From: Pseudomonas sp. ADAK13 | Lineage (GTDB): Bacteria; Pseudomonadota; Gammaproteobacteria; Pseudomonadales; Pseudomonadaceae | DNA: 64,000 nt | Direction: 5' to 3' | Assembly: GCF_012935715.1 (NCBI RefSeq) | Contig: NZ_CP052860.1 | Span: 5,952,001-6,016,000, forward strand | Shown: one piece after another, positions 1 to 64,000 of the stretch | Layout: every line of letters starts with the position of its first letter | How positions within the stretch are numbered: position 1 is the first letter of the stretch | Notes under the pieces: generated by a model | Seen by the model: the letters and a program-made list of their open reading frames with translations, nothing else | Told to the model about the DNA's origin: nothing | The model's database searches: none | Made by a program: the position numbers and the translations under genes

Positions 1-1
1 G

Positions 2-175
2 CTAATCTTTCGGCATTACGCGAGAGCCGCAGGGATACAGCATGTCGCCCATCTCCAGCAAGGCCAGCTCGGTGACACGAATACCAGTGGTGTGAGTAAG
101 CCACAACAGCATCACGTCACGCTCTGGCAGACGGCCAGTCATCTGGTACTGGTAAATCGTTAGATATGTACCTTC
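2..175 (-). pseudogene. Tyrosine recombinase (phage integrase) fragment
   Basis: Read on the minus strand from about 175, the frame encodes a piece of an integrase catalytic domain, with MTGRLPERDVMLLWLTHTTG followed by IRVTELALLEMGD. This is the region around the first catalytic arginine (G-I-R-V-T-E-L). The frame meets a TAG at 4..2, so the product would stop there, long before the HxxR and Tyr motifs. It is therefore a relic or a frameshifted copy, although the rest lies outside the window. It may mark an old island border. Identification by motif is fairly safe; the exact family is not. Confidence 0.55.
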
Positions 176-629
176 TTAGAAACAAGCCCTTAGAAGCTCG
201 TAGGCATTGCTTGAGAGATGGTCGATGACTTCTCTATCAAAGCAGGCAAAGGAGTTGGATTTCTGATCAGCGCAGAAAGCTGTAGATAGAGCTCGTGTGG
301 GCGGCTGAGGAGTTGATTATCGCTGGTCAATCCTTTTCGGTCTGCTATGGGACTCTATGGAGAGTATCGTCCTGTTCACAATTCTTCAGTTGTCTCCATC
401 CATGCCCATTCTCAATGTTCAGATTTTCTCGTGTGAGATAGACGCTGGTACCAGCAGTGCATAAGATCTGTCGCAACAACATTCTCATTGCTGCTTGAAA
501 CCCAATCCCAACACAACAAAAAATTTGGATAGATAAATGGATATTTCGATTGGAACCGTTCTAAGCGCTTCGTCTACGCGATATGGCGATAAAACCACCC
601 AGGTTGCCAACGGGCGCAACTATTCGTGC
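176..629. other. Intergenic stretch without a recognised gene
   Basis: No convincing coding frame is visible between the integrase relic and the asparaginase gene. A frame open from 537 would extend the asparaginase by 31 residues, but those residues are polar and precede a classical signal peptide, so I treat this stretch as leader DNA. No clear promoter or terminator was found. Confidence 0.4.
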
Positions 630-1682
630 ATGAGGACATTGAGAAAAACGCTTGTAACTTTGGCGATGTGCCTCGCGGCGATGGATGCATCAGCCCAGGC
701 ACAACCTGTGGTGCAATTCATCGCCACGGGCGGGACGATAGCCATGAAGATCGACCCGGTGACCAAAGGTGTCGTCCCCGCGATTTCGGGAGATGACCTG
801 ATGCAGACGGTGCCAGATGCCGGCAAATACGCGATCGTCGAAGTCAACAACTTCTCGAACATGTCGGCCAACTATGTCGAAGCGAAGTGGTGGACACGTC
901 TCACTAAGGCCGTTGATGATGCGCTCGCGCGTCCCGAGGTCGCCGGCGTTGTCATCGCGCACGGCACCGATACGATGGAAGAAACGGCTTACTGGCTGGA
1001 CCTAACCGTCAAGTCCGACAAGCCGGTGATCCTGATCGGTGCGCAGCGTAATGCATCCTCGCCCGATTTCGATGGTCCGCGAAACCTGCTCAATGCCATC
1101 CGCATAGCTACCACGGCGCAAGCCCGCGGCAAGGGCGTAATGTTAGCGATGAACAACCAGATCAATGCGGCGCGCAGCGTCACCAAGACTCACACAGGAG
1201 ATGTCGAGACCTTCAAGTCTGGTGACTTCGGCTTTCTTGGCGAGGTCTGGGAGGACAAGGTCATCTTCACTAACGCACCGCTGCGCCGCCAGCATATCGA
1301 CATCGGTACCGCAGAGATGCCGCGCGTAGAGATTCTAGCCATGTTCGGTGGGGCCGATGGGTCGCTGCTGCGCTATGCTGTCGACCAGGGTGCCAAAGGC
1401 ATCGTGGTGCAAGCTGTTGGCATGGGCAACATGAACGTCTCTATGTTCGAGGCGGTCAAGTACGCCCTTTCGAAGAAGGTACCGGTGGTGGTTGCGACCC
1501 GAGTGCCCAACGGCCGCACGATGCCGGTCTATGGTTTCGTTGGCGGCGGCAAGACCACCTACGAAGCAGGTGCAGTGATGGCCGGCGATCTGAGCCCTCA
1601 AAAGGCGCGCCTGCTTCTCATGCTCTTGTTGCAGAGCGGTATTAGCGGTCAGGCAGAACTTCAAGCCGCATTTGATCGCTAG
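630..1682 (+). CDS. ansB: Periplasmic type II L-asparaginase / glutaminase-asparaginase
   Basis: This enzyme hydrolyses L-asparagine, and often glutamine, to aspartate (or glutamate) and ammonia in the periplasm. The ATG at 630 opens a typical signal peptide (MRTLRKTLVTLAMCLAAMDA, cleavage near A-Q-A). The family's two active-site signatures are intact: ATGGTIA at residues 32-38, with Thr36 as expected nucleophile, and HGTDTMEET at 111-119. At 350 residues the length is normal. An upstream ATG at 537 is in frame but would bury the signal peptide, and the Shine-Dalgarno sequence before 630 is weak. The gene stands alone, next to a decayed kinase gene. Type II function is well supported; asparagine versus glutamine preference cannot be read. 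Confidence 0.9.
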   Translation: MRTLRKTLVTLAMCLAAMDASAQAQPVVQFIATGGTIAMKIDPVTKGVVPAISGDDLMQTVPDAGKYAIVEVNNFSNMSANYVEAKWWTRLTKAVDDALARPEVAGVVIAHGTDTMEETAYWLDLTVKSDKPVILIGAQRNASSPDFDGPRNLLNAIRIATTAQARGKGVMLAMNNQINAARSVTKTHTGDVETFKSGDFGFLGEVWEDKVIFTNAPLRRQHIDIGTAEMPRVEILAMFGGADGSLLRYAVDQGAKGIVVQAVGMGNMNVSMFEAVKYALSKKVPVVVATRVPNGRTMPVYGFVGGGKTTYEAGAVMAGDLSPQKARLLLMLLLQSGISGQAELQAAFDR

Positions 1683-1814
1683 TACTAGTGCGTAGATTCG
1701 GGGGTGCCGTCGAAGCTTCTCTGTAAGCCACAACGGGAGCCATTTCGAGTTACAGGCTGGTTTCTATGAGCGGCTGCGGTGCAGTAGCGGGGGAGTCGGG
1801 CGAGAACATTTAAG

Positions 1815-2168
1815 ATGTGATCGACTTTCAGACTTCCCGACTCAAGCCCCCGGCTTTCCGCACCTGAGCCGCAACCGCTTCAACGTCTAGCCCCCGGGTA
1901 ACGCCGCCCCGGCGCTGCTCGAAGGCCAGCCTCTGTCTGCCAGTGCTGATGTGTACGCCGTAGCGTGTGTGATCTACGAGCTGGCGGGGGGCAAACAGCC
2001 GTTTCGCAGCTTGTCCTCGGGTCAGCCACGCAATGAGTTTCTGGAGTGTTACCGGCACCTGAGGATTTACCGAAGCACTGTTGATCAGCTTTGCGAGCCG
2101 CGCTGGCGTTCGACGTGGCAGACCGAGCGATGAGTTCCAAGCAATTACGTGACGCATTTGCCTTCACT
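1815..2168 (+). pseudogene. Decayed Ser/Thr protein kinase (C-lobe remnant)
   Basis: Three frames carry consecutive pieces of one bacterial Ser/Thr kinase. The first is VIDF near 1819, the DFG region with Gly lost. In the next, GFPHLSRNRFNV is interrupted by TAG at 1888-1890 and continues as LLEGQPLSASADVYAVACVI and YELAGGKQPFRSLSS, the APE and D-x-W/Y-x-x-G region. In a third frame, from about 2090, comes ALRAALAFDVADRAMSSKQL, the usual end of such kinases. One in-frame stop and at least two frameshifts make it non-functional. The N-lobe is absent. Kinase identity is a reading of motif order, not of an alignment. Confidence 0.6.
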
Positions 2169-2508
2169 TCATCCAGGCTTCAACGTTTGAGGCATTGGCG
2201 TAAAGGGTGATCACAGAACAGGGGCCGAACGATGTGAACCCTTTTAACGAAACGCACTTCAGCCTTCCCAAGGCGACTTCGCAGTGTATCTGCATGTGCG
2301 GTCGTTCGTTGGTACTGAAGGCGACAATTAAAGGCGGATGCTCGTTATTAGCCACTACGCCACCTGACCAGTCCGTACCTAGATACCATCCTGTCGTGAT
2401 TCCGTCGATAACTTCAGGTGCGTTACCCATGAATTTGCATCGGTGTGCACAGGTCCCTGGACGCTGGCCGATGCACTCCAGGAACTTCGAAATCTCGATT
2501 CGCTGCAC
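2164..2508 (-). CDS. Unrecognised open frame, possibly a relic
   Basis: A 114-codon minus-strand frame with plausible composition (five Cys, segment TGWYLGTDWSGGVVANNEHP). An equally long frame exists on the other strand (2207..2542), so coding is uncertain. I recognise no family. It lies between two broken genes, the kinase and the LysR stump, so a fragment of a larger lost gene is a reasonable alternative. No strong ribosome binding site was seen. Confidence 0.2.
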   Translation of the reverse strand: MQRIEISKFLECIGQRPGTCAHRCKFMGNAPEVIDGITTGWYLGTDWSGGVVANNEHPPLIVAFSTNERPHMQIHCEVALGRLKCVSLKGFTSFGPCSVITLYANASNVEAWMK

Positions 2509-2563
2509 ATACGTTGAGAACAGGGGGCGCTCAGCGCGATGAATTCAGCGTCCCCTGGATTGT

Positions 2564-2899
2564 TTAGGAAGGGGGGCTCGTTGTTGAGTGAATCGTCTGC
2601 ACCACTTGCTGGAGAGACTTCAGCATGGGCTGGACACACTCCAATAACATTGCTCCCGCCTCGGTGAGTTTCACTTCTGCGCAGCTTCGTTCAAAGAGTT
2701 CAAGCCCCAGGCTGTTCTCCAGATTCCTTACTTGCTTGCTCACCGCACTTTGCGTAACAGACAACACCTGGCTCGCCTTGGTGAAGCTTTTCTGGTGCGC
2801 CACCGCCTCAAAAAACCACAATGTGTGGAGTGGTACGAATGGTTGGTTTTTCAATGAAATGTCCTTGTTTGCTGCAGTAAAAAACGACGCCCCTTGCAC
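2564..2899 (-). pseudogene. LysR-family regulator truncated after the HTH domain
   Basis: The 111-residue product contains a full LysR winged-helix N-terminus of the GcvA/AmpR type (PLHTLWFFEAVAHQKSFTKA followed by SQVLSVTQSAVSKQVRNLEN). It stops about 45 residues later at IHSTTSPPS, whereas family members have about 300 residues and a C-terminal effector domain. The effector domain is absent, so inducer sensing must be lost. It may still bind DNA as a short HTH protein, but a deletion product is more likely. It starts 3 bp after the MFS stop codon on the same strand and could be co-transcribed with the amidase operon, whose original regulator it may have been. Confidence 0.7.
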
Positions 2900-2902
2900 G
2901 TG

Positions 2903-4228
2903 CTACTTGCTGACTTTTACCCCTTTGAATAACAACAGCAGTAACACCCCTGCCAGCAACTCGAAACCTGCGACCAAATACAGTCCTGCGGACAAGCTAC
3001 CGGTCAGGGTTTTCAGCCAGCCAATCATGTAGGGCGCCACGAACCCTGCCAGGTTGCCGATACAGTTGATCAAGGCAATGCCTCCGGCGGCCGCAGTACC
3101 GGCCAAAAAGGCCCCTGGAATCGACCAGAACACCGGGAACGCTGCGAGGATGCCCATGGCCGCAATGGTCAGGGCGATCAATGCCAGAACGGCGTTGCCG
3201 ATAAACAACCCGGTCCCAATCAGCCCGAGCCCGGCGAGCAGCGCGGCCATGGCGCAATGCACGCGGCGCTCAGAGGTTTTGTCGGAGTGAAAGCCGTTCC
3301 ACAGCATCGCCGCAGTGCCCAATATGAACGGTATCGAGGAGAGCAGGCCGATACGCATGGTGTCGTCCACCCCCAGCGCCTTGATGACGGACGGGGTCCA
3401 GAACGCAATGGTCGCGTTGCCGCTGACCAGGCAGAAATACACCAGGGCACACAACCACAGTTTGGGGTAACGAATCAGCGAACGCAGGTCGCTGTGTTTG
3501 CCAGGTGCCTGGTCTTCGCGGGCGATCGTGTCGCTGACCATCTTGCGTTGTGCCGGGCTCAGCCACTTGGCATTGATGGGTTTTTCCGGCAGGTAGCGCA
3601 GTACCAGGAAACCAGCGATCACCGAGGGAATGCCTTCGAGAATGAAGAGCCATTGCCAGTTGGCCAGGCTGCCGACCCCCACCATGTGGCTCATGATGAA
3701 CCCGGCTAGTGGGCCGCCGACCACGCCTGCGATGGCGAAAGAGGTCATGAACATGCCGTTGATCTTTGCGCGTTGCGCCGCCGGGAACCAGTAGGTCAGG
3801 TACAGCACCACACCCGGGAAGAAGCCCACCTCAAACGCACCGAGCAGAAACCGCAACACGTAGAACGACCAGGCACTTTCGACATAGGCCATGGCGATGG
3901 ACGTCAGGCCCCACATAATTGTGATGCGGGCCAGTGTGCGCCGCGCGCCGATTTTTTCCAGCAGCAGGTTGCTGGGCACTTCGAAGAAGAAGTAACCAAT
4001 GAAGAAAATCCCGGCGCCCAGGCCGTAGACGGCCTCGCTGAAACCCAGGTCCTGCAACATCGCCAGTTTGGCGAAGCCGACGTTGACCCGGTCGATCCAG
4101 GCCAGTACGAAGAGGAATACCAGGAACGGGAGCAACCGCCAGGCGATCTTGCGATACACAACCGCCACTTCGTCGGACATCGGCGAGTGGTCCAGTTCCA
4201 GCGATGAAGTTGCGTTACTTGGGTTCAT
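2903..4228 (-). CDS. MFS transporter, anion:cation symporter (ACS) type
   Basis: A 441-residue major facilitator with about 12 hydrophobic segments. The first helix, LLPFLVFLFVLAWIDRVNVG, carries the D-R-x-N-V-G signature of the ACS family, proton-driven importers of organic anions such as phthalate, hydroxyphenylacetate, glucarate or pantothenate. I chose the ATG at 4228 because the longer frame adds 22 residues rich in Arg and Asn before a normal cytoplasmic N-terminus. It lies 150 bp downstream of the amidase gene on the same strand, so it probably imports that enzyme's substrate. The substrate itself cannot be named. Confidence 0.85.
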   Translation of the reverse strand: MNPSNATSSLELDHSPMSDEVAVVYRKIAWRLLPFLVFLFVLAWIDRVNVGFAKLAMLQDLGFSEAVYGLGAGIFFIGYFFFEVPSNLLLEKIGARRTLARITIMWGLTSIAMAYVESAWSFYVLRFLLGAFEVGFFPGVVLYLTYWFPAAQRAKINGMFMTSFAIAGVVGGPLAGFIMSHMVGVGSLANWQWLFILEGIPSVIAGFLVLRYLPEKPINAKWLSPAQRKMVSDTIAREDQAPGKHSDLRSLIRYPKLWLCALVYFCLVSGNATIAFWTPSVIKALGVDDTMRIGLLSSIPFILGTAAMLWNGFHSDKTSERRVHCAMAALLAGLGLIGTGLFIGNAVLALIALTIAAMGILAAFPVFWSIPGAFLAGTAAAGGIALINCIGNLAGFVAPYMIGWLKTLTGSLSAGLYLVAGFELLAGVLLLLLFKGVKVSK

Positions 4229-4378
4229 AAGTTGTCTCGTCAATTCGTTGCGCATGGAGTACGCAAGCCGATTGGCAGGCGAGTGCGGCCGCACGGGCGG
4301 CCGCCGTGGAATTTTTGCTGTGAGTCAATAAGTGAACCAAGGGCAGGTCGCGCCCGCCGTTGGCTCAACGGCAGTGCG

Positions 4379-5719
4379 TTACGTGCTCTGGCGTAACAGC
4401 GCCTCGATCGAACGAGACACTTGCAGCACCCGTGCGTCCTGGCCGTGCAGGCCGGCAATCGACAAGCCTACGGGCAGTTCGTCGCCACGCTGGCAAGGCA
4501 GGCTCATGGCGCAGCCGTCCAGAAAATTGAGCACGCTGGTATTGCGCAATACCAGGCCGTTGGTGGCAAAAAAAGCCGCGTCATCCGCCAGGTCGGCAAG
4601 CGTTGGCGGCACCACTGCGACACTCGGCAGCAACCACGCATCGGCGTCGCCCAGGCGTTCACGCGCCACGCTGATCAGGCGTTGACGTTCGTCCTGGATG
4701 TCCAGGTAATCGGCTGCACTGATGGCCGCGCCACGGCGTATGCGTTGTGCAACGCGTGGGTCATAAGCCTCGCTGCGGTCGCCTTCGAGCCACTGGCGAT
4801 GGCCCTGCCAGGCTTCGGCCGCCGTGAGCCCGCCTGCAGCATTGATGCGTGGCAGTTCATGCAGCTCCGGGAAGTCGAACCAGCGGATATGTGCACCTGC
4901 CTTGGCGAGCAGGTCCAGGCTGCGCTCGAACGCTGCCGCCACGGTGGCATCCAGTTGGTCGAGCACCACGTCGCGGGTGACCGCCAGACGCAACCCGGCC
5001 AGCGGCACGGCACGGGTATCCAGCGATTGGCCGCTGAGTATCTGGTCCAGCAGGATGCAGTCGGCGACGCTGTTTGACAGTGCGCCGACCGAGTCCAGGC
5101 TGGCGGCCAAAGGGAAGGTGCCGGACATCGGCACACGGCTGGCGCTGGGCTTGAAACCAGTGAGGTTGCAGAAGGCCGCGGGGATGCGGATCGAGCCACC
5201 GGTGTCGGTGCCCAAGCCTGCCACCGCCATGCCCAGTGCCACGCTCACGGCGGCGCCGGAGCTGGAACCCCCGGCGATGCGCCCGTCTGCACACGGCGTG
5301 AGCGGCGTGCCGTAGTGGGGGTTCCACCCCAGGCCGGAAAAGGCAAACTCGCTCATGTTGGTGCGGCCGAGCAAGATCGCGCCGGCCGCCCTCAGGCGCT
5401 CGACGACCACCGCATCGTTGCGGGCGGGCTGTGCATCGGCGAGTAACCGCGAGCCGGCTGCTGTGACTTGCCCGGCCACGTCGAACAAGTCTTTGATCGA
5501 TACGGGCAGCCCGGCCAGCGCCGACGGCACATAGCCGGATGCACGCGCCAGGTCGCTGGTCCGTGCAGCGTTCAAGGCGCTGCCGGCGTCGACGCTGATA
5601 TAGGCCGTGCCGCCCGCTGTGCGATGCGCTTCAATACGGTTCAATGCCTCGGTCACCAGTGCCTCACTGGTGGTGCGACCCTCGGCAAGCTTCTGCGCGA
5701 ATTCTGCAATCGTGGTCAT
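4379..5719 (-). CDS. Amidase signature family hydrolase (GatA-like)
   Basis: A 446-residue hydrolase of C-N bonds in amides. The Ser-cisSer-Lys triad is visible: Lys76 in PVSIKDLF, the Ser cluster in GGSSSGAA at 150-157, and Ser176 in GTDTGGSIRIPA. The start at 5719 gives the standard N-terminus MTTIAEFAQKLAEG, 7 bp after the stop of the DUF2848 gene. With no gatB or gatC nearby it should be a catabolic amidase rather than the tRNA amidotransferase subunit. Its company (GntR regulator, DUF2848, MFS) suggests uptake and hydrolysis of an amide or urea-type compound, by inference. AtzF/allophanate hydrolase and mandelamide hydrolase belong to the same family, so specificity is open. Confidence 0.88.
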   Translation of the reverse strand: MTTIAEFAQKLAEGRTTSEALVTEALNRIEAHRTAGGTAYISVDAGSALNAARTSDLARASGYVPSALAGLPVSIKDLFDVAGQVTAAGSRLLADAQPARNDAVVVERLRAAGAILLGRTNMSEFAFSGLGWNPHYGTPLTPCADGRIAGGSSSGAAVSVALGMAVAGLGTDTGGSIRIPAAFCNLTGFKPSASRVPMSGTFPLAASLDSVGALSNSVADCILLDQILSGQSLDTRAVPLAGLRLAVTRDVVLDQLDATVAAAFERSLDLLAKAGAHIRWFDFPELHELPRINAAGGLTAAEAWQGHRQWLEGDRSEAYDPRVAQRIRRGAAISAADYLDIQDERQRLISVARERLGDADAWLLPSVAVVPPTLADLADDAAFFATNGLVLRNTSVLNFLDGCAMSLPCQRGDELPVGLSIAGLHGQDARVLQVSRSIEALLRQST

Positions 5720-5726
5720 CGTGGGT

Positions 5727-6404
5727 TTACTCAGCGACAGGCAGCGACTCGACACCGTACTGGTGGCGCAGGCTGCGGTTGAGGATGGGGTCGAACAGTT
5801 CCATTTCAAAGGCTTCGCCGTAACCCAGCTCGCCGATCACCGATTGCGTGCCGCAGAACATAGCCGTATCGGCGGGCAACGCGGCGTCGTTATTGAGTTT
5901 TGCGAGCAGGGTTGGCGGCGCGAGCAGGTTGGTCACCGGCCCCTCTTGATACAGCGCTCGCACGCCATCACGCACTCGCCAGGTGCGCATCACCAGGTGA
6001 TCCCAGTGTTCCTGTACCTCGGTGTAGCGCCATACCTGCTGGGCGATGGGTTTGTCGCACATCTGCTTGGACACGGTCACGTCATAGCTTTCGACCTTGC
6101 GGTCGGTGTGGTCCGAGCCCAGGCCGATCAACAGGCCTTGCTCGCTCGGGATCAGTACAAACTCGGTCTCACCGGAGGAGTCCTTGCCCGGCACCTGAAT
6201 AGTCTCGGCGTTGTTCAACAGGCTGGCAGACACACGATAGAAGCACGGTACCTGGGTAGGCCGGCGTACGCCCAGCGCTTCCAGTTCGGCAATGTGGTGT
6301 TCGACCGCTTCGCTGTTACGTCCCGCCCAGCCAGCGATGATCAGGTGTTTGATGCTGGCCTGGTGTTCGCCTTGGCCGACGACGTGGAAAGTCATTTGAG
6401 TCAT
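5727..6404 (-). CDS. DUF2848 family protein
   Basis: A 225-residue protein of the DUF2848 type, recalled from segments such as IIAGWAGRNSEAVEHHIAEL, VPCFYRVS and GLGSDHTDRKVE. DUF2848 proteins have no established biochemical role but recur beside amidases and GntR/FCD regulators, which fits a role in the same catabolic step. Fold similarity to fumarylacetoacetate-hydrolase-like proteins is possible but not demonstrated here. The start at 6404 is preceded by GAGAAG at suitable distance, and the longer frame upstream runs into the end of the regulator gene. It is second in the operon, 22 bp after the GntR gene. No signal peptide or membrane segment. Confidence 0.75.
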   Translation of the reverse strand: MTQMTFHVVGQGEHQASIKHLIIAGWAGRNSEAVEHHIAELEALGVRRPTQVPCFYRVSASLLNNAETIQVPGKDSSGETEFVLIPSEQGLLIGLGSDHTDRKVESYDVTVSKQMCDKPIAQQVWRYTEVQEHWDHLVMRTWRVRDGVRALYQEGPVTNLLAPPTLLAKLNNDAALPADTAMFCGTQSVIGELGYGEAFEMELFDPILNRSLRHQYGVESLPVAE

Positions 6405-6426
6405 GAAAGCTTCTCGTAGTGAGTGA

Positions 6427-7116
6427 TCAAAGCGTGCGCATGATTGCGCGGCGGAAATCGTCAATGTGGTGATGGATCGCGGCAATGGCGGCGGTGCCGT
6501 CGCGCTGTTCCACCGCTTCAAGGATTTGCAGGTGTTCGTGGTAGATGCGTTCGCTGTGGTGGTTTTCCGACAAGGTCAGGTACCAGAAGCGAGCCTGTTT
6601 TTCGTGCAGGTTGCGCAGCAACTCGGCCAGCACGCGGTTGTGGGCGGCGGCCGAAATCGACATGTGAAACTCCAGGTCAAGCGACATCAGCCCGGCTACG
6701 TCGTGCTTGGCTAAAAGGGCAGGGGTGCGCTCCAGAATGTCGCGCATGGCCTGGATGTCAGTGGCCTTGGCGCGCTCAACTGCGAGCTTGACGCACAGCT
6801 GTTCGTTGCTGACGCGCACTTCGATCATGTCGAGTACATCGTTAAGCGATAGGGCCGTCACCATCACGCCCTTGCGCGGCATGATTGTGACCATACCTTC
6901 CACTTCCAGGCGGTGCAGCGCTTGATGGATGGGGGTTCGGCCGATGCCCAGTGCAGCGGTCAACTGTGCCTCGTTGATCGCATCGCCAGGGCGAAACTCG
7001 CAGTTGATGATCCGCTGTTTGATTTGTGCATAGGCCAGCTCACGCAGTTGCGCTGCGCTTTTTGTGGGAGCCGTTGCGGGTGGGTGACGGCTTATAAAAT
7101 CGGTCGGTTCAAACAT
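6427..7116 (-). CDS. GntR-family regulator, FCD (FadR-type) subclass
   Basis: A 229-residue regulator. The N-terminal winged helix covers about residues 24-90 (AYAQIKQRIINCEFRPGDAI, then LGIGRTPIHQALHRLEVEGM). The all-helical FCD effector domain follows, with metal-binding type histidines (LDLEFHMSISAAAHN and a distal HHHIDD). FCD members usually repress catabolic operons and release DNA on binding an organic acid. It is the first gene of the operon with DUF2848, amidase and MFS. A perfect 34-bp palindrome overlaps its ribosome binding site (AGGAGAG) and leader, so autorepression of the whole operon is the simplest model. The inducer is unknown. Confidence 0.88.
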   Translation of the reverse strand: MFEPTDFISRHPPATAPTKSAAQLRELAYAQIKQRIINCEFRPGDAINEAQLTAALGIGRTPIHQALHRLEVEGMVTIMPRKGVMVTALSLNDVLDMIEVRVSNEQLCVKLAVERAKATDIQAMRDILERTPALLAKHDVAGLMSLDLEFHMSISAAAHNRVLAELLRNLHEKQARFWYLTLSENHHSERIYHEHLQILEAVEQRDGTAAIAAIHHHIDDFRRAIMRTL

Positions 7117-7124
7117 GCTCTCTC

Positions 7125-7158
7125 CTGAAAATCATCTGATATATCAGATGATTTTCAG
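7125..7158. promoter_or_regulatory. Perfect 34-bp palindrome, probable GntR operator
   Basis: Two 17-base arms match without a mismatch or spacer; the core is CTGATATATCAG. The site begins 9 bp upstream of the GntR start codon and overlaps its Shine-Dalgarno sequence, the classical place for autorepression. A perfect match of this length by chance is very unlikely. Confidence 0.75.
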
Positions 7159-7536
7159 AACAAAGCAAAGCCTGTGCCAGTTTTTGGCGGGCGGCCTGGA
7201 GCATGATCTATGAGGGCTTGGCGAAATCACAAGGGCGGTGGAGGGCAGGGCCGGCTGTGTTACTTGTTACTTATCTGCCCGACTTCGGGCGCGTGTGCTC
7301 GATGTTTGTGCGGGCTAGATATCAACTTAAAGGTGGCTAGAGAGCAGGGTCGTTAGCCGATAGCTCCACTAGCGGAATCGTGATGCCCGCTTCCGGCTCA
7401 GAGTGTGTAAATACGCGCTTATGCACTGTCGTGCGCGTAGCTGAGTAATTGCTCGCGACAAGTCCTGTGGTCATCACTTGGTCCTAGGAGCCCCTAGCGT
7501 CGCTTCTACCTTGCTGGGTGACCAAAAAAGACATCT
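7159..7536. other. Intergenic stretch, operon promoter and transposon debris
   Basis: No gene is supported. The side near 7160 should contain the promoter of the GntR operon. The remainder joins the transposase stub at 7537 and looks like insertion debris. Confidence 0.35.
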
Positions 7537-7640
7537 TTAGGCCGACAGCGCCTTCATTAAGCCGTTGGTACCGAGAGTTTTCTTGACCCGCTTCAGGTTG
7601 TAGGCGAGGACGTTCAAGCTCATCTCTGTGAATCGCCCCG
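7537..7640 (-). pseudogene. C-terminal stub of a DDE transposase (IS5/IS1182-like)
   Basis: The minus strand encodes EMSLNVLAYNLKRVKKTLGT, then NGLMKALSA and TAA at 7539..7537. This is the usual last segment of IS1182/IS5-type transposases (T-E-M-S-L-N-V-L-A-Y-N-L-K-R). Upstream the frame closes at a TAG within about 10 codons, so only some 35 residues survive. It marks an old insertion between the GntR operon and the AraC gene. Confidence 0.7.
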
Positions 7641-7710
7641 GATTTTCTAGACACCTTGCAAGCTGATTGCGTAACGTTTTTCAAACTCTACTGGTGACAA
7701 CTGATTTCGC

Positions 7711-8565
7711 TTATCTTCTAGGTGAGAAACCAAAACGACTTTTAAAACGCATTGAAAACCTGGAAATCGCTCGATAGCCGCAAGCGTCGGCTATTTGAGA
7801 AATACTAAAATGCGTCGTTTGTAAGAGCATCATTGCATGATGCATTCTCACTTCAATCAGCATCGCACTGAAGCTGATGCCTTCGGTTGCGAGACGTCGC
7901 CTTAAGGTAGCTTCACTGACGGCTAGCTCGCGACTAACTTGTGCCGCCGTCCAGTGTTTTTCCGGTGCCTTGGTTAGTAACTGAGTCAACTGCTCAGGCA
8001 GACCAGGAGTTGAAGGACGAATAAATACAATGCCCCGCTCTTGCAGCGCCAACAGAAGCCCCAGTAACCGGGTTGTCTGTTGCGACTCTGAAACGGTCGG
8101 CGAGCTGATTCCTCGAATGCAAAATTGCAGCGCATCATTCAAATCATCGTCCAGTTCAGTCGTCTTGCATTCATCGACCGTGGGTGCGGCCATGACGTTG
8201 TGGCCATAGCGTTGGTGAAACTCAGTGATGAGGCCGGGGGCGAACGTCAAAAAAAGAGAGCTAAACGCCGAACTGTTTTTGTCGGGTGTTTTTTGAATAT
8301 TCATGATTGAGTTTTTTGCCACGACCATCAGCGTGTGAGAGTCAGCCAACTCCCAAGTCCTTTCACCTCTCGCCAGTGTTAAGTGGCCCGATGTCACAAC
8401 CAGCAGCGTTGCCTCAAAAAAACGGAAGTCAGTAGCATGCTGAGGCCACATCAGGTGCGGCGTGGCCACCATACAAAGCGCTTGAGCTTTCAGGGATGCA
8501 CCCGATGGCAGTAGCCAACGGGCGTCGTCCAGTTGCGATGTCGTCACAGGTTTGATTCGCTCCAT
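7711..8565 (-). CDS. AraC-family transcriptional regulator
   Basis: A 284-residue regulator with a divergent N-terminal cupin-like sensor half and a C-terminal double helix-turn-helix. The first helix pair is in WTAAQVSRELAVSEATLRRR and the second in FSISQIADACGYRAISRFSM, ending RFKSRFGFSPRR. It ends a few residues earlier than many relatives, but both helices and the F-G-x-S-P motif are complete. The type resembles GadX/EutR-like regulators. It is transcribed away from the PEBP gene end, with about 34 bp between its start and that stop, so both could be one minus-strand unit. Target genes and ligand are unknown. Confidence 0.85.
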   Translation of the reverse strand: MERIKPVTTSQLDDARWLLPSGASLKAQALCMVATPHLMWPQHATDFRFFEATLLVVTSGHLTLARGERTWELADSHTLMVVAKNSIMNIQKTPDKNSSAFSSLFLTFAPGLITEFHQRYGHNVMAAPTVDECKTTELDDDLNDALQFCIRGISSPTVSESQQTTRLLGLLLALQERGIVFIRPSTPGLPEQLTQLLTKAPEKHWTAAQVSRELAVSEATLRRRLATEGISFSAMLIEVRMHHAMMLLQTTHFSISQIADACGYRAISRFSMRFKSRFGFSPRR

Positions 8566-8599
8566 CGAGAGTGTGTGGTACCTGAAGTTGGCTGCAAAA

Positions 8600-9223
8600 T
8601 CACAGGTTCATATTGAGCGTGTAGGTGCCAGTAAGGCTTACCTTGGCCAGTACGTGGCCTTGCAGGGCCTTAAGGATATTGGCGCCGTTAAGCGGGCCTT
8701 TTATCGCAAGCTCCGGTACATCCAAAGCGTACAATGTGAACACGTAACGGTGCAGTCGCTCATCGTTCCACGGTGGGCACGGGCCGTCGTACCCATAGTA
8801 CTCGCCGGACATCTGCGGGTCTGAGGCAAACCAGCTTGTGTAGTCATTGATCCCATGGCGCTGTCCATCGGTTGTGTGAGGGCCGTTTTTGCCTCTCGGG
8901 GTAATGGCCGCGCTATGGCTCCCTTCCGGAATTTCCCGCTGGTTCGCAGGAATATCGATCAATAGCCAGTGGTAAAAATCTACACGCGGCAAGGATGCAG
9001 AAATCGATTTACCTTCCTGATTCACATCGTCGCCCACACTAGGTACATCGGGATCGTGGCAAATCAGCACGAATGATTGAGTGCGCTCCGGAACCTCTGC
9101 CCAGGCTAGATGAGGGTTGCGGTTTGTCGACAGGGCGTAGCGGCTTTGCGCGTCAGGAACAGCAAACGCGTGCTCCCCAGGGATGGGGGCGTTGTCATTA
9201 AATGCGTTACTGCTCAGTTTCAT
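8600..9223 (-). CDS. YbhB/YbcL-family PEBP (Raf kinase inhibitor-like) protein
   Basis: A 207-residue protein with the PEBP core: HDPDVPSVGD (ligand-pocket Asp-Pro), DFYHWLLIDIPA, and GYDGPCPPWNDERLHRYVFT, the G-x-x-G-P-x-P-P motif followed by H-R-Y. Bacterial members bind small anionic groups; no enzyme role is established. I chose the ATG at 9223 because the longer frame would translate a low-complexity proline-rich piece produced by a polyC tract. That tract lies in its leader, 25 bp upstream of the start. It is divergent from the secreted lyase gene, and the two may share a control region. Confidence 0.85.
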   Translation of the reverse strand: MKLSSNAFNDNAPIPGEHAFAVPDAQSRYALSTNRNPHLAWAEVPERTQSFVLICHDPDVPSVGDDVNQEGKSISASLPRVDFYHWLLIDIPANQREIPEGSHSAAITPRGKNGPHTTDGQRHGINDYTSWFASDPQMSGEYYGYDGPCPPWNDERLHRYVFTLYALDVPELAIKGPLNGANILKALQGHVLAKVSLTGTYTLNMNL

Positions 9224-9247
9224 GGTTCGGCCTAATGGGTGTGTATC

Positions 9248-9258
9248 GGGGGGGGGGG
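9248..9258. repeat. Homopolymer of 11 G (11 C on the minus strand)
   Basis: An uninterrupted run of eleven G lies between two divergent genes, in the presumed leader of the PEBP gene. Runs of this length are prone to slipped-strand length change. Its count should also be treated with caution as a sequencing-sensitive site. Confidence 0.8.
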
Positions 9259-9509
9259 CAGCCGCTATGAAGCAGCAGCTGTGGAGGGATTTTAGAGTGG
9301 AAGTGAACTCCGGCGTTGACCCACCCAATCATAAACCGCACCGATCCGGTCAACTTGTTCAACTGGCTGCACCACCATCGCCATCGACGATGGCATGCTC
9401 GTCAACGCCTAATGTACGAGACAATTCTCCCTTACTACTATCGGCCGCTCATCAACCGTCGCCTCGCGACAGCGTTCGTGAACGTCCAATAATAATAAGT
9501 GAGAGTCCT

Positions 9510-11108
9510 ATGTCCCCTGCGAAAACTGCGTTACACGTTGCCATCGGCTATGCGATCTTCGTGTCCTTTGTCGCCAATGCTGCGAACACCGGATCAATTC
9601 CTTGTACTACGACAACCGAATGCTCCGCCGAGGCTGGAAAAATTGGCGCCTCGGTCTACAACCGGGCTCCAGGTGGTGGGGCTTACGAAGATCAGTTCAG
9701 CGGCCTCAATCGCATTAACAAAGCGTCTATTGTGATGCTGGCCGAGGAGGGCATCGTCAAGGCGCCGATGGCTGGAAAAATAGCCGCGGGTGTCCAGCAC
9801 GTCATCGATCAGGCTGCGCAACCAGGCGGCAAGCGGCCCAGCGACGTGCTTCAAATTGAACAGATCATGGTCGACTACATCGGCCCTGAGGCATCGCTGA
9901 TTCACTCGGGACGAAGCCGGCAAGACATGTACGCAACCTTCCGCCTGGCGACGCTACGGGCTCAAGTGCTGGCGTTAAATGAGGCTATGAATAGCACCCG
10001 GGCGCACCTGCTCAAGCTTGCGGCGGATAACATCGACACATTGGTACCCGCTTATACCAATGGTGTTCAAGCCATGCCCATTAGCTACGCGCATTATTTG
10101 CTGGCGTACGAGGCGGCGTTTGAACGAGATGCCCAGCGTATTCATGAACTCTATGTGCGTTTGAACCAGAGCCCCATGGGCACCGCCGTATTGGCCAACT
10201 CCGCATGGCCATTGAACCGCGAACGCCTGGCCACGTTGTTGGGATTCGATGCCGTGCGAGAAAACTCACTGGATTCCAGCCAGGTATCAACATACGACAT
10301 TCCCCTGGAGGCCACTGGTATCGCGTCTTCTTCGGCGATTCGTATTGGCGCGATGATTGGCGATATCCATACTCAATACCACCAGACGCGGCCCTGGTTG
10401 CTACTGGATGAAGGCTCGACCTACACCAGCAGTGCAATGCCGCAAAAACGTAATCCTGGTTTCTTGATGCGCACCCGTGAGTCCGCGTCCGATGTGGTGG
10501 GGCTCGCACAGGCAACGACGATCAGGGCACACAATGTCACCACGGGTATGACCGACTACAAGGATGCCTTCGACAGTTTGGGGGTGTTTGGTGCCGCAGA
10601 GGAAATGTTCAAGCACATGGACAGCGTACTGGAAGCGTTGACCATCGACCCAAAGCGCTCGCTTGAAGAATTGGAGAACGACTGGACTACTTCAATGGAG
10701 TTGGCGGACACGCTGGAGCGCCAATACGGCGTGCCTTTTCGCATTGGGCACAGCTTCGCTTCGCTGATCGTGACACACGCTCGTACGCATGGGCTGTTAC
10801 CCAAGACGTTCCCCTATGACGTAGCGCAGAAACTTTACACCCAGGCAGCGCAGCAATATCACTGGAAAACCGATAACTTGCCCCTGGATGAGGCCGGTTT
10901 TCGCGCAACATTATCGCCGCAGAATATGGTTGCGACCCGCATAGGCATCGGCGGACCGCAGCCTGCCGAGGTCAAGCGCATGTTGGCCGAAGCGCAGACC
11001 ACGCTAGGCAATGATCAACAATGGGCGCAGCAACATCGCCAACGGCTTCTCGATGCGGATAACACACTAAACGCTGCCTTCTCCAAACTGCTTTCCGCCC
11101 ACCGTTAA
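9510..11108 (+). CDS. Secreted fumarase/aspartase-superfamily lyase (argininosuccinate lyase-like)
   Basis: A 532-residue protein of the superfamily that splits substrates to release fumarate. Markers in order are SLIHSGRSRQDMYATFRLAT (the S-R-N/Q-D region of argininosuccinate lyase), NGVQAMPISYAHYLLAYEAA (T-H-x-Q-x-A-x-P variant), and SSAMPQKRNP around residues 305-316, the superfamily signature with its catalytic Ser loop. Unusually, it begins with a signal peptide (hydrophobic core HVAIGYAIFVSFVANA, AXA-type site), so it should act in the periplasm. The start at 9510 follows GAGAG; the open frame upstream is non-coding in character. EDDS lyase and adenylosuccinate lyase are relatives, so an N-substituted aspartate is a plausible substrate, but unproven. 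Confidence 0.82.
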   Translation: MSPAKTALHVAIGYAIFVSFVANAANTGSIPCTTTTECSAEAGKIGASVYNRAPGGGAYEDQFSGLNRINKASIVMLAEEGIVKAPMAGKIAAGVQHVIDQAAQPGGKRPSDVLQIEQIMVDYIGPEASLIHSGRSRQDMYATFRLATLRAQVLALNEAMNSTRAHLLKLAADNIDTLVPAYTNGVQAMPISYAHYLLAYEAAFERDAQRIHELYVRLNQSPMGTAVLANSAWPLNRERLATLLGFDAVRENSLDSSQVSTYDIPLEATGIASSSAIRIGAMIGDIHTQYHQTRPWLLLDEGSTYTSSAMPQKRNPGFLMRTRESASDVVGLAQATTIRAHNVTTGMTDYKDAFDSLGVFGAAEEMFKHMDSVLEALTIDPKRSLEELENDWTTSMELADTLERQYGVPFRIGHSFASLIVTHARTHGLLPKTFPYDVAQKLYTQAAQQYHWKTDNLPLDEAGFRATLSPQNMVATRIGIGGPQPAEVKRMLAEAQTTLGNDQQWAQQHRQRLLDADNTLNAAFSKLLSAHR

Positions 11109-11180
11109 CGCGGCAGATGAGGTGCCGGTCGATGCCTTGAAGGGCATCAGCCGGTTTGAGCGAATGCTGTTTCCGGTCGT

Positions 11181-12065
11181 TCATTGCCCTTCGAGCAAAT
11201 GGTCCAGAAACAATCCTGCCGCAACGGACAAGGCTTCACGGGACCTCACGCACACACTGATCTCACGGGATGTCCATGCCTCATCCAGCCTGACCATCTT
11301 CGCTCGATCGATTTTATAGAGGCTCATACTGCCTTCGGGCAGGATGCCAATCCCGACGCCTGCCTGAACCATCCCGCACAATGCATCGTAGCTGGACACC
11401 TCCATGCGGATTTTCAACGAGCGCCCCAGGTCGTTGGCTGCCTTGATCAGTTGAAAGTTGAGGTGGGTGCCACTGCTCAGTGCGACATAAGCATGATCGA
11501 GGGTTTCGCTGAAGCTGACGCAATCGCGCACGGCCAACGGATGATCATTGGGAACCAGGAGCACCAGCCGGTCGTGACGGAACGGGAATACTTCGATATC
11601 TGCACCGTGAGGCAAGCGGGTGAATATGCCGACATCGGCACGGTTTTCCGCAACTGCCTTGGTAATGGCCAGACTTTGCCGCTCCTCCATGCTCACGCTG
11701 ATCAACGGGTACAAGTCCATGAATGACTTGATTTTGGCCGGCATGAATTGGGTGATGGCTGAGATGTTGGCCAGTACATGCACCGAGCCACGACGACCGT
11801 GGGAGTAGTCGCGCATTTGTACAACGATTTCATTGAGGTTGTTCAGCGCGCTGCGGGCCATGAACAACAGGGAAAGGCCCGCATCCGTTGGGGTGATCCC
11901 TTTGTTCGAACGATCCAGCAACTTTGAATCGAGTAGCTCTTCCAGCTCGCTGAGCCGCTTGCTGACCGCTGCCGCCGCGATATGCTCGCGTTTAGCCGCG
12001 GCAGCGATGGTGCCTTCTTCAACAACGCTGACAAAGAGTCGCAATGAGACGGGATCAAGTTTCAT
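11181..12065 (-). CDS. LysR-family transcriptional regulator
   Basis: A 294-residue full-length LysR protein with an N-terminal winged helix (LRLFVSVVEEGTIAAAAKRE, then HIAAAAVSKRLSELEELLDS) and a complete type 2 periplasmic-binding effector domain from about residue 90. It is the last gene of a minus-strand trio with the MFS transporter and maleate isomerase, 57 bp after the latter's stop. It probably controls that module, possibly also the convergent lyase gene. The effector may be a dicarboxylate such as maleate or fumarate, inferred only from its neighbours. Confidence 0.88.
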   Translation of the reverse strand: MKLDPVSLRLFVSVVEEGTIAAAAKREHIAAAAVSKRLSELEELLDSKLLDRSNKGITPTDAGLSLLFMARSALNNLNEIVVQMRDYSHGRRGSVHVLANISAITQFMPAKIKSFMDLYPLISVSMEERQSLAITKAVAENRADVGIFTRLPHGADIEVFPFRHDRLVLLVPNDHPLAVRDCVSFSETLDHAYVALSSGTHLNFQLIKAANDLGRSLKIRMEVSSYDALCGMVQAGVGIGILPEGSMSLYKIDRAKMVRLDEAWTSREISVCVRSREALSVAAGLFLDHLLEGQ

Positions 12066-12122
12066 GTGAGATACCGTGGCATCCAGGCCTAAGGTGTTTA
12101 TCGTACCTCACAAGGCCTCGAC

Positions 12123-12875
12123 TCAGAATGCTCCGGACAACAGGTGGCCTGCATTCGGTACGTGAGCCGTCAGGCCGAGGGTCTTGAGCATCTGGTAAAC
12201 CGTGGCGATCGACGCAGACAACACGGGTTTCTCGAGACGATCCTGTACCACCTGAATGGCGGGCAGCGAAGGCATCTGCACGCAGCAGGACAGCACCACG
12301 CCGTCGGCCTGGCCAATATTGAGCCGGTCGGCATGGGCCACCAGGTTCATGGGGTCCAGACGGCCGACCTCGAGGTTGTCGGAAACCTCCAGGCTGATGG
12401 AGTCGACCACCTCAATGCCAGCGGCTTCGATGTAGTCAATGACTTGTTGGGTCAGTGGTTTCATGTACGGGGTAATGATCGAAATTTTCTTGTACTCGAG
12501 CAGGTTCAGGCTGTCGATCAACGCGCCGGCGGAACTAAGTACGGGGGCGTTCGATTGGTTGGAGGCCACCGTTTTACCCAGGCGGGCCTGGGAGACTTTG
12601 TGATAGCCGGCTCCCTGACACATGATTGCGACAAGGCAGGCATACGCCATTACATCAACCCGCGCATCGCTGAGTTCCAGCGCACAGCGGTCGCTGTCGA
12701 TGTCCATCTTTTTCAGCTCTTCGGGGCTGACATGCATCATACGCATACGCGCCGAGTGGAAGGTGAAACGCTCCTCGGGAAAGAGCCCGTAACGCGAGGT
12801 CAGCATCGCCGGGATCTCGGTTTCCATAGTGGTGTTGGAGCTGGGAACAATCTGTCCGATACGTAAGCTTTTCAT
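12123..12875 (-). CDS. maiA: Maleate cis-trans isomerase
   Basis: This enzyme converts maleate to fumarate without cofactor, as in the last step of nicotinate degradation (NicE/Iso of P. putida). The 250-residue product keeps the family pattern: RIGQIVPSSNTTMETEIPAM at the N-terminus, catalytic Cys80 in YACLVAIM and the second catalytic Cys198 in CCVQMPSLP, plus SSAGAL at 114-119. The start at 12875 follows AGAGAA; the longer frame adds 8 residues. The preceding MFS gene ends 25 bp upstream, so importer and isomerase form one unit. No nic ring-cleavage genes are near, so free maleate or a maleate-yielding compound may be the actual substrate. Confidence 0.88.
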   Translation of the reverse strand: MKSLRIGQIVPSSNTTMETEIPAMLTSRYGLFPEERFTFHSARMRMMHVSPEELKKMDIDSDRCALELSDARVDVMAYACLVAIMCQGAGYHKVSQARLGKTVASNQSNAPVLSSAGALIDSLNLLEYKKISIITPYMKPLTQQVIDYIEAAGIEVVDSISLEVSDNLEVGRLDPMNLVAHADRLNIGQADGVVLSCCVQMPSLPAIQVVQDRLEKPVLSASIATVYQMLKTLGLTAHVPNAGHLLSGAF

Positions 12876-12900
12876 GTAGGTGTTCTCTGTGTGGTGCAAT

Positions 12901-14220
12901 TCAATTGCCGCTGGTGAGTTGAACGCCTTTGGTTTCCTGCAAGGTGAACACCATGATGGCGGCGATCACGTAAGCAACGGAGGCGAGGGAAATGGTCGCT
13001 GTAAAGCCGACAATCGGGATCAGGATCGGTACCAGCTTGATCCCGGCAATGGCGCCGATCCGGCCGAAGTTGAAGCAAAAGCCCGAAGCCGTTGCGCGAA
13101 TGCTGGTGGGGAACAATTCGGCATACCAAGCACCGAAGCCGCTGAAATAACCGGTAAAAAAGCCCAGCAGCGCTGCCAGTGAGCCCAGGGTAACGACGTT
13201 CTGGGTGGTGAAAGTCAGCTTCCCGTCCGTCAACGGCATCAAGGTCGCCGAGTAGGCGAAAACGGGCACCATGATCGCCATGCCGGCGAAGAAGGTCGCG
13301 AACGCCAGGCGCCGACCGATGCTCTCCGCCAGGTAGCCGTAAGCCAGGTAACCTATCGTGGCGCCGATGCCGATCCAGATAATGAACACCGGTGCCTGGT
13401 CGATGCGCACGTTCAATATGTTCTGCAGGTAGGCAGGCATGAAGGTTGTGATGATCCAATAGCCATACATGCCGAGTACCGAAATGCTGAGGCCCAGCAG
13501 CGTGGTTTTCAGGTAATTGGTGCTGAAGATTTCTGTGAGGCGGCCTTTGTCGGTGTTATTGCGCATGAACTCGCGGTTGGCCAGCCAAACCGGCGACTCT
13601 TTGACGAACAACCCAATGAATATCAGAGTCAGGAACGACGGGATTGAAGCGTAGATAAACAGCATCCGCCACGAGTCCGGGTTATTGCTGTCGAGAAAGT
13701 TCCAGGCGAAAACCGCAGCAAGAAGGCCACCGCCGGACCAGCCGGTTTGCATGACCGCGAAGGCCTTGGCCCGACCTGCAGGCGGCCAGATCTCCGAGAC
13801 CAGTGCTGCCGCGGCTGACCACAAGCCACCCACACCGATGCCGACGCAAAAGCGAAACAGATCAAGCTGCCAAAGGGTTTCGGCAAAGCCGCACAGGAAA
13901 GTGCCGGTGCCGTATACCAACACGGACAGCATCATGGTTCTCTTGCGCCCAATCTTGTCGCAAAGGTTTCCCAGGAAGAATCCGCCGATTCCCGTGGCGA
14001 GCAGGAACCATGCAACCGTGGAGACAACATCGCTCAAACCCACGGCGAAGGTTGTCGCAATCGCCAGCAGCACGAAGCCGAAGATGGTTGCGTCCAGTGC
14101 ATCAAACAGCCACGCCGCCCAAGAGCCTCCCAATGTGGCGTAGCGTTGGTTAGTGGTCAGCGGCAGGCCGCGCTTGGCGCTTGAAGCATGGGTCATAGAC
14201 CCGGAAGCGGGGTTGTTCAT
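12901..14220 (-). CDS. MFS transporter, aromatic acid/dicarboxylate symporter type
   Basis: A 439-residue major facilitator with 12 predicted helices. The N-terminus has the GSWAAWLFDALDATIFGFVL helix with paired acidic residues, and the loop 2-3 motif is GNLCDKIGRKRTMML, typical of AAHS/MHS-type proton symporters (PcaK, NanT, NicT). The start at 14220 follows TGAGGC at good spacing; a frame extension of 16 residues upstream is unlikely. It heads the operon with maiA and a LysR gene, so maleate or a related acid is the likely cargo by context. Family assignment is secure, cargo is inferred. Confidence 0.87.
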   Translation of the reverse strand: MNNPASGSMTHASSAKRGLPLTTNQRYATLGGSWAAWLFDALDATIFGFVLLAIATTFAVGLSDVVSTVAWFLLATGIGGFFLGNLCDKIGRKRTMMLSVLVYGTGTFLCGFAETLWQLDLFRFCVGIGVGGLWSAAAALVSEIWPPAGRAKAFAVMQTGWSGGGLLAAVFAWNFLDSNNPDSWRMLFIYASIPSFLTLIFIGLFVKESPVWLANREFMRNNTDKGRLTEIFSTNYLKTTLLGLSISVLGMYGYWIITTFMPAYLQNILNVRIDQAPVFIIWIGIGATIGYLAYGYLAESIGRRLAFATFFAGMAIMVPVFAYSATLMPLTDGKLTFTTQNVVTLGSLAALLGFFTGYFSGFGAWYAELFPTSIRATASGFCFNFGRIGAIAGIKLVPILIPIVGFTATISLASVAYVIAAIMVFTLQETKGVQLTSGN

Positions 14221-14355
14221 GAAAAGCCTCACAAAGATGGTTTTATTATTCTTGGGAAAATGCGCCACAGCCGTTGATCGTTGCCGTGCGAATGCTCATG
14301 AAGTAGTGATGGTAGTGGCGGGGGAGAGGAGGCGTATATCAGGCATTTGTGAGCT

Positions 14356-14378
14356 TGCCATCGCGCTTCGCGATGGCA
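14356..14378. repeat. Strong 10-bp stem hairpin, terminator-like
   Basis: Arms TGCCATCGCG and CGCGATGGCA flank a 3-nt loop. It lies about 140 bp upstream of the MFS start and downstream of the SDR relic on the minus strand. No T-run follows on either strand, so termination is only one possibility. Confidence 0.4.
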
Positions 14379-14510
14379 GCCGGAGCAGTCCGAGTGTGTG
14401 AAACAGCCAGTATTTTTGCTGCAGGTGGCCTTAGCTCTTACCGTGTCTTCAGAGCATGGTCGGTAATGAAATACACCGGATTGCTAAAGCCCCCTTTTGA
14501 TGTGCCGATG

Positions 14511-14782
14511 TCAAATGTTGGAAGACAATCCAACACCACCGGAAGCCTCAATATTCTGTCCCGTAATCCAGCGAAAATCATCCGAAAGTAACGATGCGAT
14601 CACGACGCCAACATCGCCGGCTTCGCCCAAGCGTCCCATCGCCGTTATGCTGGCCATATGTTCGGCAATCCCCGGGTACTTTTCATAGGCGTCATCGCAA
14701 TCCGCGCGCGGGTAGCTCCCGGCGCGACAGAGTTGACGCGGATTCGGCGATCGCTGAATTCCTTGACCATATAGCTGGTCAA
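14511..14782 (-). pseudogene. Short-chain dehydrogenase fragment with frameshift
   Basis: Two minus-strand frames carry adjoining parts of one SDR C-terminus. LTSYMVKEFSDRRIRVNSVA with PGATRARIA (the P-G loop after the catalytic Tyr/Lys) comes first. In another frame, DAYEKYPGIAEHM and ITAMGRLGEAGDVGVVIASL follow, and then the terminal WITGQNIEASGG. The Rossmann part and the catalytic Y-x-x-x-K are missing and the pieces are out of frame, so this is a dead remnant of roughly 90 codons. Confidence 0.7.
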
Positions 14783-14844
14783 CAATCATCGATCTCTTCC
14801 TCAGCGATGCCTATATCAGAAAGAAGTGCCAGCCCTAAGATCGA

Positions 14845-15315
14845 CTACTTCCGCCATAGGGGGCCGTAGAGTCCGCCGCCATCACCCTGGAGCCTTTCCA
14901 GCCCACGCGATGGTGTGTGGTTTTGGAGGTGCTGAAGCGAATACAAAACCCGTGAACTCTTTTTTTTCCGTAAATCTAGGTCGCCGACTTTGTAGCTTGC
15001 GATGGCGGTTCGATAAACAACCGCGTTTGCGTTATTTGCGACCCCCTGAAAGACAACGATGCTCTCAAGCTTCTCAAGAGCCCATTCACTTCGACCGCTG
15101 ACCGTCGGAGGACACATCATGTGGACATGCTCGACCACGACGTCTTTCACCGCGGAAAGGTAATGCTGCAATTCATACGCGCATTCGATCACAGCAGCTC
15201 GGTTTTTCTCACCCGTGCGCATAGACGTGATGGTAGCGATGAAGCAAGGACCTTCGATTTCGCCATGAGTCCAGGTGCGAACCTCTCGATGGGCTGCGTC
15301 AAAAACAAAAATCAC
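14845..15315 (-). CDS. Unrecognised hypothetical protein
   Basis: A 156-codon frame starting MIFVFDAAHREVRTWTHGEI. The first 110 residues have a natural amino-acid mix (ECAYELQHYLSAVKDVVVEH), and the last 45 look less protein-like. I recognise no domain. It lies in low-GC DNA between an SDR relic and an XRE gene, so it may itself be a truncated cargo gene. No strong Shine-Dalgarno sequence was noted. Only the absence of a better frame and the composition support it. Confidence 0.3.
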   Translation of the reverse strand: MIFVFDAAHREVRTWTHGEIEGPCFIATITSMRTGEKNRAAVIECAYELQHYLSAVKDVVVEHVHMMCPPTVSGRSEWALEKLESIVVFQGVANNANAVVYRTAIASYKVGDLDLRKKKSSRVLYSLQHLQNHTPSRGLERLQGDGGGLYGPLWRK

Positions 15316-15444
15316 TCAAGGCACCGTGATAAGTGAGTTATGGCTGCTCAAGTGAGCAGCAAGGACTGGCCCGACGTAAGGATGGCGTACGGGGAGGATT
15401 ACGGCAGAGAATCACACGAACACACTAATTCTACCTAAATGAAT

Positions 15445-15467
15445 ACTATAGATTGTAGTCCTATAGT
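15445..15467. promoter_or_regulatory. Inverted repeat upstream of the XRE gene
   Basis: ACTATAG (15445-15451) and CTATAGT (15461-15467) form 7-bp arms with a 9-bp spacer, 41 bp before the XRE start codon. The same ACTATAG heptamer recurs once at 15909. The arrangement recalls operators bound by small XRE controller proteins. Confidence 0.45.
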
Positions 15468-15507
15468 GCTCAAAAAGGCTTCATCGTTCCTTTTGCGAGG
15501 AACGGTA

Positions 15508-15780
15508 ATGGAAGTCAAAGAAGCCTTCGGGATTGCGTTGCGTAACGCGCGCGCACGGCGAGGTCTGACTCAGGAAGATTTTCACGGTATCAGCAGCAGG
15601 ACCTACCTGAGCACCCTAGAAAGGGGTCTTAAGAATGTCACCTTAGAAAAAGCAGTAGAGCTTGCCAGACGTACGGGGGTCCACCCGTTGACCCTTATAG
15701 TTGAAATGTTCTTGATTCTCGAGCCTGAAGCGGATCTTGCCTCCCTGTTTAAGCAAGTCATCAAAGAAATCGAGTCCTGA
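15508..15780 (+). CDS. Small XRE-family HTH regulator
   Basis: A 90-residue single-domain protein with an XRE/Cro helix-turn-helix: FGIALRNARARRGLTQEDFH, then SSRTYLSTLERGLKNVTLEK. The start at 15508 is chosen because GCGAGG lies 7 nt upstream, and the longer frame adds a non-conserved 23-residue piece. Length and layout match phage-type repressors and restriction-modification controller proteins, yet no restriction, methylase or phage gene is adjacent. An inverted repeat upstream may be its operator. The protein is probably an orphan regulator of the accessory region. Confidence 0.8.
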   Translation: MEVKEAFGIALRNARARRGLTQEDFHGISSRTYLSTLERGLKNVTLEKAVELARRTGVHPLTLIVEMFLILEPEADLASLFKQVIKEIES

Positions 15781-16364
15781 TTTTGGGTCCAGCTAAGAGA
15801 AATCACCGGCGGCCAAGAGGCTTAGCCTCCGGTGTTTCGAGCTCGGGGCGGAGTAAAACGCTTTTCGTCTGCGTATGCCGCTTGCATTTCGATATTTGAA
15901 AGATGAACACTATAGGGCACAATGCTTACTCAGCAGACGAAAATCAGGTCGCCGCTGTCGATTTTAGGGTAATAGCATAGACATGCGTAAAACCTCCAAC
16001 GTCTAAGTCGGCCCCTTCTACACAGAAATGCCTATGGCTGACGCGGCTATTCCCTGACTTACACCGCAAGAAAACACCAACCTGGAGGCCCGCATAATCA
16101 TTTCAAAACCGCGGAAAATTTTTCCCAGGTGATTGAGGTGATGGAACGCGCCGGATTGCTTTGGGCTAGCGCAAGGTACGCAGCATTAGGTGCCGATTGC
16201 TAAACAAAAACGCTCGTAAGGCTGGGGTCGAATAGAGGAGGGCAGTGATAGCGATACATTACGCTGCCCTAGTCCCTATGCTCCATCTGTATTTGTCGGT
16301 AACGAAATCGGGAATTCGCGTAAATGCGCGATGAATCGTCAGCACGTAAACAGAGGCCGATCAG
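15781..16364. other. 584-bp gap with inverted repeats
   Basis: No convincing gene. It holds an 11-bp inverted repeat, TTTTCGTCTGC at 15862-15872 and GCAGACGAAAA at 15933-15943, and a hairpin with AGGGCAG arms at 16239-16270. One short frame near 16110-16200 (TAENFSQVIEVMERAGLLWA) could be a gene scrap. The promoter of the sirtuin gene should lie at the right edge. Confidence 0.4.
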
Positions 16365-17129
16365 ATGGACGACATGAGCAGGGCTACACAAGCTCTTCGT
16401 GCGGCTCGAAAGGTTGTATTTTTCACAGGTGCCGGTATTTCAGCAGAGAGTGGTATTCCCACTTTCCGGGATAAGCTCACGGGGCTATGGGCGAAGCATG
16501 ATCCCCAGCGCCTCGAAACGGCAACCGCGTTTCGAGAGAATCCGGCTTTGGTTTGGGGTTGGTACCTATGGCGTCGCAATCAGGCGAAGCAAGCAAAACC
16601 TAACGCCGCACACCACATGGTTACGCACCTGGCTGACTCAGGCCGAAGTGTCTTCGTGGTAACTCAGAATATTGACGACTTGCATGAACGTGCCGGCTCT
16701 CGAAATGTATTGCACCTCCATGGAAGCTTGGCCACACCGATCTGTTTCGCATGCAAGCGTTCCGCGGATCTGACAAACGAGCAAACGGCGATCTCTGATG
16801 AGTTTGCGCTTATCCAACCACCTCGCTGTCTGCGCTGCAACGGTCGGCTCCGGCCCGGGGTAGTTTGGTTTGGGGAGGACCTCCCAGACGGAGCGTGGAA
16901 AACAGCGATTGCTGAAGTAAAAAGCTGCGACGTCCTGATATCCGTCGGCACCTCAGGCGTTGTCCGCCCTGCGGCTGATATTCCCGAAATCGCTATGGCA
17001 GCAGGTGCAACGGTCATCCATGTGAACTTATCAGATGTGGCTCTGGGTAACCCGAACGAGTTGATGCTGGTAGGCTCGGCAGCGAAGTTACTGCCTCTCC
17101 TACTGCTAGCCATCAATGATCCTCTCTAG
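16365..17129 (+). CDS. Sir2-family NAD-dependent protein deacylase, class III
   Basis: This sirtuin removes acyl groups from lysines with NAD+ as co-substrate. The NAD-binding GAGISAESGIPTFR is at residues 22-35, TQNIDDLHERAG at 100-111, and catalytic His119 in LHLHGS. The zinc site is formed by Cys127, Cys130, Cys155 and Cys158. Tyr67 and Arg70 (W-Y-L-W-R) match the Y-x-x-R pair that marks SIRT5/CobB-type desuccinylases. At 254 residues it is complete. It sits alone among relics, so it may be an accessory copy beside a chromosomal cobB. Sirtuins also occur in defence loci, but no partner gene is visible here. Confidence 0.88.
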   Translation: MDDMSRATQALRAARKVVFFTGAGISAESGIPTFRDKLTGLWAKHDPQRLETATAFRENPALVWGWYLWRRNQAKQAKPNAAHHMVTHLADSGRSVFVVTQNIDDLHERAGSRNVLHLHGSLATPICFACKRSADLTNEQTAISDEFALIQPPRCLRCNGRLRPGVVWFGEDLPDGAWKTAIAEVKSCDVLISVGTSGVVRPAADIPEIAMAAGATVIHVNLSDVALGNPNELMLVGSAAKLLPLLLLAINDPL

Positions 17130-17214
17130 GCAAACGCTGCAGCAATTTAAGTTGACGATGCTCTATAAATGGTAAACCAAACCGACCGAGTGGCGGTAAG
17201 TCTTGAGGCGGGCG

Positions 17215-17523
17215 ATGAAGATTATTGAGCGAGTCGAGATAGAGGTAGTAACCGACGTAAAGTGCGACGTGTGTAGATGCTCAACCCGATCGGAGATCGA
17301 TGGACTTCAGTTCGCAACTCTCCACGCACACTGGGGTTTTGGCACAAAGCATGATGGCGAACGGTATGAGCTCCATCTCTGTGAGAACTGCTTCTTCGGA
17401 ACGATTGCTTACATAAAGCAAGAGCGGCGCATACAGAGTCTTTTCGATGAACGTGACCAAACTAACTCTGAAGAACTTGGCTTGGTTGTCAGAGGTGACT
17501 TTTTTGGTGACTCCAGGCAGTAG
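17215..17523 (+). CDS. Hypothetical protein with two Cys pairs (zinc-ribbon-like)
   Basis: A 102-residue protein with VKCDVC near residue 20 and LHLCENCFF near residue 63, a spacing suited to one structural zinc ion. Related small proteins starting MKIIERVEIEVVTDVKCDVC are common in Pseudomonas as I recall them, but have no assigned function. The start at 17215 fits better than GTG/ATG codons 4 residues earlier, since MKIIERVE is the usual family start. It lies 86 bp after the sirtuin gene and about 110 bp before the antitoxin gene, all on the plus strand. Confidence 0.6.
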   Translation: MKIIERVEIEVVTDVKCDVCRCSTRSEIDGLQFATLHAHWGFGTKHDGERYELHLCENCFFGTIAYIKQERRIQSLFDERDQTNSEELGLVVRGDFFGDSRQ

Positions 17524-17631
17524 GTAGGGAAACTCTCGACATTTGCAAGAGGGTATTTTAACAAAATGTCGACGTAACCTGATGATAGGATCATCAAAAT
17601 CTTGCTATTCCGGCTTGGAGGAGTAGACCCG

Positions 17632-18105
17632 TTGAGATTTTCAACTGAACAGCACCGAAATAAAAGGAGTGAACGGTTGCGTATCTTAGGCGCCAAGGAA
17701 TTTTGGGCCTTCAGTTCCGTTCGCTATGCACTTAGGGACTCAGAGCGATTGCTCCAAATCAAGAACGGATTTCCCGCCCATCTTTTTCAAGCCATGCTCC
17801 GGACTTTTAACCTTCAAGAACACGCCTTGGCCGTTCTCCTCAATATATCAATGGCAACGTTTGAACAGAGAGTACGAGAGCAGCGAACCCTTGGTACCGC
17901 CGCGTCCGAGCGGCTGGATCGAATCGCTACCGTTTCACACCTGGCCGAAAAAGTCTTTGAGAATAGAGATGCCGCGGCTCAATGGATGGCAAGACCAAAT
18001 AAAGCCATCGGCGGTAGCTTACCAATTATGCTGTGCGAGACTGAAATTGGTGCTCGGCAAGTCCGCCGGGCACTCCGTGCTTTGGGCTCTGGAGGCATAG
18101 TATAA
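17632..18105 (+). CDS. Xre/MbcA/ParS-type antitoxin (DUF2384), orphan
   Basis: A 157-residue antitoxin of RES-Xre type systems. The N-terminal HTH-like part is degenerate. The C-terminal toxin-binding domain shows LAEKVFENRDAAAQWMARPN and GGSLPIMLCETEIGARQVRR, the usual P-x-x-(L)-x-x-T/E-x-G-A-x-x-V pattern. The TTG at 17632 is preferred because GGAGGAG lies 8 nt upstream; an earlier TTG at 17602 lacks such a site. A RES-domain toxin gene normally follows with slight overlap. Here an IS66 transposase tail follows immediately, so the toxin has been lost. A direct repeat-like GATGAT/ATCATC palindrome lies at 17581-17595. Confidence 0.8.
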   Translation: MRFSTEQHRNKRSERLRILGAKEFWAFSSVRYALRDSERLLQIKNGFPAHLFQAMLRTFNLQEHALAVLLNISMATFEQRVREQRTLGTAASERLDRIATVSHLAEKVFENRDAAAQWMARPNKAIGGSLPIMLCETEIGARQVRRALRALGSGGIV

Positions 18106-18319
18106 TTGCATCCGTATCGACTACGAGAGCAGCTATAAGCCGTCGGTGCGTGACAGCAGAAAACGGGCTGCGGCAATCATGAGCCTGATTCAGTCGGCAC
18201 GCATGATCGGGCATGACCCGTATGGCTATCTCAAGGATGTACTTACGCGGTTGCCGACACAGAGGGCCAGTGAAATTGGACAGTTGCTGCCGCACCAGTG
18301 GGTAGCTCCATCGCATTGA
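18104..18319 (+). pseudogene. IS66-family transposase C-terminal remnant
   Basis: About 70 codons read RIDYESSYKPSVRDSRKRAA, IMSLIQSARMIGHDPYGYLK and DVLTRLPTQRASEIGQLLPH, then QWVAPSH and TGA at 18317-18319. This is the standard end of IS66 TnpC proteins. Everything upstream of the fragment is missing. It abuts the stop codon of the antitoxin gene, where a RES toxin gene is expected. Confidence 0.8.
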
Positions 18320-18440
18320 TCTAATGGGCGTAACCCACTAGATTTCCCATTTTTTCCCCTGTCGTTGGCTAGATTTTCTTAACCGCGCCAAGATTTTCTT
18401 AAAATGTGCGCCGAGCACTCAGAAAATATTAACCGAAAAT

Positions 18441-18765
18441 TGTAGTGGTCTAATGAAACCGGGCACCCATTTAGTCGAGAATGCTCGCTAGATCCAGGTG
18501 TCAGATGACCAAACAACGCCGCTCCTTTACGGCTGAATTCAAACGCGAGGCTGCCGACCTCGTGCTCAAGCAAAACTACAGCTACATCGAAGCCCGCCGC
18601 TCACTCGGCGTTGGTGAGTCAGCGCTGCGCCGGTGGGTTGACCAGGTTCAGGAAGAACATAAAGGCGTCACTCCGCAGAGCAAGGCGCTGACCCCAGAGC
18701 AGCAGAAAATTCAGGAACTGGAAGCCCGGATCGCTCGGCTTCAGCGAGAGAAATCAATACTAAAA
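18441..18765 (+). mobile_element. IS3-family fragment with truncated orfA
   Basis: From 18505 the sequence encodes the transposase OrfA start MTKQRRSFTAEFKREAADLV, LKQNYSYIEARRSLGVGESA and LRRWVDQVQEEHKG, the helix-turn-helix, then a leucine-zipper-like segment (LEARIARLQREKSIL). Similarity ends at about 18765, just before the usual OrfA C-terminus and the frameshift window. The catalytic OrfB is absent. The left end is probably near 18441 (TGTAGTGGTC). The element is immobile unless served in trans. Confidence 0.75.
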
Positions 18766-18835
18766 CCCAGGGTCGAAACTCACGACGATAAAACGCAAGA
18801 TGTGTCCTCCGCCCGTTTACGCATATCGTGCCAAC

Positions 18836-20116
18836 TCAGCCGCGATCCCGCATGCCGATACGTTTAACAGAGTGCGCCCGTTCTTGGTCATGAGAGTGAT
18901 AGTAAGTGTTCTGAGTGGTGCTGAGATTGCTGTGACGTAAGTCTTCCTGCAGGTCTTTTGGATTGCGCAAAGGGGCATCAAAGGTGGCGGAGGTGTGCCG
19001 TAGCCAATGAGCCGAAGCGCAACGCAGACTTTCCAACTCATGAAGGGCTCGACCCTCGTTACGCATATTGTCCGTTGCCTTATCAAAAACGGCTTGGAGG
19101 AGGGCGCGGATCTGTCGATCTGACAAACCCGCACGGCCATTGAGTGTTTTGATCAGAGGCGTGCTTTCGTCTTTAGCAGGCAACTCTGGCAATCCCAGAA
19201 ATCGTCGATAGCGCTTAAGGTAGCGTTCTACGTATACATCCCGCACAGCAATCTTTGCCGCCTTGTTGCCTTTGCCAACAGTGTGATACCACCAGTTTCC
19301 CTCAGCATCTAAACGGAAATCGCCCATGGTCGGTTTCCAGTTCTTTCTGCCTGCGAGATCGGACACGCGAAGGTACATAGCAAAGAGCGTGGCTAGAATA
19401 AATAAAGTGCGTTCGTGCCGCAATGGCTCTATGTCCGCCATGTTTTCAGCGGTGTCTAACACATAGTCCCATTGCAATGGAGTAAGTGCGCGAGAGGATG
19501 AGAGTTCAAACTCCTGCCCGGAAAACCGATTGCCTTTTTTTAACAATCTAAATGGATTGGTTTCGGAGAATCCATCTTCAACCAAGTATTCATAGAATCG
19601 ACTACACACAGTATAAACCTGATTCAAAGTGCCATTGGCAGCATGGTATTGCTGTTCGGCAACATGTTCTGCACTGTCATTTTTTCGCGACTTAAGATTA
19701 AAAGGTAGCCACTTAGGGTTAGGCAAGTACGCATCCAAGGGTCCCGTTGCCTCGGGATTGGTCACGAAACGGCTTCGCGTCACCGGACCTATCCAGTCGC
19801 CAGGTGGATTCCTGCAAAAATCCAAATAGTCTTGTGCATCCTGTCGTTTAAGCCGATTCAGCGGTTTGCCTTTAACGAGCAGTGACCACAGCAGCAATCG
19901 CTCAACGTGGCTTCTGTACGAGTTAAACGTTTGTGCGTTATCCGAAAAAGCACGCAGAAATGAACGTACTGCAGCGTAACCGCGTGCGACCTCCAGTTCA
20001 GATTCAAACTCGCCAAGATAAGTTTTGACGCAGTCCAGTGTGGGTGCATGAATGCTGAAGTCTTGCTCGATAAAAATATCATAAGTTTCGAACAAAGGTT
20101 TGGGTGCGCGAGCCAT
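18836..20116 (-). CDS. Tyrosine site-specific recombinase / integrase
   Basis: A 426-residue phage-integrase-type recombinase. The catalytic half shows Arg-I in LFAMYLRVSDLAGRK, Lys in the beta-hairpin VGKGNKAAKIAV, H-x-x-R in SAHWLRHTSA, and the tyrosine region in LSTTQNTYYHSHDQERAHSV. The last His/Trp position reads RHSNL. The N-terminal half has a SAM-like core-binding domain (YRSHVERLLLWSLLVKGKPL). It is full length and should be active. It lies next to a related gene on the same strand and to IS fragments, so it probably belongs to a genomic-island integration module. No att repeats could be identified by eye. Confidence 0.85.
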   Translation of the reverse strand: MARAPKPLFETYDIFIEQDFSIHAPTLDCVKTYLGEFESELEVARGYAAVRSFLRAFSDNAQTFNSYRSHVERLLLWSLLVKGKPLNRLKRQDAQDYLDFCRNPPGDWIGPVTRSRFVTNPEATGPLDAYLPNPKWLPFNLKSRKNDSAEHVAEQQYHAANGTLNQVYTVCSRFYEYLVEDGFSETNPFRLLKKGNRFSGQEFELSSSRALTPLQWDYVLDTAENMADIEPLRHERTLFILATLFAMYLRVSDLAGRKNWKPTMGDFRLDAEGNWWYHTVGKGNKAAKIAVRDVYVERYLKRYRRFLGLPELPAKDESTPLIKTLNGRAGLSDRQIRALLQAVFDKATDNMRNEGRALHELESLRCASAHWLRHTSATFDAPLRNPKDLQEDLRHSNLSTTQNTYYHSHDQERAHSVKRIGMRDRG

Positions 20117-20450
20117 GGGTGACAGCCGTTCTAATGATACGTTAAAGACTTCCAGTTATGACAGTAATCGGAAGTTGGCAGCTAATCTGCGAGGATTGCT
20201 TCAATCGACCGATGTTAGCGATTAGATCTCCAACACGCAACAAGCGCTGAAGAACCCACCGCTGCGGCATGCAGAGGTTGTTCAGCAACACCAGAAAGGC
20301 ACATCATGAGCTGAGAAGTTTTAACGTGGATTATGACAACGGGCGCGTGATGAGCACGAGAATATGAACCCCCTGAAACCCCTGATACCTCAATGCCAGA
20401 GCGTCCGGCTCGCATAGCTACTGTTCCGTCTCGGACCGAACGGTCTTTTT
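20117..20450. other. Gap between the two recombinase genes
   Basis: No gene is supported in these 334 bp. The minus-strand frame at 20215-20415 shows no recognisable protein features. The promoter of the first recombinase gene is expected near 20120-20160. Confidence 0.35.
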
Positions 20451-21620
20451 TCAGATGCCTTTACGCAAAATCGAACTGAATATTTCGGAGCCTAACTTTT
20501 TTTGAGTTTCGTAAATACCGTACTCTTGAAGACTCCCACTTATGCTAGCAATTCGTATAGAGTCCAAACACGATTTCTTCAGAGAAATTATTTCCTGATT
20601 ATCCACCCCTTCAACTTCCAGCTGTTGAACCGTTACCAGCACAATCTCATTGACAAGGTTTCTGATTTGACGTTGCGTCAAACCAGAACGACCATGTGAG
20701 GTCACCAGCAACGGCTCATCCTCATCGTCGGGAGCCTCCTTAGGCAGGCCACGACTTGCCCGATACCTTTCAAGATATGAGATGAATACGCTTGGGGCGC
20801 TCACTGCTTCGACGCCCCGTAGACCGTCAACCAAATACTGAACACCGCAGGTAGTATGTTTTAAAAGGTTAAATGAAGGAGTTCTCCTAATGTCTTTCGC
20901 AATCCACCGGATCGGCACTAAAAGATATCTCATCATGGCCACTATGAATAAGGCTCGCTCATGGCGACCGCAGCCCAGATTTGCGCCAACTCTTAAAACT
21001 TGATCCACATGCCAGACCGTCAGCCCGCGGTCAATGGACCTAGATTCGACACTTAAGGTTTGAAGAGGGAGCCTTTCGACATTTCGTGCCGGGTTAAACT
21101 GGCAAACTCCTTTGCGGATGAGGTAATCATAGAAAGACATGCAACAGGAGACTATGAGCCTAAACATACTCATTGTACGCATGCCGGTTTCATTGGCAGG
21201 CTTGGAAAATGGGCGCCAAGCCGGGTTAGCGATGTAGCCAACTCCATCAATCCAATCGAATCGTCGACGTGCGGCGTCGCCTACCCATTCGAAAGGGGGC
21301 AATGAGTTGAACTCTAGAAACTCTTGAAATTCTTCCTTGCCTATCGCTTCTACCGACTTTCCTTTTATGATCCATGACCAGAGTAATAAACGCTCTGTAA
21401 TACCTCTCGCAGATCCAAAACCTGAAAGATTCTCTCCATCACTATGCGAGCCGACACTTCCAGCAATGAATTCTCGCGCCAGATTCGCGTACTTGAAAGT
21501 ATTTAGGCTTGAGTCAAATCCAGCTAAATAACTCTCTACTCCTGGATGCTCTCGGTAATAATCAACCTCACATAAACCAATACTAGCCGCGGCTGAAAAG
21601 AGTGGATGAGGCAAGCTCAT
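20451..21620 (-). CDS. Recombinase-like paralogue lacking catalytic residues
   Basis: A 389-residue protein with the same architecture as its neighbour: ITERLLLWSWIIKGKSVEAI matches VERLLLWSLLVKGKPLNRL, and RSGLTQRQIRNLV matches RAGLSDRQIRALL. The Arg-I position reads MMRYLLVPIRW instead of MYLRVSD. The H-x-x-R segment reads LDSIRIASI, and no tyrosine-bearing LxxTQxTYxH motif is left at the C-terminus. It cannot be a normal recombinase; it might be an accessory DNA-binding partner or a decaying duplicate. The start at 21620 avoids a 15-residue extension. The DNA is noticeably more AT-rich than the core genes. Confidence 0.75.
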   Translation of the reverse strand: MSLPHPLFSAAASIGLCEVDYYREHPGVESYLAGFDSSLNTFKYANLAREFIAGSVGSHSDGENLSGFGSARGITERLLLWSWIIKGKSVEAIGKEEFQEFLEFNSLPPFEWVGDAARRRFDWIDGVGYIANPAWRPFSKPANETGMRTMSMFRLIVSCCMSFYDYLIRKGVCQFNPARNVERLPLQTLSVESRSIDRGLTVWHVDQVLRVGANLGCGRHERALFIVAMMRYLLVPIRWIAKDIRRTPSFNLLKHTTCGVQYLVDGLRGVEAVSAPSVFISYLERYRASRGLPKEAPDDEDEPLLVTSHGRSGLTQRQIRNLVNEIVLVTVQQLEVEGVDNQEIISLKKSCLDSIRIASISGSLQEYGIYETQKKLGSEIFSSILRKGI

Positions 21621-22199
21621 GATGATTATCTCTCGACCAATGTTTTGATAAGGGTAGGAGATCATCAGGAGATTTTGAGATTATTTTTTTTAAAAAATAT
21701 TCCCATCAGCAAGCCTTTGATTTGGGTCGTAATTAGTGACAATCCGAATTCGAGCATTATTTTTAAAGTCTTCAGTACTAAATACGTCATTGTTTCTTAA
21801 GGCTTTTCACATAATCAGTCAAAATCTTTAAGCTATAAACGTTTTGCAACCGTTTGATTTCTCGACCTTTAAGGGCACACTCAAAAGAAGAGATCATCGT
21901 TATCAGAGCTTCAGGTACCGAGTGAGAGACTGGTTTTTCGCCTCAATGACTTATCGTGACGATGCCGAGCTAGCAGGGCGTGAGGCTAAGCTTATGATTT
22001 CACGATACGATTTTTAAATTCACGAATTATCTTTTTTTGATAACCGCCACAGCGAGAGCGGCATGTAGGGGTACAGCAAGTTAATCTCTAACAAGATACG
22101 TGATTTAACATAATATACATTATGCGTAATCATATGATTCGTTATCAGGGGCAGTGCCAGTCAGATTTCAACAGGCACCGCCCCTCAAAACGCTGCGTC
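21621..22199. other. AT-rich gap at the island edge
   Basis: These 579 bp contain several A/T runs and no credible gene. They separate the recombinase pair from the HxlR/SDR modules and probably mark the right edge of the mobile region. No direct repeat to another edge was recognised by eye. Confidence 0.35.
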
Positions 22200-22949
22200 T
22201 CAGACTTGTGCAAACCCACCGTCCACAAACATTTCACTGCCGGTCATGAAGCTGCTTTCATCCGACGCCAGGAACAACGCCGCCGCCGCAACTTCTTCCG
22301 GCTGACCGATGCGTCCCAGCGGCAACTGTTCAACCATGCTGTCAACGATCGCATCCTTTTGACCGGTACCCGAAAGCGCCAGGTCCAGGCCTGGTGTCGC
22401 GATCGGTCCGGGCGAAAGTACGTTGACACGAATGCCCGTGCCTTTCAGGTCAAGCGCCCAGCTCCTTGCGAAGTTACGCAGCGCTGCTTTTGTGGCGCTG
22501 TAGACGCTGAAAGCCGGTGTTCCCATGGTTCCTGTGGTCGAACCGGTCAGGATGACTGAGCTGCCAGCACTCATCAGTGGCAAGGCTTTTTGCACGGTGA
22601 ACAGCGTGCCTTTGACGTTGATGCCGAAGGTACGGTCAAACGATTCCTCGGTGATCGATCCGATCGGCTGGAAATCCCCCAGGCCAGCATTGGCAAACAG
22701 CACGTCAACCCGACCTTTGGTGGCTTTCACCTGAGCGAAGATTCGCTCCAGATCCTCCAGATTTGAAATGTCACCTCGGATAGCGACAGCATCAGGTCCG
22801 ATCAGCTGCAGCGCTTTATCCAGTTCTTCCTGCCGCCGTCCGACGATCACCACCTGCGCGCCCTCAGCCGCAAAGCGAATGGCCGTTGCCAAGCCGATGC
22901 CGCTGTTGCCGCCGGTCACCACCGCAATTTTCCCGTTGAGCCTGCTCAT
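22200..22949 (-). CDS. SDR-family NAD(P)-dependent oxidoreductase
   Basis: A 249-residue classical short-chain dehydrogenase. The cofactor motif [10 protein letters not shown] lies at residues 12-21, NAG in [10 protein letters not shown], catalytic Ser in SSVILTGS, and YSATK supplies the catalytic Tyr and Lys. The C-terminal [12 protein letters not shown] closes the fold. The start at 22949 has GGAGT upstream; a GTG/ATG four codons earlier is less likely. It is divergent from an HxlR regulator gene, a common redox-responsive arrangement in Pseudomonas. The substrate is unknown. Confidence 0.85.
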
Positions 22950-22994
22950 GATTAACTCCAAAGAATAACGTTGAGGCCCAACTGTAGAACTGCG

Positions 22995-23010
22995 CTATTC
23001 TTTTGAATAG
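22995..23010. promoter_or_regulatory. CTATTC-TTTT-GAATAG inverted repeat
   Basis: A perfect 6-bp inverted repeat with a 4-bp spacer lies 41 bp before the HxlR start and 46 bp before the divergent SDR start. It is a good candidate operator for the HxlR protein on both promoters. Confidence 0.5.
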
Positions 23011-23051
23011 TATGCACCTTTTAGTAAGTACCCTCCGGAGCCTGCACAACC

Positions 23052-23411
23052 ATGGCCAACAACTCTTTCAACTGTGGTCTCGAAGCCGCTCTGGCGGTGA
23101 TTGGTGGCAAATGGAAGCCGCTCGTTCTGTTCAACCTGGCGCAGAATGTTCACCGATATGGCGAATTAAGGCGCGCAGTTGGCGGTGTCACCGATAAGGT
23201 GCTGATCCAGCAACTCAAGGAACTGGAGCGTGACGAGATCATTGAACGCGTTGATTTCCACGAAATACCGCCCAAAGTCGAGTATTCCCTGACGCCCTTC
23301 GGGCAATCCCTGGCCACAGCGCTGGGTGCGCTGTGCCAGTGGGGCACGGAACATATGCAAACGGTGGAGCGCATTGCTGAACGACGCACGTCTGCCCTCG
23401 CCCAACCCTGA
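23052..23411 (+). CDS. HxlR-family winged-helix regulator
   Basis: A 119-residue MarR-like regulator with the HxlR pattern: a near-N-terminal Cys ([20 protein letters not shown]), the recognition region LRRAVGGVTDKVLIQQLKEL, and wing VEYSLTPFGQSL. The conserved Cys8 before G-G-K-W often senses aldehydes or oxidants in this family. Divergent transcription from the adjacent SDR gene and a shared inverted repeat suggest that it controls that gene and itself. Length is normal and the start is clear. Confidence 0.85.
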   Translation: MANNSFNCGLEAALAVIGGKWKPLVLFNLAQNVHRYGELRRAVGGVTDKVLIQQLKELERDEIIERVDFHEIPPKVEYSLTPFGQSLATALGALCQWGTEHMQTVERIAERRTSALAQP

Positions 23412-23430
23412 TCCCCTGCCCCTGATACCC

Positions 23431-23460
23431 AACTCAACTAAATGGATATTTAGTTGAGTT
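23431..23460. terminator. Bidirectional hairpin between convergent genes
   Basis: Thirteen-base perfect arms (AACTCAACTAAAT and its complement) flank a GGAT loop between the stops of the HxlR and SDR genes. It is AT-rich and lacks a long T-run, but its place between convergent genes fits a shared terminator. Confidence 0.6.
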
Positions 23461-23478
23461 ATCACCCTTCGAGCGGCC

Positions 23479-24216
23479 TTACAGCCCCCCACTGACCACC
23501 AGTACATCGCCGGTAACCCAGCCCGACTCATCCGATGCCAGGAACAACGCCGCTTTCGCAAGATCCTCGGGCAACCCCATCCGGCCCAATGGCGTCTGGT
23601 CGATCAGTACCTGGCTCATCTCGCTTTCCATCATGCTCCGCGTGCCATCGGTACGTGTCGGGCCGGGGTTGAGCGTGTTAACCCGTATTCGTTGCCCACC
23701 CAACTCCTTGGCCAGTACGCCGCTGATGCCCTCCAATGCGCTTTTGCTCGCGGTGTACACCGCAGACGTGGGGGGTTTCATGTGAGTGACATTGGAACCG
23801 ATGTTAATCACACTGCTGCCCTCCCCCAGATACTTCGCGGCAGCTTGCGTCATCAGCAGCGGGCCCAGCACGTTGATGTTGAACACCTTATGAAAGTGCC
23901 CTTCGGTGATCCCGGCCAGTGGCGCGAACTCATAAACGCCGGCGTTGTTGACGAGGATATCCAGCCGCCCAAAGGTTGAAACGGCCGCCTCGACGATCCC
24001 GACGGCCTGGGCAACAACGGACACGTCGCCCTTGACCGCAATCGCCTTGCCACCCGACGCATGGATCTGCGCGACCACGGCCTGCGCACCGCTCTGGCTG
24101 CTGGAATAATTGACGACAACCGAGGCTCCTTCAGCGGCGAACAAGACGGCGATCGCCGCGCCGATACCCTTGGATGCACCCGTTACAATGGCTACTCTAT
24201 TGACTAAACGGCCCAT
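23479..24216 (-). CDS. SDR-family oxidoreductase
   Basis: A 245-residue short-chain dehydrogenase. TGASKGIGAAIA forms the cofactor loop, VNYSSS after beta-2 suggests NADP preference, and NNAGVYEFAPLAGI carries the N-A-G motif. Catalytic Ser is in SVINIGSN and Tyr/Lys in YTASKSALEG. The P-G loop reads NTLNPGPTRTDG. The start at 24216 follows AGAGGATT. It repeats the arrangement of the previous module: an SDR gene divergent from an HxlR gene, here the one at 24320. The two SDRs are only moderately similar, so this is not a recent tandem duplication. Confidence 0.85.
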   Translation of the reverse strand: MGRLVNRVAIVTGASKGIGAAIAVLFAAEGASVVVNYSSSQSGAQAVVAQIHASGGKAIAVKGDVSVVAQAVGIVEAAVSTFGRLDILVNNAGVYEFAPLAGITEGHFHKVFNINVLGPLLMTQAAAKYLGEGSSVINIGSNVTHMKPPTSAVYTASKSALEGISGVLAKELGGQRIRVNTLNPGPTRTDGTRSMMESEMSQVLIDQTPLGRMGLPEDLAKAALFLASDESGWVTGDVLVVSGGL

Positions 24217-24319
24217 GACGAATCCTCTGAATGTCACTCGAATGCGTTCACAGTAAGTCGCCCGAAAAATCATTGTAAGTAGGCACTTTCAAGTAACCGG
24301 GTGCCCTGGAGTCATGCCG

Positions 24320-24691
24320 ATGTCATCGATCCAAATCGAAAAAACACCCTGCGAAACGGGCGAATCCGAGGCCCAACGGTGTGCAATGAGGGTGCTGCTG
24401 GAGCTGATTACCGCGCCGTGGACTTTGCATATCCTGCTGGTACTGACGGCCGACGGCCCTACCCGGTTTGGCGCTCTGCGGCGCCGGGTTGAAGGCATCT
24501 CTGCGCGGGTGTTGACTGTGCGTTTGCGCTCACTCGAAGAGCGCGGGCTGTTGGTCCGCAGGGCCACATCGAGCAAATCCCCCGAAGTCACGTATTACCC
24601 CACCGCGCGCCTGCACGACATGCGCGAGTTCATGCAGCAAATGCGCGACTTGTCGCTTAAGTGGCAGGACGAGGACCTGCGCAACACCTAG
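24320..24691 (+). CDS. HxlR-family winged-helix regulator
   Basis: A 123-residue HxlR protein: CAMRVLLELITAPWTLHILL in helix 1-2, LRRRVEGISARVLTVRLRSL as recognition helix, and wing EVTYYPTARLHDM. I prefer the ATG at 24320, because GGAG lies 8 nt upstream; the ATG at 24314 would leave only 2 nt. It is divergent from the SDR gene at 24216 and probably regulates it. A Bcr/CflA exporter follows 82 bp downstream on the same strand and may belong to the same response. Confidence 0.82.
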   Translation: MSSIQIEKTPCETGESEAQRCAMRVLLELITAPWTLHILLVLTADGPTRFGALRRRVEGISARVLTVRLRSLEERGLLVRRATSSKSPEVTYYPTARLHDMREFMQQMRDLSLKWQDEDLRNT

Positions 24692-24773
24692 CCGGTTACT
24701 CTGCCGTACCTGCTTGTATACCCGGGCCGCGCTACTTAAGCTTGCCGCTCTTTTGATGCCGCCCGGAACCTCC

Positions 24774-25976
24774 ATGCCTAGAAGTATCGCCCACCTCGCC
24801 CTGTTGCTGGGGTTGATCACCGCCGTCGGCCCCTTTGCCATCGACAGCTACCTGCCGGCCTTACCGACGCTGGGCGCCAGCCTGCACGCCTCGCCAGCTG
24901 CGGTGCAGATGAGCCTCACGGTGTTCTTCATGATCATCGGCGTGTGCCAGTTGTTTTACGGGCCGATCAGCGACGTGTTCGGGCGCAAGCCGCCGATCTA
25001 TGCCGGCCTGGTGATTTTCATCGTGGGCAGTATTGGCTGCGCCCTGGCGCCAAACATCGAAGTGCTGATTGGCTTCCGGGCCTTGCAGGCCTTTGGCGCC
25101 TGCGCCGGGATGGTGATTCCCCGGGCGGTTGTCCGTGACCTGTACACCGGCCATGAAGCCGCCCGGTTGATGGCGTTGCTGATGCTGGTGGTGAGTATTT
25201 CACCGATCCTCGCACCGCTGGCCGGCAGCCTGGTGATCGCAGTGTGGAGCTGGCGCGAAGTGTTTTGGGCGCTGGCCGTGGCCGCGGTGCTGTGCCTGAT
25301 CATGACCGCCGTGCAACTGCCGGAAACCCATCCCGCCGAACGGCGCCTGGGCAAGACCCTGGGCAATGCGTTCGGCAGCTACGGCGCGCTGCTGCGTGAC
25401 CCGGTGTTTACCGGGTTGTCGGTGGTGGGCGGTTTTGGCCTGGCGACCTTCTTCGTGTTCATCGGCAGCGCGCCGTTCGTTTACATCGAGTACTACGGGC
25501 TTACGCCGACCCAATTCAGCCTGTGCTTCGCCCTCAACGCCGCGTCGTTTTTTGCCCTCAGCCAACTCACGGCGCGCTTGAGCGCACGCTTCGGCCTGGC
25601 ACCGCTGATTCGCTGGTCGGTGACGGGCGTGGCAACGGTCATGACCTTGCTGGCGCTCACCACCCTGTGGGCCAATAGCCTGCCGTTGATGATGGTGTTG
25701 CTGTTTATCGGCTTTGGTTTTCTCGGCCTGCTGCTGCCGGCAGCCGGGGTGTTGTCCCTGGAAGACCACGGCGCCGTGGCCGGTTCTGCATCAGCACTGC
25801 TGGGCGCGATCCAGATGATCACCGCCGCCGTGTGCATGGCGGTGGTGGGTGTGTTTGCCGACCATACGCCGGCACCGATGTTGATCGGCATCGCCCTGAG
25901 CGCCGTGGCGGCACTCTTCACCACGCTATGGACGCTCCGCCGTTTGCCACCGCACCTGGCTGGGACCTCTTCATAG
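24774..25976 (+). CDS. Bcr/CflA-family drug efflux MFS transporter
   Basis: A 400-residue 12-helix exporter. The family hallmarks are AVGPFAIDSYLPALPTLGAS in helix 1, the motif-A loop GPISDVFGRKPPIYAG, and FRALQAFGACAGMVIPRAVV with RDLY at the cytoplasmic end of helix 4. Members export bicyclomycin, chloramphenicol, sulfonamides or dipeptides. The start at 24774 gives MPRSIAHLALLLG, directly preceding helix 1. It converges with the DUF971 gene, with only 3 bp between the stops and no visible terminator, so read-through into the antisense of the operon is possible. Confidence 0.87.
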   Translation: MPRSIAHLALLLGLITAVGPFAIDSYLPALPTLGASLHASPAAVQMSLTVFFMIIGVCQLFYGPISDVFGRKPPIYAGLVIFIVGSIGCALAPNIEVLIGFRALQAFGACAGMVIPRAVVRDLYTGHEAARLMALLMLVVSISPILAPLAGSLVIAVWSWREVFWALAVAAVLCLIMTAVQLPETHPAERRLGKTLGNAFGSYGALLRDPVFTGLSVVGGFGLATFFVFIGSAPFVYIEYYGLTPTQFSLCFALNAASFFALSQLTARLSARFGLAPLIRWSVTGVATVMTLLALTTLWANSLPLMMVLLFIGFGFLGLLLPAAGVLSLEDHGAVAGSASALLGAIQMITAAVCMAVVGVFADHTPAPMLIGIALSAVAALFTTLWTLRRLPPHLAGTSS

Positions 25977-25979
25977 CGC

Positions 25980-26270
25980 TCAGGTGATTTTGATCGCCCC
26001 CAACCCGGCCAAATAAGCCCACGGGTAAATCCCCCGTTGGTGCCCATCACTGAAGATCAACTGCACCCCATATCCCTGGGAATGAATTTCCAGCACGCGC
26101 ACGCCGTCCGACACCAGTGGCGGCGTGCCTTTCAGCCGAAAGGACCGGCACTGTGAGCATGGGCATTCACGGCGCAGGCGGGCATGGTCGATCCATTGCA
26201 CGCCCTCGCGCCACTCCAGCCTCAAGCGCCCTTCGTCATCCCGGCCAATGCGTTCAGGCGCGCTGTTCAT
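25980..26270 (-). CDS. DUF971 protein (GBBH-like N-terminal domain)
   Basis: A 96-residue single-domain protein. It shows LRLEWREGVQWIDHARLRRE followed by CPCSQC, and VQLIFSDGHQRGIYPWAYL, the usual DUF971 pattern. This domain is also found at the N-terminus of gamma-butyrobetaine hydroxylase and fused to Mrp/ApbC-type iron-sulfur carriers; alone it probably binds zinc or iron. It is the last gene of the APS-reductase-like operon, overlapping the HEAT gene by 4 bp (ATGA), so it is translationally coupled. A role in iron-sulfur supply to the ferredoxin subunit is my inference from this context. Confidence 0.85.
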   Translation of the reverse strand: MNSAPERIGRDDEGRLRLEWREGVQWIDHARLRRECPCSQCRSFRLKGTPPLVSDGVRVLEIHSQGYGVQLIFSDGHQRGIYPWAYLAGLGAIKIT

Positions 26271-27220
26271 TGCAGTTGGGCCAAGGCAATGCGTACGGCC
26301 TTGCGCACTTCCGGGTCGCCGTCGTCGGCAGCGTCCCGCAACGGGCCAAGGGCTTGCCGGTCGCCCAACTCGCCCAGCGCCAGGGCGGCTTCTTTGCGCA
26401 GGTTGCTGATGCTGTGCCCCAACGTCAGGATCAGTGGCTGCAACGCCGGTGTGTACCGCAAGCGCCCCAGGCTGCGGGTGGCGCGCAGGCGCACTTGCCA
26501 GTAGTCGTCGGCCAGCGCGTGGATCAAGGCCTCGCCGGCGCTGGCGCTACCGACTTTACCCAGGGTGGTCGCCGCCTCTTCTCGCACCTGCCAGGTGGCG
26601 TCCTGCAACGCTTCATACAGTGCCGGCAGCACACGCTCATCGCTGGCAAGGCCGAGGGCGCCGGTGGCAGCTCGGCGGACTTCGGTATCCGGGTCGCTAC
26701 TGGCCAATGTCGCCAATGCGTCCAGGGCTGGCAGGTGTTTGAGCCAGCCGAGCACACCCACTGCTTCACGGCGTACGCCGGCATCGGCATCGTTCAGCGC
26801 CAGCAACGCCGAAGGCGCCGCGGCCTCCAGGCGCAACTCGCGCAGGGCACGGAATATCGCGGCGCGTACGCTGACATCGGCGTGAGTGGTCCACGGCAAT
26901 AACAACCGGCCCGCCTGCGTTGTCTTGAGCACGCTCAAACTCTGGGCAGCGGCGTCACGTACCGACGCTTCGGTGTCGGTCAGTGCCCGGCACAGCGCCT
27001 CGACCACCTCATCTTCTTCCCAGGCTTCCAGCAGGCTGGCGGCCTGGGCGCGCACGTCGGTGGCCGGGTCGTTGCTCAGGCTGTCCACCAGCCACACCAG
27101 ACCGTCGGGGTCTTCGAGGTCGGCCAGGTCAATCAGGGCGATCCGGCGCATGCCGGCATCCGGCGCTTGCAGCCGTGGGCGCAGGGCTTCGATGTCGGGG
27201 TTTTCGGTTTCATAGGTCAT
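26267..27220 (-). CDS. HEAT-repeat protein (EZ-HEAT / PBS-lyase type)
   Basis: A 317-residue alpha-solenoid made almost entirely of about nine 31-residue HEAT units, seen as repeats of D-x-x-x-x-V-R-x-x-A-A-x-x-L-G (VREEAATTLGKVGSASAGEA and VRLRATRSLGRLRYTPALQP). EZ-HEAT proteins act as scaffolds or as chaperones for cofactor attachment. The ATG at 27220 overlaps the ATPase gene stop (ATGA), which fixes the start and shows operon membership. No signal peptide is present, so it should be cytoplasmic. Together with DUF971 it may mature or hold the flavoprotein/ferredoxin pair; that is inference. Confidence 0.85.
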   Translation of the reverse strand: MTYETENPDIEALRPRLQAPDAGMRRIALIDLADLEDPDGLVWLVDSLSNDPATDVRAQAASLLEAWEEDEVVEALCRALTDTEASVRDAAAQSLSVLKTTQAGRLLLPWTTHADVSVRAAIFRALRELRLEAAAPSALLALNDADAGVRREAVGVLGWLKHLPALDALATLASSDPDTEVRRAATGALGLASDERVLPALYEALQDATWQVREEAATTLGKVGSASAGEALIHALADDYWQVRLRATRSLGRLRYTPALQPLILTLGHSISNLRKEAALALGELGDRQALGPLRDAADDGDPEVRKAVRIALAQLQ

Positions 27221-28056
27221 ATGGCAAATCGCGGTCTTGGGTGATCGTTGGGCAGCCCGAGCGGGTTCAGCCGGGGCAACTGGCGACCATCTTCGTGGTG
27301 CAGCAGCTCCAGGCAATGGCGCTTGAGGTGGGTAAATTCCGGCGAGGTCATCAGCTCGGTGCTGCGGGGTCTCGGGAAAGTCAGCTGGAAGTCTTCGATG
27401 ATGCGCCCGGGACGCGGGCTCATGACCAGAATGCGATCGGCCAGGAACAACGCTTCGTCGATGTCATGGGTGACAAACACCACGGTGGTGCGGATACGTG
27501 TCCAGATGTCGAGCAGCAAGGCCTGCATTTTCATGCGGGTCAAGGCGTCCAGCGCGCCGAAGGGTTCGTCCATCAACAGCAGGCCGGGACGGTTGATCAG
27601 CACCCGGGCAATTTCCACCCGCTGCTGCATGCCGCCCGACAGCTGGTTTGGCCAACGCTCGGCAAAGCCTTCGAGGCCCACCAGCTCAAGGATTTCATCG
27701 GCGGCGGCGAGGCGCTCGGCCTTGCCCACGCCGCGCATCTTCAGGCCGAAGGCGACGTTTTCGCGCACCGAGCGCCAGGGGAACAGCGTGTGTTGCTGAA
27801 ACACCATGCCGCGCTGCTGTGACGGCCCGACCACCGGCCGGCCATCCATTTCCAGGGTGCCCAGGCTCGGGGTGAGGTGCCCGGCCAGCGCGCCGAGCAA
27901 GGTCGACTTGCCACACCCGGACGGGCCGAGGATGCACACGAACTGCCCCGGTTCGATCCTGCAATCCAGGGCCTTTACCGCCTCGAACGCCTGCTGCTGT
28001 TCGCCCAGGACAATGGACAAGCCGCGTATGTCGACACAGCCTTCAAGATGACTCAT
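27217..28056 (-). CDS. ABC transporter ATPase, SsuB/TauB/NrtD type
   Basis: A 279-residue ATP-binding subunit. Walker A is LGPSGCGKSTLLGAL, the Q-loop MVFQQHTLFPWRSV, the signature NQLSGGMQQRVEIARVL, Walker B LLLMDEPFGALDALTR, and the switch His sits in FVTHDIDEALFLADRI. The F-P-W and D-I-D-E-A-L variants are typical of the taurine/nitrate/sulfonate class. It shares 1 nt with the permease gene (TGATG) and 4 nt with the HEAT gene. It powers the importer encoded by the two genes upstream. The cargo is probably an anion, but cannot be specified. Confidence 0.92.
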   Translation of the reverse strand: MSHLEGCVDIRGLSIVLGEQQQAFEAVKALDCRIEPGQFVCILGPSGCGKSTLLGALAGHLTPSLGTLEMDGRPVVGPSQQRGMVFQQHTLFPWRSVRENVAFGLKMRGVGKAERLAAADEILELVGLEGFAERWPNQLSGGMQQRVEIARVLINRPGLLLMDEPFGALDALTRMKMQALLLDIWTRIRTTVVFVTHDIDEALFLADRILVMSPRPGRIIEDFQLTFPRPRSTELMTSPEFTHLKRHCLELLHHEDGRQLPRLNPLGLPNDHPRPRFAI

Positions 28057-28838
28057 CAGGCTTTACCTCGTGGTCGATGCCAGGGAGTGAACAATGCGCC
28101 AAGGCGCTTGACCAACAGGCTGCTGCCCATGCCCAGCACGCCGATCAACAGCATGCCGACGACAATGTCGGCATAGTTCTGGATGGTGTAGGACTCCCAG
28201 GTGTAATAGCCGATACCGTACTGGCCGGAGATCATTTCCGCCGTCACCAGGCAGAACCAGGAGGTGCCCATGCCGATAGCCAGGCCAGTGATGATGCTCG
28301 GCGCGGCGCCCGGCACAATCACCTCCAGCAGGATTGCCCGGCGCCCTGCCCCCAGGCTGCGCGCCGAGGCGATCAGGCGCGGGTCGACGCCTTCCACGCC
28401 ATGCACGGTATTGAGCAGCACCGGAAACAGCGCGCCGGTGAAGGTGATGAAGATCATCGACAACTCCGACGACGGAAACATCAGGATCGCCAACGGGATC
28501 CAGGCCACCGCCGGAATCGGCCGGATCACCTCCAGCGGCGGCAACAGCAGGTCTTCCGCCCACTTCCAGCGGCCTATCGCGATGCCCAGGCCGATCCCCA
28601 CCACTGCCGCCGCCAGGTAACCTTCAAACACCCGGGTCAGGCTCGCACTCAGGTGCCGGGCGAGCTTGCCCGAGTCCACCAGGCCCAGGGCGGCCTGCAC
28701 CACGGAACCCGGCGTGGGCACATTGGCAAAGGTCACCAGGCCCAGGTTCCAATGCAGGCTGGCCGCCAACTGCCAGAACAGCAGGCACAACAGCAGCGAA
28801 GCGGCCTTGGGCAGCCAGCGCCATGGGGTGCTTGTCAT
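28056..28838 (-). CDS. ABC transporter permease, SsuC/TauC type
   Basis: A 260-residue inner-membrane permease with about six hydrophobic segments (LLLCLLFWQLAASLHW at the start; YLAAAVVGIGLGIAIGRW). The EAA loop that contacts the ATPase is EGVDPRLIASARSLGAGRRA. Conserved P-I-P-A-V-A-W-I-P-L in helix 3 is typical of sulfonate/taurine/nitrate permeases. It ends exactly at the ATPase start and begins 12 bp after the binding-protein gene, confirming one transcription unit. As a single permease gene it should act as a homodimer. Confidence 0.92.
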   Translation of the reverse strand: MTSTPWRWLPKAASLLLCLLFWQLAASLHWNLGLVTFANVPTPGSVVQAALGLVDSGKLARHLSASLTRVFEGYLAAAVVGIGLGIAIGRWKWAEDLLLPPLEVIRPIPAVAWIPLAILMFPSSELSMIFITFTGALFPVLLNTVHGVEGVDPRLIASARSLGAGRRAILLEVIVPGAAPSIITGLAIGMGTSWFCLVTAEMISGQYGIGYYTWESYTIQNYADIVVGMLLIGVLGMGSSLLVKRLGALFTPWHRPRGKA

Positions 28839-28850
28839 GAACGCGCTCCC

Positions 28851-30257
28851 TCAGCGACCGGCAACGGCCTGCGCGCCGGCGTCGGTAAAGTTGAACACCT
28901 TGCCGCCCTGGGCCTGGGCGAACTGCTGCGCCTGGCCTTTGAGCAGGAACGCACTGAGCTGGCCTTGCTTGTTGGTTGCAAACCAGGCCTGGCTCGCCAG
29001 CAACTTGATGCCGCTGTCCTCGGCCTGGGCATACACCGCCCGCACGGCCTTGCCTTGTTTGTTGAGGCTGTCCAGCGCGGTGAATGCCGCCTCGGCCGAT
29101 GCGTAATCCCGCACCTTGGGCTCACCCTTGACCCAGATTTGCGCGACATGCTTCCAGTCAGTGATCGGCGCACCAGTCAGCGCATCGTTGGCCTTCAGCG
29201 GCGACTGGGCGTAGTTGCCCAATTGCGCCTGGTAGTCCAGGCCCGATGCCTTGAACGCGGCGCGGATGTACTGGTCATCGATAAAGGTCGTGAGGTCCAG
29301 GCCACGGTCGGCCTTTCTCAGCAACTTGAGGGTGTCGATGGCGGTGCCGACGGCCTGGCGGTACTCGGGCTTCCAGCTCAAGTCGCGGGTTTGCACGCCC
29401 AGCGGGCCATGGAACAGGTAGTTGACCTCGGCTTCAACGCCGGTGACTTTTTCGATCAGCTCGCTGTACTTCTCCGGCTCTGCGGCCAGCAACTGATTGG
29501 CCTCGATACTCGCACGCAGGTAGGCGACGACGACTTCCGGGTACTGTTTTGCGTAGTTCTCGTCCACCAGCGCGCCGTGGAATGTCGGGGTGTCGGATTG
29601 CGAACCGTCGTAGATCTTGCGGGCGAAACCACGGTTGGGGAACAACTCGCCAAACGGCACAAAGTCGGCGTGGGCGTCGATCTTGTTGGCCTGCAACGCC
29701 GAGCCCGCCACTTCAGGGGCCTGGGCAATGATGTTGACGTCCTTGAGCGGGTCCCAACCCTGGGCCGCTACGGCGCGCAGCAACATGCCATGGGCCGTCG
29801 AGGCGAACGGCACGGAAATCGTCTTGCCCTTGAGGTCCGCCAACGACTGGGCGCTGGAAGCGACCGGCACCACGATGCCGTTGCCGCTGCCCTTGATATT
29901 GCCCGACAGCACGCTGATAAACAGGCTGTGCTTGCCCGCGGCCTCAAACGCCACGCCGTTGAAGGCGCCGGGGAAGTCGGCCATTGCGCCAAAGTCCAGT
30001 TTGCCGGCGACCATTTCATTGGTCAGCGGCGCGCCACTGGTGAAGTTTTTCCACTGGACGTCGTAGGTGGCGTCCTTGTACTTGCCGTCGTGTGGCAGGT
30101 ACTTGTCCAACAGCCCCAGTTCGCGGATCAGCAAGCCGCCGGCCGCGCAGTTGATGGTGGTGTCCTGGGTGCCGATGGCCACCCGGATCGTTTGTGCCTG
30201 AGCCGAAAGGCTCAAGGAAGCCAGCACCAGGCCGGCCAACGTTGCGCGCAATAACAT
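28851..30257 (-). CDS. ABC substrate-binding protein with C-terminal NosL-like extension
   Basis: A 468-residue periplasmic protein with signal peptide MLLRATLAGLVLASLSLSAQ. Residues up to about 345 form a NMT1/SsuA-type binding domain (FGAMADFPGAFNGVAFEA, SVPFASTAHGMLLRAVAAQG), the usual length for sulfonate, nitrate or thiamine-precursor binding proteins. About 110 further residues follow. Their order D-Y-A-S-A-E-A-A-F, SQAWFATNKQ, LSAFLLKGQAQQFAQAQGGK and VFNFTDA resembles NosL copper-binding proteins (P-M-G, F-A-x-x-x-G-G-x-V-x-x-F). That match is from memory and lacks the Met/Cys ligands I would expect, so it is tentative. The gene is fourth in the operon counted from gntR. Confidence 0.85.
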   Translation of the reverse strand: MLLRATLAGLVLASLSLSAQAQTIRVAIGTQDTTINCAAGGLLIRELGLLDKYLPHDGKYKDATYDVQWKNFTSGAPLTNEMVAGKLDFGAMADFPGAFNGVAFEAAGKHSLFISVLSGNIKGSGNGIVVPVASSAQSLADLKGKTISVPFASTAHGMLLRAVAAQGWDPLKDVNIIAQAPEVAGSALQANKIDAHADFVPFGELFPNRGFARKIYDGSQSDTPTFHGALVDENYAKQYPEVVVAYLRASIEANQLLAAEPEKYSELIEKVTGVEAEVNYLFHGPLGVQTRDLSWKPEYRQAVGTAIDTLKLLRKADRGLDLTTFIDDQYIRAAFKASGLDYQAQLGNYAQSPLKANDALTGAPITDWKHVAQIWVKGEPKVRDYASAEAAFTALDSLNKQGKAVRAVYAQAEDSGIKLLASQAWFATNKQGQLSAFLLKGQAQQFAQAQGGKVFNFTDAGAQAVAGR

Positions 30258-30379
30258 TGGGTATTTCCCCTCGAATCATGGTTAAAAGAGTCGTCTCCGC
30301 CACGGTCTGGCGTGGTGGGAAACGAGGGGGTGTTGCTCGGGCGGCGTCCGGGGTTGGCGGATGGCTTTTGCGGCAGACC

Positions 30380-30625
30380 TCAGCGCAGCAGGTACGGGAT
30401 CTCGACCTTGACTGCACCGGTGGGGCAATCTTTTTCGCAGGGCATGCAGTACCAGCACTCATCGAACGCCATGTACGCTTTCTGCGTTGCCGGGTTGATC
30501 GCCAACAGGTCCATCGGGCACACGTCGACGCAGACCGTGCAGCCTTTTTCGGCGATGCACTTGTCTTCATCCACCGTCACCGGGGCGTTGGAGCGGAAGA
30601 ATATTTCCTGGGGCTGATAGGCCAT
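30380..30625 (-). CDS. Ferredoxin-type 2x[4Fe-4S] subunit, AprB-like
   Basis: An 81-residue iron-sulfur protein with eight cysteines in two sets: CIAEKGCTVCVDVCPMD and CWYCMPCEKDCPTGAVKVE. The extended first motif (C-x4-5-C-x2-C-x3-C-P) and the second C-x2-C-x2-C-x3-C-P resemble the beta subunit of dissimilatory adenylylsulfate reductase, but the AprB C-terminal extension is missing. It lies 40 bp downstream of the flavoprotein gene and should pass electrons to or from the FAD of that protein. A 122-bp gap separates it from the binding-protein gene. Confidence 0.88.
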   Translation of the reverse strand: MAYQPQEIFFRSNAPVTVDEDKCIAEKGCTVCVDVCPMDLLAINPATQKAYMAFDECWYCMPCEKDCPTGAVKVEIPYLLR

Positions 30626-30665
30626 TTCACGGTGTCCTGTGGTGAGCGAGCTTGGGGAGGCACAT

Positions 30666-32396
30666 TCAGGCGGCGTCAGCCCCTACGCGCAGGCGGTCGT
30701 AAGCCTGCATCTCTTCGGCATCCAGTGGGATCACATAGGGCTCGACGGGTTTCTTGAAGCTGACCATCTGCCCGTCATCGCCCTTTTTCAGGTGGCAATG
30801 GCAGAACCAGTCGGCGTCGTTGCGTTGCGGGTGATCGACCCGGTGGTGGTACAGGCCCCAACGGCTTTCGGCGCGGTACAGCGAGGCGCGGGCGGCCATT
30901 TCGGCGCAATCGCGGATCACGCTGGTTTCCATGGCGCGCATCAACTCGTGGGGGTTGTGGGCCTTCATCTGGTCCAGGTCGCGTTCGATGTCGGCGAAGC
31001 GTTGCAAGCCGATTTCCATCTTGCGGGTGACCTTGGGCGGTTGCAGGTAATCGTTCACGAAACGCCGCAGCTTGTACTCGACCTGGGCCGGCGGCAGGCC
31101 GGTTTCGCGGTCCAGCGGGGCGTACACCCGGGCCTGCTCGGCGGCCACTTGCCCGGCATCCACGGCGCTGAACTCGCGCCCGGCCACAAAGCTGGCGGCG
31201 TTGGTGCCGGCGAACCACCCATAAGTGAACGCACCCAGCATGTAGTTATGCGGCACCGCGGCCATGTCGCCCGCCGAATACAGGCCCTTGACCGAGGTCT
31301 CGGCGCGCTCGTTGACCCACACGCCCGACGCGGAATGCCCGCTGCAAAAGCCGATCTCGGAGATGTGCATTTCGACCATCTGGCTGCGGTAATCGGTGCC
31401 CCGGTTGGCGTGGAACTGGCCACGGCTCGGGCGCTCATTGCTGTGCAGGATCTGTTCGATGTTCTGGATGGTTTCCTCGGCCAGGTGATCGAGCTTGAGG
31501 AACACCGGCCCGTTGCCGCTTTCCAGCTCCTGGTGGAACTCCCACATCATCTGCCCGCTCCAGTAGTCACACTCGATGAAGCGTTCACCCTTGTTGTTGG
31601 CGGTGTAGCCGCCCAAGGGCCCGGTGACATAGGCGCAGGCCGGGCCGTTGTAATCCTTGATCAGGGGGTTGATCTGGAAGCACTCCAGGTTCGCCAGCTC
31701 GGCACCGGCGTGGTAGGCCATGGCGTAGCCGTCGCCGGCGTTGGTCGGGTTTTCATAGGTGCCCATCAGGTAACCCGACGACGGCAAGCCCAGGCGGCCG
31801 GCCGCGCCGCAGCACAGGATCACGGCCTTGGCCTTGATCACCTGGAAGTCCGCAGTACGGCAGTCAAACCCCATCACGCCATTCACCGCGCCGTCGCTGT
31901 CGGTCAGCAAACGGGTGCACACCAGACGGTTGGTGATCGTGACCCGGGCCCGCTTGAGTTGGCGATACAGCACCTTCTTGATGTCGTGCCCTTCGGGCAT
32001 CGGCAATACGTAGGCGCCCATGTGGTGGACTTTCTTCACCGCGTAATCGCCGGTTTCGTCCTTCTCGAACTTCACGCCCCAGCGGTCCAGTTGCTCGATG
32101 GTTTCAAAGCTGTGAGTCGCGTAGGCATACACCGCCGCCTGGTTGACGATGCCGTCGTTGGCAATCGTGATTTCCTTGGTGTACTGCTCCGGCGTGGAGT
32201 GGCCGGGGATAATCGCGTTGTTCAGCCCGTCCATGCCCATGCTGATGGCGCCGCTGCGCTTGACGTTGGCCTTGTCGATCAACAATACGCGCAGGTCACG
32301 GTTGGCCTCCTTGGCCTTGATCGCCGCCATGGGGCCGGCAGTACCGCCGCCGATCACCACGATGTCGTATTCCAGTTCCAGGGTTTTGCGGCTCAC
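30666..32396 (-). CDS. AprA-like flavoprotein (adenylylsulfate reductase / fumarate reductase family)
   Basis: A 576-residue FAD enzyme. The dinucleotide-binding motif is DIVVIGGGTAGPMAAIKAKE. KRSGAISMGMDGLNNAIIPG closely follows the AprA pattern, and further AprA-like landmarks are CFQINPLIKDYNGPACAYVT, NRGTDYRSQMVEMH, and GLYSAGDMAAVPHNYMLGAF near the FAD. The C-terminal helical domain contains SRWGLYHHRVDHPQRNDADW. It is about 50 to 90 residues shorter than sulfate-reducer AprA. The GTG start at 32396 overlaps the regulator stop (GTGA). With the ferredoxin it forms an Apr-like heterodimer, yet no sat, dsr or qmo genes are present, so the true substrate is probably not APS. Confidence 0.88.
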   Translation of the reverse strand: MSRKTLELEYDIVVIGGGTAGPMAAIKAKEANRDLRVLLIDKANVKRSGAISMGMDGLNNAIIPGHSTPEQYTKEITIANDGIVNQAAVYAYATHSFETIEQLDRWGVKFEKDETGDYAVKKVHHMGAYVLPMPEGHDIKKVLYRQLKRARVTITNRLVCTRLLTDSDGAVNGVMGFDCRTADFQVIKAKAVILCCGAAGRLGLPSSGYLMGTYENPTNAGDGYAMAYHAGAELANLECFQINPLIKDYNGPACAYVTGPLGGYTANNKGERFIECDYWSGQMMWEFHQELESGNGPVFLKLDHLAEETIQNIEQILHSNERPSRGQFHANRGTDYRSQMVEMHISEIGFCSGHSASGVWVNERAETSVKGLYSAGDMAAVPHNYMLGAFTYGWFAGTNAASFVAGREFSAVDAGQVAAEQARVYAPLDRETGLPPAQVEYKLRRFVNDYLQPPKVTRKMEIGLQRFADIERDLDQMKAHNPHELMRAMETSVIRDCAEMAARASLYRAESRWGLYHHRVDHPQRNDADWFCHCHLKKGDDGQMVSFKKPVEPYVIPLDAEEMQAYDRLRVGADAA

Positions 32397-33154
32397 GGGC
32401 GGCTACCTCGCTGACGGTCGATACGCAGGCGATACTGGAAGGCATCGCCGCGGTAATACAGGTGTTCAAAGTCCACCGGCTGGCCGTCGGCGGTGTGGGT
32501 CAGGCGTTCGATGCGCATGATCGGCGAACCGGCCTCGACGTTCAGCGCCTGGGTCAGCTCGCTGTCGGCGAGTACCGCGTCAATCGCCACGTCGGCGTGG
32601 CCCAGTTGCAAGCCGCAGTCGTTCTCCAGGATGAGGAAGATGTCGCGGGTCACCAGGTCGGCGTTTTCCAGGCGTTCGCCCAGGGCCTGGCTGAGGTAGG
32701 TGATTTCCAGCGACACCGGTTCGCGGTTGATCAGCCGTACGCGCTTGATCTGCGCGACCGTGGTGCCCTCCTCCACACCCAGGCGCTCGGCAACCAGCTT
32801 GTCGGCGGGCACAAAGCGGTAGCTGCGCAGGCGGTTGATCACTTCATAGCCGCGCTCGGTCATGGACTCGCCCAACCCCTGCAGGGTGCTGACGTTCTGA
32901 TAGGCCTTGGGTTTGGAGACGAAGGTGCCTTTGCCGTGGATCTTGTAGATCAGGCCTTCCTTTTGCAGATCACCCAGCGCCTGGCGCACGGTGATGCGGC
33001 TGACCTTGAAGCGCGCACCCAGTTCGCTTTCGGAAGGCATCTGGGTGTTCGGTGCGTATTCACCATCGAGGATGCGGCTGCGCAGCAGATCCCGCAGCTG
33101 GGCATGCAGCGGAACGCTGGACAGAGGGGATAAGGCGACGGTTGATTCGTTCAT
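32393..33154 (-). CDS. GntR-family regulator, HutC/UTRA subclass
   Basis: A 253-residue regulator. The N-terminal winged helix shows LHAQLRDLLRSRILDGEYAP and FKVSRITVRQALGDLQKEGL. The UTRA ligand domain follows, with its E-x-G-x-x-V-x-x-I-x-R-V-R pattern (EEGTTVAQIKRVRLINREPV) and C-terminal RIERLTHTADGQPVDFEHLY. UTRA members respond to small metabolites and usually repress the operon they head. It overlaps the flavoprotein start by 4 bp. I prefer ATG 33154 to the GTG at 33163; neither has a strong Shine-Dalgarno site. Two palindromes directly upstream are its likely operators. Confidence 0.88.
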   Translation of the reverse strand: MNESTVALSPLSSVPLHAQLRDLLRSRILDGEYAPNTQMPSESELGARFKVSRITVRQALGDLQKEGLIYKIHGKGTFVSKPKAYQNVSTLQGLGESMTERGYEVINRLRSYRFVPADKLVAERLGVEEGTTVAQIKRVRLINREPVSLEITYLSQALGERLENADLVTRDIFLILENDCGLQLGHADVAIDAVLADSELTQALNVEAGSPIMRIERLTHTADGQPVDFEHLYYRGDAFQYRLRIDRQRGSRP

Positions 33155-33165
33155 CAGGACCACTT

Positions 33166-33205
33166 GTCATAACGAGTTATGACGTGATCATAAGGAGTCT
33201 TATGA
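33166..33205. promoter_or_regulatory. Tandem palindromes, probable GntR operators
   Basis: Site 1 (33166-33183) is GTCATAAC-GA-GTTATGAC; site 2 (33188-33205) is TCATAAG-GAGT-CTTATGA. Both share TCATAA half-sites with dyad symmetry, and their centres are 22 bp apart, about two helical turns. They sit directly upstream of the regulator start, consistent with cooperative autorepression of the whole operon. Confidence 0.7.
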
Positions 33206-33245
33206 AAGACGTGGAAATACCGTTTTGGAATAAGGTTATGGACAG

Positions 33246-33294
33246 GCTGATCCGCTGCACCTACCCGATATGTGCAGTGGATCAGCTTGTTTTA
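33246..33294. terminator. Strong hairpin between receptor gene and GntR operon
   Basis: Arms GCTGATCCGCTGCAC and GTGCAGTGGATCAGC pair over 15 positions with one G-T. On the plus strand TTGTTTTA follows. It starts about 40 bp after the TonB-receptor stop read on the minus strand, so it can end that transcript and insulate the GntR operon. Confidence 0.7.
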
Positions 33295-33326
33295 TAGAGC
33301 CGCGTTAGACCTGATGATTATAAAAA

Positions 33327-36248
33327 TCAGAAGTTGTAGCTGACTCGGGTATACAGGATCCGACCAAACGGGTCGGCGTATTTCGGGTCGTACCCGCTCT
33401 GGAAGGCGTAGGTCTGGTTGCTGAAAGGCGGCGCCCGGTCAAACAGGTTTTTCGCGCCCAGGGTGACGGCCAGGGACTTGCTCCAGTTGTAGGTGCCCGC
33501 CAGGTCCCAGACGTTGTAGGAGCCCACCGCGTCGTGGGTTTCGGGGTCCGAGTCGTGATAACCACTGGTATAGCGGTTGGTCAGGCTAACGCCCAGTGGT
33601 CCCCGCGCCCAGGTACCGGTCAGGCTGTGGCGCCAGCGTGCAACGGCACCCGCGGTGGAGAACTCGCCGCCACGGAAATCACCGAGTTTGTCGATGTAGT
33701 CGCCCTTGAGCTCCTGCTGGTATTTGTATTGGTTGACGTAGGTGCCTTGCAGGCCGATGCCGAAGTCACCGATGGCGGTGCTCGGGAAGCGGTAGTCGAA
33801 ACTCACGTCTACGCCGTTGGTTTTGGTCTTACCCAGGTTGGCCAGGCCGGTAACGATGTGATCAATGGAGCCGTCAGCCTTACGAATCAAGCGGTCGCCA
33901 TAGGCGTCCGGGTCGTCGAAGACCGACGATTCCGGAAACTCGGCGATCTGGTTGGCGATGGTGATCCACCAGAAATCCAGGCCAGCGCTCAAGCGCTCAA
34001 TGGGTTGGAATACGAAACCAAAGGTCACGTTACGGGCGGTTTCCGGGCTCAGGCTGCCGTTGCCGCCGGTCTGCCGGCGGAACTGCTGGGCGCAGTCGCG
34101 GTTGCCGATCCCGCCATTGGCCGGGGTGCCGCCCGGGCACAAGCGCGGGTCGTTGTAGTTGGCCACGGTGTAGCTGGTGTAGGTCGGGTTGTACAACTCA
34201 TACAGCGACGGTGCGCGGAACCCTTCGCTGTAGGCGCCACGAACCACCAACTCCTTGAACGGCTGGAAACGGAACGAGTATTTCGGGTTGGTGGTGCTGC
34301 CAAAGTCGCTGTATTTGTCATGCCGCACGGCGGCGGAAAGCTCCAGGCTTTCGAGCACCGGTACGTTGACCTCGGCGTACTCGGCCGAGACGCTGCGATT
34401 GCCGCGCACCGCGCCATTGGGGTCTACGCCGAGGCTCTGCACGGTCTCGGCAAACTGGGCGAAATCCTGGTGAAAATCTTCCTTGCGGTATTCACCTCCC
34501 AGCGCCAGGCCCGTGGGGCCTGCCCCAAACCAGTCGCCGATTTCACGGCTCACGCGCCCGTCGATACTCTTCACCCGGCCAACGGCGGTGGCGTAGTCGC
34601 CATCGACGCGGCTGGACGCCAGCAACGCCCTGCCCGCTTCACTCTGCGGGCCGAACGGGTTGATCACGCCGTTGGCGATCCCCTGGCTGATGGTCTGGTC
34701 GTTCACATAACCGTCGAGAATGGTTTGCACCACTTTGTTCTGGTTGTAGGACGCGCCGACGTTGTAGTCCCAGTTCGCCACGTTGCCTTCAAAACTCAGC
34801 AGCAGGCGCTGGCTGGTGTTGTCATCTTCGTGCTTGCGCGCGCCGGCATCGGTTTCACGCCAGTTCACGTCTACCGGCTGTGTCGGGTCCAGGGCGAAGC
34901 CCGTGGGGCCCGGGGTGACGCCGTTGCCAGGATAGAAAGGCGTACCCGGGTTAACCTGGGCGCCCATCAGGGTGCCCGGGCCAATCTGCGTCCGGTTTTC
35001 GTTGCGCGCCCAGAAGTACTCGAGGCTGACTGTATGGTCATCGGCCAGCTTGCCGGTGGCCTTGGCAAAGGCCGAGGTTTTTTCGGTTTCAGGGACCAGG
35101 TCCAGGTAACTCCACAGGCTTTGGCGGCAGATGCCATTGCGTGACAACAGCCCCGGCGAGTTGCAGCCGGAGCCCGCCAGCGGGTTGGTCGCGTTGCTGC
35201 CCTGGCTCCAGTTAGCCGGCGCGGCGGTACCGGAGGTGAAATCCAGGCCGCGACCGGGCTGGTAGTTGTAGGTGAAGTCCCGGTCCTTGGCCGCCAGGCG
35301 CGTCTGCTTGTCATAGCTGACCACGCCGAACACGTTGAAGCGGTCCTCTTCAAGGTCGCCGAAACCGTAGCTGCCGCTGAAGTTATGGCTGTCGCCGCCG
35401 CCGGAGCGCGTCGGCGAGTCGTAATTGGTCGACAGCTGGCCGCCGGTCAGGCTGGTCTTGGTGATGAAGTTGATCACTCCGCCAATCGCGTCGGTGCCGT
35501 ACAGCGCCGAGGCGCCATCGCGCAGGACTTCCACGCGGTCGATGGCAGCGAACGGGATGGTGTTCAAATCCACCCCGGAGCCGTTGGTGGTGTTGACCGC
35601 GTTATTGCTCAGGCGTCGGCCGTTGAGCAACACCAGGGTTTTGTTCGCGCCAATCCCGCGCAAATCGGCAAAGGCCGCACCGCCGCTGCTGGAACCCACC
35701 GAGCGCCCGGAGCCAACGGAGGACTGGTTGGCAGAGATGCGGTTGATCAACTCTTCGGTGGTGCTCACACCTTGTTCGCGCAGTTGCTCGACCCGCAGGA
35801 TGGTCACCGGCACGGCTGTTTCAGCGTCCACCCGGCGAATCGCCGAGCCGGTCACGGTGACTTTTTCGAGGCGGTAGTCGGTGCTTTTACCTGCTGCCGG
35901 GGCGGCCTGGGGCGGCGCCACAGGCGCCGCCTGTACGGTCAGGCCCTGCTCGCTGTCACTCACTTGCAGGCCGCTGCCCTGCAACGCTTTGTCCACCGCT
36001 TGCAGGCTGCCCAGGTTTCCCCGAATGGCGGCGCTGCGTTTGCCCTGGACCAATTGTTGACTGAACGAAATCATCACCCCGGTCTGCCGGGAGATATCCA
36101 GCAGCACCGTATCGAGCGGGCCGCCGGCGATATCAAGGCTGAACACCTTAGCGGCCGCTTCCTGGGCCATCACCGATGTTGTGCAGACACCCATCGCCAA
36201 CGCCGCCGCCAGCGTCAGTCGTGGTAATTGTTGTTTGAATAAGAACAT
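33327..36248 (-). CDS. TonB-dependent outer-membrane receptor with STN domain
   Basis: A 973-residue receptor. After a signal peptide (LTLAAALAMGVCTTSVMAQE), an STN/secretin signalling domain spans about residues 35-105 (VFSLDIAGGPLDTVLLDISR). The plug follows (FADLRGIGANKTLVLLNGRR, VEVLRDGASALYGTDAIGGV) and then a 22-strand barrel ending in the aromatic terminus RILYTRVSYNF. The STN domain matches the fecI/fecR pair directly upstream on the same strand, so cell-surface signalling is expected. The usual cargo is a ferric siderophore or haem. Proximity to the Apr-like importer leaves open a different ligand; the barrel does not tell. Confidence 0.9.
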   Translation of the reverse strand: MFLFKQQLPRLTLAAALAMGVCTTSVMAQEAAAKVFSLDIAGGPLDTVLLDISRQTGVMISFSQQLVQGKRSAAIRGNLGSLQAVDKALQGSGLQVSDSEQGLTVQAAPVAPPQAAPAAGKSTDYRLEKVTVTGSAIRRVDAETAVPVTILRVEQLREQGVSTTEELINRISANQSSVGSGRSVGSSSGGAAFADLRGIGANKTLVLLNGRRLSNNAVNTTNGSGVDLNTIPFAAIDRVEVLRDGASALYGTDAIGGVINFITKTSLTGGQLSTNYDSPTRSGGGDSHNFSGSYGFGDLEEDRFNVFGVVSYDKQTRLAAKDRDFTYNYQPGRGLDFTSGTAAPANWSQGSNATNPLAGSGCNSPGLLSRNGICRQSLWSYLDLVPETEKTSAFAKATGKLADDHTVSLEYFWARNENRTQIGPGTLMGAQVNPGTPFYPGNGVTPGPTGFALDPTQPVDVNWRETDAGARKHEDDNTSQRLLLSFEGNVANWDYNVGASYNQNKVVQTILDGYVNDQTISQGIANGVINPFGPQSEAGRALLASSRVDGDYATAVGRVKSIDGRVSREIGDWFGAGPTGLALGGEYRKEDFHQDFAQFAETVQSLGVDPNGAVRGNRSVSAEYAEVNVPVLESLELSAAVRHDKYSDFGSTTNPKYSFRFQPFKELVVRGAYSEGFRAPSLYELYNPTYTSYTVANYNDPRLCPGGTPANGGIGNRDCAQQFRRQTGGNGSLSPETARNVTFGFVFQPIERLSAGLDFWWITIANQIAEFPESSVFDDPDAYGDRLIRKADGSIDHIVTGLANLGKTKTNGVDVSFDYRFPSTAIGDFGIGLQGTYVNQYKYQQELKGDYIDKLGDFRGGEFSTAGAVARWRHSLTGTWARGPLGVSLTNRYTSGYHDSDPETHDAVGSYNVWDLAGTYNWSKSLAVTLGAKNLFDRAPPFSNQTYAFQSGYDPKYADPFGRILYTRVSYNF

Positions 36249-36349
36249 CGAGGATCTCCCTGTTGAATGTGTCTACAGGGGATGAGCAGCAGCCTGCGGA
36301 TTTTTATAGGGCGGCGTTTAGGCAAAGAAGCTATGAGTTTATAACCGGT

Positions 36350-37297
36350 TTAACGCGACCCGATGCTCACCCAGTAAGCGCTGTGGTAAGTCACGCGAAT
36401 CGGCAATGAGTTCTGCAGCAATTGCAGGGTCCGATCCGTATCGTCCAGGGAATAGATGCCGCTCAGGCGCAACCGGGCGACGTCCGGGCTCAAGCGCAGA
36501 ATCCCGCGGCGATAGCTGCGCAGGCTATCGATTACTTCGCTCAAGGCGCGGTCGTGGACTTCCAGGCGTCCCTGGGTCCAGCCCGCTTCATCGCCCTTGA
36601 GCGGGCCAGTGCCGAAGGTGTGCTGCTCATCGAAACGCAGGCTCTGCCCGGCCTCCACAATTTGGCGCGCGCCGTCCCGGGTGACCACTTCCACCCGCGA
36701 ATGCAGCATCGCCAGGCGGGTGGACGCTTCGTCATGCTGCACCAGGAACCGGGTGCCCAGGGCACGAATCTGGCCATGCCGGGTTTGCACCACGAAGGGC
36801 CGTGTCGGGTCCTTGGCCACATCCACCAGCAACTCGCCATCCCGCAGCTCCAGCACGCGCTGGTGAGCGTCGAAGCGCGCCATTACCCGAGTCTGTGCGT
36901 TCAGCGTCAGCAAGCTGCCATCCTCCAGCGTGAGGTGCTTGCGCTCACCGGTGCCGGTATACAGCTCCCCGGTATCGCCCAGCCAGCCCTGGCGACGCCC
37001 GAGAAACAGCGCGGCCAGCGCGACGACACCCAGGCTGCCGGCGACAAACCGCCGGCGGCTGGACGGCGCTTTCAGGCTGTGCAACAGGCGCTCACTGGGC
37101 ACCCCGTGCAACGCCTGACTGCGCAACAGCCGCATGCCACCGCTCATTTGATCAATCACCTGGCGGTGACGAATGTCCGCCGCGCACCACGCCTCGAATG
37201 CCTGCCGTTCCTGAACGCTGGCGTGCTCCGATTGCAGGAGCGCCATCCAGCGCGCAGCCTCCTCGACCACTGCATCTTCCGGGCGTAAAAGGCTCAT
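36350..37297 (-). CDS. fecR: FecR-family anti-sigma/sigma regulator
   Basis: A 315-residue inner-membrane transducer. The N-terminal cytoplasmic sigma-binding part carries AARWMALLQSEHASVQERQA and FEAWCAADIRHRQV. A single membrane helix follows (RFVAGSLGVVALAALFLGRR), then a periplasmic FecR domain (ERKHLTLEDGSLLTLNAQTR, GQIRALGTRFLV). The C-terminal segment resembles an STN domain (DDTDRTLQLLQNSLPIRVTY). It should relay ligand occupancy of the adjacent receptor to the sigma factor. It overlaps fecI by 4 bp and ends about 100 bp before the receptor gene. The symbol denotes the family, not the E. coli citrate system. Confidence 0.88.
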   Translation of the reverse strand: MSLLRPEDAVVEEAARWMALLQSEHASVQERQAFEAWCAADIRHRQVIDQMSGGMRLLRSQALHGVPSERLLHSLKAPSSRRRFVAGSLGVVALAALFLGRRQGWLGDTGELYTGTGERKHLTLEDGSLLTLNAQTRVMARFDAHQRVLELRDGELLVDVAKDPTRPFVVQTRHGQIRALGTRFLVQHDEASTRLAMLHSRVEVVTRDGARQIVEAGQSLRFDEQHTFGTGPLKGDEAGWTQGRLEVHDRALSEVIDSLRSYRRGILRLSPDVARLRLSGIYSLDDTDRTLQLLQNSLPIRVTYHSAYWVSIGSR

Positions 37298-37806
37298 GGT
37301 TGCGCCATCGCCAGGTAGCAGCGCTTGAAGGCATCGGCCATGTATTGCTGCACACGGCTGGTGGAGACCTGCAAGCGCTCGCCGATCTGGCTGTAGGTCA
37401 GGCCGTCCAGTTGGTGGTAGAGAAATGCCGCCTTGGCCTTGGCAGACAGCCCGTCAAGCAGGCGATCCACGGCCAGTAAAGCCTCGATGACCAACGCCCG
37501 CTCTTCGGGTGATGGATGCACCGGCACCGGCGCATGCGCCAGGCTTTCAAAGTAGGCGCGCTCCAGATCCTGCCGGCGCCAGCCCTCGTACACCAGGCGC
37601 CGAGCGATGGTCGTCAACAGCGCGCGAGGTTCGCGAATGGCGGCCGGGTCCGGTAGTGACAGCACCCGCAGGAACGTTTCCGAGGCAATGTCCTGCGCGC
37701 TGTGATGACACCCCAACGTTCGCCTGACCGAACCGCACAACCACTGGTAATCCTTTTGGAACATCTGCCCAATCAATGGGTAACCGAGGGGCTGTCTGAC
37801 ACCCAT
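37294..37806 (-). CDS. fecI: FecI-family extracytoplasmic-function sigma factor
   Basis: A 170-residue ECF sigma factor of the iron-starvation group. Region 2 includes DYQWLCGSVRRTLGCHHSAQ and DIASETFLRVLSLP. Region 4 includes LSAKAKAAFLYHQLDGLTYS and QIGERLQVSTSRVQQYM. It is short and complete, as usual for the group. It heads the fecI-fecR-receptor set and would direct polymerase to the receptor promoter in the 36249-36349 gap. Fur control is expected for such genes, but no clear Fur box was identified by eye. Confidence 0.9.
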   Translation of the reverse strand: MGVRQPLGYPLIGQMFQKDYQWLCGSVRRTLGCHHSAQDIASETFLRVLSLPDPAAIREPRALLTTIARRLVYEGWRRQDLERAYFESLAHAPVPVHPSPEERALVIEALLAVDRLLDGLSAKAKAAFLYHQLDGLTYSQIGERLQVSTSRVQQYMADAFKRCYLAMAQP

Positions 37807-38082
37807 GCCTTGCTCCCTTACGAGGCATTTCGCCTGCCTCGAAAATCATCCGCCAACACCACCCTGTAAGTGGCTTGGAATAAAGGGAGCGACTGTGCAG
37901 CAGAGGTGCGGAGCTTTGGAAGTAATTAAAAATCCGCTTTAACTCTCAAACGAATATAAGGGCCGCAAGCATCGATTTGGCTGATGTCTTCTATTGCCCC
38001 GCAAGCGTTCATCCCCGCAGCAAGCGCTTTGTAGAATGAACCCCACAGTCAACTCACCACCTTCGTGGTGCCGGAGGTTCCC

Positions 38083-38355
38083 ATGCGTTATCTGCTTATC
38101 GCCGTGCTGGGCCTGTTCAGCACACTTGCCGTCGCCCAGGGCGAAACCACGGCGCCCACTGTGAGTGCCAGCGCACCCGCCAACGAGACTTACGACTACT
38201 CCCAGGACCTGGATATCGCCAAGGTGGTGCGCGTCAGTACCGAGTCTTCCACCGAGTGCGGTCCGGTCAAGGGCCACATGGTCTATATCGATAGCCATGG
38301 CGTGCGTCACGAACTGGACTACATGCGCCTGGGCGATGCCTGCCAGCATGGTTGA
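38083..38355 (+). CDS. DUF2790 small secreted protein
   Basis: A 90-residue protein with signal peptide MRYLLIAVLGLFSTLAVAQG and a mature domain of about 70 residues (YDYSQDLDIAKVVRVSTESS, then CGPVKGHMVYIDSHGVRHEL). This is the DUF2790 pattern, confined largely to Pseudomonas and often induced by phosphate or metal stress. Two conserved Cys could form a disulfide. The start at 38083 is fixed by GGAGG 6 nt upstream. Function is unknown. It stands alone between the sigma factor gene and an SDR gene. Confidence 0.8.
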   Translation: MRYLLIAVLGLFSTLAVAQGETTAPTVSASAPANETYDYSQDLDIAKVVRVSTESSTECGPVKGHMVYIDSHGVRHELDYMRLGDACQHG

Positions 38356-38454
38356 TCGCAAACCATTCGTCGGGCCTGACCGGCATCGATTACAACTATT
38401 GGGCTGCTGAAAATCACTAATCCATAGAACCCGTTGTGATCTATGGAGATTGAG

Positions 38455-39312
38455 ATGACTGACTACCCACGCCCACCTTTCGCCAGCCAGGCCCAATCCG
38501 TTCCCGGTTCACAGAAGAAGATGGACCCCTACCCCGACTGCGGCGAGAAGAGCTACACCGGCTCTGGTCGCCTGGCCAACAAGATCGCCCTGATCACCGG
38601 CGCCGACAGCGGTATCGGCCGCGCCGTGGCGATTGCCTTCGCCCGCGAAGGGGCCGATGTGGCCCTCGCGTACCTGGATGAACACGAGGACGCCAAGGAG
38701 ACCGCACGCTGGGTGGAGGAAGCCGGCCGCCAGTGCCTGCTGCTGCCCGGGGACCTCGCGCAAAAGGCCACCTGCCAGGCGATTGTCGACCAGACCGTCG
38801 AGCAGTTCGGCCGGATCGATGTGCTGGTCAATAACGCAGCCTTCCAGATGACCCACGAGACCCTGGAAGACATCCCCGACGAGGAATGGGTCAAGACCTT
38901 CGATATCAACATCACCGCGATGTTTCGCCTCTGCAAGGCGGCGCTGCCACATATGAAGGCCGGCGGGTCGATCATCAATACCAGTTCGGTGAATTCCGAC
39001 ATGCCCAAGCCGACGTTGCTGGCGTATGCCGCCACCAAGGGCGCGATTGCCAACTTTACCGGTGGCCTGGCGCAATTGCTGGGCAGCAAGGGCATCCGGG
39101 TGAACAGCGTAGCGCCTGGGCCGATCTGGACGCCGCTGATTGTCTCGACCATGCCGGACGAGGACGTGAACAGCTTTGGCAGCGAGACCCCACTGGGCCG
39201 CCCCGGCCAGCCGGTGGAAGTGGCACCGATCTACGTGCTGCTGGCGTCGGATGAGGCGAGTTACATCTCCGGCTCGCGGTATGCCGTGACAGGTGGCAAG
39301 CCGATTCTCTAG
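38455..39312 (+). CDS. SDR-family oxidoreductase, YhdF/YghA type
   Basis: A 285-residue short-chain dehydrogenase of the subgroup with an N-terminal extension of about 40 residues (PRPPFASQAQSVPGSQKKMD, PYPDCGEKSYTGSGRL). The cofactor motif TGADSGIGRAVAIAFAREGA, NNAAFQM, catalytic Ser in INTSSVNS, and YAATK are intact. Relatives are annotated glucose/ribitol dehydrogenases and respond to general stress. GGAGA precedes the start at 38455. The gene converges with a DUF2188 gene, and a REP pair lies between. Confidence 0.85.
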   Translation: MTDYPRPPFASQAQSVPGSQKKMDPYPDCGEKSYTGSGRLANKIALITGADSGIGRAVAIAFAREGADVALAYLDEHEDAKETARWVEEAGRQCLLLPGDLAQKATCQAIVDQTVEQFGRIDVLVNNAAFQMTHETLEDIPDEEWVKTFDINITAMFRLCKAALPHMKAGGSIINTSSVNSDMPKPTLLAYAATKGAIANFTGGLAQLLGSKGIRVNSVAPGPIWTPLIVSTMPDEDVNSFGSETPLGRPGQPVEVAPIYVLLASDEASYISGSRYAVTGGKPIL

Positions 39313-39330
39313 GGTCGGATGCAAATCCAG

Positions 39331-39419
39331 TGTGGGAGCGGGCTTGCTCGCGAAGGCGGAGTGTCAGGCAATGCATGTGTGACTGATCCAACGCCTTCGC
39401 GAGCAAGCCCGCTCCCACA
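39331..39419. repeat. Inverted pair of Pseudomonas REP elements
   Basis: Two copies of the REP core, TGTGGGAGCGGGCTTGCTCG with CGAAGGCG (39331-39358) and its complement (39392-39419), face each other across 33 bp. They can fold into a long hairpin between convergent genes and probably act in transcript ending. Such pairs are typical REPIN units mobilised by RAYT transposases. Confidence 0.85.
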
Positions 39420-39431
39420 TGTGTGACTCGG

Positions 39432-39656
39432 TTAACCTGGAGATCGAGTCGGATCAGCCTTGCGCGGATAGGTTCTTTCCTCCTGAATCCGCCCATCCAT
39501 GCTGTGAATTCTCAGCGACGCCGTCTTGTCGCTGAGAAACTCCTTCGCCAACTCGACGATCGCCTCCTTGGTCTCCGCTGTTTTCGACGGCCGCGCCGAG
39601 CCCTGCTTGGTCAACGCCCAACCGGTGCCGGTCTTGTTGATGTTGTAGGTATCCAT
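39432..39656 (-). CDS. DUF2188 small protein
   Basis: A 74-residue protein starting MDTYNINKTGTGWALTKQGS, with the DUF2188 pattern (W-x-L-x-x-x-G-x-x-R-x-x-x-x-x-x-T-K-x-E-A). It probably folds as a small alpha/beta unit; function is unknown, though relatives are often osmotic-stress induced. The start at 39656 has GGGAG upstream; a 13-residue longer frame is unlikely. It converges with the SDR gene across the REP pair. Confidence 0.75.
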   Translation of the reverse strand: MDTYNINKTGTGWALTKQGSARPSKTAETKEAIVELAKEFLSDKTASLRIHSMDGRIQEERTYPRKADPTRSPG

Positions 39657-39772
39657 GGTCTGCTCCCTTGACTGAATGAACACGGCACGCGGCAAAACCC
39701 GCGCCCTAGTTATTGCGAGCGCAGGCGCCGGGCAGAGTTCAAGGCAGTTGGCCGCCCAGGTTACAGGCGGCC

Positions 39773-40687
39773 CTACAGGTCAAACCGATCCACCGCCCGG
39801 CGCCGCTCGTTGTCGTCGCGCACGTCGTAAGTGGCGGTGGTCTGGATATTGGTGTGGTGCGCCAGCTTCTGGGCGATGGACAGGTCGTACTCTTCAATTA
39901 CCCGGGTGATAAACGAACGCCGGAAATCATGGGGCATGATTTTCACCCCAACCTGTTCCCCGCGCTGGCGGGCAATGTAGTAAATCGCGTGTTTGGTGAT
40001 GCGTTCCCGGGTGATATGGCTGCCCCGGCGGATGCGGTTGAACAGGAACGTGTCGTCCTGCTCGCCCTCTTTCAACTGGCTGCGACGAAACTCCAGCCAC
40101 GCCTCCAGCTTGGCAAAGGCCCAGGCCGGCGCGTACTTGATCAGTTGTTTGTTGCCCTTGCCGGTGACCTGCAGGCTGCGCTCGGCAAAGTTGACCTGGT
40201 TCAGCTCGATATTCACCGACTCCGACTTGCGCATGCCCGAGCCGTACAGGATCCCGATCACCGCCGCGTCCCGCAGCCCCTGGGGCCGTGGGTCGGCGGC
40301 ACAGACTTCCATCAACTCACGAATCAACGTACGCCGCAGGTTGCGCCCCTGGCTCAGCCGGGTGCCGGCCATGGCCTTGACCGAGCGCATCTTCAGCAGG
40401 TGATCCTGGCTGATCAGGCTCATGCGCCAGGCTTCATTCATCACCCCGCGCACTGCGTTGACGTATAGCGAAGAGGTATTCGGCGCGTAACCGTCTTCAC
40501 GCAGTACGGCCACCAGCGCCATGACCTGCTCGGGTTGCAACAGGTGCCAGTCGATGTCTTCGAGGTTGATGTCTTCAAAGCCCAGGCGGTCGGCGGCGTC
40601 TTGCAGCACGTAGCGCATGGTCAGCTGGCTGGAGGGCGCCAGGCGGGTGAGGTAGAGGGTCAGCGGGTTGCGGGTAGACTCAGTCAA
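39773..40687 (-). CDS. Solitary XerC/D-like tyrosine recombinase
   Basis: A 304-residue recombinase with all catalytic residues: Arg-I in LYGSGMRKSESVNI, Lys in VTGKGNKQLIKY, H-x-x-R in MPHDFRRSFI, His in KLAHHTNIQT, and Tyr in TATYDVRDDNERRR. The N-terminal core-binding domain is present. It resembles XerD in size but sits without mobile neighbours, among core genes. A 16-bp inverted repeat with an 8-bp spacer precedes the gene and could be its own target or operator. Such lone integrases are seen near the pyoverdine/arn region of some pseudomonads, but I cannot name it. Confidence 0.85.
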   Translation of the reverse strand: MTESTRNPLTLYLTRLAPSSQLTMRYVLQDAADRLGFEDINLEDIDWHLLQPEQVMALVAVLREDGYAPNTSSLYVNAVRGVMNEAWRMSLISQDHLLKMRSVKAMAGTRLSQGRNLRRTLIRELMEVCAADPRPQGLRDAAVIGILYGSGMRKSESVNIELNQVNFAERSLQVTGKGNKQLIKYAPAWAFAKLEAWLEFRRSQLKEGEQDDTFLFNRIRRGSHITRERITKHAIYYIARQRGEQVGVKIMPHDFRRSFITRVIEEYDLSIAQKLAHHTNIQTTATYDVRDDNERRRAVDRFDL

Positions 40688-40706
40688 GGTAGATCAGCCT
40701 TTGGAT

Positions 40707-40746
40707 TAAATAGATCGACTAACCATTTGATTAATCGACCTATTTA
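40707..40746. repeat. 16-bp inverted repeat with 8-bp spacer before the recombinase
   Basis: Arms TAAATAGATCGACTAA (40707-40722) and TTAATCGACCTATTTA (40731-40746) agree at 14 of 16 positions around an 8-bp spacer. Arm and spacer sizes match a tyrosine-recombinase core site. The repeat begins 20 bp upstream of the recombinase start codon, so an autoregulatory operator is an alternative. Confidence 0.6.
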
Positions 40747-40790
40747 GTGAATTGGCGAGCGCGAAGTCTAGCGCAGGTCAATCCTCGGGG

Positions 40791-41579
40791 CTATTCCTGA
40801 TCGTCTTCTGCCGGGGCCGGCGTCTGCTGCTGGCTCCAGTCGGTGTCCTGCTTCTGCATCAACGCAAACCAGTGCTGGCGCATGAAGTCCAGGTACGGTT
40901 TGGGCGCCTTGGCGAAGTCCTGCTCGTCGCCATAACAGCCCGGCAACGGCAACTCGGTGCCCTGCTCCTTGTACTGGCTGACCAGTGCCTGTTGCGCAGC
41001 AACGCTGCAATCCTTGGGCAACGGCATGCCTTGCAGGGCGCCGGCGTCTTCATCCCACCAACTGGCGCCATAGCGGTCGATGCCCCGCAGGCGGTACTTC
41101 TGCGACTTGCCGATGTGCATGATCAGCTTGAAGTCATTGGGGCTGACATCACTGGTGCAGGTGCGGCTATAGCCCACCGTGACCTGGCTGATGCCATCGC
41201 CCAGCAGGTCCGTGACCTGGGTGGCGTCGGTGTTGAAGTGCGCGCCAGCGTCAAATTCACAGTGCTGCACGTCGTCGTAGAGCATCCACACCCGCTTGGG
41301 CCGGTCGCCGTCAAGCAGGTACTGGGCGGCATAGACAAAGGCCGACTGGGCGCCGTCGTCGTCGCGCTCGCTGACCTGTTCCGCCAGCACCAACAGGTTT
41401 TTGCCCTGTTTATCGCTCCAGGTGTAGGCCCCGACCTGTTTACCCCGCACTTCCACGCCATCGGGCACCGGGTCGATGGCCGTCAGTGCCACACCGTCAC
41501 CGGCCCGCACCACCGTGGCCCACGCCACCGACATCAACAACACCATCAACATTGGCCGTAAACGCTGCACGCTATTCAT
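40791..41579 (-). CDS. Hypothetical secreted protein
   Basis: A 262-residue protein with a signal peptide (RPMLMVLLMSVAWATVVRAG). The mature part has DGVEVRGKQVGAYTWSDKQG, then NLLVLAEQVSER, YDDVQHCEFDAGAHF and DLLGDGISQVTVGYSRTC. The last of these resembles the calcium-type D-x-x-x-D-G loops found in surface polysaccharide-related proteins. Four Cys could form two disulfides. I do not recognise the family with certainty; one annotation used for such proteins is M949_RS01915-type. It is divergent from the arn operon, with a 338-bp region between its start and the arn leader, so regulation may be shared. Confidence 0.65.
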   Translation of the reverse strand: MNSVQRLRPMLMVLLMSVAWATVVRAGDGVALTAIDPVPDGVEVRGKQVGAYTWSDKQGKNLLVLAEQVSERDDDGAQSAFVYAAQYLLDGDRPKRVWMLYDDVQHCEFDAGAHFNTDATQVTDLLGDGISQVTVGYSRTCTSDVSPNDFKLIMHIGKSQKYRLRGIDRYGASWWDEDAGALQGMPLPKDCSVAAQQALVSQYKEQGTELPLPGCYGDEQDFAKAPKPYLDFMRQHWFALMQKQDTDWSQQQTPAPAEDDQE

Positions 41580-41917
41580 CCGACTGCCCTGGCAAGAGAT
41601 GGCTTACTTTACCGGCACTTGCGCGGCATTGCAGAGAAGATTCTTCAGGAATGAACTAGCGAGTAGGAAAAGGCTACTCCCCCTCCACACGTGGCCAGGA
41701 AGGCATTGTCCGTGTTCCTGCTGTTTAGCTGAACACTAGCTGTCTACCTGCCAAAAAAACGACTTTTTCATCTGCGTTTCATATTCGTTGAACATTTTTG
41801 CGCTTAATCTTGGCGGCACGACTTGAGAGCGAACCGTACTTTGCAGGTTAACTCGTTGATTCCGCTTTACCTTTGAGCATTTTGGTCTTTACTCACGTAA
41901 GCCAAGGAAGACCCACT
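41580..41917. other. Control region between a secreted-protein gene and the arn operon
   Basis: No gene is supported. The AT-rich part around 41755-41815 contains GCGCTTAATCTTGG, of which CTTAAT matches a half of the PmrA-box consensus, but the second half is not clear. PhoP/PmrA control of arn is established in P. aeruginosa and is only suggested here. Confidence 0.4.
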
Positions 41918-41968
41918 GTGACCTGTCAGGACTACCGAATGAATGCCATGAATCCACGTTATTTTTAA
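41918..41968 (+). CDS. Candidate arn leader peptide, 16 residues
   Basis: GTG at 41918 opens [16 protein letters not shown] and ends in TAA at 41966-41968. AAGGAAG at 41904-41910 lies 7 nt upstream, an ideal Shine-Dalgarno placement. A hairpin begins at the stop codon, and arnC starts 80 nt further on. The layout matches translated leaders that control transcription or translation downstream. An alternative is a 5' remnant of the missing arnB gene. No homologue is known to me. Confidence 0.4.
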
Positions 41969-41998
41969 TCAGGCGCCTGCTGTTCCAGGCTTGTGATT
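41967..41998 (+). promoter_or_regulatory. Hairpin in the arn leader
   Basis: AATCA-GGC-GCCTG and CAGGC-TTG-TGATT pair with an internal loop and a 6-nt apical loop. The stem starts inside the stop codon of the putative leader peptide. No T-run follows, so it looks more like an attenuation or ribosome-pausing element than a plain terminator. Confidence 0.4.
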
Positions 41999-42048
41999 AC
42001 TGCTGTGTTTACGCTCCAAGTTGCTCTAACCCCCGAGGTAATGAATCT

Positions 42049-43083
42049 TTGAAACCCTATCCAATTCATTGCGTGTCGATCGTTATCCCGGTCTACAACG
42101 AACAAGAAAGCCTGCCTGAATTGCTGCGCCGCACCATGGCCGCCTGCAAACAGCTGGCTTACGAATACGAAATCATCCTGGTGGATGACGGCAGCCGCGA
42201 CAACTCCGCGCAATTGCTGGAAGACGCCGCCGCGCTCGAAGGCAGCAACGTGGTCGCGGTGATCCTCAACCGCAACTACGGCCAGCACGCCGCGATCATG
42301 GCCGGCTTCGAGCATTGCCGGGGCGACGTGGTGATCACCCTGGACGCCGACCTGCAGAACCCGCCGGAAGAAATCCCGCGCCTGGTTGAACAGGCCGCCC
42401 TGGGCTACGACGTGGTTGCCACCGTGCGCAACAATCGCCAGGACTCGGCCTTCCGCCGCTGGCCGTCGCGCCTGATCAACCTCGCCGTGCAGCGCTCCAC
42501 CGGCGTGGCCATGAGTGACTACGGCTGCATGCTGCGCGCTTATCGCCGCACCATCGTCGACGCCATGCTGGCCTGCCGCGAGCGCAGCACCTTTATCCCG
42601 ATCCTGGCCAACAGCTTTGCGCGCCACACCACGGAAATCCTGGTGCATCACGCCGAGCGTGAACACGGCGAGTCCAAGTACAGCCCGATGCGCCTGATCA
42701 GCCTGATGTTCGACCTGCTGACCTGCATGACCACCACGCCACTGCGCCTGTTGAGCATCGTCGGTTTCAGCCTGGCGGCGCTGGGCATGCTCTTCGCCTT
42801 TGCGCTGATTGTGCTGCGTATTGCCTTCGGTGCCGGCTGGGCCGGTGACGGGATGTTCGTGCTGTTCGCCGTCCTGTTCGTGTTCACCGGTGGCCAGTTC
42901 ATCGGCATGGGCCTCTTGGGTGAATACCTGGGCCGCATGTACAGCGATGTGCGGGCCCGCCCACGGTTCTTTATTGAAAAAGTGCTGCGCAACCAACCGG
43001 CAGCACCGGCCGAGACCTTTACGGTCGATGGCCTGACGTCTTCCCACACCTCTACTTCTCCTTCCGATCAGGTTTCGTCATGA
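42049..43083 (+). CDS. arnC: Undecaprenyl-phosphate 4-deoxy-4-formamido-L-arabinose transferase
   Basis: ArnC transfers formyl-aminoarabinose from UDP to undecaprenyl phosphate on the cytoplasmic face of the inner membrane. The 344-residue product has a GT2 domain ([52 protein letters not shown] with the D-x-D) and two C-terminal helices ([40 protein letters not shown]). The start is TTG at 42049, since the ATG at 42041 closes after three codons; GAGGT lies 9 nt upstream. It is the first gene of the operon here, whereas arnB usually precedes it. The gene overlaps arnA by 4 bp. Confidence 0.93.
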
Positions 43084-45071
43084 ATTCAAAAGCTGTTGTC
43101 TTCGCTTACCACGATATTGGCTGTGCAGGCATCGAAGCCCTGCTCAATGCGGGTTACGAAATTGCTGCCGTGTTCACCCATGCCGATGATCCCAAGGAAA
43201 ACAATTTCTACGGTTCCGTCGCCCAACTGTGCGCCCGCAATGGCATCCCGGTGCACGCCCCGGAAGACGCCAACCACCCGCTGTGGATCGAGCGCATCGC
43301 CAAGCTGAACCCGGACTACATCTTCTCGTTCTACTACCGCAACCTGCTGAGCGAAGCCCTGCTGGCCACCGCCAAAAAAGGCGCGTTCAACCTGCACGGC
43401 TCCCTGCTGCCTAAATACCGTGGCCGTGCACCGGCCAACTGGGTGCTGGTCAACGGCGAAACCGAAACCGGCGTGACCCTGCACCGCATGGTCAAGCGTG
43501 CCGATGCCGGCGCGATCCTGGCCCAGCAGAAAGTCGTGATCGACCGCACCGACACCGGCCTGACCCTGCACGCCAAACTGCGTGAGGCGGCCACCAACCT
43601 GCTGCGCGACGCCCTGCCGCAACTGGCTCAAGGCAAGCTGGCTGAAACCGCACAAGACGAAAGCCAGGCCACCTACTTCGGTCGCCGCACCGCAGCAGAC
43701 GGCAAGCTGGACTGGAAAAAGCCGGCTGAAGAGCTGTTCAACCTGGTGCGTGCCGTGACCCAGCCTTACCCGGGCGCCTTCTGCGCCGTGGGCGAGCACA
43801 AGCTGATCGTCTGGAGCGCTGAAGTCGTCAAGGGCAACGAAGGCCTGGCGCCAGGCCGCGTGATCAGCGTCAACCCGCTGCGCATCGCCTGCGGTGAAGA
43901 TTCCCTGGTGGTCAAGTTTGGCCAGCGCAACGAAAACGGCCTGTACCTGGCCGGCCCGTCCCTGGCGGATGAGCTGGGCCTGGTGGACGGTTCCGTGCTG
44001 CGCGGCGCCGAGTCCGGCCGCAAGCCACGCCGTACCCGCGTGCTGATCCTGGGTGTGAACGGCTTTATCGGTAACCACCTGTCCGAGCGCCTGCTGCGCG
44101 ACGACCGTTACGAAATCTACGGCCTGGACATCGGTTCCGACGCCATCGAGCGCCTGCGCAGCCACCCGAACTTCCACTACGTGGAAGGCGACATCAGCAT
44201 TCACTCCGAGTGGATCGAGTACCACATCAAGAAGTGCGACGTGGTCCTGCCACTGGTGGCCATCGCCACCCCGATCGAATACACCCGCAACCCGCTGCGC
44301 GTATTTGAACTGGACTTCGAAGAGAACCTGAAACTGGTTCGCTACTGCGTGAAGTACAACAAGCGCGTGATCTTCCCGTCGACCTCCGAAGTGTATGGCA
44401 TGTGCCAGGACCAGTACTTCGACGAAGACACCTCCAACCTGGTGGTGGGCCCGGTCAACAAGCAGCGCTGGATCTACTCGGTCTCCAAGCAACTGCTGGA
44501 CCGCGTGATCTGGGCTTACGGCGACAAAGGCCTGAAGTTCACCCTGTTCCGTCCATTCAACTGGATGGGCCCGCGCCTCGACCGCCTGGACTCGGCCCGT
44601 ATCGGAAGCTCCCGCGCCATCACCCAGCTGATCCTGAACCTGGTGGAAGGCACGCCAATCCGTCTGTTCGACGGTGGCGAGCAGAAGCGTTGCTTCACTG
44701 ACATCGCCGACGGCATCGAAGCCCTGGCGCGCATCATTGATAACGACAACGACAACTGCAACGGCCAGATCATCAACATCGGCAACCCGGAAAACGAAGC
44801 CAGCATCCGTCAGCTGGGCGAAGAACTGCTGCGTCAGTTCGAAGCTCACCCGCTGCGCAGCAACTTCCCTCCGTTTGCCGGTTTCCGCGACGTAGAGAGC
44901 AAGGCGTTCTACGGCACCGGTTACCAGGACGTGGCACACCGCAAGCCAAGCATCGAAAACGCCAAGCGCCTGCTGAACTGGGAGCCTACCGTCGAGATGA
45001 GCGAAACCATCGGCAACACCCTGGATTTCTTCCTGCGTGAAGCCATGCTCGAAATCGCGGACAAGCGTTGA
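43080..45071 (+). CDS. arnA: Bifunctional UDP-glucuronate decarboxylase / UDP-Ara4N formyltransferase
   Basis: ArnA makes UDP-4-keto-arabinose from UDP-glucuronate (C-terminal NAD domain) and formylates UDP-Ara4N (N-terminal domain). In the 663-residue product, residues 1 to about 305 are the formyltransferase, with [20 protein letters not shown] around 100-120. From about 315 an extended SDR follows: [20 protein letters not shown], the Ser in [10 protein letters not shown], and Y-S-V-S-K in [14 protein letters not shown]. Both catalytic sets look intact and the length is standard. ATGA overlaps link it to arnC, and TGATG to arnD. Confidence 0.95.
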
Positions 45072-45955
45072 TGCAAGCGGGTCTACGCATCGACGTCGAC
45101 ACCTACCGAGGCACCCGCGAAGGGGTGCCAAGGTTGTTGGAGTCGCTCGACGAAGCCGGGGTCAAGGCGACCTTCTTCTTCAGCGTCGGGCCGGACAACA
45201 TGGGGCGCCACTTGTGGCGCCTGATCCGCCCGCAGTTCCTGTGGAAGATGCTGCGCTCCAATGCTGCCGGTTTGTACGGCTGGGACATTTTGCTGGCCGG
45301 CACTGCCTGGCCGGGCAAACCCATTGGCCGCGACCTGGGGCACCTGATGCGCCAGGCCAAGGCAGCCGGGCATGAAGTCGGCCTGCACGCCTGGGATCAC
45401 CATGGCTGGCAGGCCAACACCGCAAGCTGGAGCGACAAACAGCTGGTCGAGCAGATCCGCCGTGGCGTCGACACCTTGAGCGACATCCTCGGTGAGCGCA
45501 TCGACTGTTCAGCCGCCGCCGGCTGGCGTGCCGATGAGCGCGTGGTGCAAGCCAAGCAACCGTTCAACTTCCGTTACAACAGCGATTGCCGTGGTACCAG
45601 CCTGTTCCGGCCGACCCTGGCGGATGGCAGTGCCGGCACGCCACAAATTCCGGTGGACATGCCGACCTTCGACGAAGTCGTGGGCCCGGTAGTGGCTGCC
45701 AAGGATTTCAATGCCTTCATCCTCGACCGCTTCAAGCCGTCGAAGCTCAACGTTTATACGATCCACGCAGAAGTAGAAGGGATTCTGATGGCCAATGATT
45801 TTCGCCAGTTGCTCGCCCAGGCAGGGCAGCGCGGCATCGCGTTCAAACCGTTGGGCGACCTGTTGCCCGCCGACGTGACCACCCTGCCCCAGCAACAGTT
45901 GGTGCGCGGTGTGCTGAGCGGCCGTGAAGGCTGGCTCGGAGTGCAAAAGGCATGA
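45071..45955 (+). CDS. arnD: 4-deoxy-4-formamido-L-arabinose-phosphoundecaprenol deformylase
   Basis: ArnD removes the formyl group from undecaprenyl-P-Ara4FN, giving the donor used by ArnT. The 294-residue protein has a NodB-type polysaccharide-deacetylase fold: [20 protein letters not shown] supplies the catalytic Asp pair, [13 protein letters not shown] holds the metal His residues, and [10 protein letters not shown] follows. The ATG at 45071 overlaps the arnA stop by one base (TGATG). The TTG one codon earlier lies inside arnA and is less likely. It overlaps arnT by 4 bp. Confidence 0.94.
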
Positions 45956-47607
45956 TCCGGCGCTGGGCCCTGCCCCTGCTCCTGTTGGCTTTCGGGGTGT
46001 TCTACCTGATCCCGCTGGCCACCCACGGGCTGTGGATTCCCGACGAAACCCGCTATGCGCAGATCAGCCAGGAAATGCTGCTGACCGGCAAGTGGGCGTC
46101 GCCGCACTTCATGGGAATTCGCTACTTCGAAAAACCGGCCGCCGGGTACTGGATGATCGCGCTGGGCCAGGCGATCTTCGGCCAGAACCTGTTCGGCGTG
46201 CGTTTTGCCTCGGCCTTGAGCACCGGCCTGAGCATCCTACTGGTGTACTTCGTGGCCCGGCGTTTGTGGAACGACCCGCGCAAGAGCCTGGTCAGCGCCG
46301 TGCTGTACATGAGTTTCGTCAGCGTCGCGTTCCTGGCGGGCTATGCCAACCTCGATCCGCAGTTCACCTTCTGGGTCAACCTGACCGGGGCTGCGCTGTG
46401 GTTCTGCTTCGACAGCACCACCCCCCGTGGCCGCCTGGGGTCCTGGGCCTTGCTCGGGTTCGCCTGCGGCATGGGCTTCATGACCAAGGGGTTCCTCGCC
46501 TGGTTGCTGCCGGTGTTGATCGCCCTGCCCTACATGGTCTGGCAAAAGCGCTTTCGTGAGCTGCTCACCTATGGCCTGGTGGCCGTGGTCGTCGCGATTG
46601 TCGTCAGCCTGCCGTGGGCACTGATGGTGCATGCCCAGGAACCGGATTACTGGAATTTCTTCTTCTGGCACGAGCACATCCAGCGCTTTGCCGGCGAAGA
46701 CGCCCAGCACTCCGAACCCTTCTGGTACTACCTGCCGTTGCTGGTAGCGTTCACCCTGCCGTGGATGGCGTTGCTGCCGTCCACCGTCAAACAGGCGTGG
46801 CTGGAAAAGCGCAGTGCCAAGATCGGCTTCCTGTTGCTGTGGCTGCTGATGCCGTTGGCGTTCTTCAGCCTGGCCAAGGGCAAGCTGCCGTCGTACATCA
46901 TGCCGTGCCTGCTGCCGCTGGCATTGTTGATGGGCCATACCCTGGCCGACAAGTTGGCCCAGGCCCGTGGCCGCGTACTGCGCATCAACGGCTGGCTGAA
47001 CCTGATCCTCGGCGTGCTGGGGCTGCTGGCCCTGACCTGGTTCCAATTGAAGAAGCCGGTGTATGAGCACGGCCAGGAAACCTTGAGCCTGGTGCTGGTG
47101 TTCATCTTCCTGTTCGGCTGGATCATCGCCAATCTGCTGCAAGCCGCCCGCCCGCTGCACCTGTGGGCCGCACCGGTGATCGGTAGCTGGCTGCTGGTGG
47201 CACTGGTGCCGGCCGCGTTGCCGCACTCGGTGGTTTATAACAAGACCCCGGACCAGTTCATCATCGATCACCTCCAGGAATTGCAGCCCACCACCGCGTT
47301 GCTGAGCAACGACCTGGGTGCGGCCTCGGCCTTGTCATGGCGCCTGCAGCGTCCCGAAGTGATGCTTTACAACACCGTTGGCGAAGTGAAATACGGCATC
47401 GCCTTCCCGGACACCGCTTACCGCAAGATCGATGCCGCCCATGTCCAGCAATGGATGACCGACGCGCGCAAACAGGGTTCAGTGGGCGTGGTGATGCGGG
47501 TCAAGGGTGACGACGAGCGCCAGGAAGTCGAGCTGCTGCCCAAAGACGGCAAGCGCTACGAGCAAGGCAATATTGTGATTCTGATTTTCCCGCAGAGTGC
47601 CCCATGA
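45952..47607 (+). CDS. arnT: Lipid A L-Ara4N transferase
   Basis: ArnT is the integral-membrane GT83/PMT-type enzyme that moves L-Ara4N from undecaprenyl phosphate to lipid A phosphates in the periplasm, giving resistance to polymyxin and cationic peptides. The 551-residue protein starts with helix [20 protein letters not shown], followed by the first periplasmic loop [20 protein letters not shown], with the catalytic Asp-Glu pair, and [14 protein letters not shown]. About 12 further helices and a soluble C-terminal domain follow. The length matches the family. It is coupled to arnD and arnE by ATGA overlaps. Confidence 0.95.
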
Positions 47608-47951
47608 CCACACTGCTGCTGTTGTTGGGCGCGTGCCTGCTGACCTGCATGGGCCAGGTGTCCCAGAAGTTTGCCGTGGAAGGCTGGCGTGACCAGCCCG
47701 AGGGTTGGGCCTTGAAGCTGCGCTCGCCGTGGCTGTGGTCGGCACTGATATGCCTGGGCCTGGGTTTGCTGGTGTGGCTGCTGGTGCTGCAACGCCTGGA
47801 AGTCGGCATCGCCTACCCGATGCTCAGCCTCAACTTTGTGCTGGTGACCCTGGTGGCGCGCTTTGTGTTCCACGAACACATCGACGGCCGCCATTGGTTC
47901 GGCGTGCTGCTGGTGATTGCCGGTGTGGTGTTGCTGGGGCGTCAGGTATGA
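47604..47951 (+). CDS. arnE: Undecaprenyl-P-Ara4N flippase subunit ArnE
   Basis: A 115-residue SMR-like protein with four helices ([76 protein letters not shown]). ArnE and ArnF together flip the lipid-linked aminoarabinose to the periplasm. The conserved [15 protein letters not shown] motif is intact. The start at 47604 overlaps arnT, and the end overlaps arnF, each by 4 bp. Confidence 0.93.
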
Positions 47952-48361
47952 GTCGCGCTCGCGGTTTTGCCCTGGCCCTGGGCAGCGTTGCACTGGTGAG
48001 CGGCGCCCAGTTGGGCATGCGCTGGAGCATGACGCGCCTGCCGCTGCCCGCCGAATGGCTGACAGCGCTCAACACCGGTGCCATCGACCTTGGCGCACTG
48101 GGCGTGGTGATCCTGGCGATCATCGCCTATGCCCTGTCGATGCTCTGCTGGCTGGGCGCGCTGAAAGACCTGCCGCTGGGGCGTGCCTATTCGCTGCTCA
48201 GCATCAGCTACGCGCTGGTGTACCTGCTGGCCGCCAGCCTGCCGGTGTTCAACGAACATTTTTCCGTTTCAAAAACTGCGGGAGTGGCCTTGGTCATCCT
48301 CGGAGTCCTGACTATCAACTCTCGTCGTGCTAGCACCACAAGTCCCAGGAATGCCCCATGA
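47948..48361 (+). CDS. arnF: Undecaprenyl-P-Ara4N flippase subunit ArnF
   Basis: A 137-residue SMR-like partner of ArnE with four helices ([73 protein letters not shown]). The motif [19 protein letters not shown] is characteristic. A short basic tail ([12 protein letters not shown]) follows helix 4. It is coupled to arnE and ugd by ATGA overlaps, so both flippase halves are translated in order with the rest of the pathway. Confidence 0.92.
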
Positions 48362-49737
48362 AAATCAGTGTATTTGGTAGTGGTTACGTCGGTCTGGTGC
48401 AGGCCACCGTATTGGCCGAAGTCGGTCACGATGTCATCTGCATGGACGTTGACGAGAACAAGGTCAAGCAACTGCAACAGGGCCACGTGAGCATTTTCGA
48501 GCCGGGCCTGGCGGCCATGGTCAAGGAAAACCTCGAAGGCGGGCGCCTGACGTTTACCTATGACGAAAAACTCGCGGTCGAGCACGGCGAAGTCCTGTTT
48601 ATCGCCGTGGGCACGCCTTCGGATGAAGACGGCTCGGCCGACCTGAAATACGTGCTGTCGGTAGGCGATGCGGTGGCCCGTCACCGGGTGCAACCGGTGA
48701 TCCTGGTGGAAAAGTCCACCGTGCCCGTCGGCACTGGCGACACCTTGCGCGCCCACATGGAAAAAGCCCTGCACCTGGCCGGCCGCCACCTGGAATTCGA
48801 TATCGTCTCCAACCCGGAATTCCTCAAGGAAGGCTCGGCCGTTGCCGACTGCCGCCGCCCGGACCGCATCGTCATTGGCTGCGAGCGTGAAGAAGTGCGC
48901 GAGGTGATGCGTGAATTGTATGCACCGTTCAACCGCAACCACGACCGCATCATCTTCATGGACCTGCGCAGCGCCGAGCTGACCAAGTACGCCGCCAACT
49001 GCATGCTGGCCACCAAGATCAGCTTCATCAACCAGATCGCCGAACTGGCCGAACACCTGGGCGCCGACATCGAAGCCGTGCGCTTGGGCATCGGTGCCGA
49101 CTCGCGCATTGGTTATCACTTTATCTACCCGGGCTGCGGTTATGGCGGCTCGTGCTTCCCCAAGGACATGCGCGCCCTGATCCACAGCGCCAAGGCCGCC
49201 AACTGCTCCAGCGACCTGCTGGAAGCCGTGGAAGCGATCAACCAGCGCCAGAAGAGCAAGCTGTTCGAACGCGCCAACGCGTTCTTCAAGGGCGACCTCA
49301 AGGGCAAGACCTTCGCCTTGTGGGGCCTGGCGTTCAAACCGAACACCGACGACATGCGCGACGCACCCAGCCGTGTGCTGATGGAAGCCCTGTGGGCCGC
49401 CGGCGCCAATGTGCGCGCGTTTGACCCGGAAGCCATGCAGGAAACCCAGCGCATCTATGGCGATGACCCGCGCCTGATGCTGATGGGCACCCCGGAGTCG
49501 ACCCTGAGCGGTTCCGACGCCTTGATCATTTGCACTGAATGGCAGCAGTTCAAGGCGCCGGACTTCGACCTGATTCAGCAGCGCCTGAAAACCCCGGTGA
49601 TCTTCGACGGCCGTAACCTGTACGACGGCGAACGCTTGGCACGCAAAGGCATCCAGTACTTCCCGATGGGCCGCGGCGACTCCTGCAATTTGCCGATCCC
49701 CCAGCAAAACTGGGTACCTCAGGCCGAGGAAGCCTAA
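48358..49737 (+). CDS. ugd: UDP-glucose 6-dehydrogenase
   Basis: Ugd oxidises UDP-glucose to UDP-glucuronate with two NAD+, providing the substrate for ArnA. The 459-residue protein has the N-terminal NAD fold ([20 protein letters not shown]), [26 protein letters not shown], and the catalytic Cys in [13 protein letters not shown]. The C-terminal UDP-binding domain carries [20 protein letters not shown]. It overlaps arnF by 4 bp, so precursor supply is encoded in the same unit, as in P. aeruginosa. Confidence 0.95.
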
Positions 49738-49740
49738 GAC

Positions 49741-51363
49741 GTGGACAGAGCTCATCCGCCCCTGCTCAGCCCGACGATTCGCCGACACTCATGGTTGCTG
49801 GGGCTCCTGGCGCTCGTCCTGTTTATCGCGGGCAACTGGAACCAGGCAATCATTGGCTTTGATTCGCGCTTTGTGCTGTTCGCCCAGGAGATGCTGCGCC
49901 ATGGGCCGGGGTTCTTCCCGACGACCTACGGGCAGCCTTATGCCGACTACCTCGCCACCTCGACACTGCTGACCTGGCTGCTATCCCTGCCCCTGGGGCA
50001 GGTCACCAGCCTGACGGCCTGGCTGCCGACGGCCATCGCGTCGGCACTGATCGTGGTGCTGGTCTATCGCCTGACGGCGCCCTACTCCCGGCGCTGGGCG
50101 CTGCTGAGCATCGCGGTGATGATGCTGAGCAGCACCTTCATCAGCGAAACCCGCGCAGTGTCCCTCGACCAGATGCTGGCCGCGGTGGCCCTGGCGGTGT
50201 TTTACCTGGGGTATGCCCATGATCACTTCGGCGCCGGCAAGCGCTTGCACTGGCTGTTTGCGCTGCTGATCGTAGGGTTCGCGATTCGTGGGCCGATCGG
50301 CCTGGTGATTCCCACCGGCATGCTGTGCAGCTACTACCTGATCAATCGCCAATGGCGGCAACTGTTCAGTTTCGGCCTGTTGGCCCTGGCGTTGCTGGCG
50401 GCTTGTGTCGGCCTGCTGTTGCTGCTGGCCAAGCTCAGCGGCGGCGAAGGGTTCATGCAGGATGTGATCCGCATGCAGTTCCTCGGCCGCATGGACGGGA
50501 CTGAAGGCTCCGGCAGCGTGCTGTATTACTTCAGCAGTTCCCTGGGCAACTACGCCCCGGCGTATCCGCTGGCCCTACTGGCGCTGATTGCAATCGTTGC
50601 CGGTGGCCGCGAAGAACAGGGGCCGGCGCTGAAGCTGGTGCTGTACTGCCTCGCCGCAGGTTTGATCGTGATGATCGGCCTGTCGGTGCCTCAGGCGAAA
50701 AAGGCCCGCTATGTACTGCCGATGCTGCCCATGGCGGCGATCATCGCCGCGTATCCGTTCCAGGTTGAACGGGGGCGACTGTTCGCCGGGCTGCGCTGGC
50801 TGATGCTGGCGCTTTGGACGGCAATTCCCGGGCTGCTGATCGCCGGCTTGTTCGTGGCGCGTCATCGCTTCCCCGGGGAGATTGGCAGCCTCAACCCGGT
50901 GTTCGGGATCCTGATAGCCCTCCAGACGCTGGCACTGGGGTTTCTGTTCAAGACGCGCCTTCGCTACCTGGGCCCGGCCTTCACCGCCGTGCTGGCGGTA
51001 TGGCTCGCCTATATCGTGATGGTCGAACCCCTGGAGCGCCGGCTGTATGACACGCGCACCTTTACCCTCCAGGCCCAGACGCTCATCCAGCAGGAACGGG
51101 CGCCGCTGGTGCTGCACGCGCTGGGCAAGGATGCGAAAGCCATCAAGTTCATGGTCAACCTCGATTGCGACCGGGTGCCGCTGTTTACCCAGTTGACCGC
51201 CGAACTGGCACCGATTCAGGCACCTGCCTGGCTGATCATGAGCCAGGCGGACTTTGAAGGGTTGAGCGATCCACGGTTTCGCTCACTGGTGCCGGTGTTG
51301 ACCGGGCAGTTCGACAAGAACCCGTATGTGTTGCTGCATTTGGTCAAAAACCCACAGCCTTGA
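49741..51363 (+). CDS. ArnT-like GT39-family glycosyltransferase
   Basis: A 540-residue integral membrane protein, with the first periplasmic loop GFDSRFVLFAQEMLRHGPGF showing D-x-R in the place of the Asp-Glu of ArnT. It has about 11 helices (for example LLGLLALVLFIAGNW, FALLIVGFAIRGPIGLVIPT) and a soluble C-terminal tail. The GTG start at 49741 has GAGGAAG upstream, inside the end of ugd. It is the last gene of the arn operon, 3 bp after ugd. It may glycosylate another envelope lipid using an undecaprenyl-linked sugar, perhaps also L-Ara4N; that is inference. It is clearly diverged from arnT. Confidence 0.8.
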   Translation: MDRAHPPLLSPTIRRHSWLLGLLALVLFIAGNWNQAIIGFDSRFVLFAQEMLRHGPGFFPTTYGQPYADYLATSTLLTWLLSLPLGQVTSLTAWLPTAIASALIVVLVYRLTAPYSRRWALLSIAVMMLSSTFISETRAVSLDQMLAAVALAVFYLGYAHDHFGAGKRLHWLFALLIVGFAIRGPIGLVIPTGMLCSYYLINRQWRQLFSFGLLALALLAACVGLLLLLAKLSGGEGFMQDVIRMQFLGRMDGTEGSGSVLYYFSSSLGNYAPAYPLALLALIAIVAGGREEQGPALKLVLYCLAAGLIVMIGLSVPQAKKARYVLPMLPMAAIIAAYPFQVERGRLFAGLRWLMLALWTAIPGLLIAGLFVARHRFPGEIGSLNPVFGILIALQTLALGFLFKTRLRYLGPAFTAVLAVWLAYIVMVEPLERRLYDTRTFTLQAQTLIQQERAPLVLHALGKDAKAIKFMVNLDCDRVPLFTQLTAELAPIQAPAWLIMSQADFEGLSDPRFRSLVPVLTGQFDKNPYVLLHLVKNPQP

Positions 51364-51373
51364 TGCCTGGCAA

Positions 51374-51402
51374 TGGGATAAGCGGGCAACCCGCTTATCC
51401 CA
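51374..51402 (+). terminator. Hairpin after the arn operon
   Basis: TGGGATAAGCGGG and CCCGCTTATCCCA pair perfectly over 13 bp with a CAA loop, about 10 bp after the last stop codon. No T-run follows, yet its strength and place suggest transcript ending or 3'-end protection. Confidence 0.65.
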
Positions 51403-51767
51403 TGTCGGTGCTATCCGTAGTTTAAAACTCCGGTGTATGTAAGAAGCTTCTTTATCCGATAACTTCTGTAAATTTCCAGACAGTAACTATCGAGAAAAAT
51501 CCTACGCTTCTATCCGTAACCACCGATGCAACTCCCCTTCCCGCTTAAAGTCCCCAACTGTAGACTCGCCTGCCAAGTGAGTTAATTAATTACTACCTTC
51601 CCCACTATTTAAAATAGCACCCGTGGCTCGACTCAGGGCCTTCCTGACAATTTTGAAAGAAACCAGCTCAAATCGTGCTCACCCGGTTATAGAAAGAGTT
51701 GCAATAACAATAAACAAGTTTAAACAGCACTTAATCCTGCCGTTTATTTACTCTAGAGGAATGCTCC
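51403..51767. other. AT-rich gap upstream of a small gene
   Basis: No gene is supported in 365 bp. The DNA is much more AT-rich than its surroundings, especially around 51575-51615 and 51700-51755. It probably contains the promoter for the small gene at 51768. Confidence 0.35.
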
Positions 51768-52052
51768 GTGTCCGACCAACCATTGCCCGCCCTCTCTTCT
51801 GCGACAGGTTTTACATCCATTCTTCAAACCCCCTCTTCACCGGCAAGCGTTGGCTATGTCCCGGTTCCCAAGCTGGATCGACTGATGGAGTTGCGCGATG
51901 CGCTGGTGGTGCTCAAGGGCCCGCTGGCCAACAACCCGTCACTGCGGGAAAACGTGCAGAACCTGCTGATCAACGAAGAAACCAATGACCGGGTGCTGGG
52001 CAAGGTCAGCAGCCCCCTGCCACCCCCGACGCGGCTGATACCCTTCGGCTGA
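51768..52052 (+). CDS. Small hypothetical protein
   Basis: A 94-residue protein beginning with GTG, preceded by AGAGGAA at 6-nt distance. The first 30 residues are Ser/Thr/Pro-rich (MSDQPLPALSSATGFTSILQ). The middle looks helical (KLDRLMELRDALVVLKGPLA, SLRENVQNLLINEETNDRVL), and the tail is proline-rich (SPLPPPTRLIPFG). No signal peptide or membrane helix is present. I recognise no family. A flexible start before a helix is seen in some secretion-system substrates and chaperone partners, but nothing nearby supports that. Confidence 0.5.
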   Translation: MSDQPLPALSSATGFTSILQTPSSPASVGYVPVPKLDRLMELRDALVVLKGPLANNPSLRENVQNLLINEETNDRVLGKVSSPLPPPTRLIPFG

Positions 52053-52213
52053 GGCGGTTAACTGCAAAAATACTGCACTTGACCTGCATTAATATGCATT
52101 GGCGGCAACTTTGCCCGATGGGCACACTGCGCAGGTTCCTCCCCCAAATGCAGGAACTTTTTTGAAGGGCTTTTCCGGGAAACCAGACAGGCCTTTTTTT
52201 TCGCCCGCTTTTT

Positions 52214-52927
52214 ATGGACCGTCTGTCAATGCTCGCTCGCTGGTTACCCGCTGCCATCAATACCCGCCCCGCCGAATGGAGCCGCGCCGCGATCGGCATG
52301 GCCCTGGGCACGCTCTTCAGTGTCTGGGTATGTGCCCAGGTGTTCGGCATGGAGGTGGCCTTGCACCTCATCGGCCCGCTCGGGGCCTCGGCGGTGCTGC
52401 TGTTTGCCGTGTCATCCGGCGCACTGGCCCAACCCTGGTCGATCATCGGCAGCTACCTGTGCGCCGGGGTCGTTGCCTTGCTGGTGGCCCGGGTACTGGG
52501 ACGCACCCTGGGCAGCGCGTGCCTGGCCGCCGGGATGACGGTGATCCTGATCTGCTGGCTGCGTTGCCTGCACCCGCCGGCGGGTGGGCTGGCCATGAGC
52601 CTGGTGCTGGCAGACCCCGCCTCCATCGCCCTGGGTTGGCAGGAAATGGGTGCCGTCATGCTGGGCGCTACCGTCATGGTGGCGTGTGCCCTGGCCTACA
52701 ATAATGCGACGCGCACACGTTACCCCAAGGGCGCAAGCGAACCGGCGGCACCGAGCTTTATGCCAACCGCCATCGAAAACCCCGGCATCAGCGCCGAAGA
52801 CCTCAAGCAGGCACTCGCCGAGCGCGAGCAGTTCCTGGACGTGACCCCACAGGAACTGGAAGAGCTGATCCAGGCCAGCGAACGGTACGCCCGGCGACGC
52901 GCTATCGGGGCGGTTTTCCAACGCTAG
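52214..52927 (+). CDS. HPP-family integral membrane protein
   Basis: A 237-residue protein with a four-helix HPP domain: AIGMALGTLFSVWVCAQVFG, HLIGPLGASAVLLFAVSSGA, and the hallmark CLHPPAGGLAMSLVLADP. A soluble C-terminal tail of about 70 residues follows (ISAEDLKQALAEREQFLDVT). HPP proteins have been linked to nitrite transport in plastids; the bacterial role is unsettled. No Shine-Dalgarno sequence is evident before 52214, and the ATG at 52229 (MLARWLPAAIN) is an equal option. It is monocistronic, as far as can be seen. Confidence 0.8.
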   Translation: MDRLSMLARWLPAAINTRPAEWSRAAIGMALGTLFSVWVCAQVFGMEVALHLIGPLGASAVLLFAVSSGALAQPWSIIGSYLCAGVVALLVARVLGRTLGSACLAAGMTVILICWLRCLHPPAGGLAMSLVLADPASIALGWQEMGAVMLGATVMVACALAYNNATRTRYPKGASEPAAPSFMPTAIENPGISAEDLKQALAEREQFLDVTPQELEELIQASERYARRRAIGAVFQR

Positions 52928-52982
52928 GGCCGATGCAGCCCATCGTGCAAAAATGCAAAAACGACCTGCAGGATTCCGACTT

Positions 52983-53007
52983 GTACTGGGCAAATTTGCA
53001 CTGGTAC
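52983..53007. promoter_or_regulatory. Palindromic element upstream of the acyl-CoA genes
   Basis: A perfect GCAAATTTGC (52990-52999) sits between two GTAC boxes, 70 bp before the hydrolase start. Its position fits an operator for a branched-chain catabolism regulator, but no consensus is known to me that matches. Confidence 0.3.
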
Positions 53008-53069
53008 GATCGCGAGAGCGTTCGCCCCCGAACATCTTGATAAAGAACAATAAAAGCAGGGAGTTAGAG

Positions 53070-54173
53070 ATGACTGCTCAGGTTTCATCCGAGGCAAGCA
53101 GCGCCGGGATTCTGCAAGACGAGGTCCTGGCTGAAGTACGCAACCACATAGGCCACCTGACGCTCAATCGCCCCGCCGGCCTGAATGCCATTACCCTGGA
53201 CATGGTCCGCAGCCTCAGCCGGCATTTGCAGGCCTGGGCTGACGACCCCCGGGTGCACGCCGTGGTGCTGCGCGGTGCCGGGGAAAAAGCCTTCTGCGCC
53301 GGCGGCGACATTCGCTCGCTGTACGACAGCTACAAGAACGGCGACACCCTTCACGAAGACTTCTTCGTCGAGGAATACGCCCTCGACCTCGCCATCCACC
53401 ACTACCGCAAACCGGTGCTGGCGCTGATGGACGGCTTTGTCCTCGGCGGCGGCATGGGCCTGGTGCAAGGCGCCGACCTGCGAGTGGTCACCGAACGCAG
53501 CCGCCTGGCGATGCCGGAAGTGGCCATCGGTTATTTCCCTGACGTGGGCGGCAGCTATTTCCTGCCGCGTATTCCCGGCGAACTGGGGATCTACCTCGGT
53601 GTGACCGGGGTGCAGATTCGCGCGGCCGACGCCCTGTATTGCGGGCTTGCCGACTGGTACCTCGACAGCGCCAAACTCAGCGAGCTCGATCAGCGGCTCG
53701 ACCGCCTTCAATGGCACGACTCGCCGCTCAAGGACCTGCAAGGCCTGCTGGCCGGCCTGGCCGTACAGCAATTGCCCGACGCACCGCTGGCGGCACTGCG
53801 CCCGGCCATCGACCACTTTTTTGCCTTGCCGGACGTGCCGAGCATCGTTGAGCAGTTGCAGCAAGTCACCGTTGCCGACAGTCACGACTGGGCGTTGACC
53901 ACCGTCAGCCTGATGCAGACCCGCTCGCCCCTGGCCATGGCCGTCACCCTGCAGATGCTGCGCCGGGGTCGCCACCTGCCCCTGGAGCAGTGCTTCGCCC
54001 TGGAATTGCACCTGGACCGCCAATGGTTCGCCCGCGGCGACCTGATCGAAGGCGTACGCGCCCTGCTGATCGACAAAGACAAAACCCCTCGCTGGAACCC
54101 TCCGTCCCTCCAGGCGTTGGAGGCTGATCATGTCGAGAGCTTCTTCCGCGACTTCGACAAGAACGAGAACTAA
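53070..54173 (+). CDS. 3-hydroxyisobutyryl-CoA hydrolase (ECH_2 family)
   Basis: This enzyme of valine degradation frees 3-hydroxyisobutyrate from its CoA thioester. The 367-residue crotonase-fold protein has the oxyanion loops AFCAGGDIRSLYDSYKNGD and DGFVLGGGMGLVQGADLRVV, and the hydrolase-specific stretch MPEVAIGYFPDVGGSYFLPR. The C-terminal segment DLIEGVRALLIDKDKTPRWN is typical of HIBYL-CoA hydrolases rather than plain hydratases. The start at 53070 follows AGGGAG; the longer frame has no site. An acyl-CoA dehydrogenase gene follows after 3 bp, so the pair is one unit. Confidence 0.88.
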   Translation: MTAQVSSEASSAGILQDEVLAEVRNHIGHLTLNRPAGLNAITLDMVRSLSRHLQAWADDPRVHAVVLRGAGEKAFCAGGDIRSLYDSYKNGDTLHEDFFVEEYALDLAIHHYRKPVLALMDGFVLGGGMGLVQGADLRVVTERSRLAMPEVAIGYFPDVGGSYFLPRIPGELGIYLGVTGVQIRAADALYCGLADWYLDSAKLSELDQRLDRLQWHDSPLKDLQGLLAGLAVQQLPDAPLAALRPAIDHFFALPDVPSIVEQLQQVTVADSHDWALTTVSLMQTRSPLAMAVTLQMLRRGRHLPLEQCFALELHLDRQWFARGDLIEGVRALLIDKDKTPRWNPPSLQALEADHVESFFRDFDKNEN

Positions 54174-54176
54174 GTC

Positions 54177-55328
54177 ATGCAAGATATTGAATTTACTGAA
54201 GAACAGGTAATGATCCGCGACATGGCCCGGGACTTTGCCCGAGGCGAAATCGCGCCTCACGCCCAGGCCTGGGAAAAAGCCGGCTGGATCGACGATGCCC
54301 TGGTCGCCAAGATGGGCGAACTGGGGTTGCTGGGGATGGTCGTCCCCGAGGAATGGGGCGGCACCTACGTCGACTACGTGGCCTACGCCCTGGCAGTGGA
54401 AGAGATCTCCGCCGGCGATGGCGCGACCGGCGCACTGATGAGTATCCATAATTCAGTCGGTTGCGGGCCAATTCTCAACTACGGCTCACAAGCGCAAAAG
54501 GAAACCTGGCTGGCGGAACTGGCCAGCGGCCAGGCTATCGGCTGCTTCTGCCTGACCGAACCCCAGGCCGGTTCCGAAGCCCACAACCTGCGCACCCGTG
54601 CCGAACTGCGGGACGGCCAGTGGGTGATCAACGGCGCCAAGCAGTTCGTCAGCAACGGCAAGCGCGCCAAGCTGGCGATCGTGTTTGCGGTGACCGACCC
54701 GGAACTCGGCAAGAAAGGCATCTCGGCCTTCCTGGTGCCTACCAACACCCCGGGCTTCGTGGTGGACCGTACCGAACACAAGATGGGCATTCGTGCCTCG
54801 GACACCTGCGCCGTCACCCTCAACCAATGCAGCGTGCCCGAAGCCAACCTGCTGGGCGAACGCGGCAAAGGCCTGGCCATCGCCCTGTCCAACCTCGAAG
54901 GTGGCCGCATCGGGATTGCCGCCCAGGCGCTGGGCATCGCCCGGGCCGCCTTTGAAGCGGCGCTGGCCTATGCCCGTGACCGGGTGCAGTTCGACAAGGC
55001 GATCATTGAACACCAGAGCGTGGCCAACCTGCTGGCCGACATGCAGACCCGCCTGAACGCCGCGCGCTTGCTGATCCTGCATGCCGCCAGACTGCGCAGT
55101 GCGGGCAAGCCGTGCCTGTCGGAAGCTTCCCAGGCCAAGTTGTTTGCCTCGGAAATGGCCGAGAAGGTGTGCTCCTCAGCGATGCAGATTCATGGGGGAT
55201 ATGGCTATCTGGAGGATTACCCGGTGGAGCGTTACTACCGGGATGCGCGGATTACCCAGATTTACGAGGGCACCAGCGAGATTCAGCGGATGGTGATTGC
55301 TCGAGAGCTTAAGAACTATCAGCTGTAA
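54177..55328 (+). CDS. Acyl-CoA dehydrogenase, short/branched-chain type
   Basis: A 383-residue FAD enzyme of the acyl-CoA dehydrogenase fold. Landmarks are [40 protein letters not shown] at the flavin, and the C-terminal [20 protein letters not shown] with [10 protein letters not shown]. The latter contains the catalytic Glu of I-Y-E-G-T (short- and branched-chain class). Together with the upstream 3-hydroxyisobutyryl-CoA hydrolase, an isobutyryl-CoA dehydrogenase role in valine breakdown is likely. It ends at a bidirectional hairpin facing the fad-x operon. Confidence 0.88.
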
Positions 55329-55350
55329 GCAGTTGATTTAAATTGAAATT

Positions 55351-55372
55351 GTGGGAGCCATCAGGCTCCCAC
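55351..55372. terminator. Bidirectional hairpin between convergent acyl-CoA operons
   Basis: GTGGGAGCC and GGCTCCCAC pair over 9 bp with an ATCA loop, between the stops at 55328 and 55380. The plus strand is AT-rich before it. The sequence also recalls a REP core (GTGGGAGC), so a REP-derived terminator is likely. Confidence 0.75.
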
Positions 55373-55379
55373 CTTGGCC

Positions 55380-56153
55380 TCACTTATCCTTGAACTCCGG
55401 CGCACGCTTGGCCACAAACGCCGCCATGCCTTCCTTCTGATCCAGTGTGGCAAACGCTGCATGGAACACCCGGCGCTCAAAGCGCACACCTTCAGACAGG
55501 CTCACTTCAAACGCACGGTTGACGCTTTCCTTGACCATCATGCTGATGGGCACCGATTTGCTGGCGATCAGGGTCGCGACTTTCAGCGCCTCATCCAGCA
55601 ACTCATCCGCCGGCACGATCCGCGCGACAATCCCGCAACGCTCCGCTTCCACCGCATCGATAAACCGGCCGGTCAGGCACATTTCCATGGCCTTGGCCTT
55701 GCCCACGGCGCGGGTCAGGCGCTGGGTGCCGCCCATGCCCGGCAGCACGCCGAGGTTGATTTCCGGCTGGCCGAACTTGGCGTTGTCACCGGCCAGGATG
55801 AAGTCGCACATCAACGCCAGCTCACACCCGCCGCCCAGGGCAAAACCGTTGACCGCCGCAATGATCGGCTTGCGGCGGTTGGCCACGCGGTCGCTGTCGC
55901 TGAACAGGTCATCCAGGTAGATCTGCGGGTAAGTCAGCTCGGCCATTTCCTTGATGTCGGCGCCGGCGGCAAAGGCTTTTTTCGAGCCGGTGAGCACGAT
56001 GCAGCCGATTTCCGGATTGGCTTCCAGGCTGTCCAGCGCCTGGTTCAACTCGCTGACCAGTTGAGCATTCAAGGCGTTCAGCGCTTGCGGGCGATTGAGG
56101 GTGATCAGCCCGACACGGCCCTGGACGTCCAGCAAAATGGTTTCGTAACTCAT
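55380..56153 (-). CDS. fadB1x: Enoyl-CoA hydratase
   Basis: A 257-residue crotonase that hydrates enoyl-CoA. Loops [20 protein letters not shown] and [20 protein letters not shown] form the oxyanion hole. The catalytic Glu region is [20 protein letters not shown], with a second acidic residue in place. It is the last gene of a five-gene minus-strand operon, 9 bp after the acyl-CoA dehydrogenase gene. Gene order matches P. putida fadDx-fadB2x-fadAx-fadEx-fadB1x, used for isoleucine and short-chain acid catabolism, where tiglyl-CoA would be its substrate. The symbol follows that order, from memory. Confidence 0.88.
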
Positions 56154-56162
56154 AGATGCTCC

Positions 56163-57290
56163 TCAGAGATTGCGTGAAATGACCATGCGTTGAATATCGC
56201 TGGTGCCTTCGTAAATCTGGCAGACCCGCACATCGCGGTAGATCCGCTCCAGGGGAAAGTCGCTCAGGTAACCGTAACCGCCGAGGGTTTGCAAGGCCGC
56301 CGAACAGACCTTTTCGGCCATTTCCGACGCAAACAGCTTGGCCATTGAGGCTTCCACCAGCGCCGGTTTGCCGCTGTCACGCAGCGCGGCGGCGTAATGC
56401 ACCATCTGCCGGGCGACGGCGATTTGCGTGGCCATGTCCGCCAGGCGGAACGCCACGGCCTGGTGCTCGATGATCGGTTTGCCAAAGCTTTCCCGCTCAC
56501 GGGCGTAATCCCGGGCCGCTTCAAACGCCGCCCGCGCCATGCCCACCGCTTGCGAGGCAATGCCGACGCGCCCGCCTTCAAGGTTGGCCAGGGCGATTCG
56601 GTAGCCTTCGCCCTCCTCGCCCAAACGATTGCCGACCGGCACTTTCACGTCCTCAAACAGGATTTGGCAGGTGTCGGAGGCGTGCTGGCCGAGCTTGTCC
56701 TCGACCCGCGCCACGCTGTAGCCCGGCGAGTCAGTGGGCACGATAAACGCGCTGATGCCCCGCTTGCCGGCGGCCGGATCGGTGACCGCAAACACGATCA
56801 CAATCCCGGCGTTTTGCCCGGAGGTGATGAACTGCTTGCAGCCATTCAACACGTAGTGATCGCCTTCCAGCCGGGCCCGGGTTTTCAGGCCGCTGGCGTC
56901 GGAGCCGGCCTGGGGTTCGGTCAAGGCAAACGCGCCGAGCATGGCGCCGCTGGCCAGGGGCTTGAGGAACTGCTCTCGCTGTTGATCGTTACCGAACTTG
57001 AGGATCGGCACACAGCCCACCGAGTTGTGCACGCTCATGATGGTCGAGCAGGCGCCGTCGCCGGCGGCGATTTCTTCCAGGGCCATCGCATAGGCCAGGT
57101 AGCCGGTGTCGCAACCGCCCCATTCTTCCGGGACCAGCATGCCGAAAAAGCCCAGTTCGGCCATTTCGCCGACGGCCTCCCTGGGAAAGCGATGCTCGCG
57201 GTCCCACTCGGCGGCGAACGGCTTGAGCCGTTCCTGGGCAAATTGCCGGGCGGCCTCGCTGATTTGCAGTTGTTCGTCATTCGGGAGCAT
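56163..57290 (-). CDS. fadEx: Acyl-CoA dehydrogenase (short-chain, 2-methylbutyryl type)
   Basis: A 375-residue FAD enzyme: [40 protein letters not shown] at the flavin, and the catalytic Glu in [14 protein letters not shown]. It is about 60% similar by eye to the dehydrogenase at 54177 yet lies on the other strand in a different operon, so the two probably divide work between isoleucine and valine intermediates. Gaps of 9 bp on both sides confirm operon membership. The start at 57290 gives the standard [20 protein letters not shown]. Confidence 0.88.
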
Positions 57291-57299
57291 AGGTGTTCC

Positions 57300-58484
57300 T
57301 TAGTACAGGCATTCAACGGCCATAGCCGTGGCTTCACCGCCGCCGATGCAGATGGCTGCGACGCCGCGCTTGAGGCCTTTCTGGCGCAGGGCCGAGAGCA
57401 GGGTCACCAGGATCCGTGCGCCGGACGCACCGATCGGATGGCCCAGGGCACAGGCGCCGCCGTGGATGTTGACCTTGCTGTGGGGGATTTCCAGCTTGCT
57501 CATGGTCACCAGGCTGACCACAGCGAAGGCTTCGTTGATTTCAAACAGGTCGACCTCGTCGAGGTTCCAGCCGGTCTTGGTCATCAGCTTGCGGATCGCC
57601 CCCACCGGCGCGACCGGGAACAGGCCTGGCTCGTCGGCAAAGGCTGCGTGGCCATGAATCACCGCCAACGGCTTGAGCCCACGCTTTTGCGCTTCGGACT
57701 CACGCATCAGCAGCAGTGCCGCTGCACCGTCGGAAATCGAGCTGGAGTTGGCGGCCGTCACCGTGCCGCCTTCGCGGAAGGCCGGTTTCAAGGTGGCGAT
57801 CTTGTCCAGTTTGGCTTTGGGCGGCTGTTCATCGTGGGTGATGGTTTTCTGCTCCTTGCCTACGGTGACCTGTACCGGAACGATTTCGGCGATGAAGTTG
57901 CCGTCGGTGATCGCCTGTTGCGCACGGGTCAGGGACGCAATGGCAAACGCGTCCTGGGCCTCGCGGGAAAAGCCGTTGTGCTCGGCGCAGTCCTCGGCAA
58001 AGGTGCCCATCAGGCGGCCCTTGTCATAGGCGTCTTCGAGGCCGTCGAGGAACATGTGGTCGAGCACCCGGCCGTGGCCCATGCGGTAACCGCTGCGGGC
58101 GCGGTCCAGCAGGTACGGCGCGTTGGACATGCTCTCCATGCCACCGGCGATGACCACGTCCACACTGCCCGCCAGCAACGAGTCATGGGCCAGGATGGTG
58201 GCCTCCATGCCGGAGCCGCACATCTTGTTGAGGGTGGTGCAGCGGGTGGATTTGTCCAGGCCGGCGCCGAGGGCCGCCTGGCGCGCAGGGGCCTGGCCGA
58301 GGCCGGCGGGCAGCACACAGCCGAACAGCACTTCATCCACGGCGTCGCTGGCAATACCGGCCCGTTCGACCGCCGAGCGAATCGCTGCAGCGCCCAGTTG
58401 CGGGGCAGTCAGGCCTTTGAGGTCGCCCTGGAACCCGCCCATCGGGGTACGTACCGCGCTGACAATAACGATTGGATCAGTCAT
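57300..58484 (-). CDS. fadAx: Acetyl-CoA C-acyltransferase (thiolase)
   Basis: A 394-residue thiolase that splits 3-ketoacyl-CoA, here probably 2-methylacetoacetyl-CoA, into propionyl-CoA and acetyl-CoA. The nucleophilic Cys lies in TRCTTLNKMCGSGMEATILA. The His motif is NIHGGACALGHPIGASGARI, and the second active Cys is in AICIGGGEATAMAVE. Length and all loops are standard. It lies between fadB2x (11 bp) and fadEx (9 bp). Biosynthetic acetoacetyl-CoA thiolase activity is possible but less likely in this context. Confidence 0.9.
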   Translation of the reverse strand: MTDPIVIVSAVRTPMGGFQGDLKGLTAPQLGAAAIRSAVERAGIASDAVDEVLFGCVLPAGLGQAPARQAALGAGLDKSTRCTTLNKMCGSGMEATILAHDSLLAGSVDVVIAGGMESMSNAPYLLDRARSGYRMGHGRVLDHMFLDGLEDAYDKGRLMGTFAEDCAEHNGFSREAQDAFAIASLTRAQQAITDGNFIAEIVPVQVTVGKEQKTITHDEQPPKAKLDKIATLKPAFREGGTVTAANSSSISDGAAALLLMRESEAQKRGLKPLAVIHGHAAFADEPGLFPVAPVGAIRKLMTKTGWNLDEVDLFEINEAFAVVSLVTMSKLEIPHSKVNIHGGACALGHPIGASGARILVTLLSALRQKGLKRGVAAICIGGGEATAMAVECLY

Positions 58485-58495
58485 GAAAAATCTCC

Positions 58496-59266
58496 TTATT
58501 TGGCCGCCATGCGCAAGGCACCGTCGAGACGGATCACCTCGCCGTTGAGCATGCTGTTTTCAATGATATGCCGCACCAGCGCGGCGTACTCGCCTGGCTT
58601 GCCCAGGCGCGGCGGGAACGGCACACCGGCGGCCAGGGACTCACGCACTTGCGGGGTCATGCCGGCCATCATCGGGGTTTCGAAAATGCCGGGGGCGATG
58701 GTCATCACCCGAATCCCGTAGCGCGCCAGTTCGCGGGCCGCCGGCAGGGTCAGGCTGGCAATCGCGCCCTTGGAGGCGGCATACGCCGCCTGGCCAATCT
58801 GACCGTCAAAGGCTGCCACCGAGGCGGTGTTGATGATCACGCCGCGCTCGCCATCGGCATTTGCCTCGGTTTCAGCGATGGCGGCTGCGGCCAGGCGCAG
58901 CAGGTTGAAACTGCCGATCAGGTTGACGTTGATCACCTGGGCAAAGTTGGCCAACGCGTGTGGGCCATTTTTGCCGAGGATTTTCTCGCCACGCACCACG
59001 CCGGCGCAGTTGACCAGCCCGTGCAAGCCACCAAACGCAGCAACGGTGGCCTGCACCGCAGCCTCGGCGGCGGCTTCCTGGCTGATATCCGCGACCACGC
59101 TGCGCGCCTGCTCACCGAGTTTTTGCGCCTGGGCGGCGACGGCGTCGGCGTTCAGGTCCACCAGCATTACCTTGGCACCGGCGGCTACCAACATCTCGGC
59201 GGTTGCCGCGCCGAGGCCTGAAGCGCCGCCGCTGACCAGAAAAACCTTGTTCTCAATCTGCATCAT
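58496..59266 (-). CDS. fadB2x: 3-hydroxyacyl-CoA dehydrogenase type II (SDR, HSD17B10-like)
   Basis: A 256-residue SDR that oxidises 3-hydroxyacyl-CoA with NAD+, as 2-methyl-3-hydroxybutyryl-CoA in isoleucine degradation. The cofactor loop is [24 protein letters not shown] replaces N-A-G, the Ser lies in NTASVAAF, and YAASK holds Tyr and Lys. [20 protein letters not shown] and the end [15 protein letters not shown] are typical of HSD17B10 proteins. Start may be either of two adjacent ATG codons. It is second in the operon, 18 bp after fadDx. Confidence 0.9.
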
Positions 59267-59284
59267 TGTTTCCTTGAAGAGGGA

Positions 59285-60934
59285 TTACGCCGTAGCCGCC
59301 TGGGCCTTGGCGATTTCCTGATTACGCAAAATGAAGCGTTGCAGCTTGCCGCTCGGGGTCTTGGGCAGCTCGCTGACAAATTCGATTTCCCGTGGGTACG
59401 AGTGGGCCGCCAGGCGCTTGCGCACGTGCTGGCGCAGCTCTTCGGCCAGGGCCGGCTCGGCGCGGTACTGCTCGCTGAGCACTACAAAGGCTTTGACGAT
59501 CTCGGTGCGTTCCGGGCAGGGCTTGCCCACCACCGCCGCTTCCACCACCGCCGGGTGCTCGATCAGGGCACTTTCCACATCGAACGGGCCGACCCGGTAG
59601 CCGGAGGTGGTGATCACATCGTCACTGCGCCCCACGAAGCTGATACTGCCGTCGGGGTTCAGCTCCACCGTGTCGCCGCTGAGGTAGTACTTGCCGACGA
59701 AAGCCTTCGTCTTGACCCCGTCGTAGCCGGCGAACCAGCACATTGGCGATTGCTCGCGGTCGATGGCGAGAATGCCCGGCTGACCGGCGGGCAGTTCCTG
59801 ATGGTCGTCGTCCAGCACCACGATGCGATGCCCCGGCGAGGCAAAACCGGCAGAACCGACATGCACCGGGTGCTCCAGGCCGTGGTGATTGCACAGCACC
59901 ATGCCCAGTTCGGTCTGGCCATAGTGGTCGTGGATGGTCACGCCGAGGTTGTCGGCGAACCAGCGAATCACCTCCGGGTTCAACGGCTCGCCGGCGCTGC
60001 TGACAATGCGCAGCTTGCCTTTGATCGACTGGGCGAACTGTTCGCCGCCAGCAATCAGCAGGCGGTAGGCCGTCGGCGATCCGGTGAGGTTGGTGATCCC
60101 GTATTTGTTGATGACGCGGCAGGTGCTTTCGAGGGTGAACGGGCCGTCGTAGAAGGTGATCGGGTGGCCCATGGACAACGGGCCGGTGACGCCGAAATAG
60201 ATGCCGTAGGCCCAGCCCGGATCGGCGACGTTCCAGAACGCGTCCTCGGGGCGCAGGTCCACGGCATCGCGGGTGTAGCTCTGGAACGCGACGATCGCCT
60301 TGAGCGGCACGGCCAGGGCTTTCGACGGGCCGGTGGTGCCGGAGGTGAACATCAGCAGGAATGGGTCTTCGGCGCCCAGCAGTACCGGCTCGCAGGTATT
60401 GGAATAGTTGGGCAACTCGGCCCAGAAGCTGAAATCGCCACGCACGATGCCTTCGCCGTTGGGGCCGGAGACGGTGACGATGGTTGGGCAGTCGGCCACT
60501 TCATTAAGCTTGGGACGGTTGACGGCGTCAGTCACCACCAACGCTGCGCCGGAGCTGTTCAGGCGGTGTTCGATGGCTTTGGGGCCGAAGGCGGTGAACA
60601 GAGGCTGATAGACCGCGCCGATGCGCCAGGTGGCGAGTACCACCACCAGCAACTCGGCGGTGCGTGGCAGGAGGCCCGCTACCTTGTCACCGCGTTTGAC
60701 GCCCTGGGCCAGGAGGAAATTGGCGAAGCGTGCGGCCTGGTCTTGCAATTGGGTGAAGGTGGACGTGGCGCTGCGGCCGTCCTTGCCCTCCCAGAACAGT
60801 GCGATGCGGCCGGGCAATGCGTGGCGGTCGCAGCATTCGACGCAGGCGTTGAGCGCCTGCAGGCTGCCCGACAGGGCGGCGTCGACGGTGTGTTGGTAGT
60901 TGAACTGGGTGGTGGCAGCCGAGTAATCACGCAT
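59285..60934 (-). CDS. fadDx: AMP-forming acyl-CoA synthetase
   Basis: A 549-residue adenylate-forming enzyme that activates short or branched carboxylic acids with ATP and CoA. Motifs are LLMFTSGTTGPSKALAVPLK (P-loop), GEPLNPEVIRWF, HDHYGQTELGM, YYLSGDTVELNPDGSISFVG with the hinge Asp, and ELPKTPSGKLQRFILR with the catalytic Lys. It is the first gene of the operon, so the operon promoter should lie in 60935-61030. It resembles acetyl/propionyl-type and medium-chain synthetases; levulinate or 2-methylbutyrate are possible substrates by analogy to P. putida. Confidence 0.88.
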   Translation of the reverse strand: MRDYSAATTQFNYQHTVDAALSGSLQALNACVECCDRHALPGRIALFWEGKDGRSATSTFTQLQDQAARFANFLLAQGVKRGDKVAGLLPRTAELLVVVLATWRIGAVYQPLFTAFGPKAIEHRLNSSGAALVVTDAVNRPKLNEVADCPTIVTVSGPNGEGIVRGDFSFWAELPNYSNTCEPVLLGAEDPFLLMFTSGTTGPSKALAVPLKAIVAFQSYTRDAVDLRPEDAFWNVADPGWAYGIYFGVTGPLSMGHPITFYDGPFTLESTCRVINKYGITNLTGSPTAYRLLIAGGEQFAQSIKGKLRIVSSAGEPLNPEVIRWFADNLGVTIHDHYGQTELGMVLCNHHGLEHPVHVGSAGFASPGHRIVVLDDDHQELPAGQPGILAIDREQSPMCWFAGYDGVKTKAFVGKYYLSGDTVELNPDGSISFVGRSDDVITTSGYRVGPFDVESALIEHPAVVEAAVVGKPCPERTEIVKAFVVLSEQYRAEPALAEELRQHVRKRLAAHSYPREIEFVSELPKTPSGKLQRFILRNQEIAKAQAATA

Positions 60935-61034
60935 CGCTTCAAATCCCTGTGTGTTTTTATTTTCAGGATGGGTACGTAGACCGGTGAAATAGTCGCTCTA
61001 GAGCGGTGGACGGGCAATGGTCAAAGCTTTCAAC

Positions 61035-61965
61035 TTGGTTGACTGGTTTGGCCAAGGGGGCTGCGCTTTTGGGGGGTATATCCGTTGCTGCGGTAACGGC
61101 CGCTATGGGTTCCGCTCTTACAGCGGCTCACTTTTGAACAGCGCAAAAGTAAGCAAAACGCTCTTGCCCCACCACTCGGCACCTCGCTAAGGCTCGGTGT
61201 GCCCTCTCTCCGGTACTACTGCGCGGGCCGCCGCGACGGGGCGTCCCTGCCCCGTCGCGGCTAAACCGGCGTCCTGCCGGTTTACCCGCTCCGTACTACC
61301 TGCGTTCGGCCAGCGTGGTTTAACGGGGCGCCTAAGATCAAGATCAAAAGCAGATCAACAGCACAGCGGCCTACAGGCCGGCTTGAGTGGTGTGAAGCAA
61401 AGGCAAGATCAAAATCAAAAGCCAGAGCGGGCACGGTCAAATGTGGGAGCTGGCTTGCCTGCGATAGCATCAACTGGGTGTACCTGATGCACCGAGGTGT
61501 CTGCATCGCCGGCAAGCCAGCTCCTACAGAAAAGCAGAGCCGCAGCAGTTTCAGATTTGGTTTTCGCTTTGGCTTTTGCTCTGGCTTCTACCACTCAAGC
61601 CGGCCTGTAGGCCGCTGTGCTCTTGCTTTTGATCTTGATCTGGCTCTGACTGCCCCAATCAGCCCGAGGCCGAACGCAGGGATTGAGGAGCGGGTAAACC
61701 GGCAGGACGCCGGTTTAGCCGCGACGGGGCAGGGACGCCCCGTCGCGGCGGCCCGCGGAGCAATGCCGGAGTGAGGGAACACCGAGCCTAGGCGAGGTGC
61801 CGACAGGCGGGGCAGAGCCCTTTGCTTACTTTGGGGCTTTTCCAAAGTGAGTCGCTGTAAGAGCGAAACCATAAGCCGCCGTTACCCAAATAACGGATAT
61901 GTACACCAAAAGCCCCCCGGCGATAGACCCCACCAATCACCCAGTCAGCCCAAGCGATTGGACGC
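61035..61965. repeat. Giant interrupted inverted repeat of intergenic elements
   Basis: The 1.08-kb gap 60935-62017 has no gene. A repeat unit of about 350 bp occurs twice in opposite orientation. Matching blocks include TATATCCGTT at 61075 against ACATATCCG on the other strand near 61900. The block CGCTCTTACAGCG lies near 61111 and near 61850 in complement, CTCGGCACCTCGC near 61172 and near 61800, and the GC-rich CGCGACGGGGCGTCCCTGCC near 61231 and 61740. AAGCCGGCCTGTAGGCCGC recurs near 61385 and 61600. The unit carries smaller internal palindromes, and a REP pair sits in the centre. Such multi-copy repeats are common in P. fluorescens genomes. Confidence 0.75.
61442..61529. repeat. REP pair at the centre of the giant inverted repeat
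   Basis: TGTGGGAGCTGGCTTGCCTG with GCGATAGC near 61443 faces its complement GCATCGCCGGCAAGCCAGCT at 61503-61522. This is another REP subtype than the one at 39331 (GGAGCTGGCTTGCCTGC versus GGAGCGGGCTTGCTCGC). Confidence 0.75.
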
Positions 61966-62017
61966 TCTACCCGCAAGCTTCTAAGCTTGAGGCCTGCGCC
62001 ACCCAAGAAGCCCGCCC

Positions 62018-62908
62018 ATGATCGTCCGCCCCAAACCCAACCTGCTCGGCATCCTGTTCTCCCTCAAGGGCTCAATCGCCAAGCGCATCGCCCTGCGCAG
62101 CCTGCTGGTCACCTTGCTGGCCTCAGTCATCGTGCTGGTAGAAACCCTGCACCCGGCCTATTTCTCGAAGGTCAACGCCACCCCCTTCACATTGCTGGGC
62201 CTGTCGCTGTCAATCTTCATGAGCTTTCGCAACAACGCCTGCTACGACCGCTGGTGGGAAGGCCGCAAACAACTGGGCCAGATGATCATTGAAGTACGCT
62301 CGCTGATCCGCGAAACCCAAATTTTCACCACCGCCGAACGCGAAAGCATGCTCCGCAGCCTGTGCGGCTTTGCCCATGGCCTGGTCGCCCGCCTGCGCCT
62401 GGAAGACGAAGCCCGGGCAATCCAGCCGTGGGTCAGCGTCGAGGCCAGCCACCCGAACCTGCCCGACCGCATCCTGCAAGACCTCGGCGCACACTGCTCG
62501 AACCTGGCCGAACAAGGCCACATCACCGAATGGCGCTACACCCAACTGGAAACCCGGCTGTACGGCCTCAGCCAGGTCCAGGCCTCCTGCGAGCGGATCA
62601 AGCACACGCCGCTGCCCTTCCCTTACACCTTGCTGCTGCACCGAACCATCTACCTGTTCTGCATTCTGCTGCCCTTCGCCATGGCCGAGCCGCTGGGCTG
62701 GCTGACGCCGGTCTTTACCGCGATCGTCAGCTACACCTTCTTCGGCCTGGATGAAATCGGCGACGACCTCGAAGACCCGTTCGGCTTCGACGAAAACGAC
62801 CTGCCCTGCAACGCCATCGTCCGCACCCTGGAACGCGAGATTCTCGCCGCCCTCGGCGAAACCGAGTTGCCGCCGGCCCTTGAACCGATTGAATTCGTGC
62901 TGACGTGA
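62018..62908 (+). CDS. Bestrophin-family anion channel protein
   Basis: A 296-residue membrane protein of the bestrophin/YneE (UPF0187) family. Early helices LLVTLLASVIVLVETLHPAY and FTLLGLSLSIFMSFRNNACY are followed by DRWWEGRKQLGQMIIEVRSL, the signature R-W-W-E-x-R. The late part has LPFAMAEPLGWLTPVFTAIV and FFGLDEIGDDLEDPFGFDEN, the acidic cluster typical of the family. Bacterial homologues such as KpBest form pentameric cation channels. AAGAAG upstream is a weak ribosome site. No operon partner is evident; the next gene starts 75 bp later. Confidence 0.88.
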   Translation: MIVRPKPNLLGILFSLKGSIAKRIALRSLLVTLLASVIVLVETLHPAYFSKVNATPFTLLGLSLSIFMSFRNNACYDRWWEGRKQLGQMIIEVRSLIRETQIFTTAERESMLRSLCGFAHGLVARLRLEDEARAIQPWVSVEASHPNLPDRILQDLGAHCSNLAEQGHITEWRYTQLETRLYGLSQVQASCERIKHTPLPFPYTLLLHRTIYLFCILLPFAMAEPLGWLTPVFTAIVSYTFFGLDEIGDDLEDPFGFDENDLPCNAIVRTLEREILAALGETELPPALEPIEFVLT

Positions 62909-62983
62909 TGCGGGTTTGACAGTCGCGATGACCTGACCGAAGCTGATGGCTTTGCACTAGCTCCCCAGCTTTCGGACGCCTGC

Positions 62984-64000
62984 ATGTCAAAGTCACGCCG
63001 TTACTCCATCATCGGCCTGTGCGCCCTGTTGTTTATCGTCGCAATCACCTGGTATTTCACCCGCACACCCCCGGTGGTCGTGCCCCCGGCCATCGCCCAC
63101 GGTTACGCCAAGGCCTTGAAACAGGCACATAACGGCGAACCCGGCGCCGCCCGTGTGCTGTATCAACAGTTGGGGCGTCCGGACCTGTCCGACGTGCGCC
63201 GCGCCGCCTTGCATGCCGAATTGCCCAACTACCCCAGCCCCCAGGCCCTGAAGCTGGCGGACAAGGACCTGGCCAACGACGCACCAATGGTGCGCGAGGC
63301 GGCGATCCACAGCATCGTCGGCCTGGTGCCCAGCGGCCAGCGCACGCTGTTGCTCGGCCCGCTGCTGGATGACCCGGAACAAAGCGTTCGGTTTGCTGCG
63401 GCGAATGCCCTGCTGGGGCTGTCCCCCGACACCCTGGGGCTGTATTTCGGCCCATTGCAGCAAGTGCTCGACGAATACGTGAAGTTGCTCAAGGGCCAGC
63501 CCGAAAGCCCCGAAGGCTGGATTCAGCTGGCGCGCCTGTACATTCACAGCGCGCTGCTGCCCGATGCACAAAACGCCCTGGAACAGGCGATGCGCCTGCA
63601 ACCGGACAACCTGCAGGCGGTGGTCGCGCAAATCGAATTGCTGGATAAACAGGGCAAGGTCGACGAGTCCCGCCAGCTCCTGGCCAGGCAGCTGCAGGCC
63701 CATCCCGATTCGGCTTACCTGCAACATGCCTTGGGCATGTGGCTGCTGCACCATGGGGAACGCCCTTTTGCCCTGCTCAGCCTGTCCCGGGCGGTGGAGC
63801 TGGAACCGAACAATCAGGATTACCGCTACGACCTGGCCACCACCCTGCACGCCCAGCAGGAAGTGGAAGCCGCCCAGCGCCAACTGGAAGAAATCGTCCA
63901 GCGCAACCCGGCCAATCGCAAGGCGCGGGTATTGCTGGTCAACTACTGGAAAGAAACCGGCCAGTTGCAGAACGTCCAGGTCTTGCTGGCGCAGCTTGAA
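62984..64000 (+). CDS. Membrane-anchored HEAT/TPR repeat protein (3' end outside the window)
   Basis: An open frame runs from ATG 62984 to the window end, 339 codons without a stop. Residues 8-25 form a membrane anchor (SIIGLCALLFIVAITWYFTR). Then HEAT-like units follow (DVRRAALHAELPNYPSPQAL, MVREAAIHSIVGLVPSGQRT, VRFAAANALLGLSPDTLGLY). From about residue 165 TPR units appear (GWIQLARLYIHSALLPDAQN, ALEQAMRLQPDNLQAVVAQI, LEPNNQDYRYDLATTLHAQQ). The repeats should face the periplasm. HEAT-TPR proteins of this kind occur next to multihaem cytochrome or secretion genes, which could lie just downstream. Function unknown. Confidence 0.8.
   Translation, partial: MSKSRRYSIIGLCALLFIVAITWYFTRTPPVVVPPAIAHGYAKALKQAHNGEPGAARVLYQQLGRPDLSDVRRAALHAELPNYPSPQALKLADKDLANDAPMVREAAIHSIVGLVPSGQRTLLLGPLLDDPEQSVRFAAANALLGLSPDTLGLYFGPLQQVLDEYVKLLKGQPESPEGWIQLARLYIHSALLPDAQNALEQAMRLQPDNLQAVVAQIELLDKQGKVDESRQLLARQLQAHPDSAYLQHALGMWLLHHGERPFALLSLSRAVELEPNNQDYRYDLATTLHAQQEVEAAQRQLEEIVQRNPANRKARVLLVNYWKETGQLQNVQVLLAQLE

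Follow-up and report, generated by a model that had tools for sequence, protein, structure and literature searches.

The 64,000-nucleotide stretch of the Pseudomonas sp. ADAK13 genome that we analysed (the window) carries an eight-gene operon on its minus strand, running from position 33163 to 25980 (Table 1). All eight genes listed in the initial annotation were found, on one strand and in the order given there. They overlap at four of the seven junctions (GntR/flavoprotein by 4 bp, permease/ATPase by 1 bp, ATPase/HEAT and HEAT/DUF971 by 4 bp each), and the remaining three junctions have gaps of 40 bp (flavoprotein/ferredoxin), 122 bp (ferredoxin/binding protein) and 12 bp (binding protein/permease). 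The operon is also without any sat, qmo or dsr gene, as the initial annotation had it. A profile search of the 7.3-Mb host genome gave no dsrA match over the cut-off; CysH, the ordinary assimilatory reductase, did score over its cut-off.

Table 1. Genes of the operon in order of transcription, with window coordinates and profile matches.
Product	Position	Strand	Supporting match
GntR/UTRA transcriptional regulator, 256 aa	32393..33163	-	Pfam GntR 1.5e-20, UTRA 4.4e-39
AprA-like FAD flavoprotein, 576 aa, GTG start, proposed catalytic subunit	30666..32396	-	NF006131 1142 bits
Two-[4Fe-4S] ferredoxin, 81 aa, proposed AprB-like electron-transfer subunit	30380..30625	-	Fer4_7 1.9e-9
Periplasmic binding protein, 468 aa, SsuA/TauA-like with C-terminal NosL-like domain	28851..30257	-	
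ABC permease, 260 aa, SsuC/NtrB type	28056..28838	-	BPD_transp_1 3.2e-23
ABC ATPase, 279 aa, TauB/SsuB type	27217..28056	-	ABC_tran 2e-33
HEAT/PBS-lyase-type repeat protein, 317 aa	26267..27220	-	HEAT_2 3.5e-55; NF010374 C-terminal part
DUF971 / GBBH-like_N small protein, 96 aa	25980..26270	-	PF06155 2.6e-17

Conservation of the gene set

The operon is real and widespread. Loci were fetched by similarity to the flavoprotein, so its presence in them is by construction; among the matches listed, identity reaches 99% in Pseudomonas records, in support of Pseudomonas as the host. Gene presence was judged from BLAST matches to the proteins of the window and to a small set of reference neighbours, at E 1e-5 and with 60% of the query covered. 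On that basis all eight were present in 75 of the 80 best Pseudomonas loci among the flavoprotein matches listed, with the caveat that scoring anywhere in the fetched stretch may count ABC or regulator paralogues and may drop divergent genes. In each of the 75 complete loci the genes share one strand, keep this order and fit within 7.2–7.8 kb. Four of the five incomplete loci are contigs that end early, and in the fifth the GntR gene was not detected. Because 75 of 80 loci keep the full set with strand and order intact, the grouping is not due to chance.

A further 45 loci were scored in the same way; these are not independent, since six belong to the host genus or family, some are plasmid records and several come from one genus. 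Two duplicate loci of the Pseudomonas set (L111=L074 and L113=L018), and L131 and L166 are one record, of which L131 alone was counted. The ferredoxin gene accompanies the flavoprotein gene in 123 of 123 distinct loci (80/80 in Pseudomonas and 45/45 further, less the two repeats). Among the 45, the HEAT protein was found in 44, the 45th being a fusion with the flavoprotein, an SsuA/TauA-like binding protein was detected in 40, and DUF971 in 28 (32 at a laxer threshold).

Relationship to characterized protein families

The flavoprotein scores 1142 bits against NF006131 (cut-off 587) and 176.9 bits against the aprA model TIGR02061, far under the cut-off of 641.75. Its closest PDB relative by sequence is the Methanothermococcus PAPS reductase MtPAPSR (8a8o). 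In a FastTree phylogeny, its family forms a separate clade (support 0.965) that is sister to AprA plus MtPAPSR (support for the joint clade 1.0). Genomes with NF006131 (n = 21) and genomes with aprA (n = 39) did not overlap in phylum samples totalling 398 genomes. Succinate dehydrogenase/fumarate reductase was rejected as an identity: the RLGGNSL motif of 1nek, whose arginine we take to be substrate-binding in those enzymes, is replaced by HNYMLGAF, and the tree places the flavoprotein with AprA.

Equivalents of AprA Asn74, His398 and His446 are kept in 21 of 21 family sequences, and Asn74 and His398 are predicted sulfo-group contacts. The published AprA active-site list comprises Asn74, Trp234, Arg265 and His398 (PMC2211403); the Trp234 position is Tyr, and the Arg265 position Leu, in all 21. 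None of the five AMP-pocket residues (the clamp of Arg317 and Leu278, plus Trp144, Gln145 and Lys281) is kept in any of the 21, although around AprA 141–145 the alignment differs between two runs. All five are invariant in 12 of 12 AprA sequences, as are Asn74, His398, His446 and Arg265. The pocket probably no longer fits a nucleotide. PAPS specificity of MtPAPSR is attributed to Lys120, Arg121 and Ser122 (PMC10322725), and the positions of the latter two appear as Tyr129 and Val130 after a five-residue insertion, a placement that is uncertain because a second alignment differed. An MtPAPSR-type PAPS reductase was rejected on the loss of the equivalents of both Arg265 and Arg317. Dissimilatory AprAB was rejected likewise, with the aprA and aprB models under cut-off, Arg265 changed to Leu and the AMP pocket lost. 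Judged by its residues, then, the flavoprotein is not an APS reductase.

The ferredoxin reaches 37 bits against the aprB model TIGR02060 (cut-off 135.65). Its eight cluster cysteines and Trp58 are invariant in 19 ferredoxins. Trp58 sits in a CWxC motif, as does AprB Trp48, from which its position relative to FAD is taken by analogy. A two-[4Fe-4S] partner with the tryptophan of AprAB is thus present, and the initial description of an Apr-like pair holds in the form of a flavoprotein sister to the AprA clade with a two-cluster ferredoxin. The suggestion that its substrate is something other than APS likewise agrees with a site in which full APS binding is not conserved.

A sulfonate-type importer had also been proposed, and an SsuA/TauA-fold binding protein is indeed present with a matching permease (SsuC/NtrB) and ATPase (TauB/SsuB). 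The binding protein is nearest by sequence to TauA and SsuA, with its NosL-like domain at about residues 353–465. All three proteins fall below the equivalog cut-offs for taurine or alkanesulfonate transport: 79.5 bits against TauA (304.25), 132.8 against SsuC (347) and 257.6 against TauB (357). The A. baumannii orthologue of the GntR regulator is reported to bind its own promoter region and activate the operon (PMC13104710).

The HEAT protein aligns with the C-terminal portion of NF010374, a model of the fusion, and a flavoprotein-HEAT fusion occurs in the actinobacterial Tsukamurella. In cyanobacterial clusters, an Mrp/NBP35 Fe-S carrier follows the HEAT gene, and no DUF971 gene was detected there. 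We infer a probable role for the HEAT and DUF971 proteins in assembling the enzyme; the DUF971 protein is possibly an Fe-S assembly helper.

Gene neighbourhoods and candidate function

A ferredoxin-reducing module lies within about 9 kb of the cluster in 15 of the 45 further loci. Eleven are ferredoxin-NADP reductases (FNR), two are Nfn-like (L131 and L153, so named from partial matches below cut-off) and two are Rnf (L155, where RnfB alone was checked by models, and L156, where RnfA, B, C, D, G and E were). In L156, rnfA begins 27 bp after fdxA, and RnfD scores over the subfamily cut-off and below that of the RsxD equivalog. Among 11 phylum-level genomes taken as Alphaproteobacteria, nine carry a copy of FNR at the cluster, which in one case (G012) is the only copy found. 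Since other lineages carry these ferredoxin-supplying modules, the reductive direction is most likely.

YeiH is encoded within about 9 kb in nine loci and TauE/SafE in four, together 10 of 45. A YeiH search in 18 genomes found it linked in six, all within the 11 putative Alphaproteobacteria, for which the chance expectation, from copy number and genome size, is about 0.05 linked genomes. YeiH also occurs in three cyanobacterial loci, and TauE in two phyla. Deletion of yeiH is reported to make Salmonella sulfite-sensitive (PMC12880088). With YeiH and TauE/SafE near the cluster in other lineages, sulfite is the likely product. The Pseudomonas loci have neither a ferredoxin-reducing module nor sulfite-resistance or export genes.

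Our preferred explanation, held at slightly below even confidence, is that the products of the operon take up a sulfonate-type organosulfur anion and cleave it reductively, driven by ferredoxin, with release of sulfite. The importer trio would bring the anion into the cytoplasm. Low-potential electrons from reduced ferredoxin would pass to the AprB-like two-cluster ferredoxin and, via Trp58, to the FAD of the flavoprotein, which would cleave the sulfo group as sulfite and so feed sulfur assimilation. The chemistry probably follows that of Apr and PAPSR, in which N5 of the reduced FAD would attack a sulfo group that Asn59 and His354 keep in place. The HEAT and DUF971 proteins would serve as assembly or Fe-S-loading factors. 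The earlier proposal of an assimilatory oxidoreductase acting on an imported compound is retained as to a non-APS substrate, and is refined to a reductive direction and a sulfite product.

Two alternatives seem unlikely to a similar degree. The flavoprotein and ferredoxin could be an Asf-like donor, passing electrons to a separate oxygenase that removes the sulfo group of the imported compound oxidatively, a scheme proposed for asfRABC. The asf cluster is described as encoding a binding protein and an ABC transporter along with a reductase/ferredoxin and a LysR regulator, and mutants in asfA as having lost the use of aromatic sulfonates (PMC4267179); in S. fredii, Cupriavidus and Paraburkholderia the cluster has LLM/NtaA-type flavin-dependent oxidoreductases in its vicinity, and two SsuD-type genes of the host score over cut-off, others falling below it. 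However, the operon itself contains no oxygenase, the flavoprotein retains catalytic-site residues of a substrate-converting family, a second reductase is superfluous for clusters that bring an FNR, Nfn-like or Rnf module with them, and the candidate AsfA of C. metallidurans branches outside the clade. The pair could instead reduce an imported non-sulfo anion (nitro, N-oxide, selenium or halogenated), the sulfur neighbours, missing from Pseudomonas loci, being incidental. Nitrate and bicarbonate, too, are transported by this importer family, and the structures of those members match the model nearly as closely; the A. baumannii operon adjoins chrA and is reported to respond to H2O2 (PMC13104710). 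Against this stand the YeiH linkage, well above chance in the 11 putative Alphaproteobacteria, with its cyanobacterial and TauE counterparts, the sulfo groups on which the nearest enzyme clade acts, and the TauA and SsuA affinity of the binding protein.

Two further readings are much less probable. ABC exporters are not known to work with a periplasmic binding protein of the importer type, and the one encoded here speaks against an efflux pump under GntR control that confers tolerance to drugs and oxidative stress, which we consider very improbable. That is the published interpretation for A. baumannii ATCC 17978, where the GntR and ABC genes are reported to affect oxidative stress, drug susceptibility, motility and virulence (PMC13104710). 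A true APS or PAPS reductase of sulfate assimilation would fit the sister position to AprA and PAPSR, the two-subunit layout and the retained equivalents of Asn74, His398 and AprB Trp48. It is nevertheless largely refuted by sequence and the least probable of all: Arg265, Arg317, Lys281, Trp144 and Gln145 are all changed, the host already has CysH, and a nucleotide already inside the cell would have no need of a dedicated importer.

If reductive sulfonate cleavage is correct, common soil bacteria, with 65 of 199 genomes sampled in the host genus, would possess a reductive route and the sulfur cycle would gain an enzyme class, tied to APS reductase yet with a different pocket. To our knowledge, the aerobic routes of sulfonate assimilation (Ssu, Tau, Msu) are all oxygenases. 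More tentatively still, with the balance leaning against it, the family may be a class of ferredoxin-dependent, oxygen-independent desulfonating flavoenzymes that arose from the APS reductase lineage, dispense with nucleotide activation and release sulfite straight from imported organic sulfonates or S-sulfonates in many soil bacteria and some cyanobacteria and actinobacteria. Organic sulfonates are reported to form a large share of soil sulfur (PMC4267179). Reductive cleavage would, in addition, offer a testable function for a family whose only NCBI name is 'fumarate reductase/succinate dehydrogenase flavoprotein'.

Comparison with known systems

MtPAPSR and dissimilatory AprAB likewise pair an FAD subunit with a two-[4Fe-4S] subunit carrying a tryptophan in its second motif. 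The operon differs from both in its short ferredoxin, its linked importer and the absence of sat, qmo and dsr. SsuABC and TauABC share the families of binding protein, permease and ATPase, to which the operon adds the NosL-like domain.

The nearest functional analogue is asfRABC of P. putida S-313 and C. metallidurans, which serves arylsulfonate desulfurization. It likewise combines a binding protein and an ABC transporter with a ferredoxin and a flavoprotein-type reductase, and likely has a sulfur role in common with the operon. Its regulator AsfR is LysR-type, in contrast to GntR/UTRA here, and HEAT and DUF971 proteins are not mentioned in the cited passages (PMC4267179). The candidate AsfA, 26% identical, comes from a flavoprotein and two-cluster ferredoxin pair on the replicon of C. 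metallidurans that is assumed to bear asfRAB. As a precedent, the isethionate reductase IsrBHDK is reported to cleave a sulfonate reductively and release sulfite (PMC11423573). It combines a nitrogenase-like and a radical SAM enzyme, proteins unrelated to those of the operon, and is alike in working only.

The same order of GntR, flavoprotein, ferredoxin and ABC trio is found in A. baumannii AUO97_RS16340-16365, with HEAT and DUF971 next in the corresponding record (L135), and the two flavoproteins are 78% identical. A 2026 study presented this operon as a 'GntR-ABC efflux system' in the context of oxidative stress, and the cited passages give the flavoprotein and ferredoxin no role (PMC13104710). 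The view that no function had been described for the gene set must be amended for that study and for the generically named NCBIfam family NF006131; it stands insofar as the literature found, in a search that was not exhaustive, names no substrate. If reductive sulfonate cleavage is correct, the locus of A. baumannii, at present described as an efflux pump, would gain a metabolic reading.

Gene set and distribution of the operon

The initial annotation had listed eight genes on a single strand, and this gene list and layout were borne out, with overlaps of 1–4 bp at four of the seven junctions. The flavoprotein scored 1142 bits against the NCBIfam model NF006131 (cut-off 587), so the family has already been modeled. 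A second NCBIfam model, NF010374, describes a flavoprotein–HEAT fusion whose C-terminal part matches the operon HEAT protein. A fusion of this type was found in Tsukamurella, which ties the flavoprotein to HEAT.

With the host counted in each sample, 65 of 199 genomes from the host genus encoded the flavoprotein family, as did 21 of the 398 sampled across the phylum and 5 of the 369 sampled across the class; the family was also present on plasmid-collection records from proteobacteria, cyanobacteria and actinobacteria. We examined 80 Pseudomonas loci (the best 80 flavoprotein matches of a longer list) and 45 further loci, two of which repeat loci within the Pseudomonas set. Ferredoxin was present in 80/80 and 45/45 of these, HEAT in 76/80 and 44/45, the binding protein in 77/80 and 40/45, and DUF971 in 76/80 and 28/45 (32/45 at a laxer threshold). 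The full eight-gene set was found in 75 of the best 80 Pseudomonas loci, on one strand and in identical order in all 75. Non-Pseudomonas loci differ in gene order and in regulator type (GntR, Crp/Fnr-type or LysR). Since no complete transporter of the operon's type was detected within the fetched stretch of five further loci (L107, L125, L129, L131 and L160), the flavoprotein, ferredoxin and HEAT genes look like the core of the cluster.

Fe-S carriers such as HCF101 contain a DUF971 domain. The cyanobacterial clusters yielded no DUF971 gene; in them, an Mrp/NBP35 Fe-S carrier follows HEAT (with a FeS_assembly_P domain in the three scanned, L127–L129). This fits a role for DUF971 in Fe-S assembly.

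Coordinates of the operon and of other features in the window and in related loci
Sequence	Position	Strand	Feature
Window	33163–25980	minus	Operon: GntR/UTRA, flavoprotein, two-cluster ferredoxin, binding protein, permease, ATPase, HEAT, DUF971
Window	28851–29219		Binding protein C-terminus: weak NosL-like domain, matched part without Cys, Met or His ligands; extension alignable across orthologues
Window	33327–37297		Directly upstream of operon: TonB-dependent receptor (signaling-type N-terminus) and FecR-like gene, by appearance
Window	18836–21665		Pair of ORFs (426 and 404 aa) that look like tyrosine recombinases; GC of this stretch drops to 0.44–0.47 vs 0.54–0.67 nearby, so the segment is perhaps mobile or of recent acquisition
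Window	42049–49737		arn/pmr-type lipid A modification cluster-like run, by appearance only: ArnC, ArnA, ArnD, ArnT, UDP-glucose dehydrogenase
L129 (Nostoc edaphicum plasmid)	8001–14156		Five added genes between flavoprotein and ferredoxin (two HAD hydrolases, methyltransferase, GNAT, VOC protein), suggesting another substrate or product there
L135 (A. baumannii)	6641–7990		Chromate efflux gene divergent from operon; chromate being an analogue of sulfate, this may point to sulfur
L154 (further locus)	1297–4539	same as cluster	Second SsuA-like transporter and M20-type peptidase after cluster
L158 (S. fredii)			Cluster, then M20 aminoacylase and flavin-dependent oxidoreductases

Relation of the flavoprotein to APS and PAPS reductases

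In a tree of 38 sequences, the operon flavoprotein family formed a separate clade (support 0.965) that was sister to AprA plus the Methanothermococcus PAPS reductase (1.0). Support for the joint clade was 1.0; SdhA, NadB and the candidate AsfA from C. metallidurans branched outside it. We then compared 21 family sequences with 12 AprA sequences, taking AprA residue numbers and roles from the available part of PMC2211403. All eleven compared positions were invariant in 12/12 AprA sequences. Asn74, His398 and His446 correspond to N59, H354 and H383 of the flavoprotein, with the same residue in 21/21 family members. Trp234 is replaced by Tyr214 and Arg265 by Leu245, the Arg317 clamp is missing, and Trp144, Gln145, Gly274, Phe277 and Lys281 are all replaced. 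According to the same excerpt, Asn74 and His398 contact the sulfate group of the substrate directly and two further contacts are water-mediated. In this residue comparison, the flavoprotein retains both residues of the direct sulfate contacts, one of the two water-mediated contacts is lost and the other is now Tyr, and the nucleotide pocket is lost except for His446.

The family's own clade, Leu245, the absent clamp and the replaced pocket residues led us to reject an APS reductase identity. The earlier proposal that the flavoprotein/ferredoxin pair acts on a compound other than APS is upheld, the APS-binding site being only partly conserved. The host genome has the usual CysH for APS, and there was no overlap between the 21 genomes with the flavoprotein family and the 39 with aprA.

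Sulfur neighbors and electron supply

Among the 45 further loci, YeiH (PF03601) lay within about 9 kb of the cluster in nine and TauE/SafE in four, with one or the other in ten. Three cyanobacterial loci (L127, L128 and L161) have both, an Aquabacterium locus (L139) has TauE, and six phylum-level loci have YeiH. A linked YeiH copy was found in 6 of 18 genomes searched, all six belonging to the 11 phylum-level genomes; these 11 carry 14 copies altogether (one in two pieces). Given their copy number and genome sizes, chance would give about 0.05 linked genomes among these 11 vs the six observed, five of which belong to one genus. The seven same-class genomes searched had no linked copy. YeiH of Salmonella is required for sulfite resistance, according to the accessible part of PMC12880088. 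Sulfate and sulfonate transporters with TauD lie near the cluster in two Sinorhizobium records, S. fredii and Cupriavidus records have flavin-dependent oxidoreductases there, and a Paraburkholderia record has a 3-mercaptopropionate dioxygenase; some of the other named records inspected had no sulfur neighbor. In the best 80 Pseudomonas loci, neither YeiH nor TauE was detected, and a TauD-like gene was present in eight. Sulfur is a fairly likely theme of the operon.

Three unrelated ferredoxin-reducing systems adjoin the cluster in non-Pseudomonas lineages among the 45 further loci. Ferredoxin-NADP reductase (FNR) is beside it in 11/45; L131 and L153 encode a 1153- or 1178-residue "Nfn-like" protein with GltD- and PyrK-like parts, all model matches being below cut-off; and L155 and L156 have an Rnf operon (model scans found RnfA, B, C, D, G and E in L156 and RnfB in L155). 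FdxA, a second ferredoxin, is found in 11/45, and in L156 rnfA starts 27 bp past fdxA. The 11 phylum-level genomes, taken as Alphaproteobacteria, contain 25 FNR copies, with one at the cluster in nine genomes; in one genome, G012, the linked copy is the sole FNR found. That the clusters draw reduced ferredoxin from three distinct sources points to a low-potential reductase, and the reaction is likely to run in the reductive direction. Neither FNR nor FdxA was found in the best 80 Pseudomonas loci, so housekeeping electron donors would be needed there.

An imported sulfonate-type compound would meet the Apr-like flavoprotein, and ferredoxin-driven reduction would free sulfite. As a whole chain, this is the reading we consider most likely, if tentatively, at slightly under even confidence; a flavin-adduct mechanism is conceivable but rather doubtful. 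These levels of confidence, like those for sulfur and for reaction direction, are judgements.

Comparison with published systems

No paper naming a substrate for this gene set was found in the literature searches, which were mostly at the level of listings. In 2026 the same operon was reported from A. baumannii ATCC 17978 as a GntR-ABC efflux system, with genes chosen from an H2O2 response. In the available part of that report (PMC13104710), GntR binds a 241-bp promoter region and activates transcription, and the flavoprotein and ferredoxin are named in the gene list without an assigned role. Reductive sulfonate cleavage has a precedent in IsrBHDK (excerpt of PMC11423573). An asfRAB set is reported on C. 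metallidurans CHR2 (excerpt of PMC2864759), and the megaplasmid record that we took as CHR2 matches the operon flavoprotein in only two places, one of which (L143) has 26% identity to it and an adjoining two-cluster ferredoxin. Functionally, the nearest analogue of the operon is the P. putida S-313 asf cluster (excerpt of PMC4267179).
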